Assembly (NCBI GenBank): GCA_014058105.1
Contig: JACGCM010001793.1
Coordinates: 1,550,001 to 1,614,000 of the forward strand
Source: Kingdonia uniflora
Lineage: Eukaryota; Streptophyta; Magnoliopsida; Ranunculales; Circaeasteraceae
Length of the DNA stretch: 64,000 nt
Direction of reading: 5' to 3'
Below, piece by piece: positions 1-64,000 of this stretch. Within the stretch, counting starts at the first letter, position 1, and each line of letters begins with the position of its first letter. Both the position numbers and the translations under genes were made by a program. The notes below the pieces were generated by a model. That model did not search any database, was not told the DNA's origin, and was given only the letters and a program-made list of their open reading frames with translations.

Positions 1-627
1 TGTGCCTTCAGTTGCGATGGAGCGATTGGAAGGGCCTACCTTCGACCTAGTCCAAAATTAAACTACCTCAATATCAGACACATACATTTCTTACAGGACA
101 TAAACAGTTAGCATTGACACCTAGACCACGAACAGATAAAGAACATGGATCAAGCACAATAGAAGAACATGAACAAGTCAAAAACGCATGTCTCCTATGA
201 GCTCAGCAGTTACACAGTCAACCACCACTTATCTCATTATTCAAAGAACGTTCTTTAGCACGATATCGAGCCACAGGTAAGGTCTATATTAAGAAAAAAG
301 GTTCCAGAAGAGACGGGGACCAAGAAAAACCTAATTTTCTAGACTCTAACACAGGAATTTCTAGATTTTGAATACCACAAAACTTTTTACTTACAAGATC
401 AAGTATTTTTAGATTGAGAGATCACTTATAATAAGATATCAGCCTCAAGCAATAAAAGTTACTGTTATTAAAACCCTTAACTCGAGGTCGTGGTTTTTTA
501 CCTATTCAAAGGCTTTCTACGCTAAATCACCTGGGTTATTTCTTGTTTTACATTAGTTTTTGTCAGAAGTACATTGGTGTAAGGGCTAATTCCAAGCCAT
601 TTTGAGCTGCAGAATTTGGCCATTACA
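1..627 (+). mobile_element. Element A: 3' end of a Tat-type gypsy element (polypurine tract and 3' LTR)
   Basis: Bases 27-627 match the two LTRs of element B (21522-22132 and 37245-37856) along their whole length, from the TGKAAGG-type start to the CCATTACA end. The purine-rich tract just before it (about 14-26, GCGATGGAGCGAT) matches the tract before B's 3' LTR. This LTR is therefore the 3' LTR of a plus-strand element whose body lies left of the window. A weak TATA-like stretch (TCTATATTAAG) sits near 283, where B's 3' LTR has a clear CTATATAAAG. The LTR has drifted considerably from both B copies. Confidence 0.85.
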
Positions 628-2119
628 CCTCCCTTTTGTGATACTTTAAAGAGCGTTGCAAGGAGGACCCAAGGGTTGTAAAGCATATTGACCACGAATG
701 AAAAGGTGTCACCTAGCTTCTATGTAACATAAAAACACTGTTGGCAGGTTATTAATTTCCATCCTTAATATATTAACTTCTTAAATCAATAAACCTTAAA
801 TCAAGTCCCATCTTCAAATTGATTCCTTCTCATGAAAATATTTTTTCAAATTATTAACGTCGTTTCATTTAATTCGTCTGAATGTATCACTACATAATGA
901 TAAATGTGTGCTTGACATATATTTAGTTCTGACAAATTTTATCAAGAAATTCTCAACGATACACAACAACATTAAAAATCGGAGTCTATAGGTTAACATT
1001 ATGTGTTCTTCCTACATAACCTAATATACTTATTAAATTTTCCAAAATCAAACTATTAATTTTTGTAATATATTTTTAAGCTTAATGCCTATGTTTTTTA
1101 ATAAAATTTTTTAGTGGATCTTTCTAGTTTACATGCTATGAAGGTAACCTCAGGGTCCCCAAAGCATTTTCCTACTTTAAATTAATTTATTAACTTCCAT
1201 TTTGAGCTCAAGTTATATGAAGAAACAAAAATAGTGAAACAATACAAACTAACATCTCAACTAGCTAGGTTGACACCCTAGTACGCATAAGATTAGTACT
1301 CTATGTCTGGTATGCCCAAATGTTATTGTTCAGTCATGAGGCTTATCATTTCTAACCTCTATAATAAATATGTTACAGAACATGGTAATGCTTTGTTACC
1401 CTTCAGGGTTGTGTGGCCTTCAGGCTTTGGTACTTCTTCAGAGGCTTGTGGTTACCTTCGGGCTTGGGATTCCCTTTGTGGATTGGTAACTTTGTGGTTA
1501 CGAATCCCTATAACTGGCTTACCTTCCAAAAAAAAACAAAAAAATAAACATGGTAATGATGCTAACTTCACAATATCTGCCTATACAAAGAAACATGTAT
1601 TTTAAGAATGCCATGCTAAATTCATTTAACCTTTAATATACAATAAATTTATCCTTCAAAATTTTGGGTAATACAGCTGGTTCTCAAAGGAATCACGATA
1701 AATCTTGGGTGTGTTTTCTGTGATTCTTTGAGAAGATATAGCAATCTTGGTTAAAAAAATTAATTACTATCGATCAGGCTAGTGCTACTGAGTACTTGGC
1801 TCAGTGATGGTGTCACCAAGAGAGATGTCATGACTCGCAAGTACAAACCCCATGGGGTAAAAATTATGAGGATGACGTCCGGCAGTGTTGCAGCCTTAGG
1901 GAATTTTATCTCTTTGGAACATCTTTACAATCAGGCTTTACATTTGGTCATAATTTTTTGTCAGGGATTTGCTTAACCATCAGTAAAACTCCAAAATAGG
2001 CTAGCCTTCACAAAAGAATAATAAAATGAACTAGACATTGGTGAGCTCGGTCCTGTGTGTTTTATGAAGTTACTTTGAAATTTGATACAATTTTCTTTTG
2101 CTAGATTATTGAGTTGGAC
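628..2119. other. Unassigned AT-rich sequence between element A and element D
   Basis: This is the sequence into which D inserted; it resumes at 41825. I recognise no coding region. The short ORFs at 1303-1605 and 1782-1976 have no family-like motifs. About 1400-1500 carries a few loose repeats of a CTTCRGGCTT-like word, and 1685-1729 has an imperfect inverted repeat (GGAATCAC / GTGATTCT). It could be an older degraded repeat or true intergenic DNA. Confidence 0.4.
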
Positions 2120-2124
2120 GATTC

Positions 2125-2600
2125 TGTAGTATCATATTTCCCAGATTCGATAAAGAGAAGCTAATAGAACTTAGTCGAAGACATTCTATCATTTAAGAAG
2201 ATGTCTCATCTACAACCACAGTTCTCAATCCACCAAAGTAGCCGTTATATGCTTAGTCAAAAAGAGCCGTTGGGAGATCTGCGAAGTTCTCCCACTACCT
2301 ACCAAAACAAGAAACTATTTAACTTTTTGTAAACTGCTTATATCTACTATAAATATCGGCAGAGAATGTATTATTCTGAATTAGTAACTCTACTATTCAT
2401 TCATTCTTACTTTCTTACTCAATAGCAATTATAATAACTAGCAACTAATTAGATTTTTCATCAAAACCCTCCACGAGGTCGTAGTTTTTCTCAGACTTTA
2501 CTAAGTTTTCACATAAAATCTTATGTGTTTAAGTTTATTATTGCATAATCCTTACTAAAGTATTGGCAGAGATTATCCACCCGGAAAACACGCCATTACA
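2125..2600 (+). repeat. Element D 5' LTR
   Basis: This 476-bp repeat starts TGTAGTATC and ends CGCCATTACA. It aligns throughout with 41346-41819 and, inverted, with 4766-5250. A TATA box (TATAAATA, 2348-2355) sits mid-LTR where a promoter is expected. The 5-bp duplication GATTC precedes it. Confidence 0.9.
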
Positions 2601-2602
2601 AT

Positions 2603-2620
2603 TAGCACCGTCTGTGAGAA
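2603..2620 (+). promoter_or_regulatory. Element D primer-binding-like site
   Basis: Two bases after the LTR, TAGCACCGTCTGTGAGAA matches B's site TGGTACCGTCTGTGGGAA (22135-22152) with a few transitions. A TGG...CCGTCTGTGGGAA motif at this place is typical of plant Tat-type gypsy elements. I did not establish which tRNA it pairs with. Confidence 0.65.
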
Positions 2621-2752
2621 TACCTCACTTTTTCTTTACCACCTATAATCTAAGACAATCTAATGACAAACATGAATCTTTAAAGTTCCTCCAGTACACT
2701 GAGGGACCACGAGATCAACCCAATATCAGAAACACTCAACCTACACAGTATT

Positions 2753-4303
2753 GTGATCAAACTTCAAAAAAAATTAGAGTCTGACAGAGTCCTAAGGCTC
2801 AAAGATCAGCGAATCCACGCCCAAGCTCTTCAAGTTGAAAGAGACGAAAGGAGAAAGGCCTTGGACCAACAGAGTCGGACACATCAAAAAGAAATTAAGT
2901 ATTTATGGAGACATCAAGACCGACTCACTGGCCATCAAATGTCACCTCCCCAAGCCCGGGGTAAACATCGTACCAGGGTGACCCAGAGATAAAACCGGCC
3001 CAGAAAGGTACAAGTTTAAAGTTCTCGATCCAGATCGAGGAATCCAGATAGAGCTTCTAGACATTTTGGACTCACATCCACAGTATCGACAACTCTACGA
3101 AGTCAGCGCATACGCCACCAATCTCCACCACCATCGATAAGATGACCAATGAGAGATAGGCAGGGACCTGAAGGACAAGGTGACTTTGATCCTCAAGTTG
3201 TCACTACCCTAAATACTCTATAGCTATTTATTACCTTGGATGACTTAATCCATAAGATCGAAGCCATAAACTCTGACATTCCAGGCTGAAGGTCTATTCT
3301 CGATAGGATTGAGATGAACCCAATCTCTCCTCATCTCGAAGCCATTCCCATCCGAGAAACTTTCTACATGCCAAAATTTTATAAATATGCAGGCCTCACT
3401 GACCTCTTACCTACGTCTGACACTTTAATACAGCAGTTGGATTGTACTCCAAACGCAATCACATGCTATACAGATTATTTAATAGGAGCCTTAAAGAAGA
3501 ACCTCTCAGATGGTTCTATACTATTCCTAAAGGCTCTATCATTACATTCAGCAGTTATAGCGCCTCTTCGAGTCAAACTATGCTCATGCTAAGAAATAAG
3601 AGATCACAGTAGATTCTTTATTCTTTTTTGAACAAGGTGCGAAAGAGACCTTGGCTATTTTTTATAAGCATTTCCTTCAAGAAATACGAAAGATTAGGAA
3701 TTCAGACCTTAAAATTGTTGCTCCAGCATTCACTGCCGTACTTCACATCGACTTCTAAGTTCAAGAAGAACTTACCTTGTACAAGCCCAAGACAGTAACA
3801 GAAATAATCGATGTTGTTACTAACTACATCGAATTGGAACGGTCTTAAAAGGATAAGATGAAAAAGCTCCTTAGTCATCCACTCTAATGAAGCATTTTTG
3901 TTACCACCTCCAAAGTCAACTAATAATTAGACTCCTAAGCAACTTGGAAGGAACACCAACAACGTCAGGAAAAGAGAGAGAAAGCCAGACAGACCCGTCC
4001 CAGTCTTGCCTTCTATGACAACCACACTCTTTGTTATCTTACCAATGATAAAGAGAGACAAATTGTATCGAGAGGCACAAGCTATTCCTGATATACCCAA
4101 CAAACCCTTGTGCCAGTATCACAACGTGCATAATCACGAGGCTGACAACTATTATTCTGTAATATAGATTTTTAATTGAATCCTACTAGCTGGAAGACTT
4201 CACAACTATGTAGTCGATGTTTAAAAGTTCCTTGAGGAAGAGACCAAAAGAATAGAAGTTGAACAAGAACAAGGACAAGCCCAAGCTCGCCATCTTTACA
4301 TGA
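2753..4303 (+). pseudogene. Element D gag-like polyprotein (broken)
   Basis: Role: capsid/nucleocapsid precursor that packages element RNA. A charged, probably coiled N-terminal part (2753-2992) is followed by a stretch at 3230-3720 that aligns with E's gag (15464-15883): shared NPISPHLE, the FYMPK word and the plant-gag pattern WF-T-IP-GSI. A degenerate zinc-knuckle-like CQYHNV..H stretch is near 4110-4150, matching E at 15030-15060. Several frameshifts and stops split it (for example around 3430-3480 and 3600). No single ORF survives. Protease follows directly. Confidence 0.7.
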
Positions 4304-4765
4304 TTGAAATTAAGAAAGGAAAGAAAAGAAAGTAAAATGATAGAGTCACATCATGCTGCAAGATGGCATTGTCAGACAAATCAACGAAGCTTCTCTCCAA
4401 CTCTAGCAAGGCTAAACATCTATACCATATTTCTTTCGAAGACTATGACACCAGCCATGTCAAGTACCCTCATGATGACCCTCTGGTCATTATGATCAAA
4501 GTAGGTCAAAAGTACATATATATAATTCTAGTTAATACAGGAGGCACAACAGACATTCTGTTTAATAGAGCAATTGACGTTCTAGGCCTCAAAAATTTAG
4601 TAAAAGCTTCAACGGCTACCATCACAGGTTTCAACAGTTCTAAAGAATCTGCCACAGAAAAAATCACCTTGCCAATTCAAGCGGGATTGAAAGCCACTTT
4701 CGTCAAATTCGTTGTCATAGACGCTGAGTTAAAATATTTAGGAATCTTTGGACGATGTTGGTTAC
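4304..4765 (+). pseudogene. Element D aspartic protease, cut by insertion of E
   Basis: Role: processing of the gag-pol polyprotein. The ORF from 4363 carries LVNTGGTTDILF at about 4530-4565, the place of the retroviral-type active site D-T-G-S. The catalytic Asp is Asn and the Ser is Gly, so it would be inactive. It aligns with E's protease (14380-14700) up to the GR/GCxWL stretch, where E's LTR begins (4766) and replaces the reading frame. The homologous sequence resumes at about 15967, with roughly 85 bp of D missing. Confidence 0.8.
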
Positions 4766-5250
4766 TGCAATGGCATGTTTTCCAGAAGGATAATATTTTC
4801 CAATACTTTTTGTAAGGAAGGTGCAATAATAACCTAAACAAGCAAGATTTTATGTTAAAAACACAGTAAAGGCTGAGAAAAACCATGACCTCGAGGTGGG
4901 TTTTGATGTAAAATCCAATATGCTGCTAGTTATTATAATTTTTGGAGTGACTGTAGGGTAAGAAAGTAAGAATAGTAGGGATGCGGGTCTGAATAATCTA
5001 TTATTTGCCTATATTTATAGTAGATGCAGGCAGTTTATAAAAAAAAATAGTCTCCTATTTCGGGAGGAGTGGGTAAACTTTACGGATCTCTTACGGCTCT
5101 TTCTTTACTAGGCACAACGGGTACTTTTAGTAGGTCGAGGACTTATGGTAACATCTCGACTGTTGTCTGTCTTCGACTATGCAATGCTGACTATCTTTGA
5201 CTATGTTATGCTAGCTTATCCTTGCTGAATCGGGGAAATATGCTACTACA
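4766..5250 (-). repeat. Element E 3' LTR (inverted copy of the D LTR)
   Basis: On the minus strand it starts TGTAGTAGCATATTTCCC (5250 downward) and ends CATTGCA (4766), aligning with the D LTRs. The purine tract before it is GTCGAGAATGGGGCGAT (5267-5251), as before D's own 3' LTR. It lost its partner LTR when the 5' end was deleted. The adjoining D bases are GTTAC (4761-4765); the other copy of the duplication is gone. Confidence 0.88.
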
Positions 5251-5435
5251 ATCGCCCCATTCTCGACAGAAGTACTTGTAGTTTTCTTAAGAAGAAGTTA
5301 GAATTCGAAATGGTTGCTGATGTCTTTGAAAGGCTTCCTGTTGTCATTTCTGAGGTTAAAGTGAAGTGAACCTGGTCATGTCTTTCCCGATGAGTAATTA
5401 ATATGGGACATTGGACCTGGCAAATTCAAGTGGGG

Positions 5436-6075
5436 TATAAATAGATGGTGTTAAGAAGGGTTTTGTGGTGGTGGATTGTAAAGATACCACCCAAAGTGTA
5501 ACATATCGAGTTACCTGGGGATGAAGACTGTGACCATAATGACCAAGCTGAGGTAAAGTTCTGTCCCAAACTGGTTCTTTGTTATCCTGCAATTGATGTC
5601 ATCATGGTATAGAGGGTGGGGAGAGGTAGAGTCAGTGGGTGTATTCACACAGGGTATTTATTTGGGTTGGGTTCAGTTATCATAGTTGGAGGTATGGAAG
5701 CTGACCATAATGTTGGGGAAGGGGGTACTGTTTATAAGGAAGATGAGGATGTGAAGACTGGTTGGGTGTCCAGGGATCATTTCGAACAAAGGAGGCTTCT
5801 TGCAATTTTCTATTATCAGTCATTTGTAGAGGCAGCTCTGTTTAGAGTTTCCCAGACCTGAGGTTCATTGAGCTTCTTACGATATCATTGCCCCTATTGC
5901 CTGAGATAATGTCATATTCGAGTAAAAAGAAGTCAAATGTCAGATCCTGGTGAATAGATGCGCAGAGCAACTAGTCCTTGAGGTCGAATGTAAAGAGAGA
6001 AGCGTAATTGGATGTAATGTAATCGAAGGAGTGAGTTGTCGAATATAATATATAACAGTTAGTTCAATGAATAAA
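5436..6075 (+). pseudogene. Element E antisense unit U1 (TATA box to AATAAA)
   Basis: TATAAATAG at 5436-5444 and AATAAA at 6070-6075 bound a stretch that aligns with D 41177-40572 on D's minus strand. The two copies share the TATA box, an ATG-started short frame (MK..., ending MTKL or MTRL) and the end region around the AATAAA signal. Stops interrupt any long frame in both. I do not recognise a protein family. It may be a short gene, a non-coding transcript, or the remains of a coding exon. Confidence 0.5.
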
Positions 6076-6326
6076 CTTTGTTGTTTCAACTTCCTTTATT
6101 TTTTTTTTAGTATATTTTTGTTTTGTTAATACGCAAGTGATCGACCAATTGTGATATCGAAGTAAAATGTATTGAATGTGTATAGCTGGATGGTTTAAAC
6201 ATTTTAAAGTATAGTTGATTGAGTGGGGCTAAGAACGAATTTTGAGGTTGATTAATTTGACTGTTGAAAATGTAAAATTCTAAGAAGAAATAAATATTTG
6301 TTATGTTGACTTGGACTTTGTAGGAC

Positions 6327-6334
6327 TATAAGTA
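6327..6334 (+). promoter_or_regulatory. Degenerate TATA-like box of element E unit U2
   Basis: TATAAGTA lies about 40 bp before the U2 ATG at 6375. In D the same place holds TATATAAATA (40283-40274, minus strand). The single changed base weakens it. Confidence 0.45.
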
Positions 6335-6374
6335 TCCCCTGGATATTTTAAATTAAAAGTTGTGTGTTGAAGAA

Positions 6375-6660
6375 ATGGTGAAGACTAGATCTCAAGTTCG
6401 GAATGAGGTTCTTACCCGTATTAAGGTTAAATATTGGGAATTATACAATCCATATTTTAGTAATCAGAATGCTAACATTCACTTGGAAGATCCTGTTGAG
6501 CCAGATTATGAAGAAATGAGCGAGGCAGAGGTGAAGGATGTTGAAGGGGATTTTTAGTTTTGCTCTCAACTGTAATTCTAGAGTCTACCTAAATGTGTGA
6601 GTTACATGTATACTCGTGTGAAGATGTTGATTCGGAAAGAAGATGTTGTTGTAGTTATGA
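6375..6660 (+). pseudogene. Element E antisense unit U2, homologue of D's 97-aa ORF (frameshifted)
   Basis: From MVKTRSQV the frame aligns residue by residue with D's ORF (39950-40243): similar MV..R.QV start, the KY-EL---YFS core, the PVEP...EEMS acidic stretch and the EVKxVxxE end. A frameshift and TAG near 6555 truncate it, and the rest (NCNSRV..., then LIRKEDVVVV) continues in another frame to about 6650. The protein is small, basic at the start and acidic in the middle. I recognise no known domain. Confidence 0.6.
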
Positions 6661-7212
6661 GTTTATGAATTTGAATTTGTAGAAAATGTAATGGTCGAAT
6701 TTTGTTTGAAGATGAAATGATAACAGAATTCGATGTCAGAATGCAGTTGTCGATGTTTTATTATGTTAAATTATTATCTAATATACTTTGGACTTAGTAA
6801 AATTGTGGAATGTAGTAATGTGTTGGTCGTTGTATTTGTAATGTCAAATGAATGTTTGAAAATTGATCGGATTGATGAAGATTTGCCGTAGATATAGAGA
6901 TTTGCAAATAAGGTAAAAATGTACGGAGGTAGTGAGAGGATTAAACATGGCACGGTGTGGTCCTGTAGGTAAAATTTTGAATTAAAAGGAAGATGATGTA
7001 CAACATCATTGTGACAAGATATGTTGTGCTTTGTTGAGAATGAATATGTCAGAGGAAATTCTTCGAGATATGGAAGGATTGGAGCAATAATGTAGGGTTT
7101 TATTGGTGTTGAGAAGGAAAAAAGTCAAAGACTTCAAGAAAATTTAGTTTAAGGCGCTATGCCCGATTACTCGAACGGTCGCGAAGTGGTGCGATGAACA
7201 GTCGCATGGGGT

Positions 7213-7222
7213 CTATAAATAG
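7213..7222 (+). promoter_or_regulatory. TATA box of element E antisense gene U3
   Basis: CTATAAATAG, followed by GCTC, lies in a block that aligns with D at 39404-39413 (minus strand). The block includes the upstream words TCGAACGGTCGCGAAG and GATGAACAGTC. Both copies are followed at the same distance by a 5' exon and a GTTAGT splice donor (here 7398). Confidence 0.7.
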
Positions 7223-7397
7223 CTCAGAGGTGGGAGACTATTCACATTTTAGAGACTCTAAAAAAAATTCCCAATTACGAATTCTTTATTCTCGTCATTG
7301 GAATTGTTGTCAACAATTGGGAAGGTGGAGATCAGTATTTTGATTGAGAGAGCAAAGCAGGCGAAACAAAGGGATACTGTAGCAGCGCAAATACAAT

Positions 7398-8104
7398 GTT
7401 AGTAACTATATTGATTGTGTATGTTTCTTGATTGTTTGTTTGTAAGTATTGGTAGTTGTAGGTATGTTTAGTGTATTGGTAAAAGGAATTTATTTAAGGT
7501 TAGATGGATTGGGAGTTATTTGGGATTCTACTATGTTCAATCAAAGGAAATATCATCGTAATTATTTATAAAGGTATTTAGGTAAGAGAGATGTGTTAAA
7601 TAGGTGGTAAGGAGTGGAGAGAGGAATTGATTGGTGTTGCAGCGAGTACGGCGCGACTGTAGGGAATTTACTTGGATTTCAGGCGAGATTGTCGAAAATA
7701 TATGTTTGTTAGTTTTGATTTGGCCGGATTTTACGCCGGAGAAGGTGATATCCCATAATTTTTATTTGAAGTGTAGTGGTTTTGGCAGGAAATAGGCAAA
7801 GTTTACGTTGAGAACTTTTGAGATTCCTAAATATCAACATAAATGACAATTAGTAAAGTAATCGATGTTTTATGACTTAATGAAGAAATACTTAAATTGT
7901 ATCAAGAACTGACTGCAGTAAGTGTAACTGACAGTAATGATAGTAACGGATAGTAATGATAGTAGCAAATAGTAATGATAGTAATGTGAGAATGATATGT
8001 TGGAGGTTAAACTCGACAACTATGCGAATATAAACACATAAACATATATATGTATCAGATATAATAGATACTAATTGTTGTAAAAAATGGAATTTGATAT
8101 TTAG
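7398..8104 (+). other. Conserved 5' intron of element E gene U3
   Basis: Donor GTTAGT at 7398 and acceptor ATTTAG ending at 8104 give a 707-bp intron. D has the same donor and acceptor at 39242 and 38509 (734 bp), and in both the exon resumes GTTC, then ATGGCTGAACC. It holds no coding sequence. A short run of GTAATGATAGTA-like repeats lies at 7920-7990. Confidence 0.65.
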
Positions 8105-8114
8105 GTTCTTAAAA

Positions 8115-10378
8115 ATGGCTGAACCAACTCAAATCGATGGTAAAGATATATACGAGAACCTTCAAGATGTAGAGCCCCTGATGATCGATGTAGCTACCTG
8201 TGTACAATAGTTGGGAGGTAGATATAGGGTAAGGTCAAGTAGCGCAGGCTTAGCTGGTGTGAACCAGTTTAAGGTGGCACCTAGGATTGTCGAATTGTCA
8301 GATAAGGAGGCTACCAAGATAGATGTGGATCATGAGCTGCAGGCTAGTGATTGAGAAGGTAAAGGGGGTGAGGAAGACGATGTGGAGGAGGAAGAAGAAA
8401 TTTGTTATGGAGAGGGTCCGGAGACGAAGGAAATACTGAGTTTCAAGAAGAAGTACGGTATTCTTTGAGATATTAGGTTAGAGGAGTACCAATATGATAT
8501 GATTGACCAGGAAGTACCCTTGGGATGGATTATCGTTTATCAAGAACAAATTAAGAAGGGGTTGAAGCTTCCCCTTCAAGCTGACCAGAAGAAGTTGATG
8601 AATTCTTTGATGTAGCGCCTAATCAGTTCAATCCAAATGTATACGGCCTGTTTTGGGTATGTGGGGCAATAAATGGTCAACTTAAATCAAGGGGGGAAGA
8701 GTTGATCATTGTTGATGATTTATGTGTGTATTGTACACTTAAGATGAACCCAAAGAAAATAGGCTATCGCAACTTGGCAAGTCTTTTGAAGAGACCATTG
8801 TTCTATGACATGGTGTCAATAGGAGGGTAATACATCGACAAATGTTTACTCATGTCTGGGAACTACGAGTTCGACAATAAAGACCCTGGGGAGCCCTTAA
8901 AGAGAAATATTTTTCACTTAGGTTTGTGGCTAGGTAACTTAAATATCGATGTTTAAAGTGTGGAATGTGATGTAAATTGTTTATAACTGTATTTTGTTTA
9001 TGTGCAGCTTTGAAGGAGGTCGATAGGAACTCGGAAGTACATGAAGAATTGTACAAGGTTAGGAAGGTTTTCTTTGGTAGGATTGATAATCTTTTCATCG
9101 ACCAACATCGTGTGAGTACCCTTTTTCAAGAGGTCGGGTTAAAGAGGTCGAGGGCAAAAGCTTCAGAAGTCCATTTTATTGACGGTAAGATGTCAGCAAA
9201 GAACAAGAGGGCCACAGAGTCCAGTTTCCATTAGAAAATCATTCTTTGGCTGGATATGCGACTGACTCTCAGACTACGAAGAAAGACTCGATGTTTGCTA
9301 AAACAATAGGAAAGAGTAAGAAGAAAAGAGTAGCGAGCCAAGTTGATGTTCATCTACTTTATCTGAAGAGAAATTCTTGATGGTCAATAATGGAAGAGGG
9401 GGTGAAGATTGATAAGCTAGTTACTTTACCGAATGGGCATCCTCCACGGGGTGCGACAAGTGCACTCTCGAAGAAGAAGGGGAGTGGAGAGTCGTCAAAG
9501 AACAAAGTCATCGAGGAATCTCATATTGAAGTCCAGAGGATGATGGATTCGTATATGTCAGGGATGAATGTATTGCAGGCTGAAGTTGATGATTGTTTAG
9601 TTGGGGCTGAGAGCTTGATGACATTTCTCAGTGAGGGCCACCGCAACATGTCGAAGGTGAGAAATTTTTCTGCTTTGCTTTGATTAAAGGAACTGGTATG
9701 TCATTCGAATACTCAATTTATGAATGTAATGCAGATCAAGAAGTTGTTGACGGAGGCGAAAGATCGCATTATTGGTAGTAGTGACCTTATAAATCAAGTG
9801 TTGGCATATAAAAACATCGAGAAAGATTTGATGAGGGAGAAAGAAGCTCTGATCGAAGATAAGGAGCTGAATGCAAAGTTGATTACCTACAAGCTTGAAG
9901 TACGAAAGGCGATGGACACTGTTCTTCGTAAAGCAAAGAAAATGTGGGAGAAGGAAAAAGAAAAGGCTTCGGTGTTGCTTAGAACAAATTTTGAGAAGGA
10001 TGTAAGATAACAGATTGTCGATACGCGAAAGGCGATGGAGCTGGAACATGGTAAGGTTCTCGACAAGGTTAAGGCTGAGTTGATAGCAGAGAAGCTAGAT
10101 ATTTGTAAGAAGGTGAGGGCTCACTATGTATGGTAGTACGAGTTGTTGGAGGTGAGGAAGGATCATTATAAGGGGTTGGCCAAGTCTGGTGGTATTGTCT
10201 TCGAGGATTCAAAGACGATGATGTTCCGGAGACTCCAAAAGTTCCTAGTGGGACTGATGTCGTCGATGATTGTGTGATGATGGAAGCTGATGGGATGCAT
10301 TATGTGGAATTAATGGAAGTGTTTCCTCCTGAAGGGTTACCGAATGTTGATGACGTCGTGTCTCCTTTTATAGTTTAA
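8115..10378 (+). pseudogene. Element E antisense gene U3: PF04195-like domain plus coiled-coil protein, spliced
   Basis: It runs opposite to E's gag-pol. The start ATGGCTGAACC is shared with D (38498, minus). Exon 2 encodes an acidic stretch (about 8370-8410, runs of Glu/Asp), then a domain with the pattern KKGLKLPL---...FDVAP-QFNPN-Y--F and DDLCVYC, like the plant 'putative gypsy type transposon' family PF04195. Intron 2 is 8922-9007 and intron 3 is 9657-9734; both have D counterparts. The last exon (9735-10378) is rich in Lys/Glu and predicted coiled coil, ending SPFIV-stop. Frameshifts near 8200 and 8610 and some stops break it. Function unknown; domain assignment is by pattern recognition. 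Confidence 0.72.
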
Positions 10379-10984
10379 GATAATTTGTGTAAACATTATT
10401 TGTTTTGAAGGAGAGATGTGAAAGTGGTCAATAGGACCTGAATAATTTCTATTATGCGATGTTTTGAAAGATAAATTTTTGTTTTCGAAGAAAGTTTTTT
10501 GAAAATTTGTGATGCATATATGTTGTAAATGTGATTGTAACTCATAGCAGATAAGTAAGGAACACCTATGGGCATGATAAGTAAATGATGGCCATAAAAT
10601 GGCAAGTAATGTGAACGATTACCATATGTGTATCAGCAGTGGGATATCTGGATTTAGATTCGAAAAGAGAAAACAAGTTATATTTTGTTTGATAATTATG
10701 GAATGCGAAGTAGAGTATCCTGTGATTGGATAATGTTCCCATAAAATGGCTGATAGTCTGGATACATACTTATTAAGTATGGAATGAGACTAAGCAAAGA
10801 CAGTAAAGATGTTTGATTGTTGGATGCATACTTATCAAGTATGGATCGAGATCATGTGAAGATAGTAAAGATGATTATTGTCTGGTGCATACTTATCAAG
10901 TATGGATCGAGAACAAGTAAAGATACAAAAAATGTAAGTGACAGTAAAGATTGTTTTATTTGAATCGATGATAATTGCTACAGT
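10379..10984. other. Spacer between the convergent U3 and integrase genes of element E
   Basis: Non-coding and AT-rich. It contains the three-unit palindromic repeat at 10760-10935. Both the sense pol gene (minus strand) and U3 (plus strand) end against it, so it should hold 3' untranslated sequence for both. Confidence 0.6.
10760..10935. repeat. Three 62-bp tandem units, each with a CATACTT-ATC-AAGTATG hairpin
   Basis: Hairpin cores lie near 10763-10779, 10826-10842 and 10887-10903. Each has 7-bp arms around a 3-base loop (the first has one changed base), followed by GG-ATGAGAC or GGATCGAGA and AGTAAAGAT-like words. The spacing is 62 bp. D has one stronger copy of the same hairpin at 19420-19444 in the same place. 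Confidence 0.75.
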
Positions 10985-12150
10985 TGTTATCTGTAAAAAA
11001 ATTCAGTTGAGCTGTGTTCCATGGATATTTAAGCTGGATTTTATCTTCAGTCATTAGCCAGTAAGTCCCGCTATCTGATTTGTCGCTGACAATGTAGAGC
11101 CCTTCATAGTTTTCAGACAATTTGTCAGAAGTATTAGGTTGTGTACTTTCTTGGATTCATCGAAGGACAAGTTCGCTAATACCAAACTTTCTCTTTTGCA
11201 CTTTTTTGTTGTAAGCTTTTTTCAACATGTCATGGTATCGCCCAAAGTTTACAATAGCTTTGTCTCAGGTTTCTTCGATCCAGTTTAGGTTGTAGAGGAA
11301 ACCTAATTCATTGTCTTCATCAGTAATTTTTCTTCGACCACTTGGTAGATCGAGGTCTGAGGGTATGACTGCTTTAGTGTCGAAGGCCGTCATAAATGGA
11401 GTATAGCCTATGGAAGTTCGAGGAGTAGTCCTGTTTGCCCAGAGAACATTAAGTAGTTCGTTGAACCATCTTCATTTCTTTTCGTCGAGGCGTTTGTGCA
11501 GACCCGATTTTATGCTCTTATTGATGGCTTCAGCTTGTTCGTTGCCTTGAAGATAGTATGGTGTGGAAGTTGATAGCTAAATTTTTTACTTATGGAGGAA
11601 AGCGAGGACTTTAGCGCTGATGAATTACTTGCCATTGTCAAAGCGTATCATTTGTGGGCAGCCAAACCTTGTTATTATGTGTTCCCAAAGGAAATTGATG
11701 ACTTCATTTTCATCGGTATGACATAGAGGAACTGCTTCGACCCATTTTGTGAAGTTGTCAGTGACTACAAGGACGAACCTTCGGTTTCCCAATACTAGAT
11801 GGAATGGTTCAAATTTGTCGATTCCCCATCGTTTGAATGGCCAGAGGACATTGCTAATGTGCAAGTCAAGTACTGGACTTTTGATATCTTTAGTGTGGAT
11901 ATGGCATTTATAGTACTTACATACAAATTCTTCGCAATCTTGTCTCATCTTCGGCTAATAGATTCCTTGTGTGAACGCCCGTTGGGCTAATGATCTTCCC
12001 AAAGCATGGGCTCCACATATACCTTCTTGAAGTTCTCTGATTTTGATCTGAGCCTGATTTTGAGATATGCATTCAGTAAGGGGTCCTCCTCTGGTGATAC
12101 GATATAAGACTTTATCTTTAACTATAAACCCAGGGCATTTGGCCAAAAGT
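10985..12150 (-). pseudogene. Element E integrase
   Basis: Role: insertion of element cDNA into the genome. The zinc-binding part (CKYYKCHIHT pattern, about 11915-11885), the first catalytic Asp in the WGIDKF pattern, the second in IRFDNG, and the Glu in QAEAINKSI (about 11560-11530) can all be read, though not in one frame. Stops and a frameshift near 11625 break it. The C-terminal part runs to a PWNTAQL word near 11010-11040, as in D. It ends against the palindromic spacer. Confidence 0.8.
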
Positions 12151-12300
12151 CAACGGGATTCTTCTTTATTACTCTGGAGGATGTTGGAGTTGAGGTATAC
12201 AAAGAATGGTTTTCACCAGTCGTCAGGTTTTCATCTTCAGTAATAGTTATTTGCATTGTTGACTGTATATCGAAGCTAAAATACTCGATGATTTCGATAT

Positions 12301-12710
12301 CTAAAGATCATTTTCACTATCTCCCAGCATGGCGGCGGTGTAAGCCAATGCGCCAGCATGGCAATTTTCTTGTCGAGGTAAGTAAGAGATCGATGCTTGT
12401 CTAAATTTGTTCATTTTTTCTTTGACAAGGGTTGCATAATCAACCATTTTTCCTAATGTGGGGAACATTTTGTTGTAATGATTGGCCACGATTAAAGATT
12501 CGACGTAAACTGCTATATCTTTCGCACCAAGTGCGAGTGTGAGATCGATTCTGTGAAGGATACCTTCATATTCAGTCTTATTGTTTATGGCAAAGAAGTT
12601 TAGTTTAATAACTTTCTCAAGACAATGATAGGATGGTATAACGAGGACGATTCCAATTCCCGATCCTCGTGCTCCAGCTGATCCGTCTGTATAAAGTCAT
12701 CATCTGATAC
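12301..12710 (-). pseudogene. Element E second (archaeal-type) RNase H
   Basis: The pattern DGSAGARGSGIGIVLV, then TEYE, is the aRH signature that defines Tat-lineage gypsy elements; the domain lies between the ordinary RNase H and integrase. The C-terminal part is the 62-residue frame at 12301-12489, ending in the YLPRQENCHAGALAY pattern (the usual ADALA Asp reads Gly). Frame breaks occur near 12500-12600. Confidence 0.75.
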
Positions 12711-12879
12711 TTTGCAACCATGCATCTAGTTCGGTAATTAAGTCATCTGCAAAAATTTCTTTGAGTTCTTCCTAATCAGGGTCTTTTACTGGAAAGTCTG
12801 GCAAGAAATCAACAACTGCTTATCCCATGACAGATATCTAGGGTTCGAAGGAGATTTCATATTTACCAAGGAAAACATA

Positions 12880-13200
12880 CTATTGTTGGATTCGTCGTGA
12901 TTTTTCTTTTTTCGAAAGTACCAGTTTGAGGGGATACTTAGTAATGATTCTGATGGGATGGGATTGGAGGTTTGGAAGAAGTATTTAAGTGCTATAGACC
13001 AAGGCGAGTAGTTACTTTTCTATTATTGTGTATCCTATTTTAGCAGGCATGATGGTCTTGCTGATGAAATAGATTGGCTTTTCTAATCCTTCATCTTCCC
13101 AAATAAGGACGAAACAAATAGACTCTTCAGTTGTGGATAAGTACATCGTTAGTGTTTCGCCATTAACTGAAGTACTCATTATAGGAGGACACCTCAAGTA
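12880..13200 (-). pseudogene. Element E RNase H
   Basis: Role: removal of template RNA during reverse transcription. The frame at 13012-13197 carries MYLSTTEESICFVLIWE and KPIYFISKT, the usual Tat-type RNase H pattern after RT. It continues in broken frame towards 12880 with the LRP-F--HPI and PL--VL-K words. The first catalytic Asp position reads Ser/Thr-rich, as in D. Confidence 0.7.
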
Positions 13201-13263
13201 CCGTTTAAGATCATGGAAGGCTAACTCACAGTCAGGTATCCAAATGATCTCCTTGTATTGTTT

Positions 13264-14310
13264 CTATGAAAGTATAGTAGGATTGTCATGAAGAAAGAGG
13301 TAAAGAAGTTTGCATAGATCAAATGACTTAGAGATGAATCTGTGATGAGCGGCGATCTTGTTTACAAATTTTTGGACATCCACCTTTGTTCGCGTAGATG
13401 GCATTACGATGAGTTCCTTGATTTTCGTAGGATCAATTTCGATTCCTCTTTTGCAGACCAGGTATCCTATAAATTTACCAGATGCAACACCGAATTGGCA
13501 TTTCTCTGGGTTGAGTTTCATCTGGTATTTGTGAAGGATATCGAAGTTGGTTTGGAGGTTGCTAGAATGATCCTCGAGCTTCAAACATTTATAGATCATA
13601 TCATTGATGTAGACTTCCATGATTTTTCCTAAATGATCTTTGAACATTTTATCGACAAACCGTTGGTAAGTAGCTCCTGCATTCTTTAACCCAAAAGGCA
13701 TCACTGTGTAACAGTAGAAACCCCTTTCAGTAATAAAGGTTGTCTTTTCTTGATCATCTTCTGCGAGTGGAACTTGATTGTAGCCGGAGGCTGCATCCAT
13801 CATGGAAAGAAGTTTATGCCCTACGACGGAGTCGAGGAGTTGCAGAATTAGTGGGAGAGGAAAACTATCTTTCAGTGTAAATTTGTTGGGCTCTATGAAG
13901 TCAACACAAACCCTGATCTTCCCATTTTTCTTCGGAACTGCCATAATGCTAGAAACCTACTTTGGATACTTGGCTTCTCGAATAAATCTTATGCAAAGGA
14001 ATTTATCAATATCTTCGTTTATGGCTTCGCGGAGGTGGTGAGCTAAGTTTCGACATTTCTGTATGACTATTTTAATGTCTGGAAGGAGGTTTAGTCTATA
14101 GCACACGATTGATGGATCAATGCCTGGAATTTCATGGAAAGTCCAGGCAAAGATGTCGATGTTTTTCTTTAGTAGTTAGATCATGGTTTCTTTTTCATCG
14201 GTTGACAACTAAGAGTTGATGAAGGTGTGACACCCAGGTCCATCGAGTTCAATGGATTCAACCATTTCTGGGTCATGCTGCTCGAATGTGGGGGGGTGTT
14301 TCATGCTGTA
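13264..14310 (-). pseudogene. Element E reverse transcriptase (longest surviving ORF)
   Basis: The 226-residue frame (13944 to 13264) holds the core: VPKKNGKIRVCVDF, MMDAASGYNQ, the VMPFGLKNAGATYQRFV block and VEVYINDMIYK-like catalytic loop. The catalytic Y-x-D-D reads Y-I-N-D, which should abolish polymerase activity. The upstream part (to about 14310) is in frame through FIREAKYPK, then a TAG where D has Trp. D's copy keeps YIDD at 16741-16752. Confidence 0.88.
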
Positions 14311-14379
14311 GTTGCTATACTTTAAAAATTATGTTGTATGAGAGTTAGTGGTGGTATTCTTGCACATACATGCAACTGC

Positions 14380-14700
14380 TTAAATACCTTTGATTTCGTA
14401 GATGTCATGATCTATCAGAAATCTTAATACTAAATGATATGTAGAAGGTACTGCTTTGATCGAATGTAACCAACTACATCCCAAAATTCCCAAATATTTG
14501 GACTCAGCATCGATGACTAGGAATTTAATGAATGTGGTTTCTAATCCTGGTTGAACTGGCAAAGTAATTTCTCCTGTGGAAGATTCTTTCGAACCGTTGA
14601 AGCCGGTGATTGCTATTGAGGAAGCTTTCAAAGAAACTTTGAGTCCTAGAACTTTAATTAGAAGAAACGTATACAGGTAGTCTTGTCCAACTTTAAGCAT
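14380..14700 (-). pseudogene. Element E aspartic protease (active-site segment deleted)
   Basis: The 106-residue frame matches D's protease: KVLGLKVSLKAS, ITGFNGSKESS, EITLPVQPGLE and KYLGILGCSWLHSIKAV. The segment that should hold D-T-G-S is missing: the frame jumps from DYLYTFLL to the VLGL stretch. It is therefore an internally deleted pseudogene. Confidence 0.8.
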
Positions 14701-14749
14701 TATGACGAGAGGGTTATCATGAGGATCCGATAGAACATTTTGAATTGCT

Positions 14750-15955
14750 TGAGCTGGGAAGAAGTTTCAATGATTTATCCGAGGAGGTCATTTTGCAACA
14801 AGATGTGATCTGATTGTCTTGTTTCCTTTTCTTTCCTTTTTGAATCTCCATCATATAAAGGTGGCGTGCTTGCCCCTGGCCCTGATTTTTTTCAATGTCT
14901 TTGTTCTTTATCTCATCCTCGAAGAACTTTTGGATGTCGATGACATAATTAGGAAGCCTTCCTGCTAATAGGATACGATGAAAGATTCGAATGAGAGACT
15001 AGCAATTGTCAGTTTTGTAACTATGCACATTGTGATATTGACATAAAGGTTTATTGGTGATGTTGGGAATTGTTTGTGGTGCTTGATGACACTCATCTCC
15101 CTTTATTATTGTTAAGATAACAGAGTGAGTCATTTTCATTGGGGGTAGAATTGGGACGGGGCTGTCGGGTCTCCCGTCCTTTCTCCTGTTATTGTCGGTA
15201 TTTCTGCCGCGTTGCTTGGGTGCTTTAGTAGTGGTCAACTTTTGGGGTGGAAAAGAAGTTGTTAATCAAGAATGGATGACAGAGGAGCTTTTCATTTTAT
15301 CTTTCTTGGATCGTTTTAGTTCGATGCAGTTATTAACTACATCAATCATTTTTGCCACCGTTCTGGGCTTATGATGAGTAAGCTCTTCTCGAAGCTTAGA
15401 ATCGATGTGCAGGGATGAGGTGGAGGCTGGAACGACGATTTTGGCATATGAGTTCCCAATTTTCTATGTTTCCTGTGAGAAACGCTTGTAAAAGCTTTCC
15501 AAGGTTTCTTTTGCGCCTTGCTTGAAGAAGAACAAGGAATCCACAGTGATCTCTTTCTCCTTAACGTGAGCGTAATTGGACTCGAATAGACATTGCAACT
15601 GGCTGAATGCGGTGATGGAGCCTTCTTGGATTGTATGGAACCACCTGCATAGTATGTGGTCGAGTTTGAAATATAATCCCACTTCGGCTTTGAAATGTCG
15701 AACATCGGTAAGCGGGTCAATGAGGCCTGCATATTGAATTAACTTTGGCATATAGAAATTGCCTGGAATGGGCATGACTTCGAGGTGAGGGGAGATGGGG
15801 TTTGTCTCGATTCTGCCAAGTGTAGACCTTCGGCTAGGGATTTCAGAGTATATGGCCTGGATCCTATTATTTAGATTGTCCAAGGTGGCAAACTATCAAA
15901 AAGAAATTGGTAAGGTTACAATTTGTGGATCAAAATCTCTATGTCCTTCTGGCCC
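14750..15955 (-). pseudogene. Element E gag-like gene, lacking its start
   Basis: The frame at 15464-15883 (139 residues) carries the plant gypsy gag pattern: NPISPHLEVMPIPGNFYMPK, RWFHTIQEGSIT, then a run ending FYKRFSQET. A degenerate zinc knuckle (CQYHNVHSYKTDNC) lies at the end of the frame 14999-15238. It is cut near 15955-15967, where D sequence resumes. Confidence 0.75.
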
Positions 15956-15966
15956 CAATCAAGGAA

Positions 15967-16960
15967 AGTAAAGCAGTTGCGCGTATGAACGAAAATTCTA
16001 CCACCAACTCTCACATGGTAAAAAATTTTAAAGCATAGCAATTGCAGAAGGAAATGCCCTCCACATTCGAGCAACATGACACTGTGGTAGTGAACTCCAT
16101 TGAACTCGATGGGCCCGGGCGAAATACCTTTATTGGCTCAAATCTGTCATTCGGAGAAAATGAAACCATGATCTAACTTCAAAAGAAAAACATCGGCATC
16201 TTTGAATGCTATTTTTAAGAAATGCCCAACATTTATCCCTCAATCGCATGCCACAAGCTCAACCTTTTTCCAGACAACAAAGTAGTTATGCAGAAGCGTT
16301 ACAATTTAACCCCCCGCCCTTGCAAAGCCATAAATGAAGAAATTGATATACTCCTTCGTGTAGGGTTTATTCGAGAAGAAAAATATCCCAAATGGGTTTC
16401 TAACATAGTGGTTGTCCCAAAGAACAATGAAAAAATTAGAGTCTATGTCGACTTTACAGAGCCCAACAAGTTCACACCGAAAGATAACTTTCTTCACCTG
16501 CTGATCCCACAACTCCTCAACTCTGTAGCAGGGCATGAACCTCTCACAATGATGGATGCAGCCTCCAGTTATAATCTGGTTCCTCTCGCCGAAGAGGACC
16601 ATGAAAAAATACCATTTTACACAAAAAGAGGTCTCTACTGCTACAAAGTAATGCCTTTTGGATTAAAGAATACAAGAGCCACTTATCAACGTTGGGTTAC
16701 TAAAATGATTAAAGATCACTTGGAAAAAATCATAGAGGTATACATCGATGATATGATCTATAAAAGCTTAAAGCGAAAGGATCATTGCATCAACCTACAA
16801 ACCATCTTTGACATCCTACGTACTTACCAAATGAAACTTAACCAAGAAAAATACCAATTTGGTATTGCAAATTTTTGGGCCATTTGGTAACTAAAAGAGG
16901 AATAGAAATCGATCTGGCACAAATCAATGCACTCATGGCAATGCCATCTCCTCGAACCAA
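15967..16960 (+). pseudogene. Element D reverse transcriptase (resumes after E)
   Basis: From 15967 the sequence aligns with the region 3' of E's protease and then RT. The 222-residue frame at 16222-16890 holds VVPKNNEKIRVYVDF, MMDAASSYN, YCYKVMPFGLKNTRATYQR and the catalytic YIDDM (YIDD codons at 16741-16752), which is intact. A frameshift near 16870 (QFGIANFWA) and stops upstream (near 16040 and 16215) break the polyprotein. Confidence 0.87.
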
Positions 16961-17099
16961 AAAAGATGTATAGAAGCATGTTGGCAAGATTGTATCTCTT
17001 CACAGGTTCATTTCCAAGTCATCTGATGATTGCAAACTTCTTTACCTCCATCTCCGTAGAAATCCAGCTCCAATCTTCTAAAAATAACCCAAAGAAATC

Positions 17100-17460
17100 A
17101 TTTGGACACCCGATTGTGAGTTAGCTTTCCAAGATCTCAAAAGATACTTAGGGCATCTTCCCATAATGAAAACTCTTGTCGATGGCAAAACAATGATGAT
17201 GTACTTATCGACTACAGATGATTACATTAGTTATGTCCTTATTCGGTACGTCGATGGTGCGGAAAAGCCAATCTACTTCATCAGCAAAACTCCCATGCCT
17301 GCTGAAATAAGATATACAACAGCCAAAAAGCAGCTCCTCGCCTTAGCATACAGCTCTCAAAAACTTTTTCCTTATTTCTTGGCTCATCCCATCAAAATCA
17401 TTACCAAGTTTCCCCTCAAACTTGTACTCTCCAAAAAGGAAAAATCTTGAAGAGTTTATC
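17100..17460 (+). pseudogene. Element D RNase H
   Basis: The frame at 17166-17450 has MMYLSTTDDYISYVLI, EKPIYFISKT, AEIRYTTAKKQLLAL and LFPYFLAHPI, the usual order in Tat elements. The leading catalytic Asp position is replaced as in E. A stop at 17448 is followed by the linker to the second RNase H. Confidence 0.75.
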
Positions 17461-17639
17461 AATGGTCTGTATTTATCGACAAATATGACATCTCCTTTGA
17501 GCCTCAGATATCGATCAAAGGATAAGCAGTAACTGACTTTTTAGTTGATTTTCTAGTTGAAGACCCAGAATGGGAAGAACTCGAAGAAGTACTGGTTGAT
17601 AACTCAATAGTAGAACCAGATGGTTGGTCACAAAGTACA

Positions 17640-18010
17640 GGATGGAAACTCTTTACTGACAGATCTGTTAGACTACGAGGATCAAGAATCGGCATTGTTC
17701 TTGTTATACCATCTAACCATCAAATTGAGAAAGCAATCAAACTCAAATTTTACGCGACCAACAATAAAATAGAGTATGAAGCTATCTTACATGGACTAGA
17801 TCTCTCTATATCCCTTAGAGCTGAAAAAATTGCTAACCATTATAATAAAATATTTAAAACATCAGGCAAGATGGTCAAGTATGCAGCTTTGGTCGAAGAG
17901 AAAATGAAGAAATTCAAAATAGCCACAATCTCTTATCTCCCACAAGCTGAAAAATGCCACGCTGACGCATTAGCATACATAGCTACAATGCTTGAAGAGA
18001 GTAAAAAGAG
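17640..18010 (+). pseudogene. Element D second (archaeal-type) RNase H
   Basis: GWKLFTDRS, RGSRIGIVLV, ATNNKIEYEAILHG, and the terminal YLPQAEKCHADALAYIA make up the aRH pattern with Asp, Glu and the terminal Asp readable. A gap after RAEKI removes the third catalytic segment (usually VYVDSQL). Presence of this domain is the main reason to assign D to Tat. Confidence 0.8.
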
Positions 18011-18049
18011 AACTTTAGACATCAAACTCATCAAAAACTCTACTCTTGA

Positions 18050-19330
18050 AGTAAGCTACATAATGCAGATCAATGTTAATGAAGATAAAGATCTTGAAGA
18101 TTGGATAAGACCATTCTATGCATACCTCAATTCCGATATCCTCCCACGTAACAAGGAAGAAGCCTGGTCACTCTTGGCAAAGTGTCCTCGATTCATAGTT
18201 CATAATAAAAGCTTATATCGCATAACAGGAGGAGGACTACTTATTGAATGTATCTCACAGAAACAAGCACAAATCAAAATTAGAGAACTTCACGAAAGTA
18301 TCTGTGCAGCTCAGATCTCAGGAAGATCAATCATTGGCACAACAGGCATTCATTCAAGGGTTATACTGGCTAAAGATATGACAAGAGTGTGAAGGCTTTG
18401 TCCGAAAGTGTTATAAATGCCAAATTCATGCTCAAGACATCAAAAACCCAGCCCTCGACTTGCATGCTAGCAATGTCCTTAGGCCATTCAAGAGATGGGC
18501 AATCGATATTATTAGACCTTTTCACCCAGCATCAGGTCACCGAAAGTTCGTTCTTGTGGCAACAGACTACTTCGCCAAGTGGGTCGAAGCAGTACCTCTA
18601 AATCACACTAATGAAAATGAAGTAATCAAGTTTCTTTTGGAACACATCATAACCAGATTTAGTTGTCCGCAAATGATACGATCTGATAACAATAAGCAAT
18701 TTATCGGCATTAAAATTCTTAGCTTCTTCCACAAATACAAGATTTAATTATATACTTCGGTACCATACTACCCTTAATGTAATGGAAAAGCTGAAGCTAT
18801 CAACAAAAGCATCGAGTTAGGGTTGCGCAAGCTCCTTGACGTGAAGAAAGGCAGATGGGCGGATGAACTACTTAGTATATTGTGGGCATAGCGAACAACT
18901 CCTCAAACATCTACTGGTTGTACACTATTCATGTTGGCTTTCGATACTGAAGCAGTCATACCTTCAGATCTCGATCTACCATGTACTCGAAGAAAAATTA
19001 CAGATGAACACAACGAACTTAGACTCCTCTGCAACCTCAATTGGATCGAAGAAACCTGAGACCAAGCCATTGCAAATTGGGGGCGATACCATGACACTAT
19101 CAAGAAAGCTTACAATAAAAAGGTCAGAAAATAAATATTTAGTATTGGTAACACTGTCCTTCGACGCATCGAGGACAGTACTCGACCAAAAAATTCTGAC
19201 AAGTTATCTCAGAACTGGGAAGGGTCGTATATTATCAGTGACAAGAATGGTAGTGGGACATACTGGTTAATGACTAAAGACGAAATACAACTCGAACATC
19301 CATGGAATACAACCCAACTAATTTTTTTAC
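18050..19330 (+). pseudogene. Element D integrase
   Basis: Linker and zinc domain (RELHESI..., CYKC at about 18408-18420), then the core with all three catalytic residues: Asp 18505-18507 (WAIDI), Asp 18685-18687 (RSDN) and Glu 18793-18795 (KAEAINKSI). That spacing, 60 and 36 residues, is normal for plant gypsy integrases. Frameshifts at about 18390 and stops at 18745-18775 and 18890 interrupt it. The C-terminal part ends near the PWNTTQL word at 19302-19322. No chromodomain is visible. Confidence 0.83.
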
Positions 19331-19880
19331 AAATAACCGCCATAACCGCATTTGAATAATTCAAATAAAGACGTCTTTACTATCATTTACATCTTTTTCA
19401 CTATTATTCGCTTAGTATCGATGCATACTTGACAAGTATGCATCCCAACTAACTTTCATCTCTTTGACAAACGCCTATCCAATTACAGGAAGACCTTGTT
19501 TACAATTCATTACTTATCAAACAAAACATGTCATGCTTTGTCCCTTTTTCTCAAAAACTTAGATATCCCATCGAGGTAAAACATCTGGTCATTATTCTAC
19601 ATTCCAAGGGCCATCACATGGCCCTCTTTTAATCATCTCAAATACTTGCTCCAAAGCAACACTATGTATATTATCTCCATTACTATCTAATGCTATCAAT
19701 CTTGTCGAATATAATACTTAACATAAATTTTTAAAAACTCTATGCATTTTGAATAAATTGCTTCTAAAATATTCTTTGACAAACATCAAAATAAAGCATT
19801 CAAGAAATAAACAAAAAATTGTTTGGGTCCCATCAACCATTTGTACATCTTTCATAAAATAAACACTTTTCAAGCATAAT
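19331..19880. other. Spacer between convergent integrase and U3 genes of element D
   Basis: Non-coding AT-rich sequence. Its only distinct structure is the perfect hairpin at 19420-19444. Stop codons of pol (about 19325) and U3 (19881) face each other across it. Confidence 0.6.
19420..19444. repeat. Perfect 11-bp-arm hairpin in D's convergent spacer
   Basis: Arms GATGCATACTT and AAGTATGCATC around the loop GAC. It is the same element that occurs three times in E (10760-10935). It could act as a termination or 3'-processing structure for either strand; that role is inferred only. Confidence 0.8.
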
Positions 19881-21521
19881 TTACTCTAAAGGTGGAGAAA
19901 TTGGGGTATCAACTTTCGCTGGTAAACCTGGAGTTAGCTCATCCAATATTTACTGCAGAAGAATACCCTCGGGAATGGTCACCATAGGAGCTTCAGGTAC
20001 TTCAGGAAAAACTGATTATCAGCAATAGCCAAACATTTATAAAAATCTTTTCTATCCTCCAACTCCTCGAACTGCCCAACAAAATTGGTTTTCATCTGCT
20101 TGAGAGCATCGATATTGGTTCGGTCACCTTCAGCCCTCACTTCATCGAGAACCTTAGAGTGTTCCACCTCCATCGCCCTAACAGCCAATGTGATCTGTTC
20201 ACAAACATCGCTCTCAAAATTAGCTTTCTCAACGCCAATTCCTCCTCCCTTTCCTTCGCGAGGTCGACCCTGATCTGCTAGACCTCCTTCCTCTTTTCCA
20301 TGTCCCAAGCTTTTTTTGCCTCATGAATAGCTACCTCATTTGCCATCTCGGCTTCAAGCTTCGCCTCAAATTTCTCTTTTTGCTCGATCAAATCTACTTT
20401 CTCCTTCACCAACTCCTTCTCGATATTCTTGTAGGTGAGAAGTTGGTTTGCCAAAGTACCAGCAACGAGAATGCAAGGTTTGGCCTCGATCAACAACTTC
20501 TTGATCTGTATTATAGTCAAAATATGAGTTTTCGAATGAGGCACCAAATTCTTTAATCGAATCAAAGCATAGAAATTCTTAACCTTACTCATGTTTCAGT
20601 AGCCTTCGATGAGGAAGGAAGATAGGCTTTCTGCCCCCAACCAAGAAATCATCAAACTTCACCTCAAGAGAGGTTGCCCCAGCAACATACGCCTCCATGG
20701 TTTGTTGGACCTCAGTGTTCGACTCCTCAACGAAAATCTTCTTCATCAAAATAGAAGACGCCCTCTTCTTTGGCAACAAATAAGTAGCCGATTTTGGAGG
20801 TCGACCATCCGAAATACCAGATGGTGTCAAATCAACTTTTTTTACCCTCCTCAGCAGGAGCTCTTTGAGAAGCCCTCTTCTGGGGAGGAATGGGAGTAGC
20901 AACCTGGCTAGCAACCCTCTTTTTCTTCCCCTTCCTGAAGGCTTCTGTCAGAAAAGCCTTTCTTTCTGTAGTTGCAGAATCTGTGGTAAAACTACAAAGT
21001 GACGGATTCTCAAGGGGCAAGCTCGAGTCTGAAGCTCTCTTATTCTTGGCCAACATTTTTCCGTCGATAACAGAAATTTCAGCTCCTTTAGCCCGAGTCT
21101 CTTTAATCCATCTTCTTGAAAAAGACTATCAACTTTCTCTTGGTCGATAACTAGGTTGTCGATCTGACTGTAGAAACCTTTTCTGATATTATACAGCTTT
21201 TCTATTACAGTCGAGGTTCTATCAATCTCCTTCAAAGCTGCACAAAAACAAGGAAACACAAGTTAGCCACCAATTTAAACTGGTACAAACTACATACAAA
21301 CTTTTACATACAAATTACATAACCACAAACCTAAGTAGAAAGTTTTTCTTTTCAGAGGTTCTCACGAGTTTTTCTTATCGAACTCGTAGTTGCCCGATAC
21401 AAAGAGACATTCCTTACAATACTGCCCTCCCGTCGATACCATTTCGTAAAATAGAGGTCTCATCAAAAATCTTGCCTAGTACATATATCCTAACTTCTGA
21501 GGATTTTGCTTTAATTTGTAG
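19881..21521 (-). pseudogene. Element D antisense gene U3, 3' half (split by element B)
   Basis: Minus strand, continuing from 37857. After a broken stretch (21521-21331), intron 2 is 21330-21238 (donor GTTTGT, acceptor CAG), followed by CAALKEIDRTS...IEKLYNIRKGF..IDNLVID, which aligns with E at 9008-9110. Intron 3 is 20583-20506. The last exon is Lys/Glu-rich coiled coil with the words KNIEKELVKEK and ending ...SPPLE-stop (TAA at 19883-19881). E ends in the same way (SPFIV-stop). Confidence 0.72.
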
Positions 21522-22132
21522 TGTAGGGACCTATCCCTCAATCTAACCTAATTCAAACTATTTCCAATTCGAACTGCCTCCATATCAGACTCGTGCATTT
21601 TACACGTAACATAAACAGTCAGCATTGACACCTATACCACAAACTAATGAAAAATGTGGGTCGAGTACAACAGAAAAGTGTGAACAAGTCAAAGATACAT
21701 ATTTCTTGTTTACTCAACAGTTATTCAGTCAACCGATACTTACCACATTATTCGGAGAGCGTGCTTCAGCACGATAACGAATTACGAGCAAGGTCAAAAA
21801 AAAGAAAAAGTTCCAGAAGAGACAAGGACCAGAAAATATATGAGAAATCACCAGGAAAACCATATTTTCTAAACTCTCATATACCAAAATTCTTATTTAC
21901 AAGATCAAGTATTTCTTGTTCGAGAGATCACTTGTAATAAGATATCAGCCTCAAGCAATAAAAGTTATTGTTACTAAAACCCTCAACTCGTGGTTATAGT
22001 TTTTTACCTATTCAGAGGTTTTCCACGCTAAATCACCTATGTCATTTCATACTTTACATTTTTTTATCACGGAAACATTGGTGTAAGAGCTAATTCCAAG
22101 CCATATCGAGCTTATGGAATTAGGCCATTACA
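21522..22132 (+). repeat. Element B 5' LTR
   Basis: Aligns end to end with 37245-37856 and 27-627. Its TATA region is degraded (GGTCAAAAAAAAG) compared with CTATATAAAG in the 3' LTR. Confidence 0.9.
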
Positions 22133-22134
22133 TT

Positions 22135-22152
22135 TGGTACCGTCTGTGGGAA
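22135..22152 (+). promoter_or_regulatory. Element B primer-binding site
   Basis: TGGTACCGTCTGTGGGAA starts two bases after the LTR, the usual position. It is the common plant gypsy motif TGG-ACCGTCTGTGGGAA and is clearer than D's copy. Confidence 0.8.
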
Positions 22153-22209
22153 AGAAAATATTTCTACGATATCCTAAGGAATGCATTCACTCAACTATCA
22201 ATTTAAATC

Positions 22210-23820
22210 ATGGTCAATTCCAAAAGACCAACAACCGGAATCCAACTCGATCTTTCTGTTGAGCCGGAGCAACTTACAAAACTGCGGATGAATCTTCACG
22301 TCAAAATAGAGAAACGTTATAAGCTCGAATGTCAATTAACTCTTGAACGAGAGCTCTGTGAGAAGGAGCTCGAAGCTGAGCGACAAGCTCATTTGACAGC
22401 GTTCAAAATACATAAAGACCAGATGACAACCATGCAGACTGCATTACAAGCACTATAGGATACTCAACAGACTCTTCAATCCAGAAATAGCGATCAAGTG
22501 CTAGAAACCTCCCAGGTTTCTGTGCAGGGCAGCTTAGTACCTTGAGGAGCTGCTAGCATAGTTATTTCCAAAAATATTCTGCGCGAACATTAGCCTTCCA
22601 TTCATTTAGGTCGTGAAGTTCAGTCTAAAATTAGCAAGGGTCATCGATTTTCCAAATGCCAAGAGGAAGAACAGCGACCTCAACCTCAAATTCTAATGCG
22701 TGATCGTTTGAGTGAGGGTACCTGTACTCATAATCCTTAACCTCCTCGTCAAGCTACTTAACCGGCATGTCAATATGTTACACAAGAGCATATGGATCAG
22801 CGCATTAAGGAGTTGACTAAAGCGCAAGTTCTGGGAACTACGGACGACCTTACCAAATTATAAGGAAGTCTGATTGCCAAAGAACTATTTGATATGGAAA
22901 GACCAAAAGTTTTTCATACTCCAAAAATTCACAAATACAAGGGCACCGATCCAAAGGTGCACATTCAATAATACAGTGATTCATTGGGGTTGTATTCCAA
23001 TCTCAACCACATCCTCTAACGTTTGTTCGTAACAAGTCTACAGGAAGAACCGCTCTGGTGGTTCCATTCTATACCTGAAGATTCCATACTCACATTTAAT
23101 CAACTGTTGAAACAATTCATCAAGATGTATGCTCACAACAGAGAGAAAGAGAAGAATTTATATTCTCTTATTAGTCTTAAACAGTCACACGGAGAGAAGC
23201 TCAAGACTTTTACAAAGAAGTTTTTGAAGCTTGCGCGTCTAGTAGGCCATCTCGATCAGAAAATAGTTGTTACTGTATTCACCAACACGCTCCAGCTCGA
23301 CTGCAAGACCATAGAGTACCTCTCCCTCAACAAACCTGCGAGTCAATGGTTATGTTAAACTAGATAGGATGATGTCTGAAAGGCATAAGTCTACTAAATC
23401 TATCCTATCCACTAAAGGTCCACCCATAGATCGAAACACTAAACCAAAGAAGGATCAGGGTGATCAAAAGTGCTCCAAAGGCAATACTGGCAACCCTCGG
23501 AAAGGCGGTTCACTTCCCAAACTGGTCCTCTCAAAGATAAATATTCCAATCTCTATAATTTTTCTAATCCTCTTCAAGGATAAGTTATACCGTCCCTCTA
23601 AACCATTGGAACCGATCGAGAGCCGCCCGTACTGTATATATCATAAGGTAAACCATCATTCTACTGACAGCTTCTATACTTTACAGAGGTTACCAGAATT
23701 CATTTTTAAGGATGGACGGATGTATGAATACAATATCGACCTGGAATCATACAAGGATAACAGCTATAATAAATAGCTCGAAGTCATCCAGGTCGAAGAT
23801 CAAGCTGAGGAGAAATAACT
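22210..23820 (+). pseudogene. Element B gag-like gene (broken)
   Basis: The first frame (22210-22458) is a Lys/Glu/Arg-rich helix, probably coiled coil. The gag core at 22860-23350 has the pattern LFVTSLQEEPLWWFHSIP, SILTFNQLLKQF and LKTFTKKFLKLA, the plant gag (retrotransposon gag) fold. A degenerate knuckle, RPYCIYHKVNHHSTDSF, is in the frame ending 23776. Stops occur around 22459-22860 and 22970-23020. Confidence 0.75.
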
Positions 23821-23929
23821 CTACCATATGTACCACAAGAACATAATCAAAATTCATCATATCAAAAAATCTTGCTGATTCAAGCGCAGGAGACTATATG
23901 AATATTACGATCTCACACCTCAAGATAAA

Positions 23930-24470
23930 GAAGCTAAGCTTCTACCTGAGTCTAGCAATCGCCAGCTTGGGATCTCATTCAAAGATTACGACATTAGTGA
24001 TGTAAAATTTCTACATCATGATGTATTAGTCGTAATGCTCAAGATGAAGAAGTTTGTCATGCATATAATGATGATCGATACCGGAAGTGGTATTGAGATT
24101 CTCTTTTAGAGCACAATCGACAAATGGGATTGGCCGGTCAAGTTATTCCAACCAATACCGATATTAGTGGATTCAATGGTTCTAAAGAAGAGTAAGTATG
24201 CAATATCATCTTACCTATTACCGCAGGACCAGCCACCATCGACGTCGTCTTCTACGTCAAATCTCGTTATCTCGGAATTATGGGCCGTTGCGGGATTCAC
24301 AACATGGAAACAATCTCTTCCACCTATCATTAAGCACTCCGCTTCAAGCGTAATGATGGTATCTATGAAATCAAAGGTAGTAAAAAACTTTCTCGAGCTT
24401 ATAAAAATACTATCTCTGCCATTCTAGATACCTCAAATAGATACGCCGCATAGCAATTACAGAAAGCTAA
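23930..24470 (+). pseudogene. Element B aspartic protease
   Basis: MIDTGSGIEILF carries an intact D-T-G-S active site (24077-24088), unlike D (NTGG) and E (deleted). A TAG follows within a few codons and the rest is frameshifted: the frame from 24167 is a shadow of the ISGFNGS..., TLP pattern. Not functional. Confidence 0.75.
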
Positions 24471-24599
24471 TCACCTTAATGATCAGCCATCAATAGAAAA
24501 GCCTACAGAATACGTCAACATTAATGGACCTAGTAGCGGTACTTTTATCTATACCAAACTGGTCCAGTACGATAAGGATGCTCTTATTCAATTCTTACG

Positions 24600-25480
24600 A
24601 CTAAATTGAGACATCTTTGCATGGACTTTCGAAGAGATGCCAAGGGTCGATCCGACCAAGGCATGTCACAAGTTGGCTATCAACATCAACATCACGGCAA
24701 TCAAACAGATACAACGATAATTGTTAACTCATCTTTGAGATGAAATTAACAAGGATACTGTGAAATTAATCAAAGTGGGATTCATTTGAGATGCCAAGTA
24801 TCCAGATTGGATATCTAACATCGTCACTGTACTGAAGAAGAAAGGAAAAGTTTGAGTTTGTGTAAATTTTACAGATCTAAACAAACACACTCCAAAGGAT
24901 AGTTTTCCTCTTCCTAACATCTATCAAATTTTTAATTCCACAGCAGGTCATGAACTTCTATCTATGATGGAAGCTGCTTTCGGATACAATCATATTCTAC
25001 TCTTGGAAGAAGATCAGGAAAAGACCACTTTCATCACTAAAAAAGGACTTTATTGTTACAAAGTCATGCCATTCGGACCCATAAATACAGGCACGACTTA
25101 TCAATGGTTGATGATTACTATGTTCAAGGCACATCTTGTGAAAATCGTGGAAGTATACATTAATGATCTCTTGTGTAAGGGCAAACAGTCAATCAACCAC
25201 ATTGTAAATCTTAACATAATATTTAACATTCTTCGATCTTATAGGATATGACTCAACCCTGATTAGTGTCAATTCATAGTACATTCAGGTTAATTCCTCA
25301 TCCATCTCATCTGCAAGAAAGGGATTGAGGATGATCCAGATCAAATTCGAGTTCTTCACAATATGTTATCTCCAAAGATGGTGAAAGGCGTACAAAACCT
25401 TACCGGCAAGATTGTCGTACTCAGCCAATTCGTTTCAAAAAATTTAGATCGATGTCGTTGGCTATTCCTACTACTCCGAT
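24600..25480 (+). pseudogene. Element B reverse transcriptase
   Basis: Recognisable blocks: KLIKVGFI-stop-DAKYPDWISNIVTV (24760-24835), then the frame 24964-25251 with MMEAAFGYNHI, TFITKKGLYCYKVMPFG and VEVYINDLL. The catalytic loop is Y-I-N-D as in E. The TGA in the first block stands where Arg (CGA) is expected. Confidence 0.83.
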
Positions 25481-25559
25481 GTTGTTCCAAATGAGGTAAA
25501 GTTTAGCCCAATGCAGATATCCAATGGACATCAGAATGCGAGGTAGATTTTCAAGATCT

Positions 25560-25910
25560 CAAAACCTATTTGGGGAAGTCTTCCATAATGAGCACCCCAG
25601 TAGATAATGAGAAACTGATCATCTACCTAGCAGTTATAGATACTTCTTTCAGCTTGGTTCTTATTCGACTTAAAGGGAAGATCGAGAAGTCAGTCTACTT
25701 TATCAGCAAAACCTTCACTCTAGCATAAATAAGGTATTCTTAAATCAAGAGACTCCATCTCACTCTTATTTGCACTTTACAAAAGCTTAAGTACTACTTT
25801 CAAACTCATTCAATCAAAGCCACGACGAGCTACCCACTCCAGGAAGTTTTATCCAAGAAAGAAAATAATCCAGGAGAGTGCAATACTGGTTAGTAAATTT
25901 GAAAGAACAT
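25560..25910 (+). pseudogene. Element B RNase H
   Basis: Broken frame with LIIYLAVIDTSFSLVLI, EKSVYFISKT and the YYFQTHSIKA word, matching the order in D and E. Stops at about 25727 and 25742. Confidence 0.65.
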
Positions 25911-26009
25911 GATATCAAGTTCGAACAATGACATTCAGAAAAGGGCCAGGCCGTTGCTAATTTCCTTGCAATTTTTTTAGTGGAAGATCCCGATAGAGAG
26001 GAGCACGAT

Positions 26010-26500
26010 CTAACCTTACAGAAGAAACTATAGAAGATCTACCCATCAAAGCATTTGAAGAGCGAGCTGAATGGGTTACAAGGAAAGGGTGGAGACTTCT
26101 TACTGATGGTTTAGTAGTACCCGCAAGGTCAGGAATTGAAATTGCATTGATTACCCCTTCCAACAGCAGATTTGAGAAATCAATTTGCTTATATTTTGAA
26201 GCCTCCAACAATGTCATCGAATATGAAGTTCTCATTCATGGAATTAATTTTATACTTGAGCTCAGCGTCCCAGAACTCTCAGTCTACAAAGATTCCTTAC
26301 TCATCGTCTACCATAACTCTGAACAATACAGGAAGAATGGCAAGATGATTAAATATGCAGCCCTTGTTGCAGATAGGATGAGCCAGTTTGCGAAAGTAAC
26401 TCTCAATTATTCCTCAAGGTGAAAATAGACATGCCGATTCCTTGGCTTATCTAGCCGGAGTCTTGGGCATAAAAGCTAGATATCTCTAGATTATAGTGAT
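26010..26500 (+). pseudogene. Element B second (archaeal-type) RNase H
   Basis: GWRLLTDG, then EASNNVIEYEVLIHGI and SVYKDSLLIVYH give Asp, Glu and Asp of the aRH site, more complete than in D. The end is frameshifted near 26420. It confirms the Tat lineage for B. Confidence 0.78.
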
Positions 26501-26599
26501 ATCAACCCCCAGGATTGATTGTATTTCTATATGCATGATCAATACTGGGGGCGATAAAGAGAAGGTCAACGATTGGCAAAAGCCCTTCCTTACCTACCT

Positions 26600-27824
26600 T
26601 GGCACTGACAACGAATACAAAGGCCCCCTTCCAGCAGATCCAAAAGAGCGCCGACGGCTTATCAAAATCTCATAGCGCTGTACAAATCAAAATGGATTTG
26701 TATATCATCATTCAGTCACGGGGGCTTACCTCAAGTGCATCTCTAGAAAGGAAGCAGACGAGATGCTCAGAGATTTACATGAAGGAACTAGTGACTCCCA
26801 TGTCGCAGGTCGATCACTTGTTAACCAAACCATTCCACAAGGTATATTCTGGCCAGGCATACGCAAGCAGGCAAAAGAGTACTCATGCAAATACGATACA
26901 TGTCAATGACATGGACAAATAATCTGCGCCCCCGCGCTTGAACTACATGCAAGTAAGGTGTTCTGGCCATTCAAAAGATGGGCACTCGATCTTGTCGATG
27001 AATTTCCAAATTCTACAGGTAACCGCCGATACCTACTCGTGGCTACATATTATTTTACAAAATAGGTAGAAGCAGTTCCACTCTGTCAAACTAGAGAAGA
27101 AGAGGTCATTATTTTTATCTAGGAACACATCATTACTCGGTTTGGATGCCCTTACCTAACTCGTATCGATAATGGGCTACAATTTGTTGGAGAAAAATTC
27201 ATAAATTTCCTCAACAAACACAACATCATCCACTCACTATCTAATCCCTACTGCCCTCAAGGCAATGGTCAAACCAAAATCACCAACAAAACCATCGTGA
27301 ATAGACACAAGAAAAGGCTTCACTCATAGAAAAAAGGAATTTGGGTACGAAGGCTTCCTCATGTCTTATGGGAGTACCGCGCAACTCCACGTCAATCAGT
27401 CGGCTATACCCCATTCCTCCTCGCCTATGGCACCAAAGCCGTCATTCAAAAAGAATATCATCATCCAGTTAGAGATCACGAGATAACTGACAAAGAAAAT
27501 AAGTTTGAATTGGCATGTTATATCAATTGGATTGAAAAGACTAGGGAACGTGTTATTGCCAACCTAGGTCGATATCACCACATACTGGCCAGTTCGTACA
27601 ACAGACGAGTCCGAAGGTGTACTTTCCAAATTGACGATCTCGTCCTCAGTAAAATCCCTCAACAAAGAAAAGAGGCACAAGTTGGGAAACTGGTAGAAAA
27701 TTGGGAGGATCCATTCGTATTTACTGGTCTCACTGGCCTGGGATCATATTACCTCATGACCGAGGAAGGAGTTCATATCTCAAATCCTCAGAATACTAGG
27801 CAACTGAAATGGTACTATCATTAA
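26600..27824 (+). pseudogene. Element B integrase
   Basis: The core reads WALDLVDEF (Asp 26988-26990), TRIDNG (Asp 27168-27170) and GQTKITNKTI near 27270, where Lys replaces the catalytic Glu. The C-terminal frame 27510-27824 (104 residues) is intact: WIEKTRERV, YNRRVR, FQIDDLVL and the QLKWYYH end, which is the usual terminus of Tat integrases. Stops at about 27064, 27120 and 27329. Confidence 0.83.
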
Positions 27825-27961
27825 ATCTCTAACTACTCTACTTCAAATTCTTACTCTTTCCATTTCAAAAGTTATATTTTTATCTCCATACAATGTACAT
27901 TTTATTCTATTCAATGAAAACTTCCAAGTTTTTTCCCACATAACTCTCTACTTACGTAGAC

Positions 27962-28341
27962 AATACCTAGATTAAAACAAAGGTAATACTAGCTTTTAAT
28001 CGACCTATATTCCAATTAAAGCAAAGGAAAAACTAGTTTTCAAGCAGCACACTATACATACTCTGCAATTAAAATAAAGGTAATACTAGTTTTTAATTAA
28101 AGAACTCTACCAGACATATGATAATGCAAATGTCAAACTAGCTTTCATCTCTCAATATGGCTGCAATAATTATACTGGTTAAAGCAAAGGAAAAACTAGC
28201 TTTAATCAAACTCAATACATACTCTGCGATTAAAATGATGGTAATACTAGCTTTAATCAAAGAACTCTGCCAGACATAAGATAAAGCAAAGGTAAAACTA
28301 GCTTTCATCTACCAATATGTCTGTAACAAATAATTTTACAG
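27962..28341. repeat. Tandem repeats, 163-bp higher-order units made of about 54-bp subunits
   Basis: Two copies of a 163-bp unit (28016-28178 and 28179-28341) preceded by a partial unit. Each contains three diverged subunits of the form AAAGCAAAGGTAAAACTAG then CTTT-A-TC. The array lies between integrase and the stop of the antisense gene (28358), the same place as the hairpin spacers of D and E. Retand-like Tat elements are known to carry amplified 3' tandem repeats. Confidence 0.82.
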
Positions 28342-28357
28342 GTTACACATACAGCCA

Positions 28358-31170
28358 CTATAAGGGGTTCATTTCTACTGATGGGAGGTCAACTACGCTT
28401 TCCTCAGCAACAGAAGGACAATAAGTCATAAATTCTTGAGTTCGGGCAGTCACAGTGATCCTACCTTGCTCTACCAATTCAGTAGGCCAAAAAACCTAAC
28501 TCCGCTCCCATGGAGTACATACAGTTTCCTCGATCTTTATTATCTTTACAAATACATCATTTATCCCACAAACATTCATGCAAGGTATCCCTCTCTAACT
28601 CAAGCCTTTTAATTTCCTTAATGAAATAGGTGATCACTGCCATTAACATCTCAGAGCGCAATGACTCAGGCATGACCGCCATAGAAAAATTCTCTCTCGC
28701 CGTCAGAAGACACGCTTTCAACCTCTTGTTCTGTGCTTTATTCCATTCCATTTGACTTTCTGCACAGGACATAAGATTGATATGTTCCCTTGCCTTCCCA
28801 TCACCTTTATCTAACTCAACCTAGTTTAACGTCCTTAATTCTACTACCTGGGTATGAAGTTCCTCAGGCTCTCTGTATACACTGACCCCAACAAGGGATT
28901 TTCTTAACAAATCATCCTTTTTCCTTATTAAAATCTCCTTACCCCTAATAACCCACCCTAACTCTTGTTCCTGGGCAAGAGCGGCATCCAACTTACCCTG
29001 GCACTCCCTTAACCATTCATTTCCTTTTTGTATGTAACCTTGAGTTCGAGCTATATTTTCCTCCAACTCTCTAATTTAAGTTGATGGGCTAACCACATCC
29101 CCTTGAGCAATGAAAACCCTAGCATCACCTTTATTCTTCCTCGAGCGCTCTCTAGCCTTGGCATTTTTGGCGAGCAAATTGGCCTGAGCCAAATCGGTCT
29201 TCAACTGTGTCACCCTCCCATTCAACTCATCATATATCTGTTGCACCATCTGGAACTCTATATCTTTAGCAGGTAAAGCTGCAGTAAACTGCTCAACTGC
29301 AATTTTGGAATTAGATAGGTCATCTCAAGTTTTCTTCAGCTCGCTATCTTTCTCAGTCATTTTATTCTTCAACTACTCCAGTTCGCTCCAGGTACTCAAT
29401 AAATTAGCTCGAGACTGATCCTGTTCATTCATTTTACTAATCATTTGGTCCTTCAGACTGGCCATAAAATGGCGTTACTCTTTCTCTGACATTTTTAACG
29501 CCTATATACGGTATTGAGTCATGGCAGCCCCCTTACTCTTTACCATTGGCGCATCATTCTAGCTTTTAAGCTTTCCTGTCTTTTCTTTCGTCTCCACGAG
29601 CTCTTTTTGCCCTTTACTAATTTTGGCATCCTTTTCCTTGATCTTCTGAGTGTGGTCATCAATGGTTTGTATTACCTCGACAAACTTGAAATATACCTAT
29701 ACATGTTGATCTTCCCTATCTTCATTTGCCTCTCTTATTCTATCAAACTTTGCCACAAACTCTTGGTTACATTGGCATTTCTCTTCTTCGCTCAAACGAG
29801 TTTACTCTAATTCGACCTACACATCACAGATACAATGCATCAAGTTTGATTCAGGATACTCACTCAATACATACATCTTAATTCTAACAAAATTTCTATT
29901 TTTTAACATTTATTGTGTAAAGCTGCTTCTAAACTTAAGGTCAAAGTATGATCCCAATTCGATGAACAATAGCATATACTTCCAATTCCAAGGTACACCA
30001 ACACTTTGACATTATCTATGCACAGCTAAGTACCATTGCCCCTAAACTATTAGCAAGTTTTTGGTTTGTCTCTATGCTTTAATTTTTACTTTGTAGCTCT
30101 AGAGTAAGGAAGCATACAAGTCAAATATTTATTGCTCTCTTCTAACCTTTAGCTCCGCTTGCGAAGTCAACAGGGATGCAGAGGCATCTTTCCTCTTTGC
30201 GAGCTCATTCTCTAATTCTTTTATTCTGAGACACATATCCTTACGTACCTATAAACAAGGTTTACAAACATAACCTAGCCTACAAAATTTTATTCTACAT
30301 TGATCCATACAGTTATAAGTTCACAAACCCTACATAATCACACAATCAAATAATCAGTAATTCTACTCTACCTTCTTATTCGCATTCTCTGGGCTGACAT
30401 CATCATCCCCTTCGCCTTCTCGTACGGTCTGGGGAGAAACTCCATTCAACCCTCTCACAATGCTAGCTCTATCATCCTAAACATCCTCCTCCTCAACATA
30501 GATATCCTCCTTAATGTCATTCACCTTAGTTTTAGAGTACCCCATTTTTAGAAGGTAACGCCCAAGTCTATTACGCTGGATAACCACCTCATCCAGATTA
30601 TTTCCCGCTTCTACTATCATTTCACTTATCTCCACCTCTAGTGTAGCCTTCATAGAGTCCACTCACTTCCCTATCCTAGCCAAGTCAATTTTTAAACGAA
30701 CTACCTTCTTCTTGAGTCAGCCTTCCCCTTCTAGAGCTTAGACTTCCCCTTCTTGAGCTTAGTTTTCTCCACCTCTATCCCGAGACAGATCCCCTTTATC
30801 AAACGAGCAGCCTACAAAAAAATAATACAATCATCGAGCACATTTTTTTAGCTCGAACGACAAAACAGAATTCATAAGATATTCAAATCATCAAACTTAC
30901 ATTTTACTTATCTCCTCCTCACCATTGTGAGCTGTAAGCCTCACCCTTTTCTCCACCACTTTCAACTCATCTTCCATAACAGGTCAATTTTCTGCGACCT
31001 TTGCCCTAATCAGTTCCTAAGAAAGATCTACCCTTCTCTACTTCGCCTCTCCCTCGACCTCACCACTCCCCGTGGTACTAGAGGCCAAGCCACGCTTCAA
31101 CATCTTCTTCTTTGAAAATGCCCGAGCAAGCTTGCTCGACGGCACATCCATAATATCTACTGTAGAGGCC
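28358..31170 (-). pseudogene. Element B antisense gene, 3' part: coiled-coil region
   Basis: Minus strand. It continues from the part beyond F with a Lys/Arg-rich stretch (LARAFSKKKMLKRG, about 31140-31080) and ends at TAG 28360-28358 after ...VEMNPL. Long helices rich in Glu, Lys, Leu and Gln (frames 29066-28821, 28772-28557, 30662-30477) predict a coiled coil, as in D and E U3. Introns are probable at about 30350-30250 (GTAGAG...TTTATAG) and about 30890-30810. Several stops break it. Sequence identity to D/E U3 is low; order and composition match. Confidence 0.6.
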
Positions 31171-31176
31171 TTTGGA

Positions 31177-31773
31177 TGATCCAGGAGGATTAAGGGACAT
31201 TTTAAGGTGAACTCGTATGTGAAGAAATGAATTATCGTAAATTCATTCGAATGAGGATTAGAATCGTTCGAATGACCCCTTTCCAACTCCCTGGAATTTG
31301 TCCCAGGAACCCAAGTCGTTTGAACGATTCCCTATTTTCGTCCGAACAACCAATGTTCAATCCCCTAGAATTTTGACCCATAGAAAAATTTTGTTAGAAC
31401 AAGCTTAGATGCCGTTCGAACGAGTCATCATGTTTCTAGGGTTTAAGACCAATTAGTGTAACGTCATTCAAATGGGCTTGGATGCCGTTCAAACGAGCTT
31501 GGTGTAGGTTGTTATTCTGAGATGTGGGTTTGCCTCGAGATCCGTTCTACTGGTATATTTCTATTCCCTAGTAAATAAAGGGGACTTAGGTTTTTTTTTT
31601 ACCTTAAGTTAGTTCAATAAAAGTTTTGAGGAAGAAGCTTAGGGTTTAGAGTAATTCTATTGTAATTAACTTTGTTAAAGTAATTGAAGCTCTTAAAGGG
31701 ATTTTTCCCAACCAATTTGGTATTCTTCGTACTTTGATGCTAACTAGGGTTTCTCTCTTCGTATTATAGATTA
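31177..31773 (+). repeat. Element F 5' LTR with repeated TTCGAA palindromes
   Basis: About 597 bp. It contains at least seven variants of the palindrome (C)GTTCGAAC(G), for example near 31236, 31265, 31316 and 31417. A TATA-like AGTAAATAAAG lies near 31571. Confidence 0.78.
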
Positions 31774-31821
31774 AGTAAAATCAGTTTTCCAATTACGATC
31801 CTCGGGGGTTGATTGTGGTTT

Positions 31822-32967
31822 ATGGTCTCTACACGTAACCGTCTCAAACGAACTAAGGAGAAGCTAGTGAATCCGTTAAAGATTAATCAAAAACTAAATT
31901 TGAAGAAAAAGAACGATTTGAAGATGGGCGATTCCAACGATCAACTAACAACTTTGGAAACGATAGTTTCTGACCTAACTTCAACTATAGGGGAGTTGGT
32001 AGAACAATTGCATCTCATGAACCTCGCGAAGGCACTCGCTTCAGTGAAATAGCAAGGCCACTCGAAGATAAAAGGGGTTATGGAGGTGGATGGAGACGAT
32101 GATATTGCAGAGATAAAAAGTAATTATTGTGATGCCGAATCCGTTAAGGAGTGATCGGGTATTGGTAAGTCATCGAATCTTATACATAATCTTTGTATCA
32201 ATTTTAAGATTGAAATTTTGGTATTCGACTGTTCAATCGATGCAGAGATATTGGATTACTGGTTAGATAGGTTAGAAACTTATTTTTACGTTTTCGAATA
32301 CTCCAATGCTCAGCAAATATGCTTTGCTATGTTAAAATTCGCAAGTCATGCACTCACGTGGTGGAAATCTTATCGAAAATGCAACGCTGTAGGAAGTTTG
32401 AGTTGGAAAAAATTCAAGGTATTAGTACGAAAGCAATTTTATCCTATTGGCTATGAGCAAGAGAGATGGTATAAATGACACAATTTGTGCCAAAAGTTTG
32501 AGTAATCTTTACAGGAGTACACTACGGTGTTTCATAGCCAAACTTTGGTTTTGGACGAGTATGAGATGTTCATGAAGTACACGGGGTGTTTGTCGGAGTC
32601 CATTAGAAGAGAGTTAAAGCTCTTTACTATGGACAATATCGAGGACGCTACCGTGAAGGCAATTTCTATTAAAGGCAAATACTTGAAGAGTAAGAAAGAA
32701 GATGACAAGAACATGTCGGGGTACAAGTCTAGTTGGAAAAACAAGCTTAAGGGAGAGCCCAAAGGAGAGGGGTCTTCGTCCAAGGAGAATTCTTGTAATC
32801 ATTGTAAGGCGAGTGAGCATATTTCATATAGATGTTGGAAACTTCACCCGAAGCCTAGGCCAAAGGAGGAGAAGAGCAAGAAAGATAGATACGCACTAGC
32901 CGCAGAGGTTGCAGACCTCCCAGATTTAGATAAACTGAATCCTAAACTTCCACTTATGCTTCAGTAG
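31822..32967 (+). pseudogene. Element F gag
   Basis: Start MVSTRNRLKR at 31822. Frames 31822-32052, 32218-32478 and 32527-32967 together give a gag: the WLDRLETYF, ALTWWKSY, WKKFKVLVRKQFYP run of the chromovirus capsid, then ELKLFTMDNIEDA and a CCHC knuckle C-x2-C-x4-H-x4-C (about 32794-32835, CNHCKASEHISYRC). Stops at 32050, 32152, 32476 and 32503 split it. The knuckle itself is intact. Confidence 0.82.
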
Positions 32968-32970
32968 ACT

Positions 32971-33310
32971 TTGGCCACCGAGGAGGTGAGTCGGGAAGAA
33001 CTTTCTCATGTCAGTATTCAGGTAAAGCAGAGTTTAGTCGAGACCATTATGGATCCGGGTAGTCATAAAAATTTGATTTATGAGGCATTGGTGAAGAAGA
33101 TGGGTTTGACAACTACAGCTCATCCTAAGCCATATGATTTGGGGTGGATTTAGAAAGATGCGAATTTGATGATCACGAAGTAGTGTACATTCAAGTTTGT
33201 GATCACTGAAAGATTTATTGACGAGGTGACATATGAGGTAGTTCCTTTAGATGTGTGTCAGGTCATCTTGGGTAGCCCTTATCTTTAGAACCGAGATGCG
33301 ATTCATTACC
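32971..33310 (+). pseudogene. Element F protease (active site changed)
   Basis: Follows gag without a gap. ETIMDPGSHKNLI near 33035-33075 is the place of D-x-G-S-T/S-x-N; the usual Thr after Asp reads Pro. Then MGLTTTAHPKPYDLGWI and DVCQVILGSPYL, the normal protease end. Two TAG codons (33152, 33181) and one at 33286 interrupt it. Confidence 0.7.
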
Positions 33311-33559
33311 GTAGAGCTCGCAAGTATCGTTCTGTGAAGGAGGAAAGGGAGCTCCATATCAATTCTTTTAAGGAGCATATCACCACAAATAATTTAGTAA
33401 CGGTAACTCAAGTGAAGCGGTTGGTTAATGCGAGCAGCAAGTTTGTGTTATTGGTTCGACTGGTTAAAAAAGGTACGTTTGCAAGAGTGTTGTCTACAAT
33501 GACAATATCTTATAAGCAACAAACTGATATGGGGAAGTTGTAAGAGGAGGTTGTGGTAC

Positions 33560-34155
33560 ATATTGACTACAAACTGCTCCAGTTTTTAGCTACATAGTCC
33601 AAGCTACAGCAAGCTCACCAGATGAAGGGGATGTCGTATCACCAGCAATTCCCCTTAATTATACAGTATAAGAACGGAGTGGACAACAAAATGGCTGATA
33701 GGTTATCTCGACCCCAATTACCAACTACTTCCGCTATGTTGGTTTCTATACAGATACAGTCTTTTGTTACGTCTGGTTATGTTGTAGGATATGATGATCC
33801 CAAGGGGCGCAGTGTGTTTCACCGAAAGTTGCTGCAAGGCAAGACATGTGAGTATGAATTAGATTTGCCACCTTCTATGCAGATGTATTCGTTGATTACT
33901 ATCGAGCATTTGAAGTTGTTTGTGCCGTCTCATTTAGATGAAGACTCTACAATCGACACTCGTCTACCATCAGTTGATGACTTATGGATGGAAAGAGAAG
34001 ATCCATTGCATGAGGATGGTATTATAAAAAAGAAAATTCATACTACAAGACGGGGTGGTATTGAATCGTTCCGAGTTGGGAAGAAGGGTCAGCTACCTAA
34101 TAAGTTGAAGTAGTATTGTAAGGATATGGGCAGTGTCGAATTCCCACATCTCTAA
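33560..34155 (+). pseudogene. Element F: RNase H end fused to integrase C-terminus and chromodomain relic
   Basis: The frame 33622-34113 opens with PLIIQYKNGVDNKMADRLSR, the standard end of gypsy RNase H. RT and the integrase catalytic core are missing before and after it. Then a run ending in IKKKIHTTRRGGIESF, VGKKGQLPNK and FEQELKASEG, which follows the pattern of a chromodomain (I--R---RRG---Y-V-WKG-P----WE) with the key aromatic residues lost. Chromodomains bind histone marks and guide integration in this clade. Assignment is from pattern only. Confidence 0.62.
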
Positions 34156-34765
34156 TTCTAGTTTGAGCAGGAGCTCAAGGCTTCTGAAGGGGGGAGCCAT
34201 AATCCAGGAGGATCTAGGGATATTTTGAGGTGAACTGGTATGTGCAGAATGGAAATATCGTAAAGTCGTTCGAACGAGGTTTAGAGTCATTTAAATGACC
34301 CTTTTCCAACTCCCTGGAATTTGGCCCAGGAACCCAAGCCGTTCGAACAACTGCCTATTTTTATTAAAACAACCAATATTTAATCTTTTGAAATTTTGGC
34401 CCATAGACAAATTTCGTTCGAACGATCTTGGATGCCGTTCGAAAGAGTTTTCATGTTTCTAGGGTTTAAGACCAATTAGTGTAACGTCGTTCGAATGGGC
34501 TTGGATGCTGTTGTTATTCTGAGAGGTAGATTTTCCTCGAGATCCGTTCTACTATTATTTTTTTGTTCCCTAGTATATAAAGAGGACTTAGGTTATTATT
34601 TTAGCTTATGTTAGTTCAATAAAAGTTCTGAGGAAGAAGCTTAAGGTTTAGACTAATTCCATTATAATTAACTTCGTTTAAGCAATTGAAGCTCTTAAAG
34701 GGATTTTTACAAACTATATTTTTCTGCTAACTAGGGTTTCTCTCTTCGTTTTGTGGATTATTGGC

Positions 34766-35750
34766 AAAACTACTCGTCTCTCTCCATCTACTCCCCTCTT
34801 CTTGTTACCACCAACACCCATCATTAGCCTCATTACTTGAGACTTTTAAACTTTCTTGGACCTCCTGTTAGCTCGCTTCTTTCTGCTAATACCATGTTCT
34901 TTCAGCACAGCCTCGAACTCGAACCCTCCTTGAGTAACAGTATCTAATAGGGACTTCTTCCTTATTACCTTCGACGGAGGAACTGTTAAACAATAACACA
35001 TTATCAACAATAGAGAAACATTTGATTTTAATATTATATGTTATTATACTTACTTTGCTTCACAGTTCTGCACAGAAGTTCCATGGGTTCTTCATCATCT
35101 CTCGGAAGGCAATCACCCTTCACACATAAAACTCGCAAAAAAGTATTCCCCTCTACATGTAAAATATTTTTTCACACCATAAAACTGTAAAACATCTTCA
35201 GGAGATATTTTCCTCTCAGCCTCGTTCTCCTCCTATAACTTATTTAAAAATTTACAAACATTTATCACCTCCCACATGTTCCCGTTCAACTGAGCAGGAC
35301 ATACCCCAATGATATTCATAATCCTTTTTGCAAGATTGTTAAGGGACAGACTCAGCCCATACTTCAATTGAGATAACACAGAAAACCTTCTTCCAAGTCA
35401 CCCTGAACATTTCCATCACAATACTCCAAGGAGATTGATTTGTCTAACCCCCTATCTAATTTCTCTTACTCTAAATCATCCAACAAAAAGAAATGTTAAT
35501 CTGCAGATCCTACCATACAACTTTTAAACGGCTTATCGGCTATTCTATGAAATTGCCCCATCTTCCCTATAAGAGCTTTGGTTTTACAAAACTCTCTAAA
35601 TACGCCAGAGTTTGAAGAATATAATGCCAATTTTCCAGGGAAATTTGGAAATTGAATAACTTCTACTCCGTCCTCCCTATCGGATGTTACACTTTCGGAC
35701 TCAGCCGAACGACCGGAGGTCGAGGCCTCTAGAACAGGTGAAGTCTCCAT
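34766..35750 (-). pseudogene. Element B antisense gene, 5' part: PF04195-like domain
   Basis: Start METSPVLEAS at 35750, acidic Ser-rich N-terminus, then (after a frameshift near 35380) a stretch with LKYGLSLSLNNLAKRI, IIGVCPAQLNGNMWEVI and KYFTCRGEYFF: the same domain pattern as U3 in D and E. A clean intron, GTAAGT at 35053 to CAG at 34983 (71 bp), is followed by PPSKVIRKKSLLD. F interrupts it at 34760/31177. Confidence 0.66.
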
Positions 35751-36071
35751 ATCAACTACAACTCTACATATGAGATTTGATTCTACACAAAACTCCTCAC
35801 GTTCGACCTACATACAGGTCTAGGTATTCTATCATTATCTTTTACATATACATCACCCAGATACATATATCATTCGTATCTCTTTTTGCAAATATATTGA
35901 ATAAATTTTTATATGTTACTATAAATAGTAATTTTAAGGTTTAAATACCACAAAAAATAATAAACTTTTAAAAGAAACACATTCACAGTATCACAAATCG
36001 TTTACTAATTTTCAATGTATGAGTATAAATCTGACGTAGGGACAAATCCTTTCCTCACAGCGCTGCTATAT

Positions 36072-36081
36072 AACCACCTTC
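36072..36081 (-). promoter_or_regulatory. Possible TATA box of element B antisense gene
   Basis: Minus strand GGTTATATAGC precedes the gene in a context resembling D and E (ACGAAG...TATA-type box...AGCnnCGC). It lies about 320 bp before the ATG at 35750, leaving room for a 5' exon or intron. Other TATA-like words are nearby, so this is tentative. Confidence 0.35.
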
Positions 36082-36659
36082 GTGACTCAGTCTCTACAAC
36101 TCTCTCTCACTTTGATTGTTGATCACTCTCAATTAATTTCTCATTAAATTTTCTACTATTTTTTCACTTTTCACTCTCACTGTTCTTTAATTTTTCAAAA
36201 GGTTATAAACCTTTGAATGAAGAAGCTGAAGCATTATTTATATTTTCTCTCTCAAACTGCTGGCAGCTATTGTGCCTCGCACAAGTCGTCCTCGGTTTTG
36301 GAGCCGCAGAAACCCTTCTACAATTAATGTCAGACGTTTTACACCTTTTCTGTGAAAATACCTCCCCATCATTGCCCTCTCCCCTATATTTTAATATATT
36401 TTCATTTCTCTTACCCAAATCTCCCTCTGACCTCCCTACACTCATGATTACTCAACACTTACACGCAATCAAACTTTCCCTACAATTACACCATAAAGAA
36501 AATCAAAAGCTACCTATTTTTTCTATTTTTTTTCTTCTACTTATAGAAGTACTAATGTCATTTCCAAAATTCAAATTCATTTTTCACAACAGTCAACAAC
36601 AATATTTACAACAAAAGACGACAGATTCAAACATCATTCTTTTTATATTTCTTTTACAA

Positions 36660-37211
36660 TTATTCAAACTCATACAATTCATTTCCTCTTATATAATTAC
36701 ACCTAAGGCATCCAAGATGTCCTGGGAAGCCACACTGGATTAGTTTGCCTCCATTAATTCTCACATCTTTCAATTCCATCTCTTTTTCAGAAATTAATCT
36801 CACAGCCATTTCTCGAGCCGAAGGTTCTATAATCACTTTCCGAAATAGCTCCTTGCAGAAGTGACGTCCAAACTCAAGTTCCCTGCCCATCTAGTTTAAA
36901 CCATCAAACTGATACTTGGACAAAGGCAAGTCAGTTCATCTTACTTTATTGATGTTTCACTCCAAGAATCTTCTAAAGCAAAGCAGGCATTGGAATTCAC
37001 CAGATGTCCTCAAAACCTCAAGCGCATTATTTAAAACAAAAGAACTCTCAAAACCCCAAGCGTCGCGTATATCAATATTCTCATCATTATTCAATACAAA
37101 AACATCCCCCCATAAAAATATATACATTTTCCATACACTCAAGTCCACTTTAATACATCCTTTCTTTTTAACTTCCAAAACCCATATAGCCATAAATTTT
37201 TTCTCAACCAA
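36660..37211 (-). pseudogene. Element B antisense ORFs near the 3' LTR (unrecognised)
   Basis: Two minus-strand frames, 37211-36957 (84 residues) and 36890-36660 (76 residues), lie where U1 and U2 lie in D and E. They are separated by a few stops and a shift, and could be one broken gene. Readable words include GCIKVDLSVW, EPSAREMAVRLI and KDVRINGGKLI. I see no similarity to the D/E U2 protein and no known domain. Confidence 0.35.
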
Positions 37212-37228
37212 AGCTACTAATGACTTCA

Positions 37229-37244
37229 GTTGCGAGGGGGCGAT
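37229..37244 (+). promoter_or_regulatory. Element B polypurine tract
   Basis: GTTGCGAGGGGGCGAT abuts the 3' LTR and matches the tract before element A's LTR (1-26). This is where plus-strand DNA synthesis is primed in LTR elements. Confidence 0.7.
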
Positions 37245-37856
37245 TGTAAGGACCTATCCCTCGATTAAACCCAATTAGAACTATTTCTAATTCGAACTAC
37301 CTCCATATTAGACTCGCGCATTTTACATGTGACATAAACAGTCAGCATTGACACCTATGCCACGAACTGATGAAGAACATGGGTTGAGTACAATAGAAAA
37401 GCATGAACAAGTCAAAGACACCTGTCTCTCATGAACTTAACAGTTATTCATTCTTCCACCACTTACCACATTATTTGGAGAGAGTGGTTCAGCTCGATAA
37501 CAAATTGCGAGCAAGGTCTATATAAAGAAAAAGTTCCAAAAAAGACAAGGACCAGAAAATATACAAGAAATTACCAAGAAACCATATTTTCTAGATTCTC
37601 AAATACCAAACTTCTTATTTACAAGATCAAGTATTTCTAGTTCGAGAGATAACTTGTAATAAGATATCAGCCTCAAGCAATAAAAGTCACTGTTACTAAA
37701 ACTTTCAACTTGAGGTCATGGTTTTTTACCTATTCAAAGGCTTTCCACGCTAAATCACCTATGCCATTTCTTACTTTACATTAGTTTATATCATAGGAAC
37801 ATTGGTGGAAGAGCTAATTTTGACCCATCTCAGGCTTACAGAATTAAGCCATTACA
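37245..37856 (+). repeat. Element B 3' LTR
   Basis: 612 bp, TGTAAGGACC to CCATTACA. TATA box CTATATAAAG at 37518-37527. Followed by the target duplication TGCAG. Confidence 0.9.
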
Positions 37857-38498
37857 TGCAGTACACACAAAGATCATCCACTATGGTAAGCTCCTCCCCT
37901 CTCTCCTTTAATTGAATATTAATCACTCCCACCACACGGAAGAGATCATACATATTGAGATTTAACTGACCAGTTGCCCCATCGAAAAAATTCATCAACT
38001 TCTTTTGGTCAGCTTGAAGAGGCAACTTTAACATCTTTCTTATCTACTCTTGATGGACCAGAATCCCATCGAGAGGAGTGTCTTAATCTATCATCTCATA
38101 ATGGTATTCCTCTAACCTAATATCCTTAGGAATACTATACTTCACTTGAAAACATAGAATTTTGGTTATTTCAAGGGCCTCACCATAACACTCCCCTTCT
38201 TTCCCTTAGATATCTTCCTCCACCCCCCCCCCCCCCCCACCACCACTACCACTACCATCTCGATCACCTGCCTGTGGCTCATGATCCATGTCTGTCTCGG
38301 TACCCTCCTCATCCGAAACTGCCACAACCCTAGGTGCCACCTTATGCTGGTCGACACTTGCCACGTCTGTACTACTCAACGCAACCTTATACCTCCCACC
38401 TAACTTTTGGACACAGGTGTCACATCGATTAGAAGAGGCTCTACATCTGCAAGGTCCTCAAAGATTTATTTATCATCAATTTGGATAGGTTCAGCCAT
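37857..38498 (-). pseudogene. Element D antisense gene U3, 5' half
   Basis: Minus strand. ATGGCTGAACC at 38498, 10 bp after the splice acceptor (intron 39242-38509), exactly as in E. The N-terminus aligns with E (MAEP-QID, DVEPL-IDV). It is interrupted by TAA and by a run of 16 C (38223-38238) that encodes a Gly run in place of E's acidic stretch. The frame 38034-37852 carries [16 protein letters not shown] and DDLCVYC, the PF04195-like core, ending at B's insertion. Continues at 21521. Confidence 0.74.
38223..38238. repeat. Homopolymer of 16 C
   Basis: Uninterrupted C run followed by ACCACCACTACC-type triplets. It lies in D's U3 coding sequence and shifts the frame. Length may be unreliable in an assembly. 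Confidence 0.85.
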
Positions 38499-38508
38499 TT
38501 TAATGAAC

Positions 38509-39242
38509 CTAAAAATTAGATTCCCTTTTTTAAGTTAGTATATTATCATATCTGATATATTATATACGTTCATGTAATAATATTAGTATTATTGATGAAT
38601 TTCATCTCCAACACGTCATTCTTTACATTACTATCTGATACACAATTACTACATTCAGTTCTCGATAAAGGAGTTATTAGGTATTTATTAAGTCATAACA
38701 TCGACAACTATGTATCTGTCAATAACATCTTCTAATTGAAGTACAGGATCCCTAGCTTTTCGAAGACACTTCGACAGTACCGAGATTTCCCGCCATTCAA
38801 AACCGAGTTCAAAAATTTTTAAATTTACGTACTCTCCAGCATAAAATCCAGTCGTTTAGCAAGAAATACGGCGCTCTCACGGCTTCGATAGCATCCAACA
38901 CTCATATCACATCATACCAACCAAAGTCACGCCGTAGTCACAGTGCCAACAAAAAACACACTCTCTCCCTTCATCTTCAATCCTTACCCTCAACACTTCC
39001 TTCTAACACCTCCCTTAATCTTTTTCGACACCATTACACCATCATTCATACCACCATACAAACGATATCACAGAAATTTTATTCAAAACCCTAAATCTCT
39101 ACTTTTTTGAATACTTCCAATACACACATTTAAATAACAGTTACTTCTTACACTATCTCCACCATGTCTACATCTACAAAGGGTTTTTAAAGAATCATTA
39201 TACATCAAGCAATTACAAAAAAAATTGATAACAATCACTAAC
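38509..39242 (-). other. Conserved 5' intron of element D gene U3
   Basis: Minus strand donor GTTAGT (39242) and acceptor TTTTTAG (38509) give 734 bp, matching E's 707-bp intron at 7398-8104. Upstream exon ends ...AAAGGGATACC...AAG, as in E. Confidence 0.65.
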
Positions 39243-39403
39243 CTTGGAATCCCGCCTCTTCGGTATCCCTTTGCATTGCAATCAACCCACTTATCTCCTC
39301 CTTCCCAATGGTCGACAATGATGCAAGAGACGAGCAAAAAGAATCAGCTCTTGAAGAAAAAAAATTAGAAATAGTGGTGTGTGAACAGTCGTCGACTGCG
39401 GAG

Positions 39404-39413
39404 CTATTTATAG
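39404..39413 (-). promoter_or_regulatory. TATA box of element D gene U3
   Basis: Minus strand CTATAAATAGC in a block aligned with E 7213-7222, including the shared TCGAACGGTCGCGAAG about 40 bp upstream. Confidence 0.7.
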
Positions 39414-39842
39414 GCCCCACGGGACTGTTCATCACACCCCTTCGCGACCGTTCGAGTACTCAAACGTAATACCTTAATCACTTCTTCACAGAGTCTTTGA
39501 TCCTTCGCCTCCTAAATGCCAACAAGCCCATGCACTGTTGCTTCAACCCTTCCATATCTCCTTTTAACTCCTCTAATATATTCATTCTCACCAAAGTAAC
39601 TCTTATATTATCAAATAGAGATTGTACATCAAATTCCTAGTACCTTAAAATATTACCCACAGGAGAACACCTAGCCATTTTTTTCCAATATCCTCAACAT
39701 ATCTTTCCTTATTTAAATCTTCTCCTATATTCTTAGGAAATTTATAATTCAAATTTTAAACATTATTCGACAAAAATACTACTCGGACGTCGAGAAATCA
39801 TATATTCATATACCCAAGATAACAATTTTATATCAATAAATC

Positions 39843-39848
39843 TTTATT
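39843..39848 (-). terminator. AATAAA polyadenylation-like signal after D unit U2
   Basis: Minus strand GAATGAATAAAGATTT about 100 bp after the U2 stop. Plant signals are loose, so this is suggestive only. Confidence 0.4.
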
Positions 39849-39949
39849 CATTCAACATATCACATCATATTCGAGAACATTTATCATCACACACATCGAT
39901 AGCAACACAAATAAATTCATTTATTTCATGACCAACACTATACAACTCT

Positions 39950-40243
39950 TCAACCGGCCACATCATCTTCTTTCTTTACCAAAGCCTTGGCTCGATTCCT
40001 TATCTTACTAACGCGTTCCGGGGGACTCAACAATTGCAAATTAGAATGAAATGCATACTCCTCGTCCACCTCCTTGACCTCCAATTTACTCATCTCTTCA
40101 TGCATGGGCTCCACTGGCACCAACGGTTGCCCGTTTACATAGTTCCTACTGAAGTACCGATCAAGCAACTCATAATACTTAGCATGCACCCGGTTAAAAT
40201 GCTCGTCCTCCCAAACTTGAGCTCTCATCCTCACCATCTCCAA
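39950..40243 (-). CDS. Element D antisense unit U2: 97-aa ORF, uncharacterised
   Basis: Intact 97-codon frame on the strand opposite to gag-pol. Basic N-terminus (MVRMRAQVW), KYYELLDRYFS core, PVEP--EEMS and KEVDEEY acidic part, then a basic tail (IRNRAKALVKKED). A TATA box TATATAAATA lies at 40283-40274, about 35 bp before the ATG, and AATAAA about 100 bp after the stop. E carries an aligned, frameshifted copy (6375-6660). No transmembrane segment, signal peptide or known domain is visible. Being the only unbroken antisense frame in D, it may be chance or retained function. Confidence 0.55.
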   Translation of the reverse strand: MEMVRMRAQVWEDEHFNRVHAKYYELLDRYFSRNYVNGQPLVPVEPMHEEMSKLEVKEVDEEYAFHSNLQLLSPPERVSKIRNRAKALVKKEDDVAG

Positions 40244-40273
40244 TCCAACAAATAACTTTTTAGATTACCACGG

Positions 40274-40283
40274 TATTTATATA
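40274..40283 (-). promoter_or_regulatory. TATA box of element D unit U2
   Basis: Minus strand TGTATATAAATACC shortly before the U2 ATG; E has TATAAGTA at the matching place. Confidence 0.6.
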
Positions 40284-40571
40284 CACAAATCAGACTACGC
40301 AACCACCAACAATCCAATCCAACTTTAATTTGTATAGGAACTCTGAACATTCGAGTCAAGTCAAACCTCCTAGGAAACCATTTACGGGCCCCACATAGTC
40401 AACAAATTTCGATTCGAGATCATATTACCATGACCATTGCACTAAATATTTCCCTACAGTTCGACACAACTAACTATGTCAACACAACTCGACAAATTAT
40501 CTTTGGATAATAGATTTCCATTTCATTCGAGATCACCATATATTTATTCGATGCAAATTGAAAAATAAAAG

Positions 40572-41177
40572 TTTATTCATATGCTAACTGTTACATTTTA
40601 CATTCGACAATTCTTTCCTTCAATTACATTACAATAAGCTACCAGTTATATGTGGTCCTTCGACATGAATTACTCAAAGCTACATGCTTCTTTTCACCAG
40701 AATTTGGCATATCCTCCAGCGAAGAAAATATGGCCACCCTCCTCCTCTTAAACAACAACAAGCTTATAACCCCAGGGGGTTACAGTGACAACAACAACTG
40801 AAGAAACCACCACAAGAAGACCTGCCCGCCTTAGCATCATCATCTTTAATATGGGTAGTGGTCACTTCTCCAAACGTTAAATGCGCTTCGAGACCGTCGG
40901 TAACACCCAATAAAATTGGGACTAGAAGAAAGACTCCACCTTACCAATCTACGCATCCAACTCCATCATTCCCTCAAATATCGGCTCTACCGACTTTGAA
41001 TAATAAGAAAAAAGCGACATCCAGCCGAAGTCCAATTCCTTAAACTCCCCATACTTAACGTCAACATAGCCAAGGAAATTGTTATGCAACGTCTACAGCC
41101 GCGTCATCACCATCACAGCATACTCAACCTTCATAAAACTATCAAGCAAATAACTCATTTCTCCCCCTATTTATAAC
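40572..41177 (-). pseudogene. Element D antisense unit U1 (TATA box to AATAAA)
   Basis: Minus strand. TTATAAATAG at 41177-41168 and AATAAA at 40577-40572. It aligns with E 5436-6075 at both ends and in the short ATG-started frame (MKVEYAVMVMTRL, then stop). A further frame continues with VKYGEFKELDFGW and SYYSKSVEPIF. No recognised family. It may be a small gene, now broken, or a non-coding transcript. Confidence 0.48.
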
Positions 41178-41329
41178 CTCACCGTTCTGCCATAAATGTT
41201 CCTCAGGAAACTAATATGACCAGATTCATTTGACTTTCACCTTAGAAATGATAGAATACAGACTTTTATGACATTCGACAAACTGTTCACATCCCAATGT
41301 TCTTTTCGACACAACAACAAGTACTTATG

Positions 41330-41345
41330 TCGAGAATGGGTCAAT
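41330..41345 (+). promoter_or_regulatory. Element D polypurine tract
   Basis: TGTCGAGAATGGGTCAAT just before the 3' LTR matches E's tract (CGAGAATGGGGCGAT) with two changes. Confidence 0.6.
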
Positions 41346-41819
41346 TGTAGTAGCATATTTCCCAAATTTGATAAAGAGAAGCTAACATAATTTATTCGAA
41401 GACATTCTATCATTCGAGAATATGTTCCGCCTACGACCACAGTTCTAGATCCACCAAAGTAGCCATTATGCTTGGTCAAATAGAGCCGTTGGGAGATCTG
41501 CAAAGTTTACCCATTAACCACCAAAACAAGAAATTATTTTTCTTTTTGTAAACTTCTTGTATCTACTATAAAAACAGGCAGATAACGTATTATTCCAAAT
41601 CTATAACTCTACTATTCATTTATTCTTACTTTCTTACCAAACAGCAATTACAATAACTTGCAACTTATTAGATTTTTCATCAAAACCCTCCTCGAGGTCA
41701 TGGCTTTTCTTAGACATTACTGAGTTTCTACATAAAATCTTGTGTGTTTAAGCTAATTATTGCATAATCCTAACTAAAATATTGGTGAAGATTATTCTCC
41801 CAGAAAACACGCCATTACA
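41346..41819 (+). repeat. Element D 3' LTR
   Basis: 474 bp, TGTAGTAGC to GCCATTACA, followed by target duplication GATTC (41820-41824). Aligns with 2125-2600. Confidence 0.9.
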
Positions 41820-41824
41820 GATTC

Positions 41825-42099
41825 TCCACTATGATAAACATGTTTGATATGGTAAAAAAAATTGCAAGAACCTTATAGTAAGTGCAATACTATGAAGATA
41901 AAGAAGTAAAGCCTTTTACTCTTAAAGAGTTGTATAAACTACTTGATGAATCAGAAAAATGGATACAAGTGAGTATTGTCAATTGACTCCTTCAAAAGGT
42001 ATCTTTAAGGACTGATGAGAGAATAATTATGACATTTTTATTATACATGAACATCCATTTTATTCGTCTATTATATTTAATTTTGGGTACATATACGTA
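41825..42099. other. Right flank of element D
   Basis: AT-rich sequence that was contiguous with 2119 before D inserted. Nothing recognised. Confidence 0.4.
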
Positions 42100-43190
42100 T
42101 TTGAAACTGGGCACTTAAAGTCATAGAAAAGTATCTCCTGTTGTTCTTTAGCAAAGGATATCCAAGAGATAGGAAATATTTACACAAATATATTTGGAGT
42201 ATAATATAAAGGGATATTACATTCAAAATCCAAGAATTTTAATGAGGAGATATTCTACAAAAAAAATTATATTCAAGAATTTACATGGTTAGATGATTTC
42301 TCTACTCAACAAGGAAAGGATATAAAGATGTTCTCATATATCTTAGTAATTGATTGTAATAATATATATTGTAATATTCTAGATATGTGTAATATTGTTA
42401 AAGATTGAGTTCCTTCACCTATAAAAGGAACCCTCGCCCATTGTAATTTGGATATCATATTAGAGCAAGTTTAAAAGAAATGAAGTTTAGTTTTATCTTT
42501 TCTCTTCTTTTTATTTTGTAAATAACATAGTTATGCAATGATCTTGGGAATGATAAATAGATAATCCCTTCTAGCAATGACTAGAAGGAAGCCCTTACCC
42601 AAGTAACAATAATTATTGTGCAGTTTCTAGGAGTAGTTCTCTTTATACTTATATTTTAAAATAGTTATAATCATACTTCAAGGCTTAACCATAGCTAGTA
42701 AGTTTATTAGACTATTTAGCCAAAATCCAGTGTTATAACCATTAAACCAGATTTTTGGGCAAAAATAAAGAGAAGTTGCAGGAGATATTTAGCCAAACTT
42801 AGCCATAGTTGGAAGAATCACTCTAACACATCAGATTTAGTAAAACCAAATATGACCAAACCCTGGATGCCTAACCATGGATTTAGGGTTAATTTTGTCA
42901 TTAAAAATGTTTTACCAAGGATTTCTGACATGAATAATCCGCCTAGTAAAACTTCATGATTTTTATTATTGCTTTAGTTGGGTTGAATTCTAGTCGTAGC
43001 TATTCTCTTGATAATTGTTGCTTTAGTTTATTTATTTTCATCAAACTTTTGCAAAACCGTAATTCGGCCTAGAAAGTATTTATTTTCCTAAACCTCCCTG
43101 TGGATTCGATCTCAATCATCTGTACTACAATTCGACAACCGTACTTTGGCTAGAAAATGATAAATTTTTACGAGTAAATTTAAGGCTGTG
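42100..43190 (+). repeat. Possible degraded LTR
   Basis: Contains TATAAAAG (42420-42427), a long AT-rich leader, and near the end CCCTGTGGATTCGATCTC, the word often found near the 3' end of Athila-type LTRs (compare GGGATACGACCCCG at 52562 and 55720). No partner LTR, primer site or duplication was found. Could be unrelated. Confidence 0.3.
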
Positions 43191-43491
43191 GGAGTGCTTT
43201 AGGTCGAAGACATAAGCTTCTTTTTTGGGCTTCTCATTGTTGTTACTTTTTAACTTGAATAAGTAGAAAAGTAACTTATATTTGGGTATCCAAAGACCTT
43301 CTGAAACATCTATTTTGAGTTGGCTTAATTTTGTGTCAAAACTAGTTTAGAGTGGTCCTAGTATGTCAGAGTTTATCCGGTGGTTCATCCTCGTCAAAGA
43401 CTATTTGGTGGATCAACTACAGCTGGACTCGGTAAGTATGACTTAATATGACCTTGGTATGAGTTTATAAATATAAATAAGAAGTTTTGAT

Positions 43492-43675
43492 TTCAAAATA
43501 TATCGAACATGTTTTTCCCATGTTCGAACATGTTCCATTTAAGATGAAAAAAGCTATCATGTTTGAACATGATTCTTCCTTGTTCGAACATGTTTTTTCC
43601 ATGTTTGAACATGTTTGTTCTGAGTTGAATTTTCAGCTCATGTTAGAACATGTTTTGACCATGTTTGATCATAAT
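43492..43675. repeat. Cluster of CATGTTCGAACATG-type palindromes
   Basis: Six or seven copies of the 14-bp palindrome CATGTTCGAACATG, or one- to two-base variants (CATGTTTGAACATG, CATGTTAGAACATG), in under 190 bp, separated by T-rich spacers. The frame at 43487-43783 over it reads a repeated FEHV and is a by-product of the repeats. Confidence 0.82.
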
Positions 43676-44267
43676 GGGAATTTCGGGCAAAATTTTAATA
43701 AAACCTCAGTATTCTCAATTAGTTTACTGACTTTGTTTTTGAAGGTTTTGAAACTCATACCAAGAGTAACTTTCAGAGATTGAAAGGGATAACATTGAAC
43801 CCAAAATCTTAATCTCAAAGAGTTGTTAATTACTTCCCAAATAGTCAATTTGATATTTGACAGCTTGAGGGATTCAAGCTTGGCAGCTTTGGTGCATGAT
43901 TCAAAGTGAGGTATTACGAGAACGAAAGGCATTATGAAAATGGAGAATTGATTACAAAAAAAGTGATTATAGATAGGTAACCACGTGATCCATTTATCGA
44001 ATCTATAAATGATTAATATTCTTGTAATTTATTTTTTTATAGTGGAATTTAGTTGCCGAGGATTCGACAATGACCTATGGGTTTCCCATAGGGTTAATAT
44101 TGTGTGTTCCTATGTTATTTGATTAATTGTTTGTTGACACAAAATTATAGAATTGAATTAAATTAGGTTAGGGTCTCATTATTGGAAAATTAATATAAAG
44201 AATTATCAATCTAGCCAATTTTACCTAATTGTTCATAATCGATCAATTTCAAATACCTAAAATTTTT

Positions 44268-44290
44268 AATTTGTATCAGAGTAGTCACAC
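44268..44290 (+). promoter_or_regulatory. Copia-type primer-binding-like site (element H)
   Basis: TTTGTATCAGAGTAGTCAC resembles TGGTATCAGAGC, the site complementary to initiator tRNA-Met used by most copia elements. It sits about 60 bp before the gag start. The upstream LTR (probably ending near 44267) cannot be bounded without a partner. A TATA-like TCTATAAATG lies near 44001. Confidence 0.5.
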
Positions 44291-44340
44291 TCGAAGGCTT
44301 AACAACCTGAGTATGGATCCTAACTCGCGTATTCGAGATT

Positions 44341-46010
44341 AATGGATTCTGAAATATTTGGAAGTCCCATAAATCATTTGCTTATCTTCGATGGTGAAGA
44401 CTATCTTATTGGAAAGTCTGAATGGTTGTATTCTTACAATCATACGGAAAAGATGTCTGGATTTCTATCAAGGATGGATGGACATACCCTACCATGATGA
44501 ATGCAATGGGTGATAATACTGAAGAAGTTCTTAAACCAAAAAATCAATGGTTCAAGGATGAAAAGGAAAATGTTTGTTATAACAATAAAAGTCATAATAC
44601 AATTTGTATGGCTATTAGTCCTAGTGTATTCTTTCACATCCCTACATGTAGTACTTTGAAAGAAGTATGAGAAATATTAGTTCAAACTCATAAAGACAAT
44701 GATGCAGTCAAAGAAATCAAGTTGCAAATGCTTACTTCCTAATTCAAGAATATTTGAATGAGTGATAATGAACCTTTTAATGAGTTCTATGTAATATTGG
44801 TAATACTAATACCATATTAGGCGCAGCTTATTCCGACATTCAAATCGTTCACAAAATCTTGAGGTTTCTTCCTAAGAGTTTTAGATCCAAGTGTGATATT
44901 TTAGAGGAAGTTCAAGATCTTAAGAAAATGAAACCAGGCACGCTAGCTGGAAAATTGAGAAAATTTGAACTCGAGATGCAAATAGAAAATCCTCAGAAGA
45001 ATAAAAGTGTTGCTTTTAAATCTTCACCTACCTCTTTGTCTTCTAAGGGTACAAAAGAAGTTGATTATCCAAATATTGCAGATAATAATGAAAGGTCAGA
45101 CATTGATTCAAAAATTGCTTACATTGGTTAACAATTGCAAAAAATTATGAAATATGCAAGTTGAAAACCAAGGGCAATTTTTTAATCATAAGTAACAATC
45201 TCATGGCAATATCAAAGTAAATAATCGGCAGACCAACCCTGACACTGACCTCAGTAAAGTTGAATGTTATAAGTATCATAAGTTTTTTCACTAAGCGCAT
45301 AGTTGTCTCAATAAAAGATTTGGCAGTAATAATAATGTTATGAATATCAATATTACTTGGGATGAAAATGATAATGAAAATGGCGCTAATAACGATCATT
45401 TCTAAGAATATGAAAATGGTAACTATTGCGCATATCCTGCTAGATTAACCCTAGTAATAATTGTTTTGACCCCTTTGCATTAGAAAGTGGTCCTAAAAGT
45501 CAGAGTAATCATGAATATGGTGAACATGATAATTTTAATCTTTAAGAATTGTGTACTCAGTCAATTAAGGAGTATGTTGAACTTTAGAAAATTATCAAAG
45601 GCTTAAAATTACAAGTAAATGCGCTCACACTAAAACTGAAGAAAAATGCCAAAAATATAAATCTTCAGCTTAAAAGACTTAAATGTAAGAAACATGAGCT
45701 CTTATACAAAATAAACAATTTAGAAAAGAAAGTTCATACTGCTCAGGAGAGTATTAAATCAACCATAGATGAACTTGATAAGGCCAAGCTTGATTTAGTC
45801 TCATCTGAACAAAAATTTCAAATGTTATGTCCTAGGGCGATAAACATTGATAAAAAGCAAAGTATGGGCAAATCTGAAAATGAAAAATGGGGGCTTGGAT
45901 ATGAAAAGGTTGATTCTAATAAAAGATCATTAATTCCAATTACTAGATTAGGTTTGCTGACCCGAACTGGGTGTAAAAATGGGGTACTCTCGATATTCAA
46001 TCATCTATCC
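44341..46010 (+). pseudogene. Copia gag relic (element H) with coiled-coil extension
   Basis: FDGEDY then WISIKDGW and the frame 44422-44670, then DNEPFNEFYV and the frame 44859-45131 (LPKSFRSKCDILEE) follow the pattern of the copia gag (UBN2-type) domain. A degenerate knuckle (VECYKYHKFFH) is near 45262. A Lys/Leu-rich coiled coil (45590-45810) and a segment with KWGLGYEKV resembles the gag-pol linker of Sirevirus-like elements. Integrase and RT are absent; after 46016 nothing copia-like continues. Stops throughout. Confidence 0.68.
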
Positions 46011-46015
46011 CATTA

Positions 46016-46479
46016 GCGGTATAATAATCATTAGTCGTACGGGAGGTAAACTCACCAACTCTGTCAAGTTAAATTGACTTGATCGATCAATCGAAGAACT
46101 GAGCCTACAATCTAATGATCTTAATGAAAAGTCATTTTGACATTGTATTCCTAGCTGTTAACAATAGGTAGACAAACGTAAGACCATTTCCAAGATGCAT
46201 CTAATATGACCATAAATACTCAAAGGGTCACTATACGGATGGATAAGTCCACATGTGTCTTCATGAATACGCTGAAGAAAAGGTTGGAGATGTCACTCCA
46301 CCTTGGTCATACTAGGATGAATACTAGACTTTCCTTGAGAGTAATTGTTATACAGACACTCACTAGATCTCCTCCCCTTTAAAGAAAACTCAAAAAGTAT
46401 TTTTGGTAATCCTCCTCATAATACTAGCACAGAGGAGTGTATTGGAAGTCATTCCAATATCGTTGTCTAACCTTTTAAC
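46016..46479. other. Unassigned sequence
   Basis: No coding or repeat family recognised. Short ORFs lack motifs. The sharp end of the copia gag at about 46015 suggests a deletion or recombination junction. Confidence 0.35.
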
Positions 46480-46770
46480 GTGGATATAATACACAAAATA
46501 TGGTTGTCATTTTCTTTTATCATCTTCTACTTGATAACCATTATCATGTATATTCTAAAACTTAGCCAATCACAATTGGAAACATGGCTATCATTTTCTC
46601 TTATCGTTTTCTTCTTGATAACCATTAGCATGAAGGTACTTGATAACCATCTGATTATGTATATTCCTAAAACTTGTATATTCCTAACCGTCATAAGTAC
46701 ATATATATATATTCCTAAAACATGGCTACCATTATCATGTATATTCCTAAAACTTAGCCAATCACCATTG
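46480..46770. repeat. Local imperfect repeats
   Basis: Several copies of ATGTATATTCCTAAAACTT and GATAACCAT-A-CATG, with CAATCAC-ATTGGA twice. The longest period seems to be about 90-170 bp. The overlapping frames at 46480-46821 and 46527-46832 are by-products. Confidence 0.6.
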
Positions 46771-46829
46771 GACTTATTAGTATATAAAGTGGATATGATA
46801 TATCCTATCATTAGGGAGTAATAGCATGG

Positions 46830-48539
46830 CACTTTCAGTGCCTCCCATCACGTTGGTCTGGCCAGTGACATTGGAGACATCTAAAATGTACAAGTTCAAA
46901 GAAAATACAATTTTGCATATTTTAAAAAGAACGAGTGTGTGGTACTACTATCTTTGAGGCATGTGCTCGTTACTCATCCGATTATCGATAAATGCTCTAT
47001 AATCATATAATGCTTTATGAGTAGAGAGATCCTTAAGGCATGTTGTATGTAGTAGATCAACTATCATACGTAGAATTTAACTATTTATGAAGTAATAAAT
47101 TCAAACATAATCATAGAACAAAAAGGGATCTCATTGATGTGATACCTAGTGCATGTCAAGAGCATTTGAAGAAGCTAACAAGCAAAGAGTTTTAACTCAA
47201 TCAAAAGTAGTACTAATGAAGTTAAACTACTACTCACAACAAGCAAAGTTATTACATGGTAACACTCTTTTAAGTGTCATTACTCATCTATTGAGACTCT
47301 GCAACAAATCACTTTTGGACAAAATCCAAAATTGTATAAGTATCTTGGAAGAAATGTGGCTTCAATTCAACTCTACAGTTGCAATGTTAACCTCAGCCGT
47401 AGTCACGTGATAAGGTCGGGGATGATCTCTTTGGATTGTCTCGGAACCTTATGGTCCCGCGCCCAGAGCCCGATTCTTCCGTGTCTAGCTTATAATTCTT
47501 CCATTTCCATTTTTGAAATTAATCCAGATATTACAACTAAAGATCTTAATGGGCAAATGAAATCAATATGAAACCACATTTATAACAATGAAACCATAAA
47601 TTTTGGTTTAATTTTTCTCCCAATTTAATTCAACTTCAGCTAAAATTGTGCTCACTATGAGAATGAGAAAGACAGTTGAGAGAAGGGGAGAATAATAAGC
47701 ACATTTTTGTGAAGAATTTCAACCCCTTTTATAGGTATTTTTGGTCATCCTGAAACTCTTTTTGGTCTAAGTATTTCCTACTTACCTCATTTTTAGGTTC
47801 TCTACTATACTCGGGTCAATTTGGCAAGAAAATGGCCAAATAAGAGCTAAAATGATAACAGAACCACACTAACGTCCTCCAATAGTTTAGCAGATCAGTT
47901 TTAATTAGAATTGGAATAGTTGGGATCTATAAAAAACTAAACTCATTACTGATATAAGAGATCAATTAGATTTTCTCTTCGCAGAGAAATTAGAAAAGAA
48001 TTTTAAACCCCTCAAATTCGATGCAAAAGAGAAAAAACGAAGAGAATACCAAAAATTGATTAAATTAAACCCTAATATACTAATATAGAGTAGAATCTGA
48101 AGGCTTAGCTAACCTTAATATTCAAATTTTCAACACCTAGTTAACGTAGATTTTCGACAAAACAAAACTCATTTTCCCCTAGATTTTAGTTTACCCTAGA
48201 ATAACGTACCTCTCCATAGATTGACAACTTACTTTCCCTTTACTATATTAATTCTCTAAGAAGGATTTTGATTAGACTATGCCACTATAATCAGCATATT
48301 TAGTTTACCATCTATACTTTTATATGAAATGTAAGGAATTTGGAGGATGGAGAACTCTCCTCACATTTTTCTCATCATATAGAGCGTCACATTGCACTTG
48401 GAGCATGAAGTTATTTTTAAGATTTTAAAGGGTATTTTAGCCACCAAACATAATGATTATTAATGTCTTTTTTAGAAATTATTAATGCCTTATTTTGGGT
48501 TATTAATGTTGTATCTAGTACTACCCTTTTGGCCCTCTA
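46830..48539. other. Unassigned sequence
   Basis: Frames at 47153-47410 and 47332-47571 show no family-like pattern. AT-rich, with no LTR, hairpin or splice-type structure that I can defend. Confidence 0.3.
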
Positions 48540-48825
48540 TGTCACGATTAGTACATTTTCTGACTCTTAATATTTCCTATCAATTGGACTAAGTGATCCC
48601 CATAAATAATTGGTCTCACTGTTAGAGTTTCCTTTACTAATGGTTAGTGCTACCCTTCTGATCATCTTAGTCATGGTTAGTGATTCCCTTTTCTGACTAG
48701 TAGTGTTTCTCATCACTTGGACTAAGTGGTCCCTATGAATAACGGGTCTCACTGTTAGAGTTTCCCTTTCTGACGATGCCCTTTTGGGCGGCTAGGCCAC
48801 GGGTAGTACTACCCTTTTCTTCCTG
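48540..48825. repeat. Two to two and a half tandem copies of a roughly 135-bp unit
   Basis: TTGGACTAAGTGRTCCC, GGTCTCACTGTTAGAGTTTCC and a CTACCCTT-TG word recur at about 135-bp spacing (near 48582/48716 and 48612/48747). A partial copy precedes it at about 48515-48555. The 61-residue minus-strand frame here is a by-product. Confidence 0.75.
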
Positions 48826-50039
48826 CTAGTATTTCCATTTTGGCTGCTTAGATAGCCTCTCTATAGGGTCATTGGGGGGATTTTAGGTGGTTTTTTGCAT
48901 TATCTCCCCATGCCATGGGGATTTTTTGAGGGAGTCTCCTAGGACTCACAAGCACAATAAAGAAAAATAAATATTTATTTATTAATAATTTTAATTAATT
49001 TTCTTAATAAAATCATTAAATAATTAATATAAATTATTTTGGTCGGGGAATTTTTTTTATTCTAAATTAGCTTTAAATGCATTTTACTTGTGTCTTTTCT
49101 GAGAACGATTATCTTTCTCTACATGTGTTTCACTTGAGCCTTTTTATCAGTGCACCCCCCAATGTCCCTTGTGTATAGCGTGGATATTTATTAATAAAAA
49201 GTAACACTAGTCCCACCAACCTTAACTTAGTATAACAATTGGACACAGCCAATAACACCTATACGACCTATTAACATGTGTGCTCGTGAACCTCTTTTTT
49301 AGCCTGATTCATAGTTTTTTATGAAAAGCGGATGGTTATCCTTTGTTTTTAAAACCACAGATGATAATTTGTCGAAGGCAATATTACACCGAAGTTGACT
49401 GTCACTCTACGGCTAAAAAGATGGCTAACATGATTCAGAGACAAATTTTGGTCAGGCCTTTGAGCACATGCCTAATTCATAGCTTGGATGTTGGGCTAGC
49501 ATCCTTAATAGCTTTCAAGTAGAATTTCTTTAATCGTGGAGTTTAGTGTGTGAATGGCAAATGTACGCTTTAATGATGTGCTAGTAAATTTTCATTAGTG
49601 TTCTACAACATGTGTTTACTAGACACATGTCATTCCAATTCCAATACTTAGACAAATCGTCATGCAAAAACCATCGAAATGAAGGCCAAAGGATGTAGAG
49701 CCTACTCATATCTAGCTCAAGCAAAGTTTAGAAACCTTTTAGTATTCTCCATAGGCACTTAGTACTTAGATAACTGTTATGTGAAAAAATATCTTGTATC
49801 TAAAACTTTATTGCAATTGCATGACTGTAATAATGATTGAATGTGTGTACATATAATAACGGATATAAATATAATAGCAATTAAATAATCAAGGTCAAAA
49901 GAAAATATTGACAAAAATAATAGCCAGGAATAACTCCCACATGGATAAAGAATCCTAATGTAGTAATAGTAAATAAAATAAATACATAACTACTCTCACA
50001 TAAAAGAGTGATCCTCAAATAGACTTTAGCAATCCCATA
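48826..50039. other. Unassigned sequence; may include the 3' LTR remains of copia element G
   Basis: AT-rich with a small hairpin CCCCAT-GCC-ATGGGG near 48907. Copia element G runs on the minus strand and ends about 50040, so its 3' LTR could lie here, but no second LTR copy is available to show it. Confidence 0.35.
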
Positions 50040-50049
50040 CGCGTATGTC

Positions 50050-50280
50050 ACCTAAAGACTAGTATCGGATGTCCCTTAATAAGCGGATCAACAATCATCT
50101 TTAGTGTCGACAAATGAGGAATCTCGACAATCTGGTTCTGTACTTTATCAATGATAACGTGATACTTAATGTCAATATACATTAATCCCTAGTCACGTTA
50201 TCATTTTTAACATACTTAACAACAGCCTTTCATTGTCACAAAATACTTGTAACTGTCTAGAAATTGAATCAACAACCTTT
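50050..50280 (-). pseudogene. Copia G RNase H, C-terminal part
   Basis: Minus strand words CDN near 50250, then a frame-broken run with KHID-KYH-type spacing and a DPLIK-like terminus (about 50080-50100). This follows the conserved copia end CDN...KN...HIDIKYH...VDPLTK. It joins the RT fragment directly, so the region between is deleted. Confidence 0.55.
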
Positions 50281-50640
50281 AGCTAAGAAATAAATTGCTT
50301 AAGACCATAAATAGAGCGATTAAGTTTACAGAATAGTTGCAACTTCCCTTCGGTCTCAAAACCTTTGGGTTGGTGCATATAAATCACCTCGTTGAAATGT
50401 TCATTAAGAAAAGTTGTCTTAAAGTCCATATGATGAAGCTCCAAGTCAAAATGCATTGTAGTAGCCAAAATAATACACAAGGAATCCTTCTACGAAACTG
50501 GTGAGAAAGTCTCATCAAAGTCAATTCTTGGACATTGTATGAAGCCCTTCGCAACAAGTCTTACTTTAAAAGGCTCAACCTTCTCTTCATAATCACGTTT
50601 AGTCTTAAAGATCTATTTGCATTCAACTTCCTTAAACCTT
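50281..50640 (-). pseudogene. Copia G reverse transcriptase, N-terminal part
   Basis: The frame 50480-50283 reads LHHMDFKTTFLNEHFNEVIYMHQPKGFE then CKLNRSIYGLKQ: the copia RT block including the first catalytic Asp (MDFKTTFL). Upstream (50640-50490) the KARLVAKGF-like block is readable in broken frame. The YVDD-containing part is missing. Confidence 0.8.
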
Positions 50641-50689
50641 TCAAGTAAAGGTGTCAACTTCTATAAGAGTTGTGAGACGTAGAATCTAT

Positions 50690-51517
50690 CTCATTCATCA
50701 TGTCATTAAGCTATTGATCTATAAAACTACTAGCCATATCCACACTAAAAGATATTGGACCCTCGAAATCAAATAAATCCCCTTCAACTGAATAAAGATA
50801 GTAACCAAAGAAAATAGTTGAACGCTTTTCTCTTGAGGATCTCCAAGTAGGAGCAAGAGGCTGGACTGGAAGTGGAATGATAGGAAGCTGAACAGGATTT
50901 GGTAGAGGAAATATTTGAGGGAGAACAGGTTCTATCATGGGGTCTGGAACAATAGATGGGTCTAGAGCTGTACTCATCATAGTGTCAATATCATATAAAC
51001 GCAGAAGCATAGCAACACCGATCGAAATAGTAGTTAGACTCTGATTCTCATAACCCTCCTTAAAGACAACCTCTCTATGATTAGTACTGGTAAATTGATC
51101 TCCCTCTTCTATGAAATGAGCCTGAGCACACTCAATAATTATCATGAGTCGAGAAGGATAATAAAACCTAAAACTTTTTGATCTCTTTGGGAAATAAATG
51201 AAGAACAACTAACAGTCCTTGAATCTAACTTCCCGATATTCAGGTTAAACAATTTTGCATATTCAGGACAACCCCAAACTCATAACTGATTTAAGACTAG
51301 GATTTTTCCCAGTTCATAAATGATAAGGATATAGACTGGAATAGAACGAGAAGGAAGTCGATTCTGAATATAGACTGAATAATATAAGCACGCTCCCTAT
51401 AAATTTATAGGTAAATTAGTATGAAATAACATGTTGTAAACCATATTCTGATAAGTTCGATTATGATGTTCATAAAAAAAAAATCTATGATGATTCAGGG
51501 GTAGTGTAATGGGCTAC
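50690..51517 (-). pseudogene. Copia G integrase, C-terminal part and linker
   Basis: Frame 51208-50711 (165 residues), a Pro-rich linker (IPLPVQPLAPTWR, about 50850) between integrase and RT, typical for copia. Upstream to 51517, broken words match the N-R-PS and GCPEYAKLF patterns of the integrase C-terminus. It is cut at 51517 by the solo LTR. Confidence 0.7.
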
Positions 51518-52644
51518 TGATAAACACGTAATATTTACATGTACAACTCCTAAATTTAAATCTACCTAATCATTTATTAAATAAATGTGACACTAATAGT
51601 ACTTTTGTTTGTATTTACAGAAATCGGTCACATGATAAACAAGTCATACATTTTTCCGGTATTTAACGAAGAACAAGGGTGATGCACTCCATCAATGATT
51701 CTCATTTAAAGTTGTCAACCAAAGTCCCATGCATGGAAGCCCATTGAAGAGAATTAAAAATAGATACTATTCTCATGAGTTGCAATATCTATGCACGATT
51801 TTAGGTATTGTTTAGGGGATTTTATATTAATGGTGATATTTAGTAACCCTTCCTATACTCTATAAATAGGAGGGGAATCCCACCCATGAGGGATCATCTT
51901 GGAGAGTGAAAATATCAAGGTTCAATAAGTAATAAAATTCTTGTTCTTCTCTTTTTCTTGTCTTTTACATTTATCATAGTAATAGTAGTATGGCAATGAT
52001 CAAAGGGATGACTAGCTAATCTTCTTAGCTAAGGCTAAAAGAAACTCCACCCAATGTAGCCTCAGTATAGATTGTGTAGCTTAGTTAGAGTAACTACTTT
52101 CTCTTTATCCCGGAATATTGCATATTCGTATTCCTTTGTCCTATGCTTGACCATAGCTAGGATTAGGAGGAATAAGGAATATAAGTAACCATCTTATTTG
52201 ACCATAACAAGATAGGTTAGGAACGTGGAGAATAAAACATAATCCATGCTTATCAACCGGACCATGGTTGAATAAGTTGGTTTATGGGTAGTTCCTAATC
52301 AATAATTATTTTATCTCATGATGTATTACATATACCCGACCAAGGATATGCGATACAGGAATTCGTGAATACTCTAACTAGGTATACTATCTCAAGGTTA
52401 CAACGGATGGAGTAGAATCACACATTGGTTTCCTCTTCAATCGAATCAATACCTTTACTAGTTTGTGTTTTATTTTAATTTATTTACTTATAAAACCTCA
52501 AAGCTCATTCTAATTTGATAAAATTAGTAGCTCGAAACATAATTCGCACCACAAGTCTCTTGGGATACGACCCCGTTTACCATTGTACTTAACGGTACAC
52601 TGTACACTTGCAGGTCATTTAAGACGTCAGTTTATAATCGATCA
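51518..52644 (+). repeat. Solo Athila-type LTR inside copia element G
   Basis: 1127 bp, TGATAAACACG to TAATCGATCA, aligned end to end with the 5' LTR of element I (54684-55799). Flanked by an exact 5-bp duplication GCTAC (51513-51517 and 52645-52649), and the copia integrase frame continues on both sides. No internal sequence is attached, so it is a solo LTR produced by LTR-LTR recombination. Confidence 0.88.
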
Positions 52645-53645
52645 GCTACAATACCTTAATCCTTTATATACAGATAAAATGGTCCCAAATGTTGACCGCT
52701 TTGATTGATCTTACCATAATACTCGCCACCTCAATCTGACCAAACAATCTTAATCTTTCGATCTAACTACTTTTCAACCTCTAACTGGAAAGTCTTGAAT
52801 ACATTAAGTGATTCAGACTTCTGATAAATTAAAAAACGTAAGTATAACGAAAGAAGTCATTAATGAAAATGATAAAATACTAATGACCGCCATGGGACGG
52901 AGTAGGAAAAGTTTTACATATATTTGTACGAATCAGCTGTAGAAGATCTGTGCTACGAGTAAAATCAAATTTCTTAATCTTTGTCAATTTTCCACGAAAG
53001 CAATCGATACAAGTCTGGAAATTAAAAATGTCTAAAGACCCGAGAACCCCATCTCGAACCATAATCTCAAACCACTTCCTAGGAATATAACATAGTCGTT
53101 TGTGCCATAACATCGAAGATTGCTCAAACACTCTAGAACATTTAAAACTAGAATAAGTACTAGCCTCAGCATATAAATATTATAGTGATCTCATAAATGA
53201 ATGATCAATAGATAGACATTATAGCCCATCAACTAGTAAACCAAAACCAATAATAGAATTTTGATGAATAATATCAAAGCCGCCATGTCTAAAATTAAAA
53301 AAATTACTGAAAGAGTGCAACCGAGAAAATAGAACTAGAGATCATCTCATCGATGGAACATAAAAGGTGTCTGTCAAATCCAAAGTAACACACGTGTCTA
53401 AAACTAAGCGAAAAGTGTCAATAAATTCAATGGAAAGGTGTCTACCATCTCCAGAGAAAACCTGCTCCTCAGGCCTTATCAGCCGCCTATTGATGAACCC
53501 CTGTGGAGAATTCAAAATATGAACAGTTGCCCTAGAATCTAATCAGCAAGAATTGGTGGGAGCATCACCCAAATTAGATTCAAAGCAAACATAAACAGAG
53601 TTAATACCTCCTTGCTTGGTCAACTAGTTTTTGTAAGAACAACAA
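52645..53645 (-). pseudogene. Copia G protease remains, GAG-pre-integrase and integrase core
   Basis: Minus strand. Protease-like LDSRATVHI near 53550 (the copia active site D-S-G-A/C-T), then the LWHKRLCYIPRKWFE and CIDCFRGK pattern of the GAG-pre-integrase zinc region (frame 53131-52880), then LLQLIRTNICKTFP (the place of the first integrase Asp, here Asn) and WSD-GGEYYG (second Asp). Stops throughout. Confidence 0.75.
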
Positions 53646-53649
53646 TCCA

Positions 53650-54490
53650 GCGTTATATAACCTTTCTTCTTATAAAAGATACATTTTATAACTGATAAAG
53701 TAGTCACTAACAAAGTCGTATTCTACATCCCATTCCTATTCTCTAAACGAGAACTCTGCCCTAAACCAGACTTAGAACCTTTCTTCTTCGCAGAACAATG
53801 ATTCCTAAACTTCTTCCTTGCCTAAGAATTGATGGACAGACTCATCATGGACGTAGTCAAATGAACCAATTCCGTTTTACCTTTCTTTTGTCGTTTTTCC
53901 TCAGAGACAACGTTGCAATCAACTCATTCATTTCCCAAGTCTTATCTTGATTCTGGCAATAAACCTGAAGCATCACAAGACTTTTTGGAAGATATCAAAC
54001 TGCCAAGTGAACCATCAGCGTATCATCAATGGTGAGACCGAGTTCTTTCAAAGTAAGAACAACTTAGAGATCTTAAGAATGTGTGAGCGCACATTTCCAT
54101 TGCCGTCATACTTCAGTAATAGAAGCTGAGATAAGTTGTTGTACAGCCTTCCCTTGATGGACCCTCAAACTGTTTCTTAATGACATCAAGCAGTTCTTTT
54201 GCGGTACCTTTCTCAGTGATACTACCTAGCATAATAGGATCGATAAAAGAATTAATGATGAGATTGGCCATTTTAGTGGCTTTGACCCATTTAGTGTGAG
54301 CCACTTTTTTAGCATCATAAGAGGTAGCCGTGAGATTCACGGGTTTGGCTCCATTAAGAGTTAAGTCAAAATAAAGGAAGCATTGGGCAATCTAGATTTT
54401 GAGCTTCCAGTCAGAGTAGTTAAACTCCATCAAGGTCACAATATTAGTTAGTTAGTTCTGGATCATAGGGTCCATAGCTGCATGAACTAA
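53650..54490 (-). pseudogene. Copia G gag
   Basis: From MDPMIQN at about 54480. Frame 54340-54113 carries the copia UBN2-type block (WVKATKMANLIINSF, GTAKELLDVIKKQFEG). Downstream to 53700, broken frames with ELGLTIDDTLMVHLAV and a knuckle relic KCIFYKKKGYI. The leader runs to about 54590. Confidence 0.72.
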
Positions 54491-54610
54491 AGACTTATAT
54501 TAGGATATGTAAAAATTAAATTTATATGGATGTTTAGCTTGATCTAAAAAACTCTATAACTTAATGTTTTTAATCTTGATCCGATCCGGGGTTGGGATGT
54601 TCGTAAAAAA

Positions 54611-54683
54611 TCTGATAAGTTCGATTATGATGTTCGCAAATTTTGTTTTTCTATGGTGATTCAGGGGTAGTGTAATGGGCTAC
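54611..54683 (-). repeat. Second copy of copia integrase flank adjoining the Athila 5' LTR
   Basis: 54611-54683 repeats 51447-51517: TCTGATAAGTTCGATTATG, then GATTCAGGGGTAGTGTAATG and GCTAC next to the LTR. It belongs to integrase, yet here it follows the copia gag leader, which is out of order. This shows a duplication or rearrangement involving the LTR and its flank. Confidence 0.8.
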
Positions 54684-55799
54684 TGATAGACACGTAATAT
54701 TTACGTGTACAACTCCTAAATTTATATCTACCTAGTCATTTATTAAATAAATGTAACACTAATAGTACTTTTGTTTGTATTTACAGAAATCGGTCACATG
54801 ATTAACAAGTCGTACATTTTTCCAGTTTTCAACAAAGAACAAGGGTGATGCACTCCAACAATGATTCTCATGTGAAGTTGTCAACCAAAGGTCCATGGAC
54901 ATGGAAGCCCATTAAATAGAATTAAATGTATATATTATACTCAGGAGTTGTAATATCTATGCATGACTTTAGGCATTGCTTAGGGGATTTTATATTAATG
55001 GTGATATTTTGAAACACTTCCTATACTCTATAAATAGGAGGGGAATCTCACCCAAGAGAGATCATCTTGGAGAGTGTAAAATAAAGTTCATAGCAATAAA
55101 GGTTATTATTTCTCTCTTTTTCTTGTCGTTTACTATTATCGTAGTAATAGTAGTATGGCAATGATCAAAGGGATGAGTAGCTAATCTTTTTAGCCAAGGC
55201 TAGAGGAAGCTCGACCCAATGTAGCCTTAGTGTAAATTGTGTAGCTTAGTTAGAGTAATTACTCTCTCTTTATCCTAGAATATTGCATATTCGTATTCCT
55301 TTTCCTATGCTTTACCATAGCTAGGATTAGGAGGAGTAATGAATTTAAGTAACTATCTTGTTTGACAATAACAAGATAGGTTAGGAACATGGAGAAGAAA
55401 ACATAATTCATACTTATCAACTGGACCACGGTTGAGTAAGTTGGTTTATAGGTAGTTCCCAATCACTAAATCTCTTTTATCTTTTGATGTATTGCATATG
55501 CCCGACCAAAGATATGCGATACGGGAATTCGTGAATACTCTAACTAGGTACACTATCTTAAGGTTACAACGGATAGAGTGAAATCGATGCCTTGGTTTCC
55601 ACTCCAATTTATCTTGTAATTTGTTTCGTTCTTCTTTTTATTTCAAAACCTACACAAACTCACTGTTATTAGAAAAAACAAGTAGCTCAAAGTATAATTC
55701 GCACCACAAGTCTCTTGGGATACGACCCCACTTACCCTTGTATCTAACGGTACACCATGCGCTTAAGGGTCTTTTAAGACGTTGGTTTATAATCGATCA
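54684..55799 (+). repeat. Element I 5' LTR
   Basis: 1116 bp, TGATAGACACG to AATCGATCA. TATA-like CTCTATAAATAGG near 55025-55037, also in the solo LTR near 51864. Confidence 0.88.
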
Positions 55800-55805
55800 A
55801 GTTTA

Positions 55806-55822
55806 TGGCGCCGTTGCCGGGA
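55806..55822 (+). promoter_or_regulatory. Element I primer-binding site (tRNA-Asp type)
   Basis: TGGCGCCGTTGCCGGGA, a few bases after the LTR, is complementary to the 3' end of plant tRNA-Asp, the primer typical for Athila elements. Confidence 0.88.
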
Positions 55823-56039
55823 ACTAAGGTGCGCTTTATTTTTTTTGAGTTGTTATTTTTAAGCCGATTTTATCATTTTTCCCCTTCTCTCTTTCTATTT
55901 CTTTTCTTTTTCTTTCTTTTTGCAACAACTTGGTGCAAACAGTAAGTATAGTTTACTATTTGAGGCATATGGTGTAGCAACAGCACCACATTATTTTATA
56001 AGTTTGTGCAAGCTTGATGTGGTTTACCTACTGTGTACA

Positions 56040-56320
56040 AGTTGGTTTATATGTTTAAGCATGAACTGTTTTTGCAAACAAACTGTTTTAGCACAAACTG
56101 ATTTTGCAAACAAACTGTTCAGCACAAACTATTTTTGCACAAACTATTTTTAGAATTTAAGCACGACCTGAAAAGCACAAACTGTTTGTGGGCCTTAATT
56201 CTTATCGTGAGCACGAACTGTTTTTCTTTTGTAAACTATTTTAGCACAAACAGCTTTTGCACAAACCGTTTTTAAATTTCAGCACGAACTGTTTGTGAGC
56301 CTTAATTCTTTTGGTAACGA
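56040..56320. repeat. Array of GCACAAACTGTTTTT-type repeats
   Basis: About a dozen variants of (A)GCACRAACTRTTTTT at irregular 15-40 bp spacing, and a longer repeat ending GTGGGCCTTAATTCTT or GTGAGCCTTAATTCTT (near 56188 and 56296). Confidence 0.78.
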
Positions 56321-56665
56321 GCTTTGGTTTTTCTGTTGTTTTGTGGGGCTCTTAATTCAAACTCGTTTGGTTTCCCACCAACTATTTTGTGGACCTTAAA
56401 TCCTTTTATTAAGAGTTGCTTTTGTTATAAGCACGAATTAGTTTTTCTTGACCGACACAAAAAGTTTAACGAGCTTGAACACGAGTTGCTTTTGTGAATT
56501 TTATTTGAATTGTGCTAAAAGACATCATTTATTGCTAATCTTGATTATTACTCTCCGTTGTCGATCAAACAAAAGCCGATTACACTTTGACGAAAGTGCA
56601 GAAAATTTTGAAGGTGGAATACGAAAAGCTTAAAGCGGGAGAAATTTAAAAAAAAAATCCTTTTT

Positions 56666-56718
56666 GTGCCCCCTAAGTGAAGGGGCACTTTTTTCTTTCG
56701 CCCCCAAAGTGAAGGGGC
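56666..56718. repeat. Twin GC-rich hairpins
   Basis: GTGCCCC and GGGGCAC around a 9-base loop (56666-56688), then GCCCC and GGGGC around CAAAGTGAA (56700-56718). The loop AAGTGAA is shared, so the two are also direct repeats. Confidence 0.75.
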
Positions 56719-57696
56719 AGCCACAGCTACACCGGGAAACACTTCCCGCAAGTTGGTACTTCTCTAATTAACATCTATAAGGGGTACATATCCGCTACGC
56801 CCCGGTACTAGAACATATAAAATCGTGTGGACTGTGCAAATACACGCTGCTCTAATAAAAAAATTGTTGTGGTCGAATTGACCTATTGTTGTATTTAATA
56901 TTCTTTTTCATTCCAACATTAGTAAAGATAAAAACTGTTAGAGACTTGCGGGATTTCATCACCAAAAAAATTCTTCAACAAGTGGGACCACCCATTAGGG
57001 ATACGAAGAAATTTGTATCATACGAAAATTGAACGTCCCAGACCTCAAAATAACTGTTAATAAAAAAGTAGCAAGATTCTCGCTGGATTTCATCACCTAA
57101 CGAATAGGTGTACCGGATCGGGGTACAAACACGGGTTCATAGGATACGACCCAGCCTAGCGTCACGAAACACTGGTTCTAGGTTTACGACGACACCGTTT
57201 AGAGTGTTGACATACGATAAGGCGACTGGCTCAGGCGTGAGGACTCAACATCTACTTTAAGCTAGTACTAGCATAGTGATGCTGGAGAGTATCGGAACCA
57301 AAACCTTTTGCCATCGTACCCATTTTAAGCATTGAAGAATATAGGGGAGACCAAATTATTACTTCTAAAAAATGTTAATGTGGTAGAATCTAGGTTTGAT
57401 TGATTATTTACTGCACCTAGTACTGAATTTTATTGATTATTAGTTGTGCATGTTCAATTGGATACGTGAAGGAAAACGTTTAGGAAGCTTACCGGAACCT
57501 TTGTCCCTTTTCGGGCCACCACCTCAGCCAAAGCGGAGAGGGCAACCACCTCGCCAGTCAATACAATAGAGGACTTAGGAGCACTAGTTTCGGAGGATAG
57601 TGATTCATCTCGAGTTTTTGCAATTTCGGAGGAGGGTAATTCATCTAGAGTTGACCAATTGAACTTATTGTCGAGCTATAAGTTGAACCTCCAATT

Positions 57697-59235
57697 ATGG
57701 CTACTGCCAAATCCCTTAGGGACTATTGGACCCCAGTGGTGAGTGATATGCCTTCATGTATTGTGTTCCCAGTTATCACGATAAACCACTATGAAATTAA
57801 GCCTAGTGTGATCCAAATGTTACCTACATTTCGTGGGCTTGATTCTCAGAGCCCTTATAAGCACGTCCTCGATTTTAAGAAAATCTGTGCAGTCTCCAAA
57901 TACCAATATTTAACTGAGGATTCCGTCTGCCATTGTTTATTCCCATTCTCACTAAAAGACAAGGCGAGTCATTGGTTTGATTCATTGGCACCAGCATCTA
58001 TTAATTTATGGGATCAAATGGAGACTAAGTTCAAAGCCAAATAGTTTTCTATTGGAAAAACCCTCGCTCTTAGAAATGCAGTTGTAGAATTTATTCAAAA
58101 TGAGAGTGAAATGTTTTACGAGGTATGAGAGAGGTATAAAGATCTTCTTTCCCAATGTCCCCATCATGGTTTTGAGAAGCAACATCTAGCCTAGATTTTC
58201 TATCGTGGAATAACTTCTGAGAATCATTATAGACTAGAATCCATGCATAGTGGCAAATTTCAGGACCTTGAACCTGATAGAGCTTATGAGAAGTTTGAGA
58301 CATTGGCTGAGAACTCTCAGCAGTGGGATTTTGATTCACATAGAAATATTTGTACAACCAAGAAAGGTGGCTTATAGGAAATGAGTGAGGGAACGGCCAT
58401 CAAAGCCCAATTAGATACTCTTTCCTGAAAAATTAAGGCTATGGCTACAAATCAATCTAAGGGTAGTGTGAACCAGGTTAAGCAACAGGGTTGCACCATT
58501 TGTTATGATGTAACCCATTTGACTCAAATGTGCCCTATGCTAAATAAAATGAATGACAATCAAGAGCAAATAAATACTTTGAATAATACCTACAAGAGGC
58601 CCTTTGACCCGTATAAGCCAACTTGGCAGAACCGCCCAAATTTTTCGTGGAAGAACAACCAACCCAGTTCAAGTTTAGGAGAGCCACAAACCTCCAATCA
58701 TAATTTGCCAAAGAATCCCCTTTCTCAATCTTATCCTTAGGTATCTCAGCAATCCATTCAGTCGTCCAAACAGTTCCCACCCGCACAACCCAAACCATCT
58801 TTGGAAGATATCCTTGCTTTCTTCATACAATAATCAATGGAAAGCCAAAACCAAGCGTTACAATTTCAGCAACAAATGATGCAATTTTAGCAACAGACTT
58901 TGGTGAATCAAAATTCTACATCCCAATCTATCTCTAATCTTGAGACACAGATAGGACAATTGGCAAATGCATTGCATGAGAGACCACCAGGTACGCTACC
59001 TGGCCAACCTGTATCTATTCCAAAAGGACCACCGGGGTATGATTCTAGCTCATTCCTAAAATATGTTAATGCCACTACAACTCTTCGAAGTGGTAGACAA
59101 ATTGATAATCGAGCTGAAATGTCTAGGGTTGAGCCAGTACCCGTTGCTGTTGAGGATAAGGTCGGTACGAGTGAACTATTTATTTGCACCATATCAAAAA
59201 TGCCTAGGGTTAAGCCATATCAGAAAATATCATAA
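57697..59235 (+). pseudogene. Element I gag
   Basis: The first frame (57697-58044, 115 residues) matches Athila gag: IKPSVIQMLPTFRGLDSQSPY, HCLFPFSLKDKASHWF, then WDQMETKFKAK and a stop. Then FEKQHLA, HSGKFQDLEPDRAYEKFE (58260s), the knuckle CTICYDVTHLTQMC (58490-58535, Cys-His-Cys partly changed) and a Gln/Asn-rich end (frame 58900-59235, LETQIGQLANALHERPPGTLPG). Stops at 58042, 58124, 58190 and others. Confidence 0.85.
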
Positions 59236-59254
59236 AATATGCTCATCATTGCTA

Positions 59255-60060
59255 TTTTGTAATGTATGGATCATCTTTTGACAAATGATTACACCCTTTA
59301 GAGCTCGTGCTAGAACGATGTACACAAACCAATTTGGTGTTAAACTGGGAAAAGTATCACTTCATGGTGACACAAGGGATAGTTCTTGGACATATTATCT
59401 CCAACAAAGGGATTGAAGTCGATAAGGCCAAGATCGACATTATTTCTTCTTTACCTCCACCTCGGACGGTTAAGGCCATTTGATCATTTTTGGGGCATGC
59501 TGGGTTTTATCTCCGGTTCATCAAAGATTTTAGTAAAATTTCTCAGCCCTTGTGCAATTTACTTGCTGAGGACACTGATTTCAACTTTGATGACGCATGT
59601 TCAAGAGCTTTTGAGAAGCTCAAACTTTTATTAACTTCAGCCCATATCATCCAACCTCCTAATTGGGAACTTCCCTTCAAGCCCATGTGTGACACTTCAG
59701 ATTACGCTGTTGAAGCGGTTTTAGGGAAAAAGAATAGATAATAAACCTCATGTTATTTACAATGCTAGTTCACGCTCAATGACGCACAGTTAAATTACTC
59801 CACCACGGAGATGGATTTATTAACCATTGTGTTTGCCTTGGAGAAATTTTGATCATACCTTGTTGGATCCAAAATCATTATTTATACTGACCGTGTGGCC
59901 TTAAAGTATTTACTATCTTAAAAAGACGTTAAGCCTCGGTTAGTCAGATGGATTATTTTGTAGCAAGAATTTGATATCGAAATTTGAGATAAGAATGGTG
60001 TTGAGAATGTGGTTGCGGATCATCTATCTCGAATTCTCACTGAGGGTGCTGAAGATTTTA
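59255..60060 (+). pseudogene. Element I: end of RT and RNase H
   Basis: The sequence goes from the gag tail to YGSSFDK (about 59268), just after the RT catalytic loop, so protease and most of RT are deleted. Then NWEKYHFMVTQGIVLGHIIS, GFYLRFIKDFSKISQPL (frame 59490-59741), RNase H MCDTSDYAVEAVLG, YSTTEMDLLTIVFALEKF and VADHLSRI (60014-60037). Stops at 59479, 59741 and others. Confidence 0.85.
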
Positions 60061-60239
60061 TTCCTATCTTAGAGACATTTCCTGATAAACAGCTCATGGT
60101 TGTCTCACAACTGCCTTGTTACGCCGATATTGTCAATTATCTACAACCCAACGATTACCTGCCCATTGGTCAAAGCAAGATAGAACCAAATTCGTGTACG
60201 AGGTTAGACATTTTAGTTTGGACGATTCTTATCTTTATA

Positions 60240-61330
60240 AGTTTTGTTCCGACTAAGTGATTAGGAGATGCATCCCAAATGATGAGTTCCATAGTGTACT
60301 TGCATTTTGCCATTCCTTAGTTTGCGAAGGACATTTTGGAACCAAGAAAACTGCAGCAAAAGTCTTTCAATCTGGTCTTTATTAGCCTACCTTTTTCGTG
60401 ACGCACATACCTTTTGTTCTGAATGTGATAGGTGTCAAAGGACCAGGAATATTTCTCATCGAAACATGATGCCCTTGAACAACATCATTATTGCTGAACT
60501 ATTTGATGTTTGCGGCATTGACTTTATGGGCCCATTTCTTTCTTCTCGCGGTTACTTTTACATTCTAGTTGTAGTCGATTATGTTTCTAAATGGGCTGAG
60601 GTAGTGCCATGTCAAACGAATGACCATAAATCTGTGGTAAAATTTTTGAAAACCATTTTTAATCGTTTTGGCACGCCTCAAGCAATTATTAGTGATGGTG
60701 GTAAACATTTTTGGAACCGTGTCTTTCAAAATCTTTTGAAATCTTACTTCATCACTCATAAAGTTGCCACACCTTATCATCCACAAATAAGTGGTCAAGT
60801 CGAAGTATCCAATCGGGAAATCAAAAGAATTTAAGAATAAACTGTTCGAACCGATCGTAAAGATTGGTCTGATCGCCTTGATTATGCCCTTTGGGCATAT
60901 CGATTAGCTTATAAACCCCGATGGGTATGTCACCCTATAGACTTGTCTTTGGGAAGGCTTGCCACTTACCTGTGGAATTAAAATATAATGCTCTCTGGGC
61001 TACAAAGGTCTTCAACTTTGTAATGGATAAAGCGGGACCACATAGAAAACTTTAACTTTCTGAACTTGATGAACTTCGTCGCGAGGCTTATGAAAATGAA
61101 AAAATTTACAAGAAACGAACTAAAGCTTTTCATGATAAATCGATTGTTCACAAAACTTTTGACCCTAATTAAAAAGTGTTACTCTACAATTCATAGCTAC
61201 GTTTATTTCCTGGGAAATTACATTTTCGTTGGTACGGCCCTTTTGTTGTTAAAACTGTTTATCCTCATGGAGCCGTAGAGGTGGAGGATCCTAAGAACGG
61301 AAATATTTTAAAGGTCAATGGCCAATGATT
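60240..61330 (+). pseudogene. Element I integrase
   Basis: Zinc-binding part broken (60290-60440, C-RCQ pattern at 60427-60440). Core frame 60307-60834 with Asp 60520-60522 (CGIDFMG), Asp 60694-60696 (ISDGG) and Glu 60802-60804 (VEVSNRE), all three catalytic residues present. A TAA at 60832, then the C-terminal part to about 61330, broken by several stops. No chromodomain. Confidence 0.85.
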
Positions 61331-62284
61331 AAAACCATACTTTGAGTTCTACATTTTTTATGAAGAGATAACATTTCTAAATGATCCAGTATATCAGAGC
61401 TGATATTATGTACCCCTATAGTACCATTATAAATCATTTAAGTATGCGGGTGCATTCGTCTGGCTGAAGACGGTAAACTTAGCGCTTCTTGGGAGGTAAC
61501 CCTTAACATATTCAGGTGAGACATTTTAATTTTCCTCTTCCATTTATTTTCTTGTTCTCCAACATTAAAGGCAATGTTTTATTTAAGTTTGGGGGTAGAA
61601 AGCCGTTTCTTGATATTGTTTTTGAAGAAAAGTGAAATAATGACACTTTTGTAATTTATAATATATTTTTGACGAATTTCTAAACACTTAAACTGATTTT
61701 ACCTTGACATAAATATTATGGAAAAACCTAAATTTTGAAATTGTACCAAGTATGCACTATACTATTTTGGAATATCTTAAGCTAGATGTATAATCTTTTT
61801 ATTAGCGACTAATTCAAGTTAACTTGGCATATTTTGAAAATATGCACTTCATAATAGTTTTGCAATTAATACCTTCAATAGAGTTTTGCTCAGTATAAGG
61901 GAAATTTAACATTTATGTTAGGAATAGTTTACTACAAGGGAAACAACTGCCTAAGAATAAGTTCATTCCTAGGAATAAAAAATTTAATAAGCCAAAAGTG
62001 TTCTAAAATCTTTTACGCTGCAAGGCTACTTGCATGATTAAGAACTGAAAGAGGAAAAATTATCACCAATCTCGAGTTTAACCATGAACTATGTGAAAGG
62101 AGCATAAGAAAATGATACTTGTGAGAATTCTGAGTCTAGGTCATGATGGGGCACCACACCCCGGTAACCTTAGCCAACTGGAAGGGATTGTCGACCGAAA
62201 ACTCCTTGTTACGGAGGCTTCACTAAGAAATAAAGTACTCAAAAGAAAAGGCTTACAAAAGATAAAAAAATATATATATATTTT
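61331..62284 (+). other. Element I post-integrase region
   Basis: GGCTGAAGACGGTAAACTTA, then GCGCTTCTTGGGAGGTAACC (about 61462-61502), is a conserved Athila segment after pol. A purine tract TTTGGGGGTAGA lies near 61588-61600. No envelope-like ORF is visible. A (TA)n-like run (62268-62282) adjoins the truncated LTR. Confidence 0.6.
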
Positions 62285-62889
62285 AGGACTAGAGGAAGCT
62301 CTACCCAATGTAGCCTTAGTATAGATTGTGTAGCTTAGTTAGAGTAATTACTCTCTTTTTATCCCAGAATATTACATATTCGTATTCCTTCGTCCTATGC
62401 TTGACCATTGCTAGGATTAGGAGGAGTAATGAATTTAAGTTACCATCTTGTTTGACCATAATAAGATAGGTTAGGAACATGGTGAAGAGAATATAATCCA
62501 TACTTATCAACCGTACCATGGTTGAGTAAGTTTTCTTATGGGTAGTTCCCAATCACTAAATCTATTTTATCTTTTGATGTATTGAATATGCCCGGCCAAA
62601 GATATGCGATACGGGAATTCATAAATACTCTAACTAGGTACACTATCTCAAGGCTACAACGGATAGAGTGGAATCGATGCCTTGGTTTCCACTTTAATTT
62701 ATTTTGTAATTTGTTTCATTCTACTTTTTATTTCAAAACCTTCACAAACTCATTGTTATTGGATTAAACTTATAGCTCGAAGTATAATTCGCACCACAAG
62801 TCTCTTGGGATACAACCCCGCTTACCCTTGTACTTAACGGTACATCGTGCGCTTACGGGTCTTTTAAGACATCGGTTTATAATCGATCA
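62285..62889 (+). repeat. Element I truncated 3' LTR
   Basis: Aligns with 55199-55799, including TAGAGGAAGCTC near its start and TAATCGATCA at the end. The first about 515 bp of the LTR are missing, next to an AT run. Confidence 0.83.
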
Positions 62890-62929
62890 CAACTACTGTA
62901 CAATTTGAGATCCCAAAAAAAATTCCTTC

Positions 62930-63200
62930 TGACTTCTTTCACTTGCTCGATCCCTCTTTGATGGCTTGTCCTTGTGCTTCCTATTTTATTTCTGCAGAGC
63001 TGCCCTTGCTCCCTGCCAATATATAATTAATAATAGTTGGATCAAATAGAACAAAACCCTGCCCTGTAGTTTTTGTGTAGTGATTTCATGATGCATCAGT
63101 GAACAATAAATTAGTTTTATTACCTAAGCACTGACAAAGAGCAGTTAGCAGTGGTGATTCAAAAGGAATTAAATCGACATGGTCAATAATACATTCTAAC
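62930..63200 (-). pseudogene. RNase H-like (reverse-transcriptase-like, RVT_3-type) fragment
   Basis: Minus strand words CLGNKTNLLFTDAS (63110-63070), then a TGA where Trp is expected, TGQGFVLFD (about 63050) and SSAEIK further on match the plant RNase H-like pattern found in LINEs and captured host copies: D-A-S-W at the start and G-G-V at the middle. A TAG follows. It is not in the frame of any element around it. Low certainty about the parent family. Confidence 0.45.
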
Positions 63201-64000
63201 CTTTGTTGTAACAGTAGAAATGGTGTTAATCTACTTTCATTTTACATAAAAATAAAAATAAAAGTAAGTAGCAGCTCAAAATAAAGGATCCACTCCAAGA
63301 TCCCCAATTTGAGTTTGTCCAAGGGAAAAGGATATTCTATTGATAAAAATATATTCAATTACAATCAAATTAGATTTGTAAAATTAGCTTTAGAAGAACT
63401 TAATAAAAATCGCCTAATGCGGATTAATAATATTATCTTGTAAAGAACACATCTTTATTTGTCGCCATAATAGTAACACCAAAAGTCATCCAAATTTGTA
63501 TTACGATATGATTACCTCGAAATGATTACCTCGCGGTTCTAGAATGTTCGTAACTGTGAGTTTCATTTTAGCTGAGAATCTCGAATCATGCAGTGTAAGT
63601 TAAATGTGAGTATCAACTTGGTTTAAGATGCGCTAGCTTTTAAGACGGATCATCTTCCAGTTTGATAAGGGGTTCTCCTACTGTAAGGTCTACCCTCATT
63701 TTAGGATGTATAGGGTCTCTTCCTTTAATCAGGGGCAGAGGCAGAGATTTAGGACTGGGGTGCTGGGGGTATTTGATAACTTTACTTAAACAAATTTTCA
63801 AATGCATATTCACTTGTGGGATTCAACTCTTAAAGCCCATTAACACAAATGGACTTGGATGGAGCTAGCTACTACTATTTTTATTTAATTTTTGGTTGTA
63901 GGTATATAAGAAGGAAATTGGCAAAAAAAAATGGGGATGCTCCGCCTTAATCAACACATGGCTCAATAACTTCCTCCTCTCATTCTCTCATATTTAATTT
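63201..64000. other. Unassigned sequence
   Basis: AT-rich. A GGGGCAGAGGCAGAGATTTA word near 63733-63752 resembles the start of short non-autonomous plant elements, but no inverted partner or duplication is visible. Confidence 0.3.

Follow-up and report, generated by a model that had tools for sequence, protein, structure and literature searches.

The window analysed here, a stretch of 64,000 nucleotides from Kingdonia uniflora (contig JACGCM010001793.1, positions 1,550,001 to 1,614,000), contains two related retrotransposons. D belongs to Ty3/gypsy and is flanked by a perfect 5-bp target duplication, and E is a D-related element that is nested in D in the opposite orientation. E has no 5' LTR; it ends at position 15956, and D homology picks up at 15957. 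A second LTR element, flanked by TGTAG and TGCAG when read by eye, is nested in D and splits its antisense cassette within unit U3. The LTRs of D are 476 and 474 bp long, and its internal region measures about 11.2 kb when the two insertions are subtracted by coordinates; the region between pol and the 3' LTR spans, by coordinates, about 5.7 kb in both elements. Their framework is as follows:

2125-2600, plus strand: 5' LTR of D, 85.3% identical to 41346-41819; GATTC duplication at 2120-2124 and 41820-41824
41346-41819, plus strand: 3' LTR of D, 85.3% identical to 2125-2600; same GATTC duplication
4766-5250, minus strand: 3' LTR of E, inserted in D; 71-74% identity with the D LTRs
10751-10925, strand not given: tandem array between U3 and pol in E, period 62, 2.8 copies
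10886-15956, minus strand: gag-pol of E (gag, RT, RNase H, second RNase H, integrase); Pfam matches PF03732 (6.9e-6), PF00078 (8.7e-27), PF17919 (1.8e-9), PF13456 (2.6e-7) and PF00665 (5.7e-8)
15957-19442, plus strand: pol of D downstream of the E insertion; PF00078 (4.4e-18), PF17919 (6.5e-17) and PF00665 (2.8e-11)

An earlier note on this DNA had described a cassette of three units, running antisense to gag-pol and shared by E and D. The claimed alignment is real: E 5251-10378 (plus strand) matches D 41345-37858 and 21521-19443 (minus strand) in separate blocks, with blastn E-values from 3e-14 to 1e-95. This DNA comparison is one of two copies only, E and D, both of them decayed. The units are located as follows:

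5436-6092, plus strand: U1 of E, in which the TATA box and the AATAAA end are conserved but the body is not
40555-41175, minus strand: U1 of D
6375-6660, plus strand: U2 ORF of E with three in-frame stops; 45% protein identity with D, third copy in gene model P0007
39953-40237, minus strand: U2 ORF of D, open, 95 codons
6947-7146, plus strand: U2b of E, a possible further ORF, broken; third copy in gene model P0001
39479-39678, minus strand: U2b of D
7147-7240, plus strand: U3 promoter region of E, TATAAATA at 7214; 77% identity with D
39386-39478, minus strand: U3 promoter region of D, TATAAATA at 39412-39405
7398-8104, plus strand: 707-bp predicted intron 1 of U3 in E; donor GTTAGT and acceptor TTTAG conserved
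38509-39242, minus strand: 734-bp predicted intron 1 of U3 in D; donor GTTAGT and acceptor TTTAG conserved
8115-10378, plus strand: broken U3 coding region of E, containing a predicted intron 2 (8922-9007) and a doubtful intron 3 (9657-9734)
37858-38498, minus strand: 5' part of U3 of D, cut by the nested LTR element
19881-21521, minus strand: 3' part of U3 of D; predicted intron 2 at 21330-21238

The conservation of U1 is confined to its ends. AATAAA is found at 6070 in E and 40577 in D, within an end block that is 82% identical across 79 sites, and the body between the ends does not align above chance (identity 0.466 against a null mean of 0.431, sd 0.021, 30 shuffles), so that the unit's matching ends can be upheld, but not a conserved gene body. 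The spacer between U2 and U2b likewise aligns at chance level. These two stretches are what one would expect if the E/D matches were fortuitous or due to generic repeats, an explanation whose probability is negligible and which is refuted for U2, U2b and U3 by the blastn values elsewhere in the cassette and by tblastn values down to 1e-51. A weak third-copy protein match was seen in U1 of E at 5664-5789.

U2 had been put forward as a unit with a 97-aa ORF. The match between E and D holds, albeit at the protein level only (tblastn 8e-17), the ORF of D comprising 95 codons from its ATG and that of E being disrupted. When 97 residues of U2, two of them ahead of the Met, were used for a protein search, a single candidate and no match were returned, and thus no host family. 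An AlphaFold model computed from two sequences is helical, at low confidence (mean pLDDT 61.3). Between U2 and U3 lies U2b, which aligns without gaps at 69.5% identity and has a pN/pS of 0.56 (CI 0.33-0.98); it is possibly a fourth ORF of the cassette, beyond the three units described before.

The exact motif TATAAATA is present in E at 5436 and 7214, and in D at 41175-41168, 40281-40274 and 39412-39405. The window as a whole contains 18 exact copies (6.66 expected), five of which head cassette units. A TATA box had been claimed for every unit; U1 and U3 possess the exact motif in both copies, U2 in D only. An extended form of the U3 motif occurs, at three or fewer mismatches, only in the U3 promoter regions of E and D. 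Transcription of U2 and U3 from promoters of their own is likely.

Substitution between the two copies follows the codons of one antisense frame in U2 (pN/pS 0.47; 89 codons; bootstrap CI 0.34-0.64) and in U3 (0.39; 642 codons; bootstrap CI 0.35-0.45). In a six-frame test, the antisense coding frame had the lowest value in U2 and in each of the six U3 segments treated as exon; the second-lowest was the reverse frame with shared third positions, which carries more stops than the coding frame in every segment. Against this, two control frames dropped to 0.72-0.74. NG86 dN/dS values are 0.24 for U2 and 0.23-0.31 for U3, compared with 0.15-0.24 for AP, RT, RH and INT, with gag and one U3 piece saturated. 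Once neutral decay is subtracted, U2 and U3 range from 0.15 to 0.21 and pol from 0.02 to 0.06, i.e. the constraint is weaker than that on pol. Codon-position-neutral substitution in U2 and U3, named beforehand as an outcome that would speak against the cassette, was not what we found, a result favourable to the claim for these two units. Judged by their substitution pattern, U2 and U3 are protein genes that evolved in a protein-preserving manner. No complete gene set is seen, since U3 is interrupted by stops in E and D alike and U2 is broken in E.

Such selection requires translation of U2 and U3 and thereby speaks against a mainly RNA-level action of the antisense transcripts, in which they would pair with the genomic RNA and tune silencing and the protein frames would be secondary. 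This objection leaves out U1, whose conserved ends and unconserved body resemble a non-coding unit, and the literature contains the suggestion of an RNA role for antisense aORFs (PMC7264820). On balance, we regard a mainly RNA-based function as unlikely.

U3 has the same start in both copies, ATGGCTGAACC, at 8115 in E and 38498 in D. The three introns that had been assigned to it have the reported lengths (707/734, 86/93 and 78/78 bp) and GT-AG ends in E and D, but the third is ambiguous. Intron 2 is well supported as a conserved intron by the sequence comparison, because its lengths in the two copies (86 and 93 bp) are not equal modulo 3, yet splicing keeps the frame in both; the Kingdonia protein model P0006 reads FHL-ALKEV across the site, as this exact junction predicts. 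Intron 1 is plausibly a real intron. Its first 553 bp have drifted without codon phase (pN/pS 0.90-1.05 in three frames), and its last 154 bp are 79% identical, a value above that of the exons. U3 could alternatively be a single gene without introns 1 and 3, with a promoter near 8030 and a coding 78-bp stretch. The well-conserved end of intron 1 fits such a gene, as does the 78-bp stretch, which corresponds to 26 codons, is open in D and has an identity of 0.74 (0.56 and 0.66 in the surrounding exons). The donor and acceptor of intron 1 are nevertheless kept in both copies, the TATA block with its 77% identity is situated upstream of this intron, and the 78-bp stretch read as exon exhibits no significant codon bias (CI 0.30-3.36). 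We consider the gene lacking both introns possible, albeit doubtful. Among the gene models, P0002 seems to splice introns 2 and 3 from different donors, and P0005 apparently runs past the intron 1 donor.

A search for protein relatives (E <= 10; 2008 candidates; 5.8 billion sequences), which reaches close relatives only, returned seven matches, all of them Kingdonia uniflora gene models that match the cassette (P0001-P0007). These models are predictions and were compared as proteins. Three of the seven span several units and keep the unit order: P0007 contains U2 followed by U3, P0001 contains U2b followed by U3, and P0005 contains an LTR edge, a weak U1, U3 exon 1 and U3 exon 2. Within the reach of this search, no host gene family was found for U3 among the seven matches. 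The result weighs against the capture of a host gene cluster, introns included, by an ancestral element in antisense orientation. Genomic capture would bring along introns and TATA boxes, yet no host family was found for U3 in this search of close relatives or for U2 in its own search, and a 2020 review reports no cellular relatives of such ORFs (PMC7264820); we therefore judge this origin improbable.

As to the lineage, the pol of E has the order PF17919, PF13456, PF00665, which puts its second RNase H after the first and ahead of integrase; in D, this domain reaches only a sub-threshold PF00075 match (0.056). According to Neumann et al. (2019), the Tat clade has two RNase H domains, and Ogre and Retand carry the second one between RNase H and integrase. 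Because of its order of RT, RNase H, second RNase H and integrase, E is placed in the Tat clade (Ogre/Retand type). D falls within the size ranges of the Retand lineage (LTRs of 315-1,194 bp, internal region of 7.4-12.9 kb; PMC11963269). No Pfam match to TRP28/Transposase_28 (PF04195) was obtained with 11 U3 pieces of the window and the seven relatives, scanned as stop-free pieces and as frames with X at stops. The corresponding stretch is split by a frameshift in E, bears stops in D and is missing from most relatives. Of the six conserved TRP28 positions defined in 2025 (PMC11963269), four can be seen by eye at the right spacing in E (G21, P25, P46, N47) and two in D. TRP28 is common but not universal, being present in 97% of clusters in the 2025 study (PMC11963269) and in 23% of Retand elements in 2019. 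With TRP28 undetected, the elements are filed under the Tat clade and called Retand-like rather than Retand. The plant mobile domain (PF10536), which occurs in an extra ORF of 57% of Ogre elements, had no Pfam match in the U1-U3 pieces scanned.

Of the ancestral minus-sense cassette inferred in the earlier note, the data support the common origin, the orientation antisense to gag-pol, two or more protein genes (U2, U3), conserved TATA boxes and one or more conserved introns; they do not support a conserved U1 gene body. The cassette probably represents the antisense region between pol and the 3' LTR of two related Tat-type Ty3/gypsy elements, with at least two selected genes (U2, 95 codons; U3, about 700 codons), likely promoters of their own, and a U3 that is predicted to be spliced. 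Host RNA polymerase II would read the minus-sense units from TATA promoters situated between the 3' LTR and pol. Since their GT-AG ends exist on that strand only, the introns would be spliced out of the antisense mRNA yet always stay in the genomic RNA, and every transposition would copy them. The survival of antisense introns in the sense RNA, previously held to be unusual, is no paradox: an antisense GT-AG intron reads CT-AC on the genomic RNA, the sense transcript is therefore unspliceable there, and reverse transcription retains the intron.

The U3 product may be a nuclear accessory protein. Its N-terminal part is acidic, its middle part resembles TRP28 in the spacing alone, its conserved KKKR stretch is a possible nuclear signal, and its C-terminal part, rich in Lys and Glu, has the look of a coiled coil by eye; the U2 product would be a small, mostly helical partner. 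By analogy with published proposals for the Grande GENE23 and Retand TRP28 proteins, they would most likely regulate the nucleic acid of their own element or handle it in the nucleus.

Antisense ORFs have been described in representatives of all 63 Retand clusters, 104 in total and hence often more than one each, with TRP28 in all but two clusters and a pol-to-3' LTR region of 2,933-6,566 bp (PMC11963269). E and D resemble Retand in their long pol-to-3' LTR region, antisense ORFs (U2, U3) and LTR length, E in addition in the position of the second RNase H and the tandem repeat adjoining pol, and D in its 5-bp duplication; they differ in that no TRP28 was detected in the cassette. Gene23 of maize Grande is likewise an antisense gene between pol and the 3' LTR; it is transcribed from its own promoter and has a nuclear product (PMC7264820), for which the cassette offers TATA boxes and the KKKR stretch only. 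Compared by description only, the review has one gene, whereas several units and introns are predicted here. In common bean, ORF2 of the PvRetro13 type (211-939 aa; 15 Ty3-gypsy families) also lies on the opposite strand between pol and the 3' LTR, but there is one such ORF per family (PMC4093653). The word 'intron' is absent from that paper, and from the 2025 paper (PMC11963269) and the 2020 review (PMC7264820). Among the literature matches listed, spliced antisense genes of plant LTR elements were not found in print, a weak negative with the subscription literature outside the search. A group I intron of myxomycete rDNA carries, in antisense, a homing endonuclease gene that contains a spliceosomal intron (PMC9548176); there, too, a mobile element's antisense gene keeps a spliceosomal intron that is lost from its own mRNA. 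It is another kind of element that works alike and is no relative. Antisense ORFs in Tat elements, often more than one per element, were hence already known; what the sequences of this cassette add to the Retand picture is a test for selection on a pair of antisense genes, together with separate TATA boxes and a conserved predicted intron.

A wider reading, to which we give somewhat less than even credence, is that of a lineage with a true antisense multi-gene region, in which three to four independent, promoter-bearing and partly spliced genes would be read from the 3' LTR side. The antisense orientation would then be a device that allows introns, the spliced message never being mistaken for, or copied as, the genome. 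A 2019 survey questioned any function of extra ORFs because of their fast divergence (PMC6317226), and the 2020 review pointed to conservation in some families and asked that spliced and antisense transcripts be looked for (PMC7264820). A cassette with two antisense genes under protein-preserving selection, one of them with a conserved intron, bears on these doubts. If confirmed by RNA, the finding would explain how an element that moves through RNA keeps introns, and would provide two concrete proteins to test.

A sensitive self-comparison of the window, from which the layout was derived, delineates two related and decayed Ty3/gypsy LTR retrotransposons, D and E, with E sitting within D in the opposite orientation. 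Immediately outside both LTRs of D lies a perfect 5-bp duplication (GATTC). The homology of E to D ends at 15956, where D resumes; the 5' LTR of E is thus missing. Between pol and the 3' LTR, each element carries on the strand opposite to gag-pol a cassette of units termed U1, U2, U2b (a possible extra ORF) and U3. The cassette of D is interrupted at 21521/37858 by another LTR element, around which TGTAG/TGCAG forms, as judged by eye, a 5-bp duplication with one mismatch; no exact duplication was detected by script.

Layout of the elements
2125-41819, plus strand: D, whole element
2125-2600 and 41346-41819, plus strand: LTRs of D, 85.3% identical to each other
3163-4409, plus strand: gag homology of D
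15957, plus strand: point at which pol of D resumes
4766-5250, opposite to D: 3' LTR of E
5251-10378: cassette of E
10886-14659: pol of E
up to 15956: gag of E
21522-37857: element splitting the D cassette within U3 (LTRs 21522-22133 and 37245-37857, 85.5% identical)

The D-splitting element contains another repeat pair (31176-31773 and 34199-34760, 80.6% identical), and positions 3-627 hold a copy of its LTR at 76-77% identity. Three more repeats (51447-55799 and 62289-62889, 83-91% identical) are apparently LTRs of a different family and gave no blastn match to the cassette.

The cassette copies of E and D were aligned part by part, and significance was assessed against 30 shuffles.

Identity between E and D
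LTR-U1 edge: 0.66
U1 body: 0.48 (z 1.7, chance level)
U1 end with AATAAA: 0.82
U2: 0.61 (z 6.2)
U2b: 0.70 (z 8.2)
U3 promoter: 0.77
U3 exon 1: 0.66
Intron 1, initial 553 bp: 0.54 (z 4.4)
Intron 1, final 154 bp (7951-8104 / 38641-38509): 0.79 (z 8.6)
U3 exons: 0.56-0.72
Spacers: 0.52-0.54

The U2-U2b spacer is at chance level (z 1.4) and the U1-U2 spacer weakly conserved (z 2.5). U1, which the earlier note had counted as a full unit of the cassette, retains a conserved end around a body that aligns no better than chance, and should be left out of the strong claim.

Codon-position-neutral substitution in U2 and U3, which would have spoken against antisense genes, was not seen. In U2, mismatches are concentrated at third positions in a single antisense reading frame (p 0.001). 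Five of the seven exon segments of U3 show the same excess, with p values between 1e-6 and 6e-4; the two final segments (9735-10010 and 10011-10375) are not significant singly, and 9735-10375 taken whole has a pN/pS of 0.59 (CI 0.47-0.76). In a six-frame test, the antisense coding frame has the lowest pN/pS in U2 and in six U3 exon segments, followed by the reverse (sense-strand) frame, which shares its third positions and contains more stops. For U2b, the reverse frame is equally low (0.53 vs 0.56), so that no strand can be assigned to it by this test.

pN/pS, E versus D (bootstrap CI for U2, U3, U2b and U3 exon 1)
U2: 0.47 (CI 0.34-0.64; 89 codons)
U3: 0.39 (CI 0.35-0.45; 642 codons)
U2b: 0.56 (CI 0.33-0.98; 63 codons)
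U3 exon 1, one frame picked post hoc: 0.57 (CI 0.35-0.95; 40 codons)
Control, intron 1, first 553 bp: 0.90-1.05
Control, U1 body frame 1: 0.74 (CI 0.60-0.93; underlying alignment itself at chance)
Control, post-U3 frame 1: 0.72 (CI 0.53-1.00)
Control, intron 1, last 154 bp, one frame: 0.44 (CI 0.19-1.25)

Since some control frames are also low (0.74, 0.72, 0.44), coding selection on U2b and U3 exon 1 is suggestive only. The proposed comparison with pol gave NG86 dN/dS values of 0.24 (U2), 0.41 (U2b) and 0.23-0.31 (U3), against 0.24 (AP), 0.20 (RT), 0.15 (RNase H region) and 0.15 (integrase) on the gag-pol side; saturation affected gag and one U3 piece. After subtraction of a neutral decay of 0.165, estimated from the LTR divergence of D and a maximum under equal rates, the values are 0.16 for U2 and 0.15-0.21 for U3 vs 0.02-0.06 for AP and pol. 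The antisense genes were under constraint, weaker than that on pol.

All three introns predicted for U3 have GT-AG ends in both copies. The two lengths of intron 2, 86 bp (E) and 93 bp (D), are unequal modulo 3, and its splicing would join conserved frames in both. Among the Kingdonia uniflora protein models related to the cassette, which are predictions and not transcripts, P0006 reads YFHL-ALKEVD, as predicted from this junction, and P0002 seems to share the acceptor with a different donor. Intron 2 is the best supported of the three. In intron 1 the ends are conserved and the middle has drifted; P0005, the sole model with exon 1, seems to continue past its donor. Intron 3 is 78 bp long in both copies and keeps the reading frame, which is uninterrupted in D and has a single stop in E; it is indistinguishable from exon (CI 0.30-3.36), and P0002 seems to take its acceptor with another donor. 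Like U1, intron 3 should be left out of the strong claim.

U3 exon 1 (7262-7397 / 39385-39243) has a conserved frame (IGK-EIS-LI), lacks an upstream ATG in E, and would not be in phase with the main ORF of U3 if joined over predicted intron 1. A role as second promoter, enhancer or splicing element is possible for the last 154 bp of that intron, whose 79% identity exceeds that of the coding exons.

Further family members were recovered in profile searches: with U3 pieces, four of 926 candidate proteins reached E <= 1, and with a wider profile seven of 2008 reached E <= 10. All seven are gene models of Kingdonia uniflora (Ranunculales), which makes this plant, or a near relation of it, the probable source of the window. 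P0007 matches U2 (4e-11) and then U3. In P0001, a match to U2b (6e-6) precedes one to U3. P0005 has matches to the LTR edge, weakly to U1 (0.026; as a single comparison 3e-4, 12/25 residues), U3 exon 1 (2.5e-6) and exon 2. Because these three carry units in order, the arrangement is, as judged from the models, not confined to E and D. The remaining four match U3 only.

P0001 and P0007 also hold non-cassette stretches. Residues 55-121 of P0007 match protein adenylyltransferase SelO (PF02696, 2e-5), fused with the U2- and U3-like parts, and one cassette copy may therefore lie in or beside a host SelO gene. Residues 1-95 of P0001, outside the cassette as mapped, may resemble a DMS3-like silencing factor.

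Pol pieces of E encode, in order, RT, RNase H, a second RNase H (RVT_3) and integrase; those of D encode RT, RNase H and integrase, the second RNase H being sub-threshold. A second RNase H in this position is described as a hallmark of Ogre and Retand (PMC6317226). Antisense ORFs in a pol-to-3' LTR region of 2.9-6.6 kb, with tandem repeats present in roughly half the clusters, are Retand-typical (PMC11963269). By coordinates, this region spans ~5.7 kb in both E and D, and E has a 62-bp tandem array (2.8 copies) adjoining pol, both features in which the elements resemble Retand. TRP28, the PF04195 domain typical of Retand antisense ORFs, was not found in 11 U3 pieces of the window or in the seven Kingdonia models; hence we label both elements only as Tat clade, Retand-like.

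An antisense accessory region of this kind is already familiar from Tat-type elements, and elements with two or more antisense ORFs have also been published (104 ORFs in 63 clusters; PMC11963269). E and D share conserved antisense frames, TATA boxes and splice-site pairs; transcription, splicing and translation of the cassette, as well as a nuclear role, are inferred. A KKKR stretch in U3 is conserved in both copies, and the U2 structure model is helical at low confidence. An antisense intron is not spliceable from the sense genomic RNA and is thus passed on via reverse transcription. In a myxomycete group I intron, an antisense gene is reported to be expressed and its spliceosomal intron removed (PMC9548176). 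What appears to be new is the codon-level evidence for selection on two antisense genes in one cassette, together with separate putative TATA boxes for both and a conserved predicted intron, features absent from the literature consulted on such elements.
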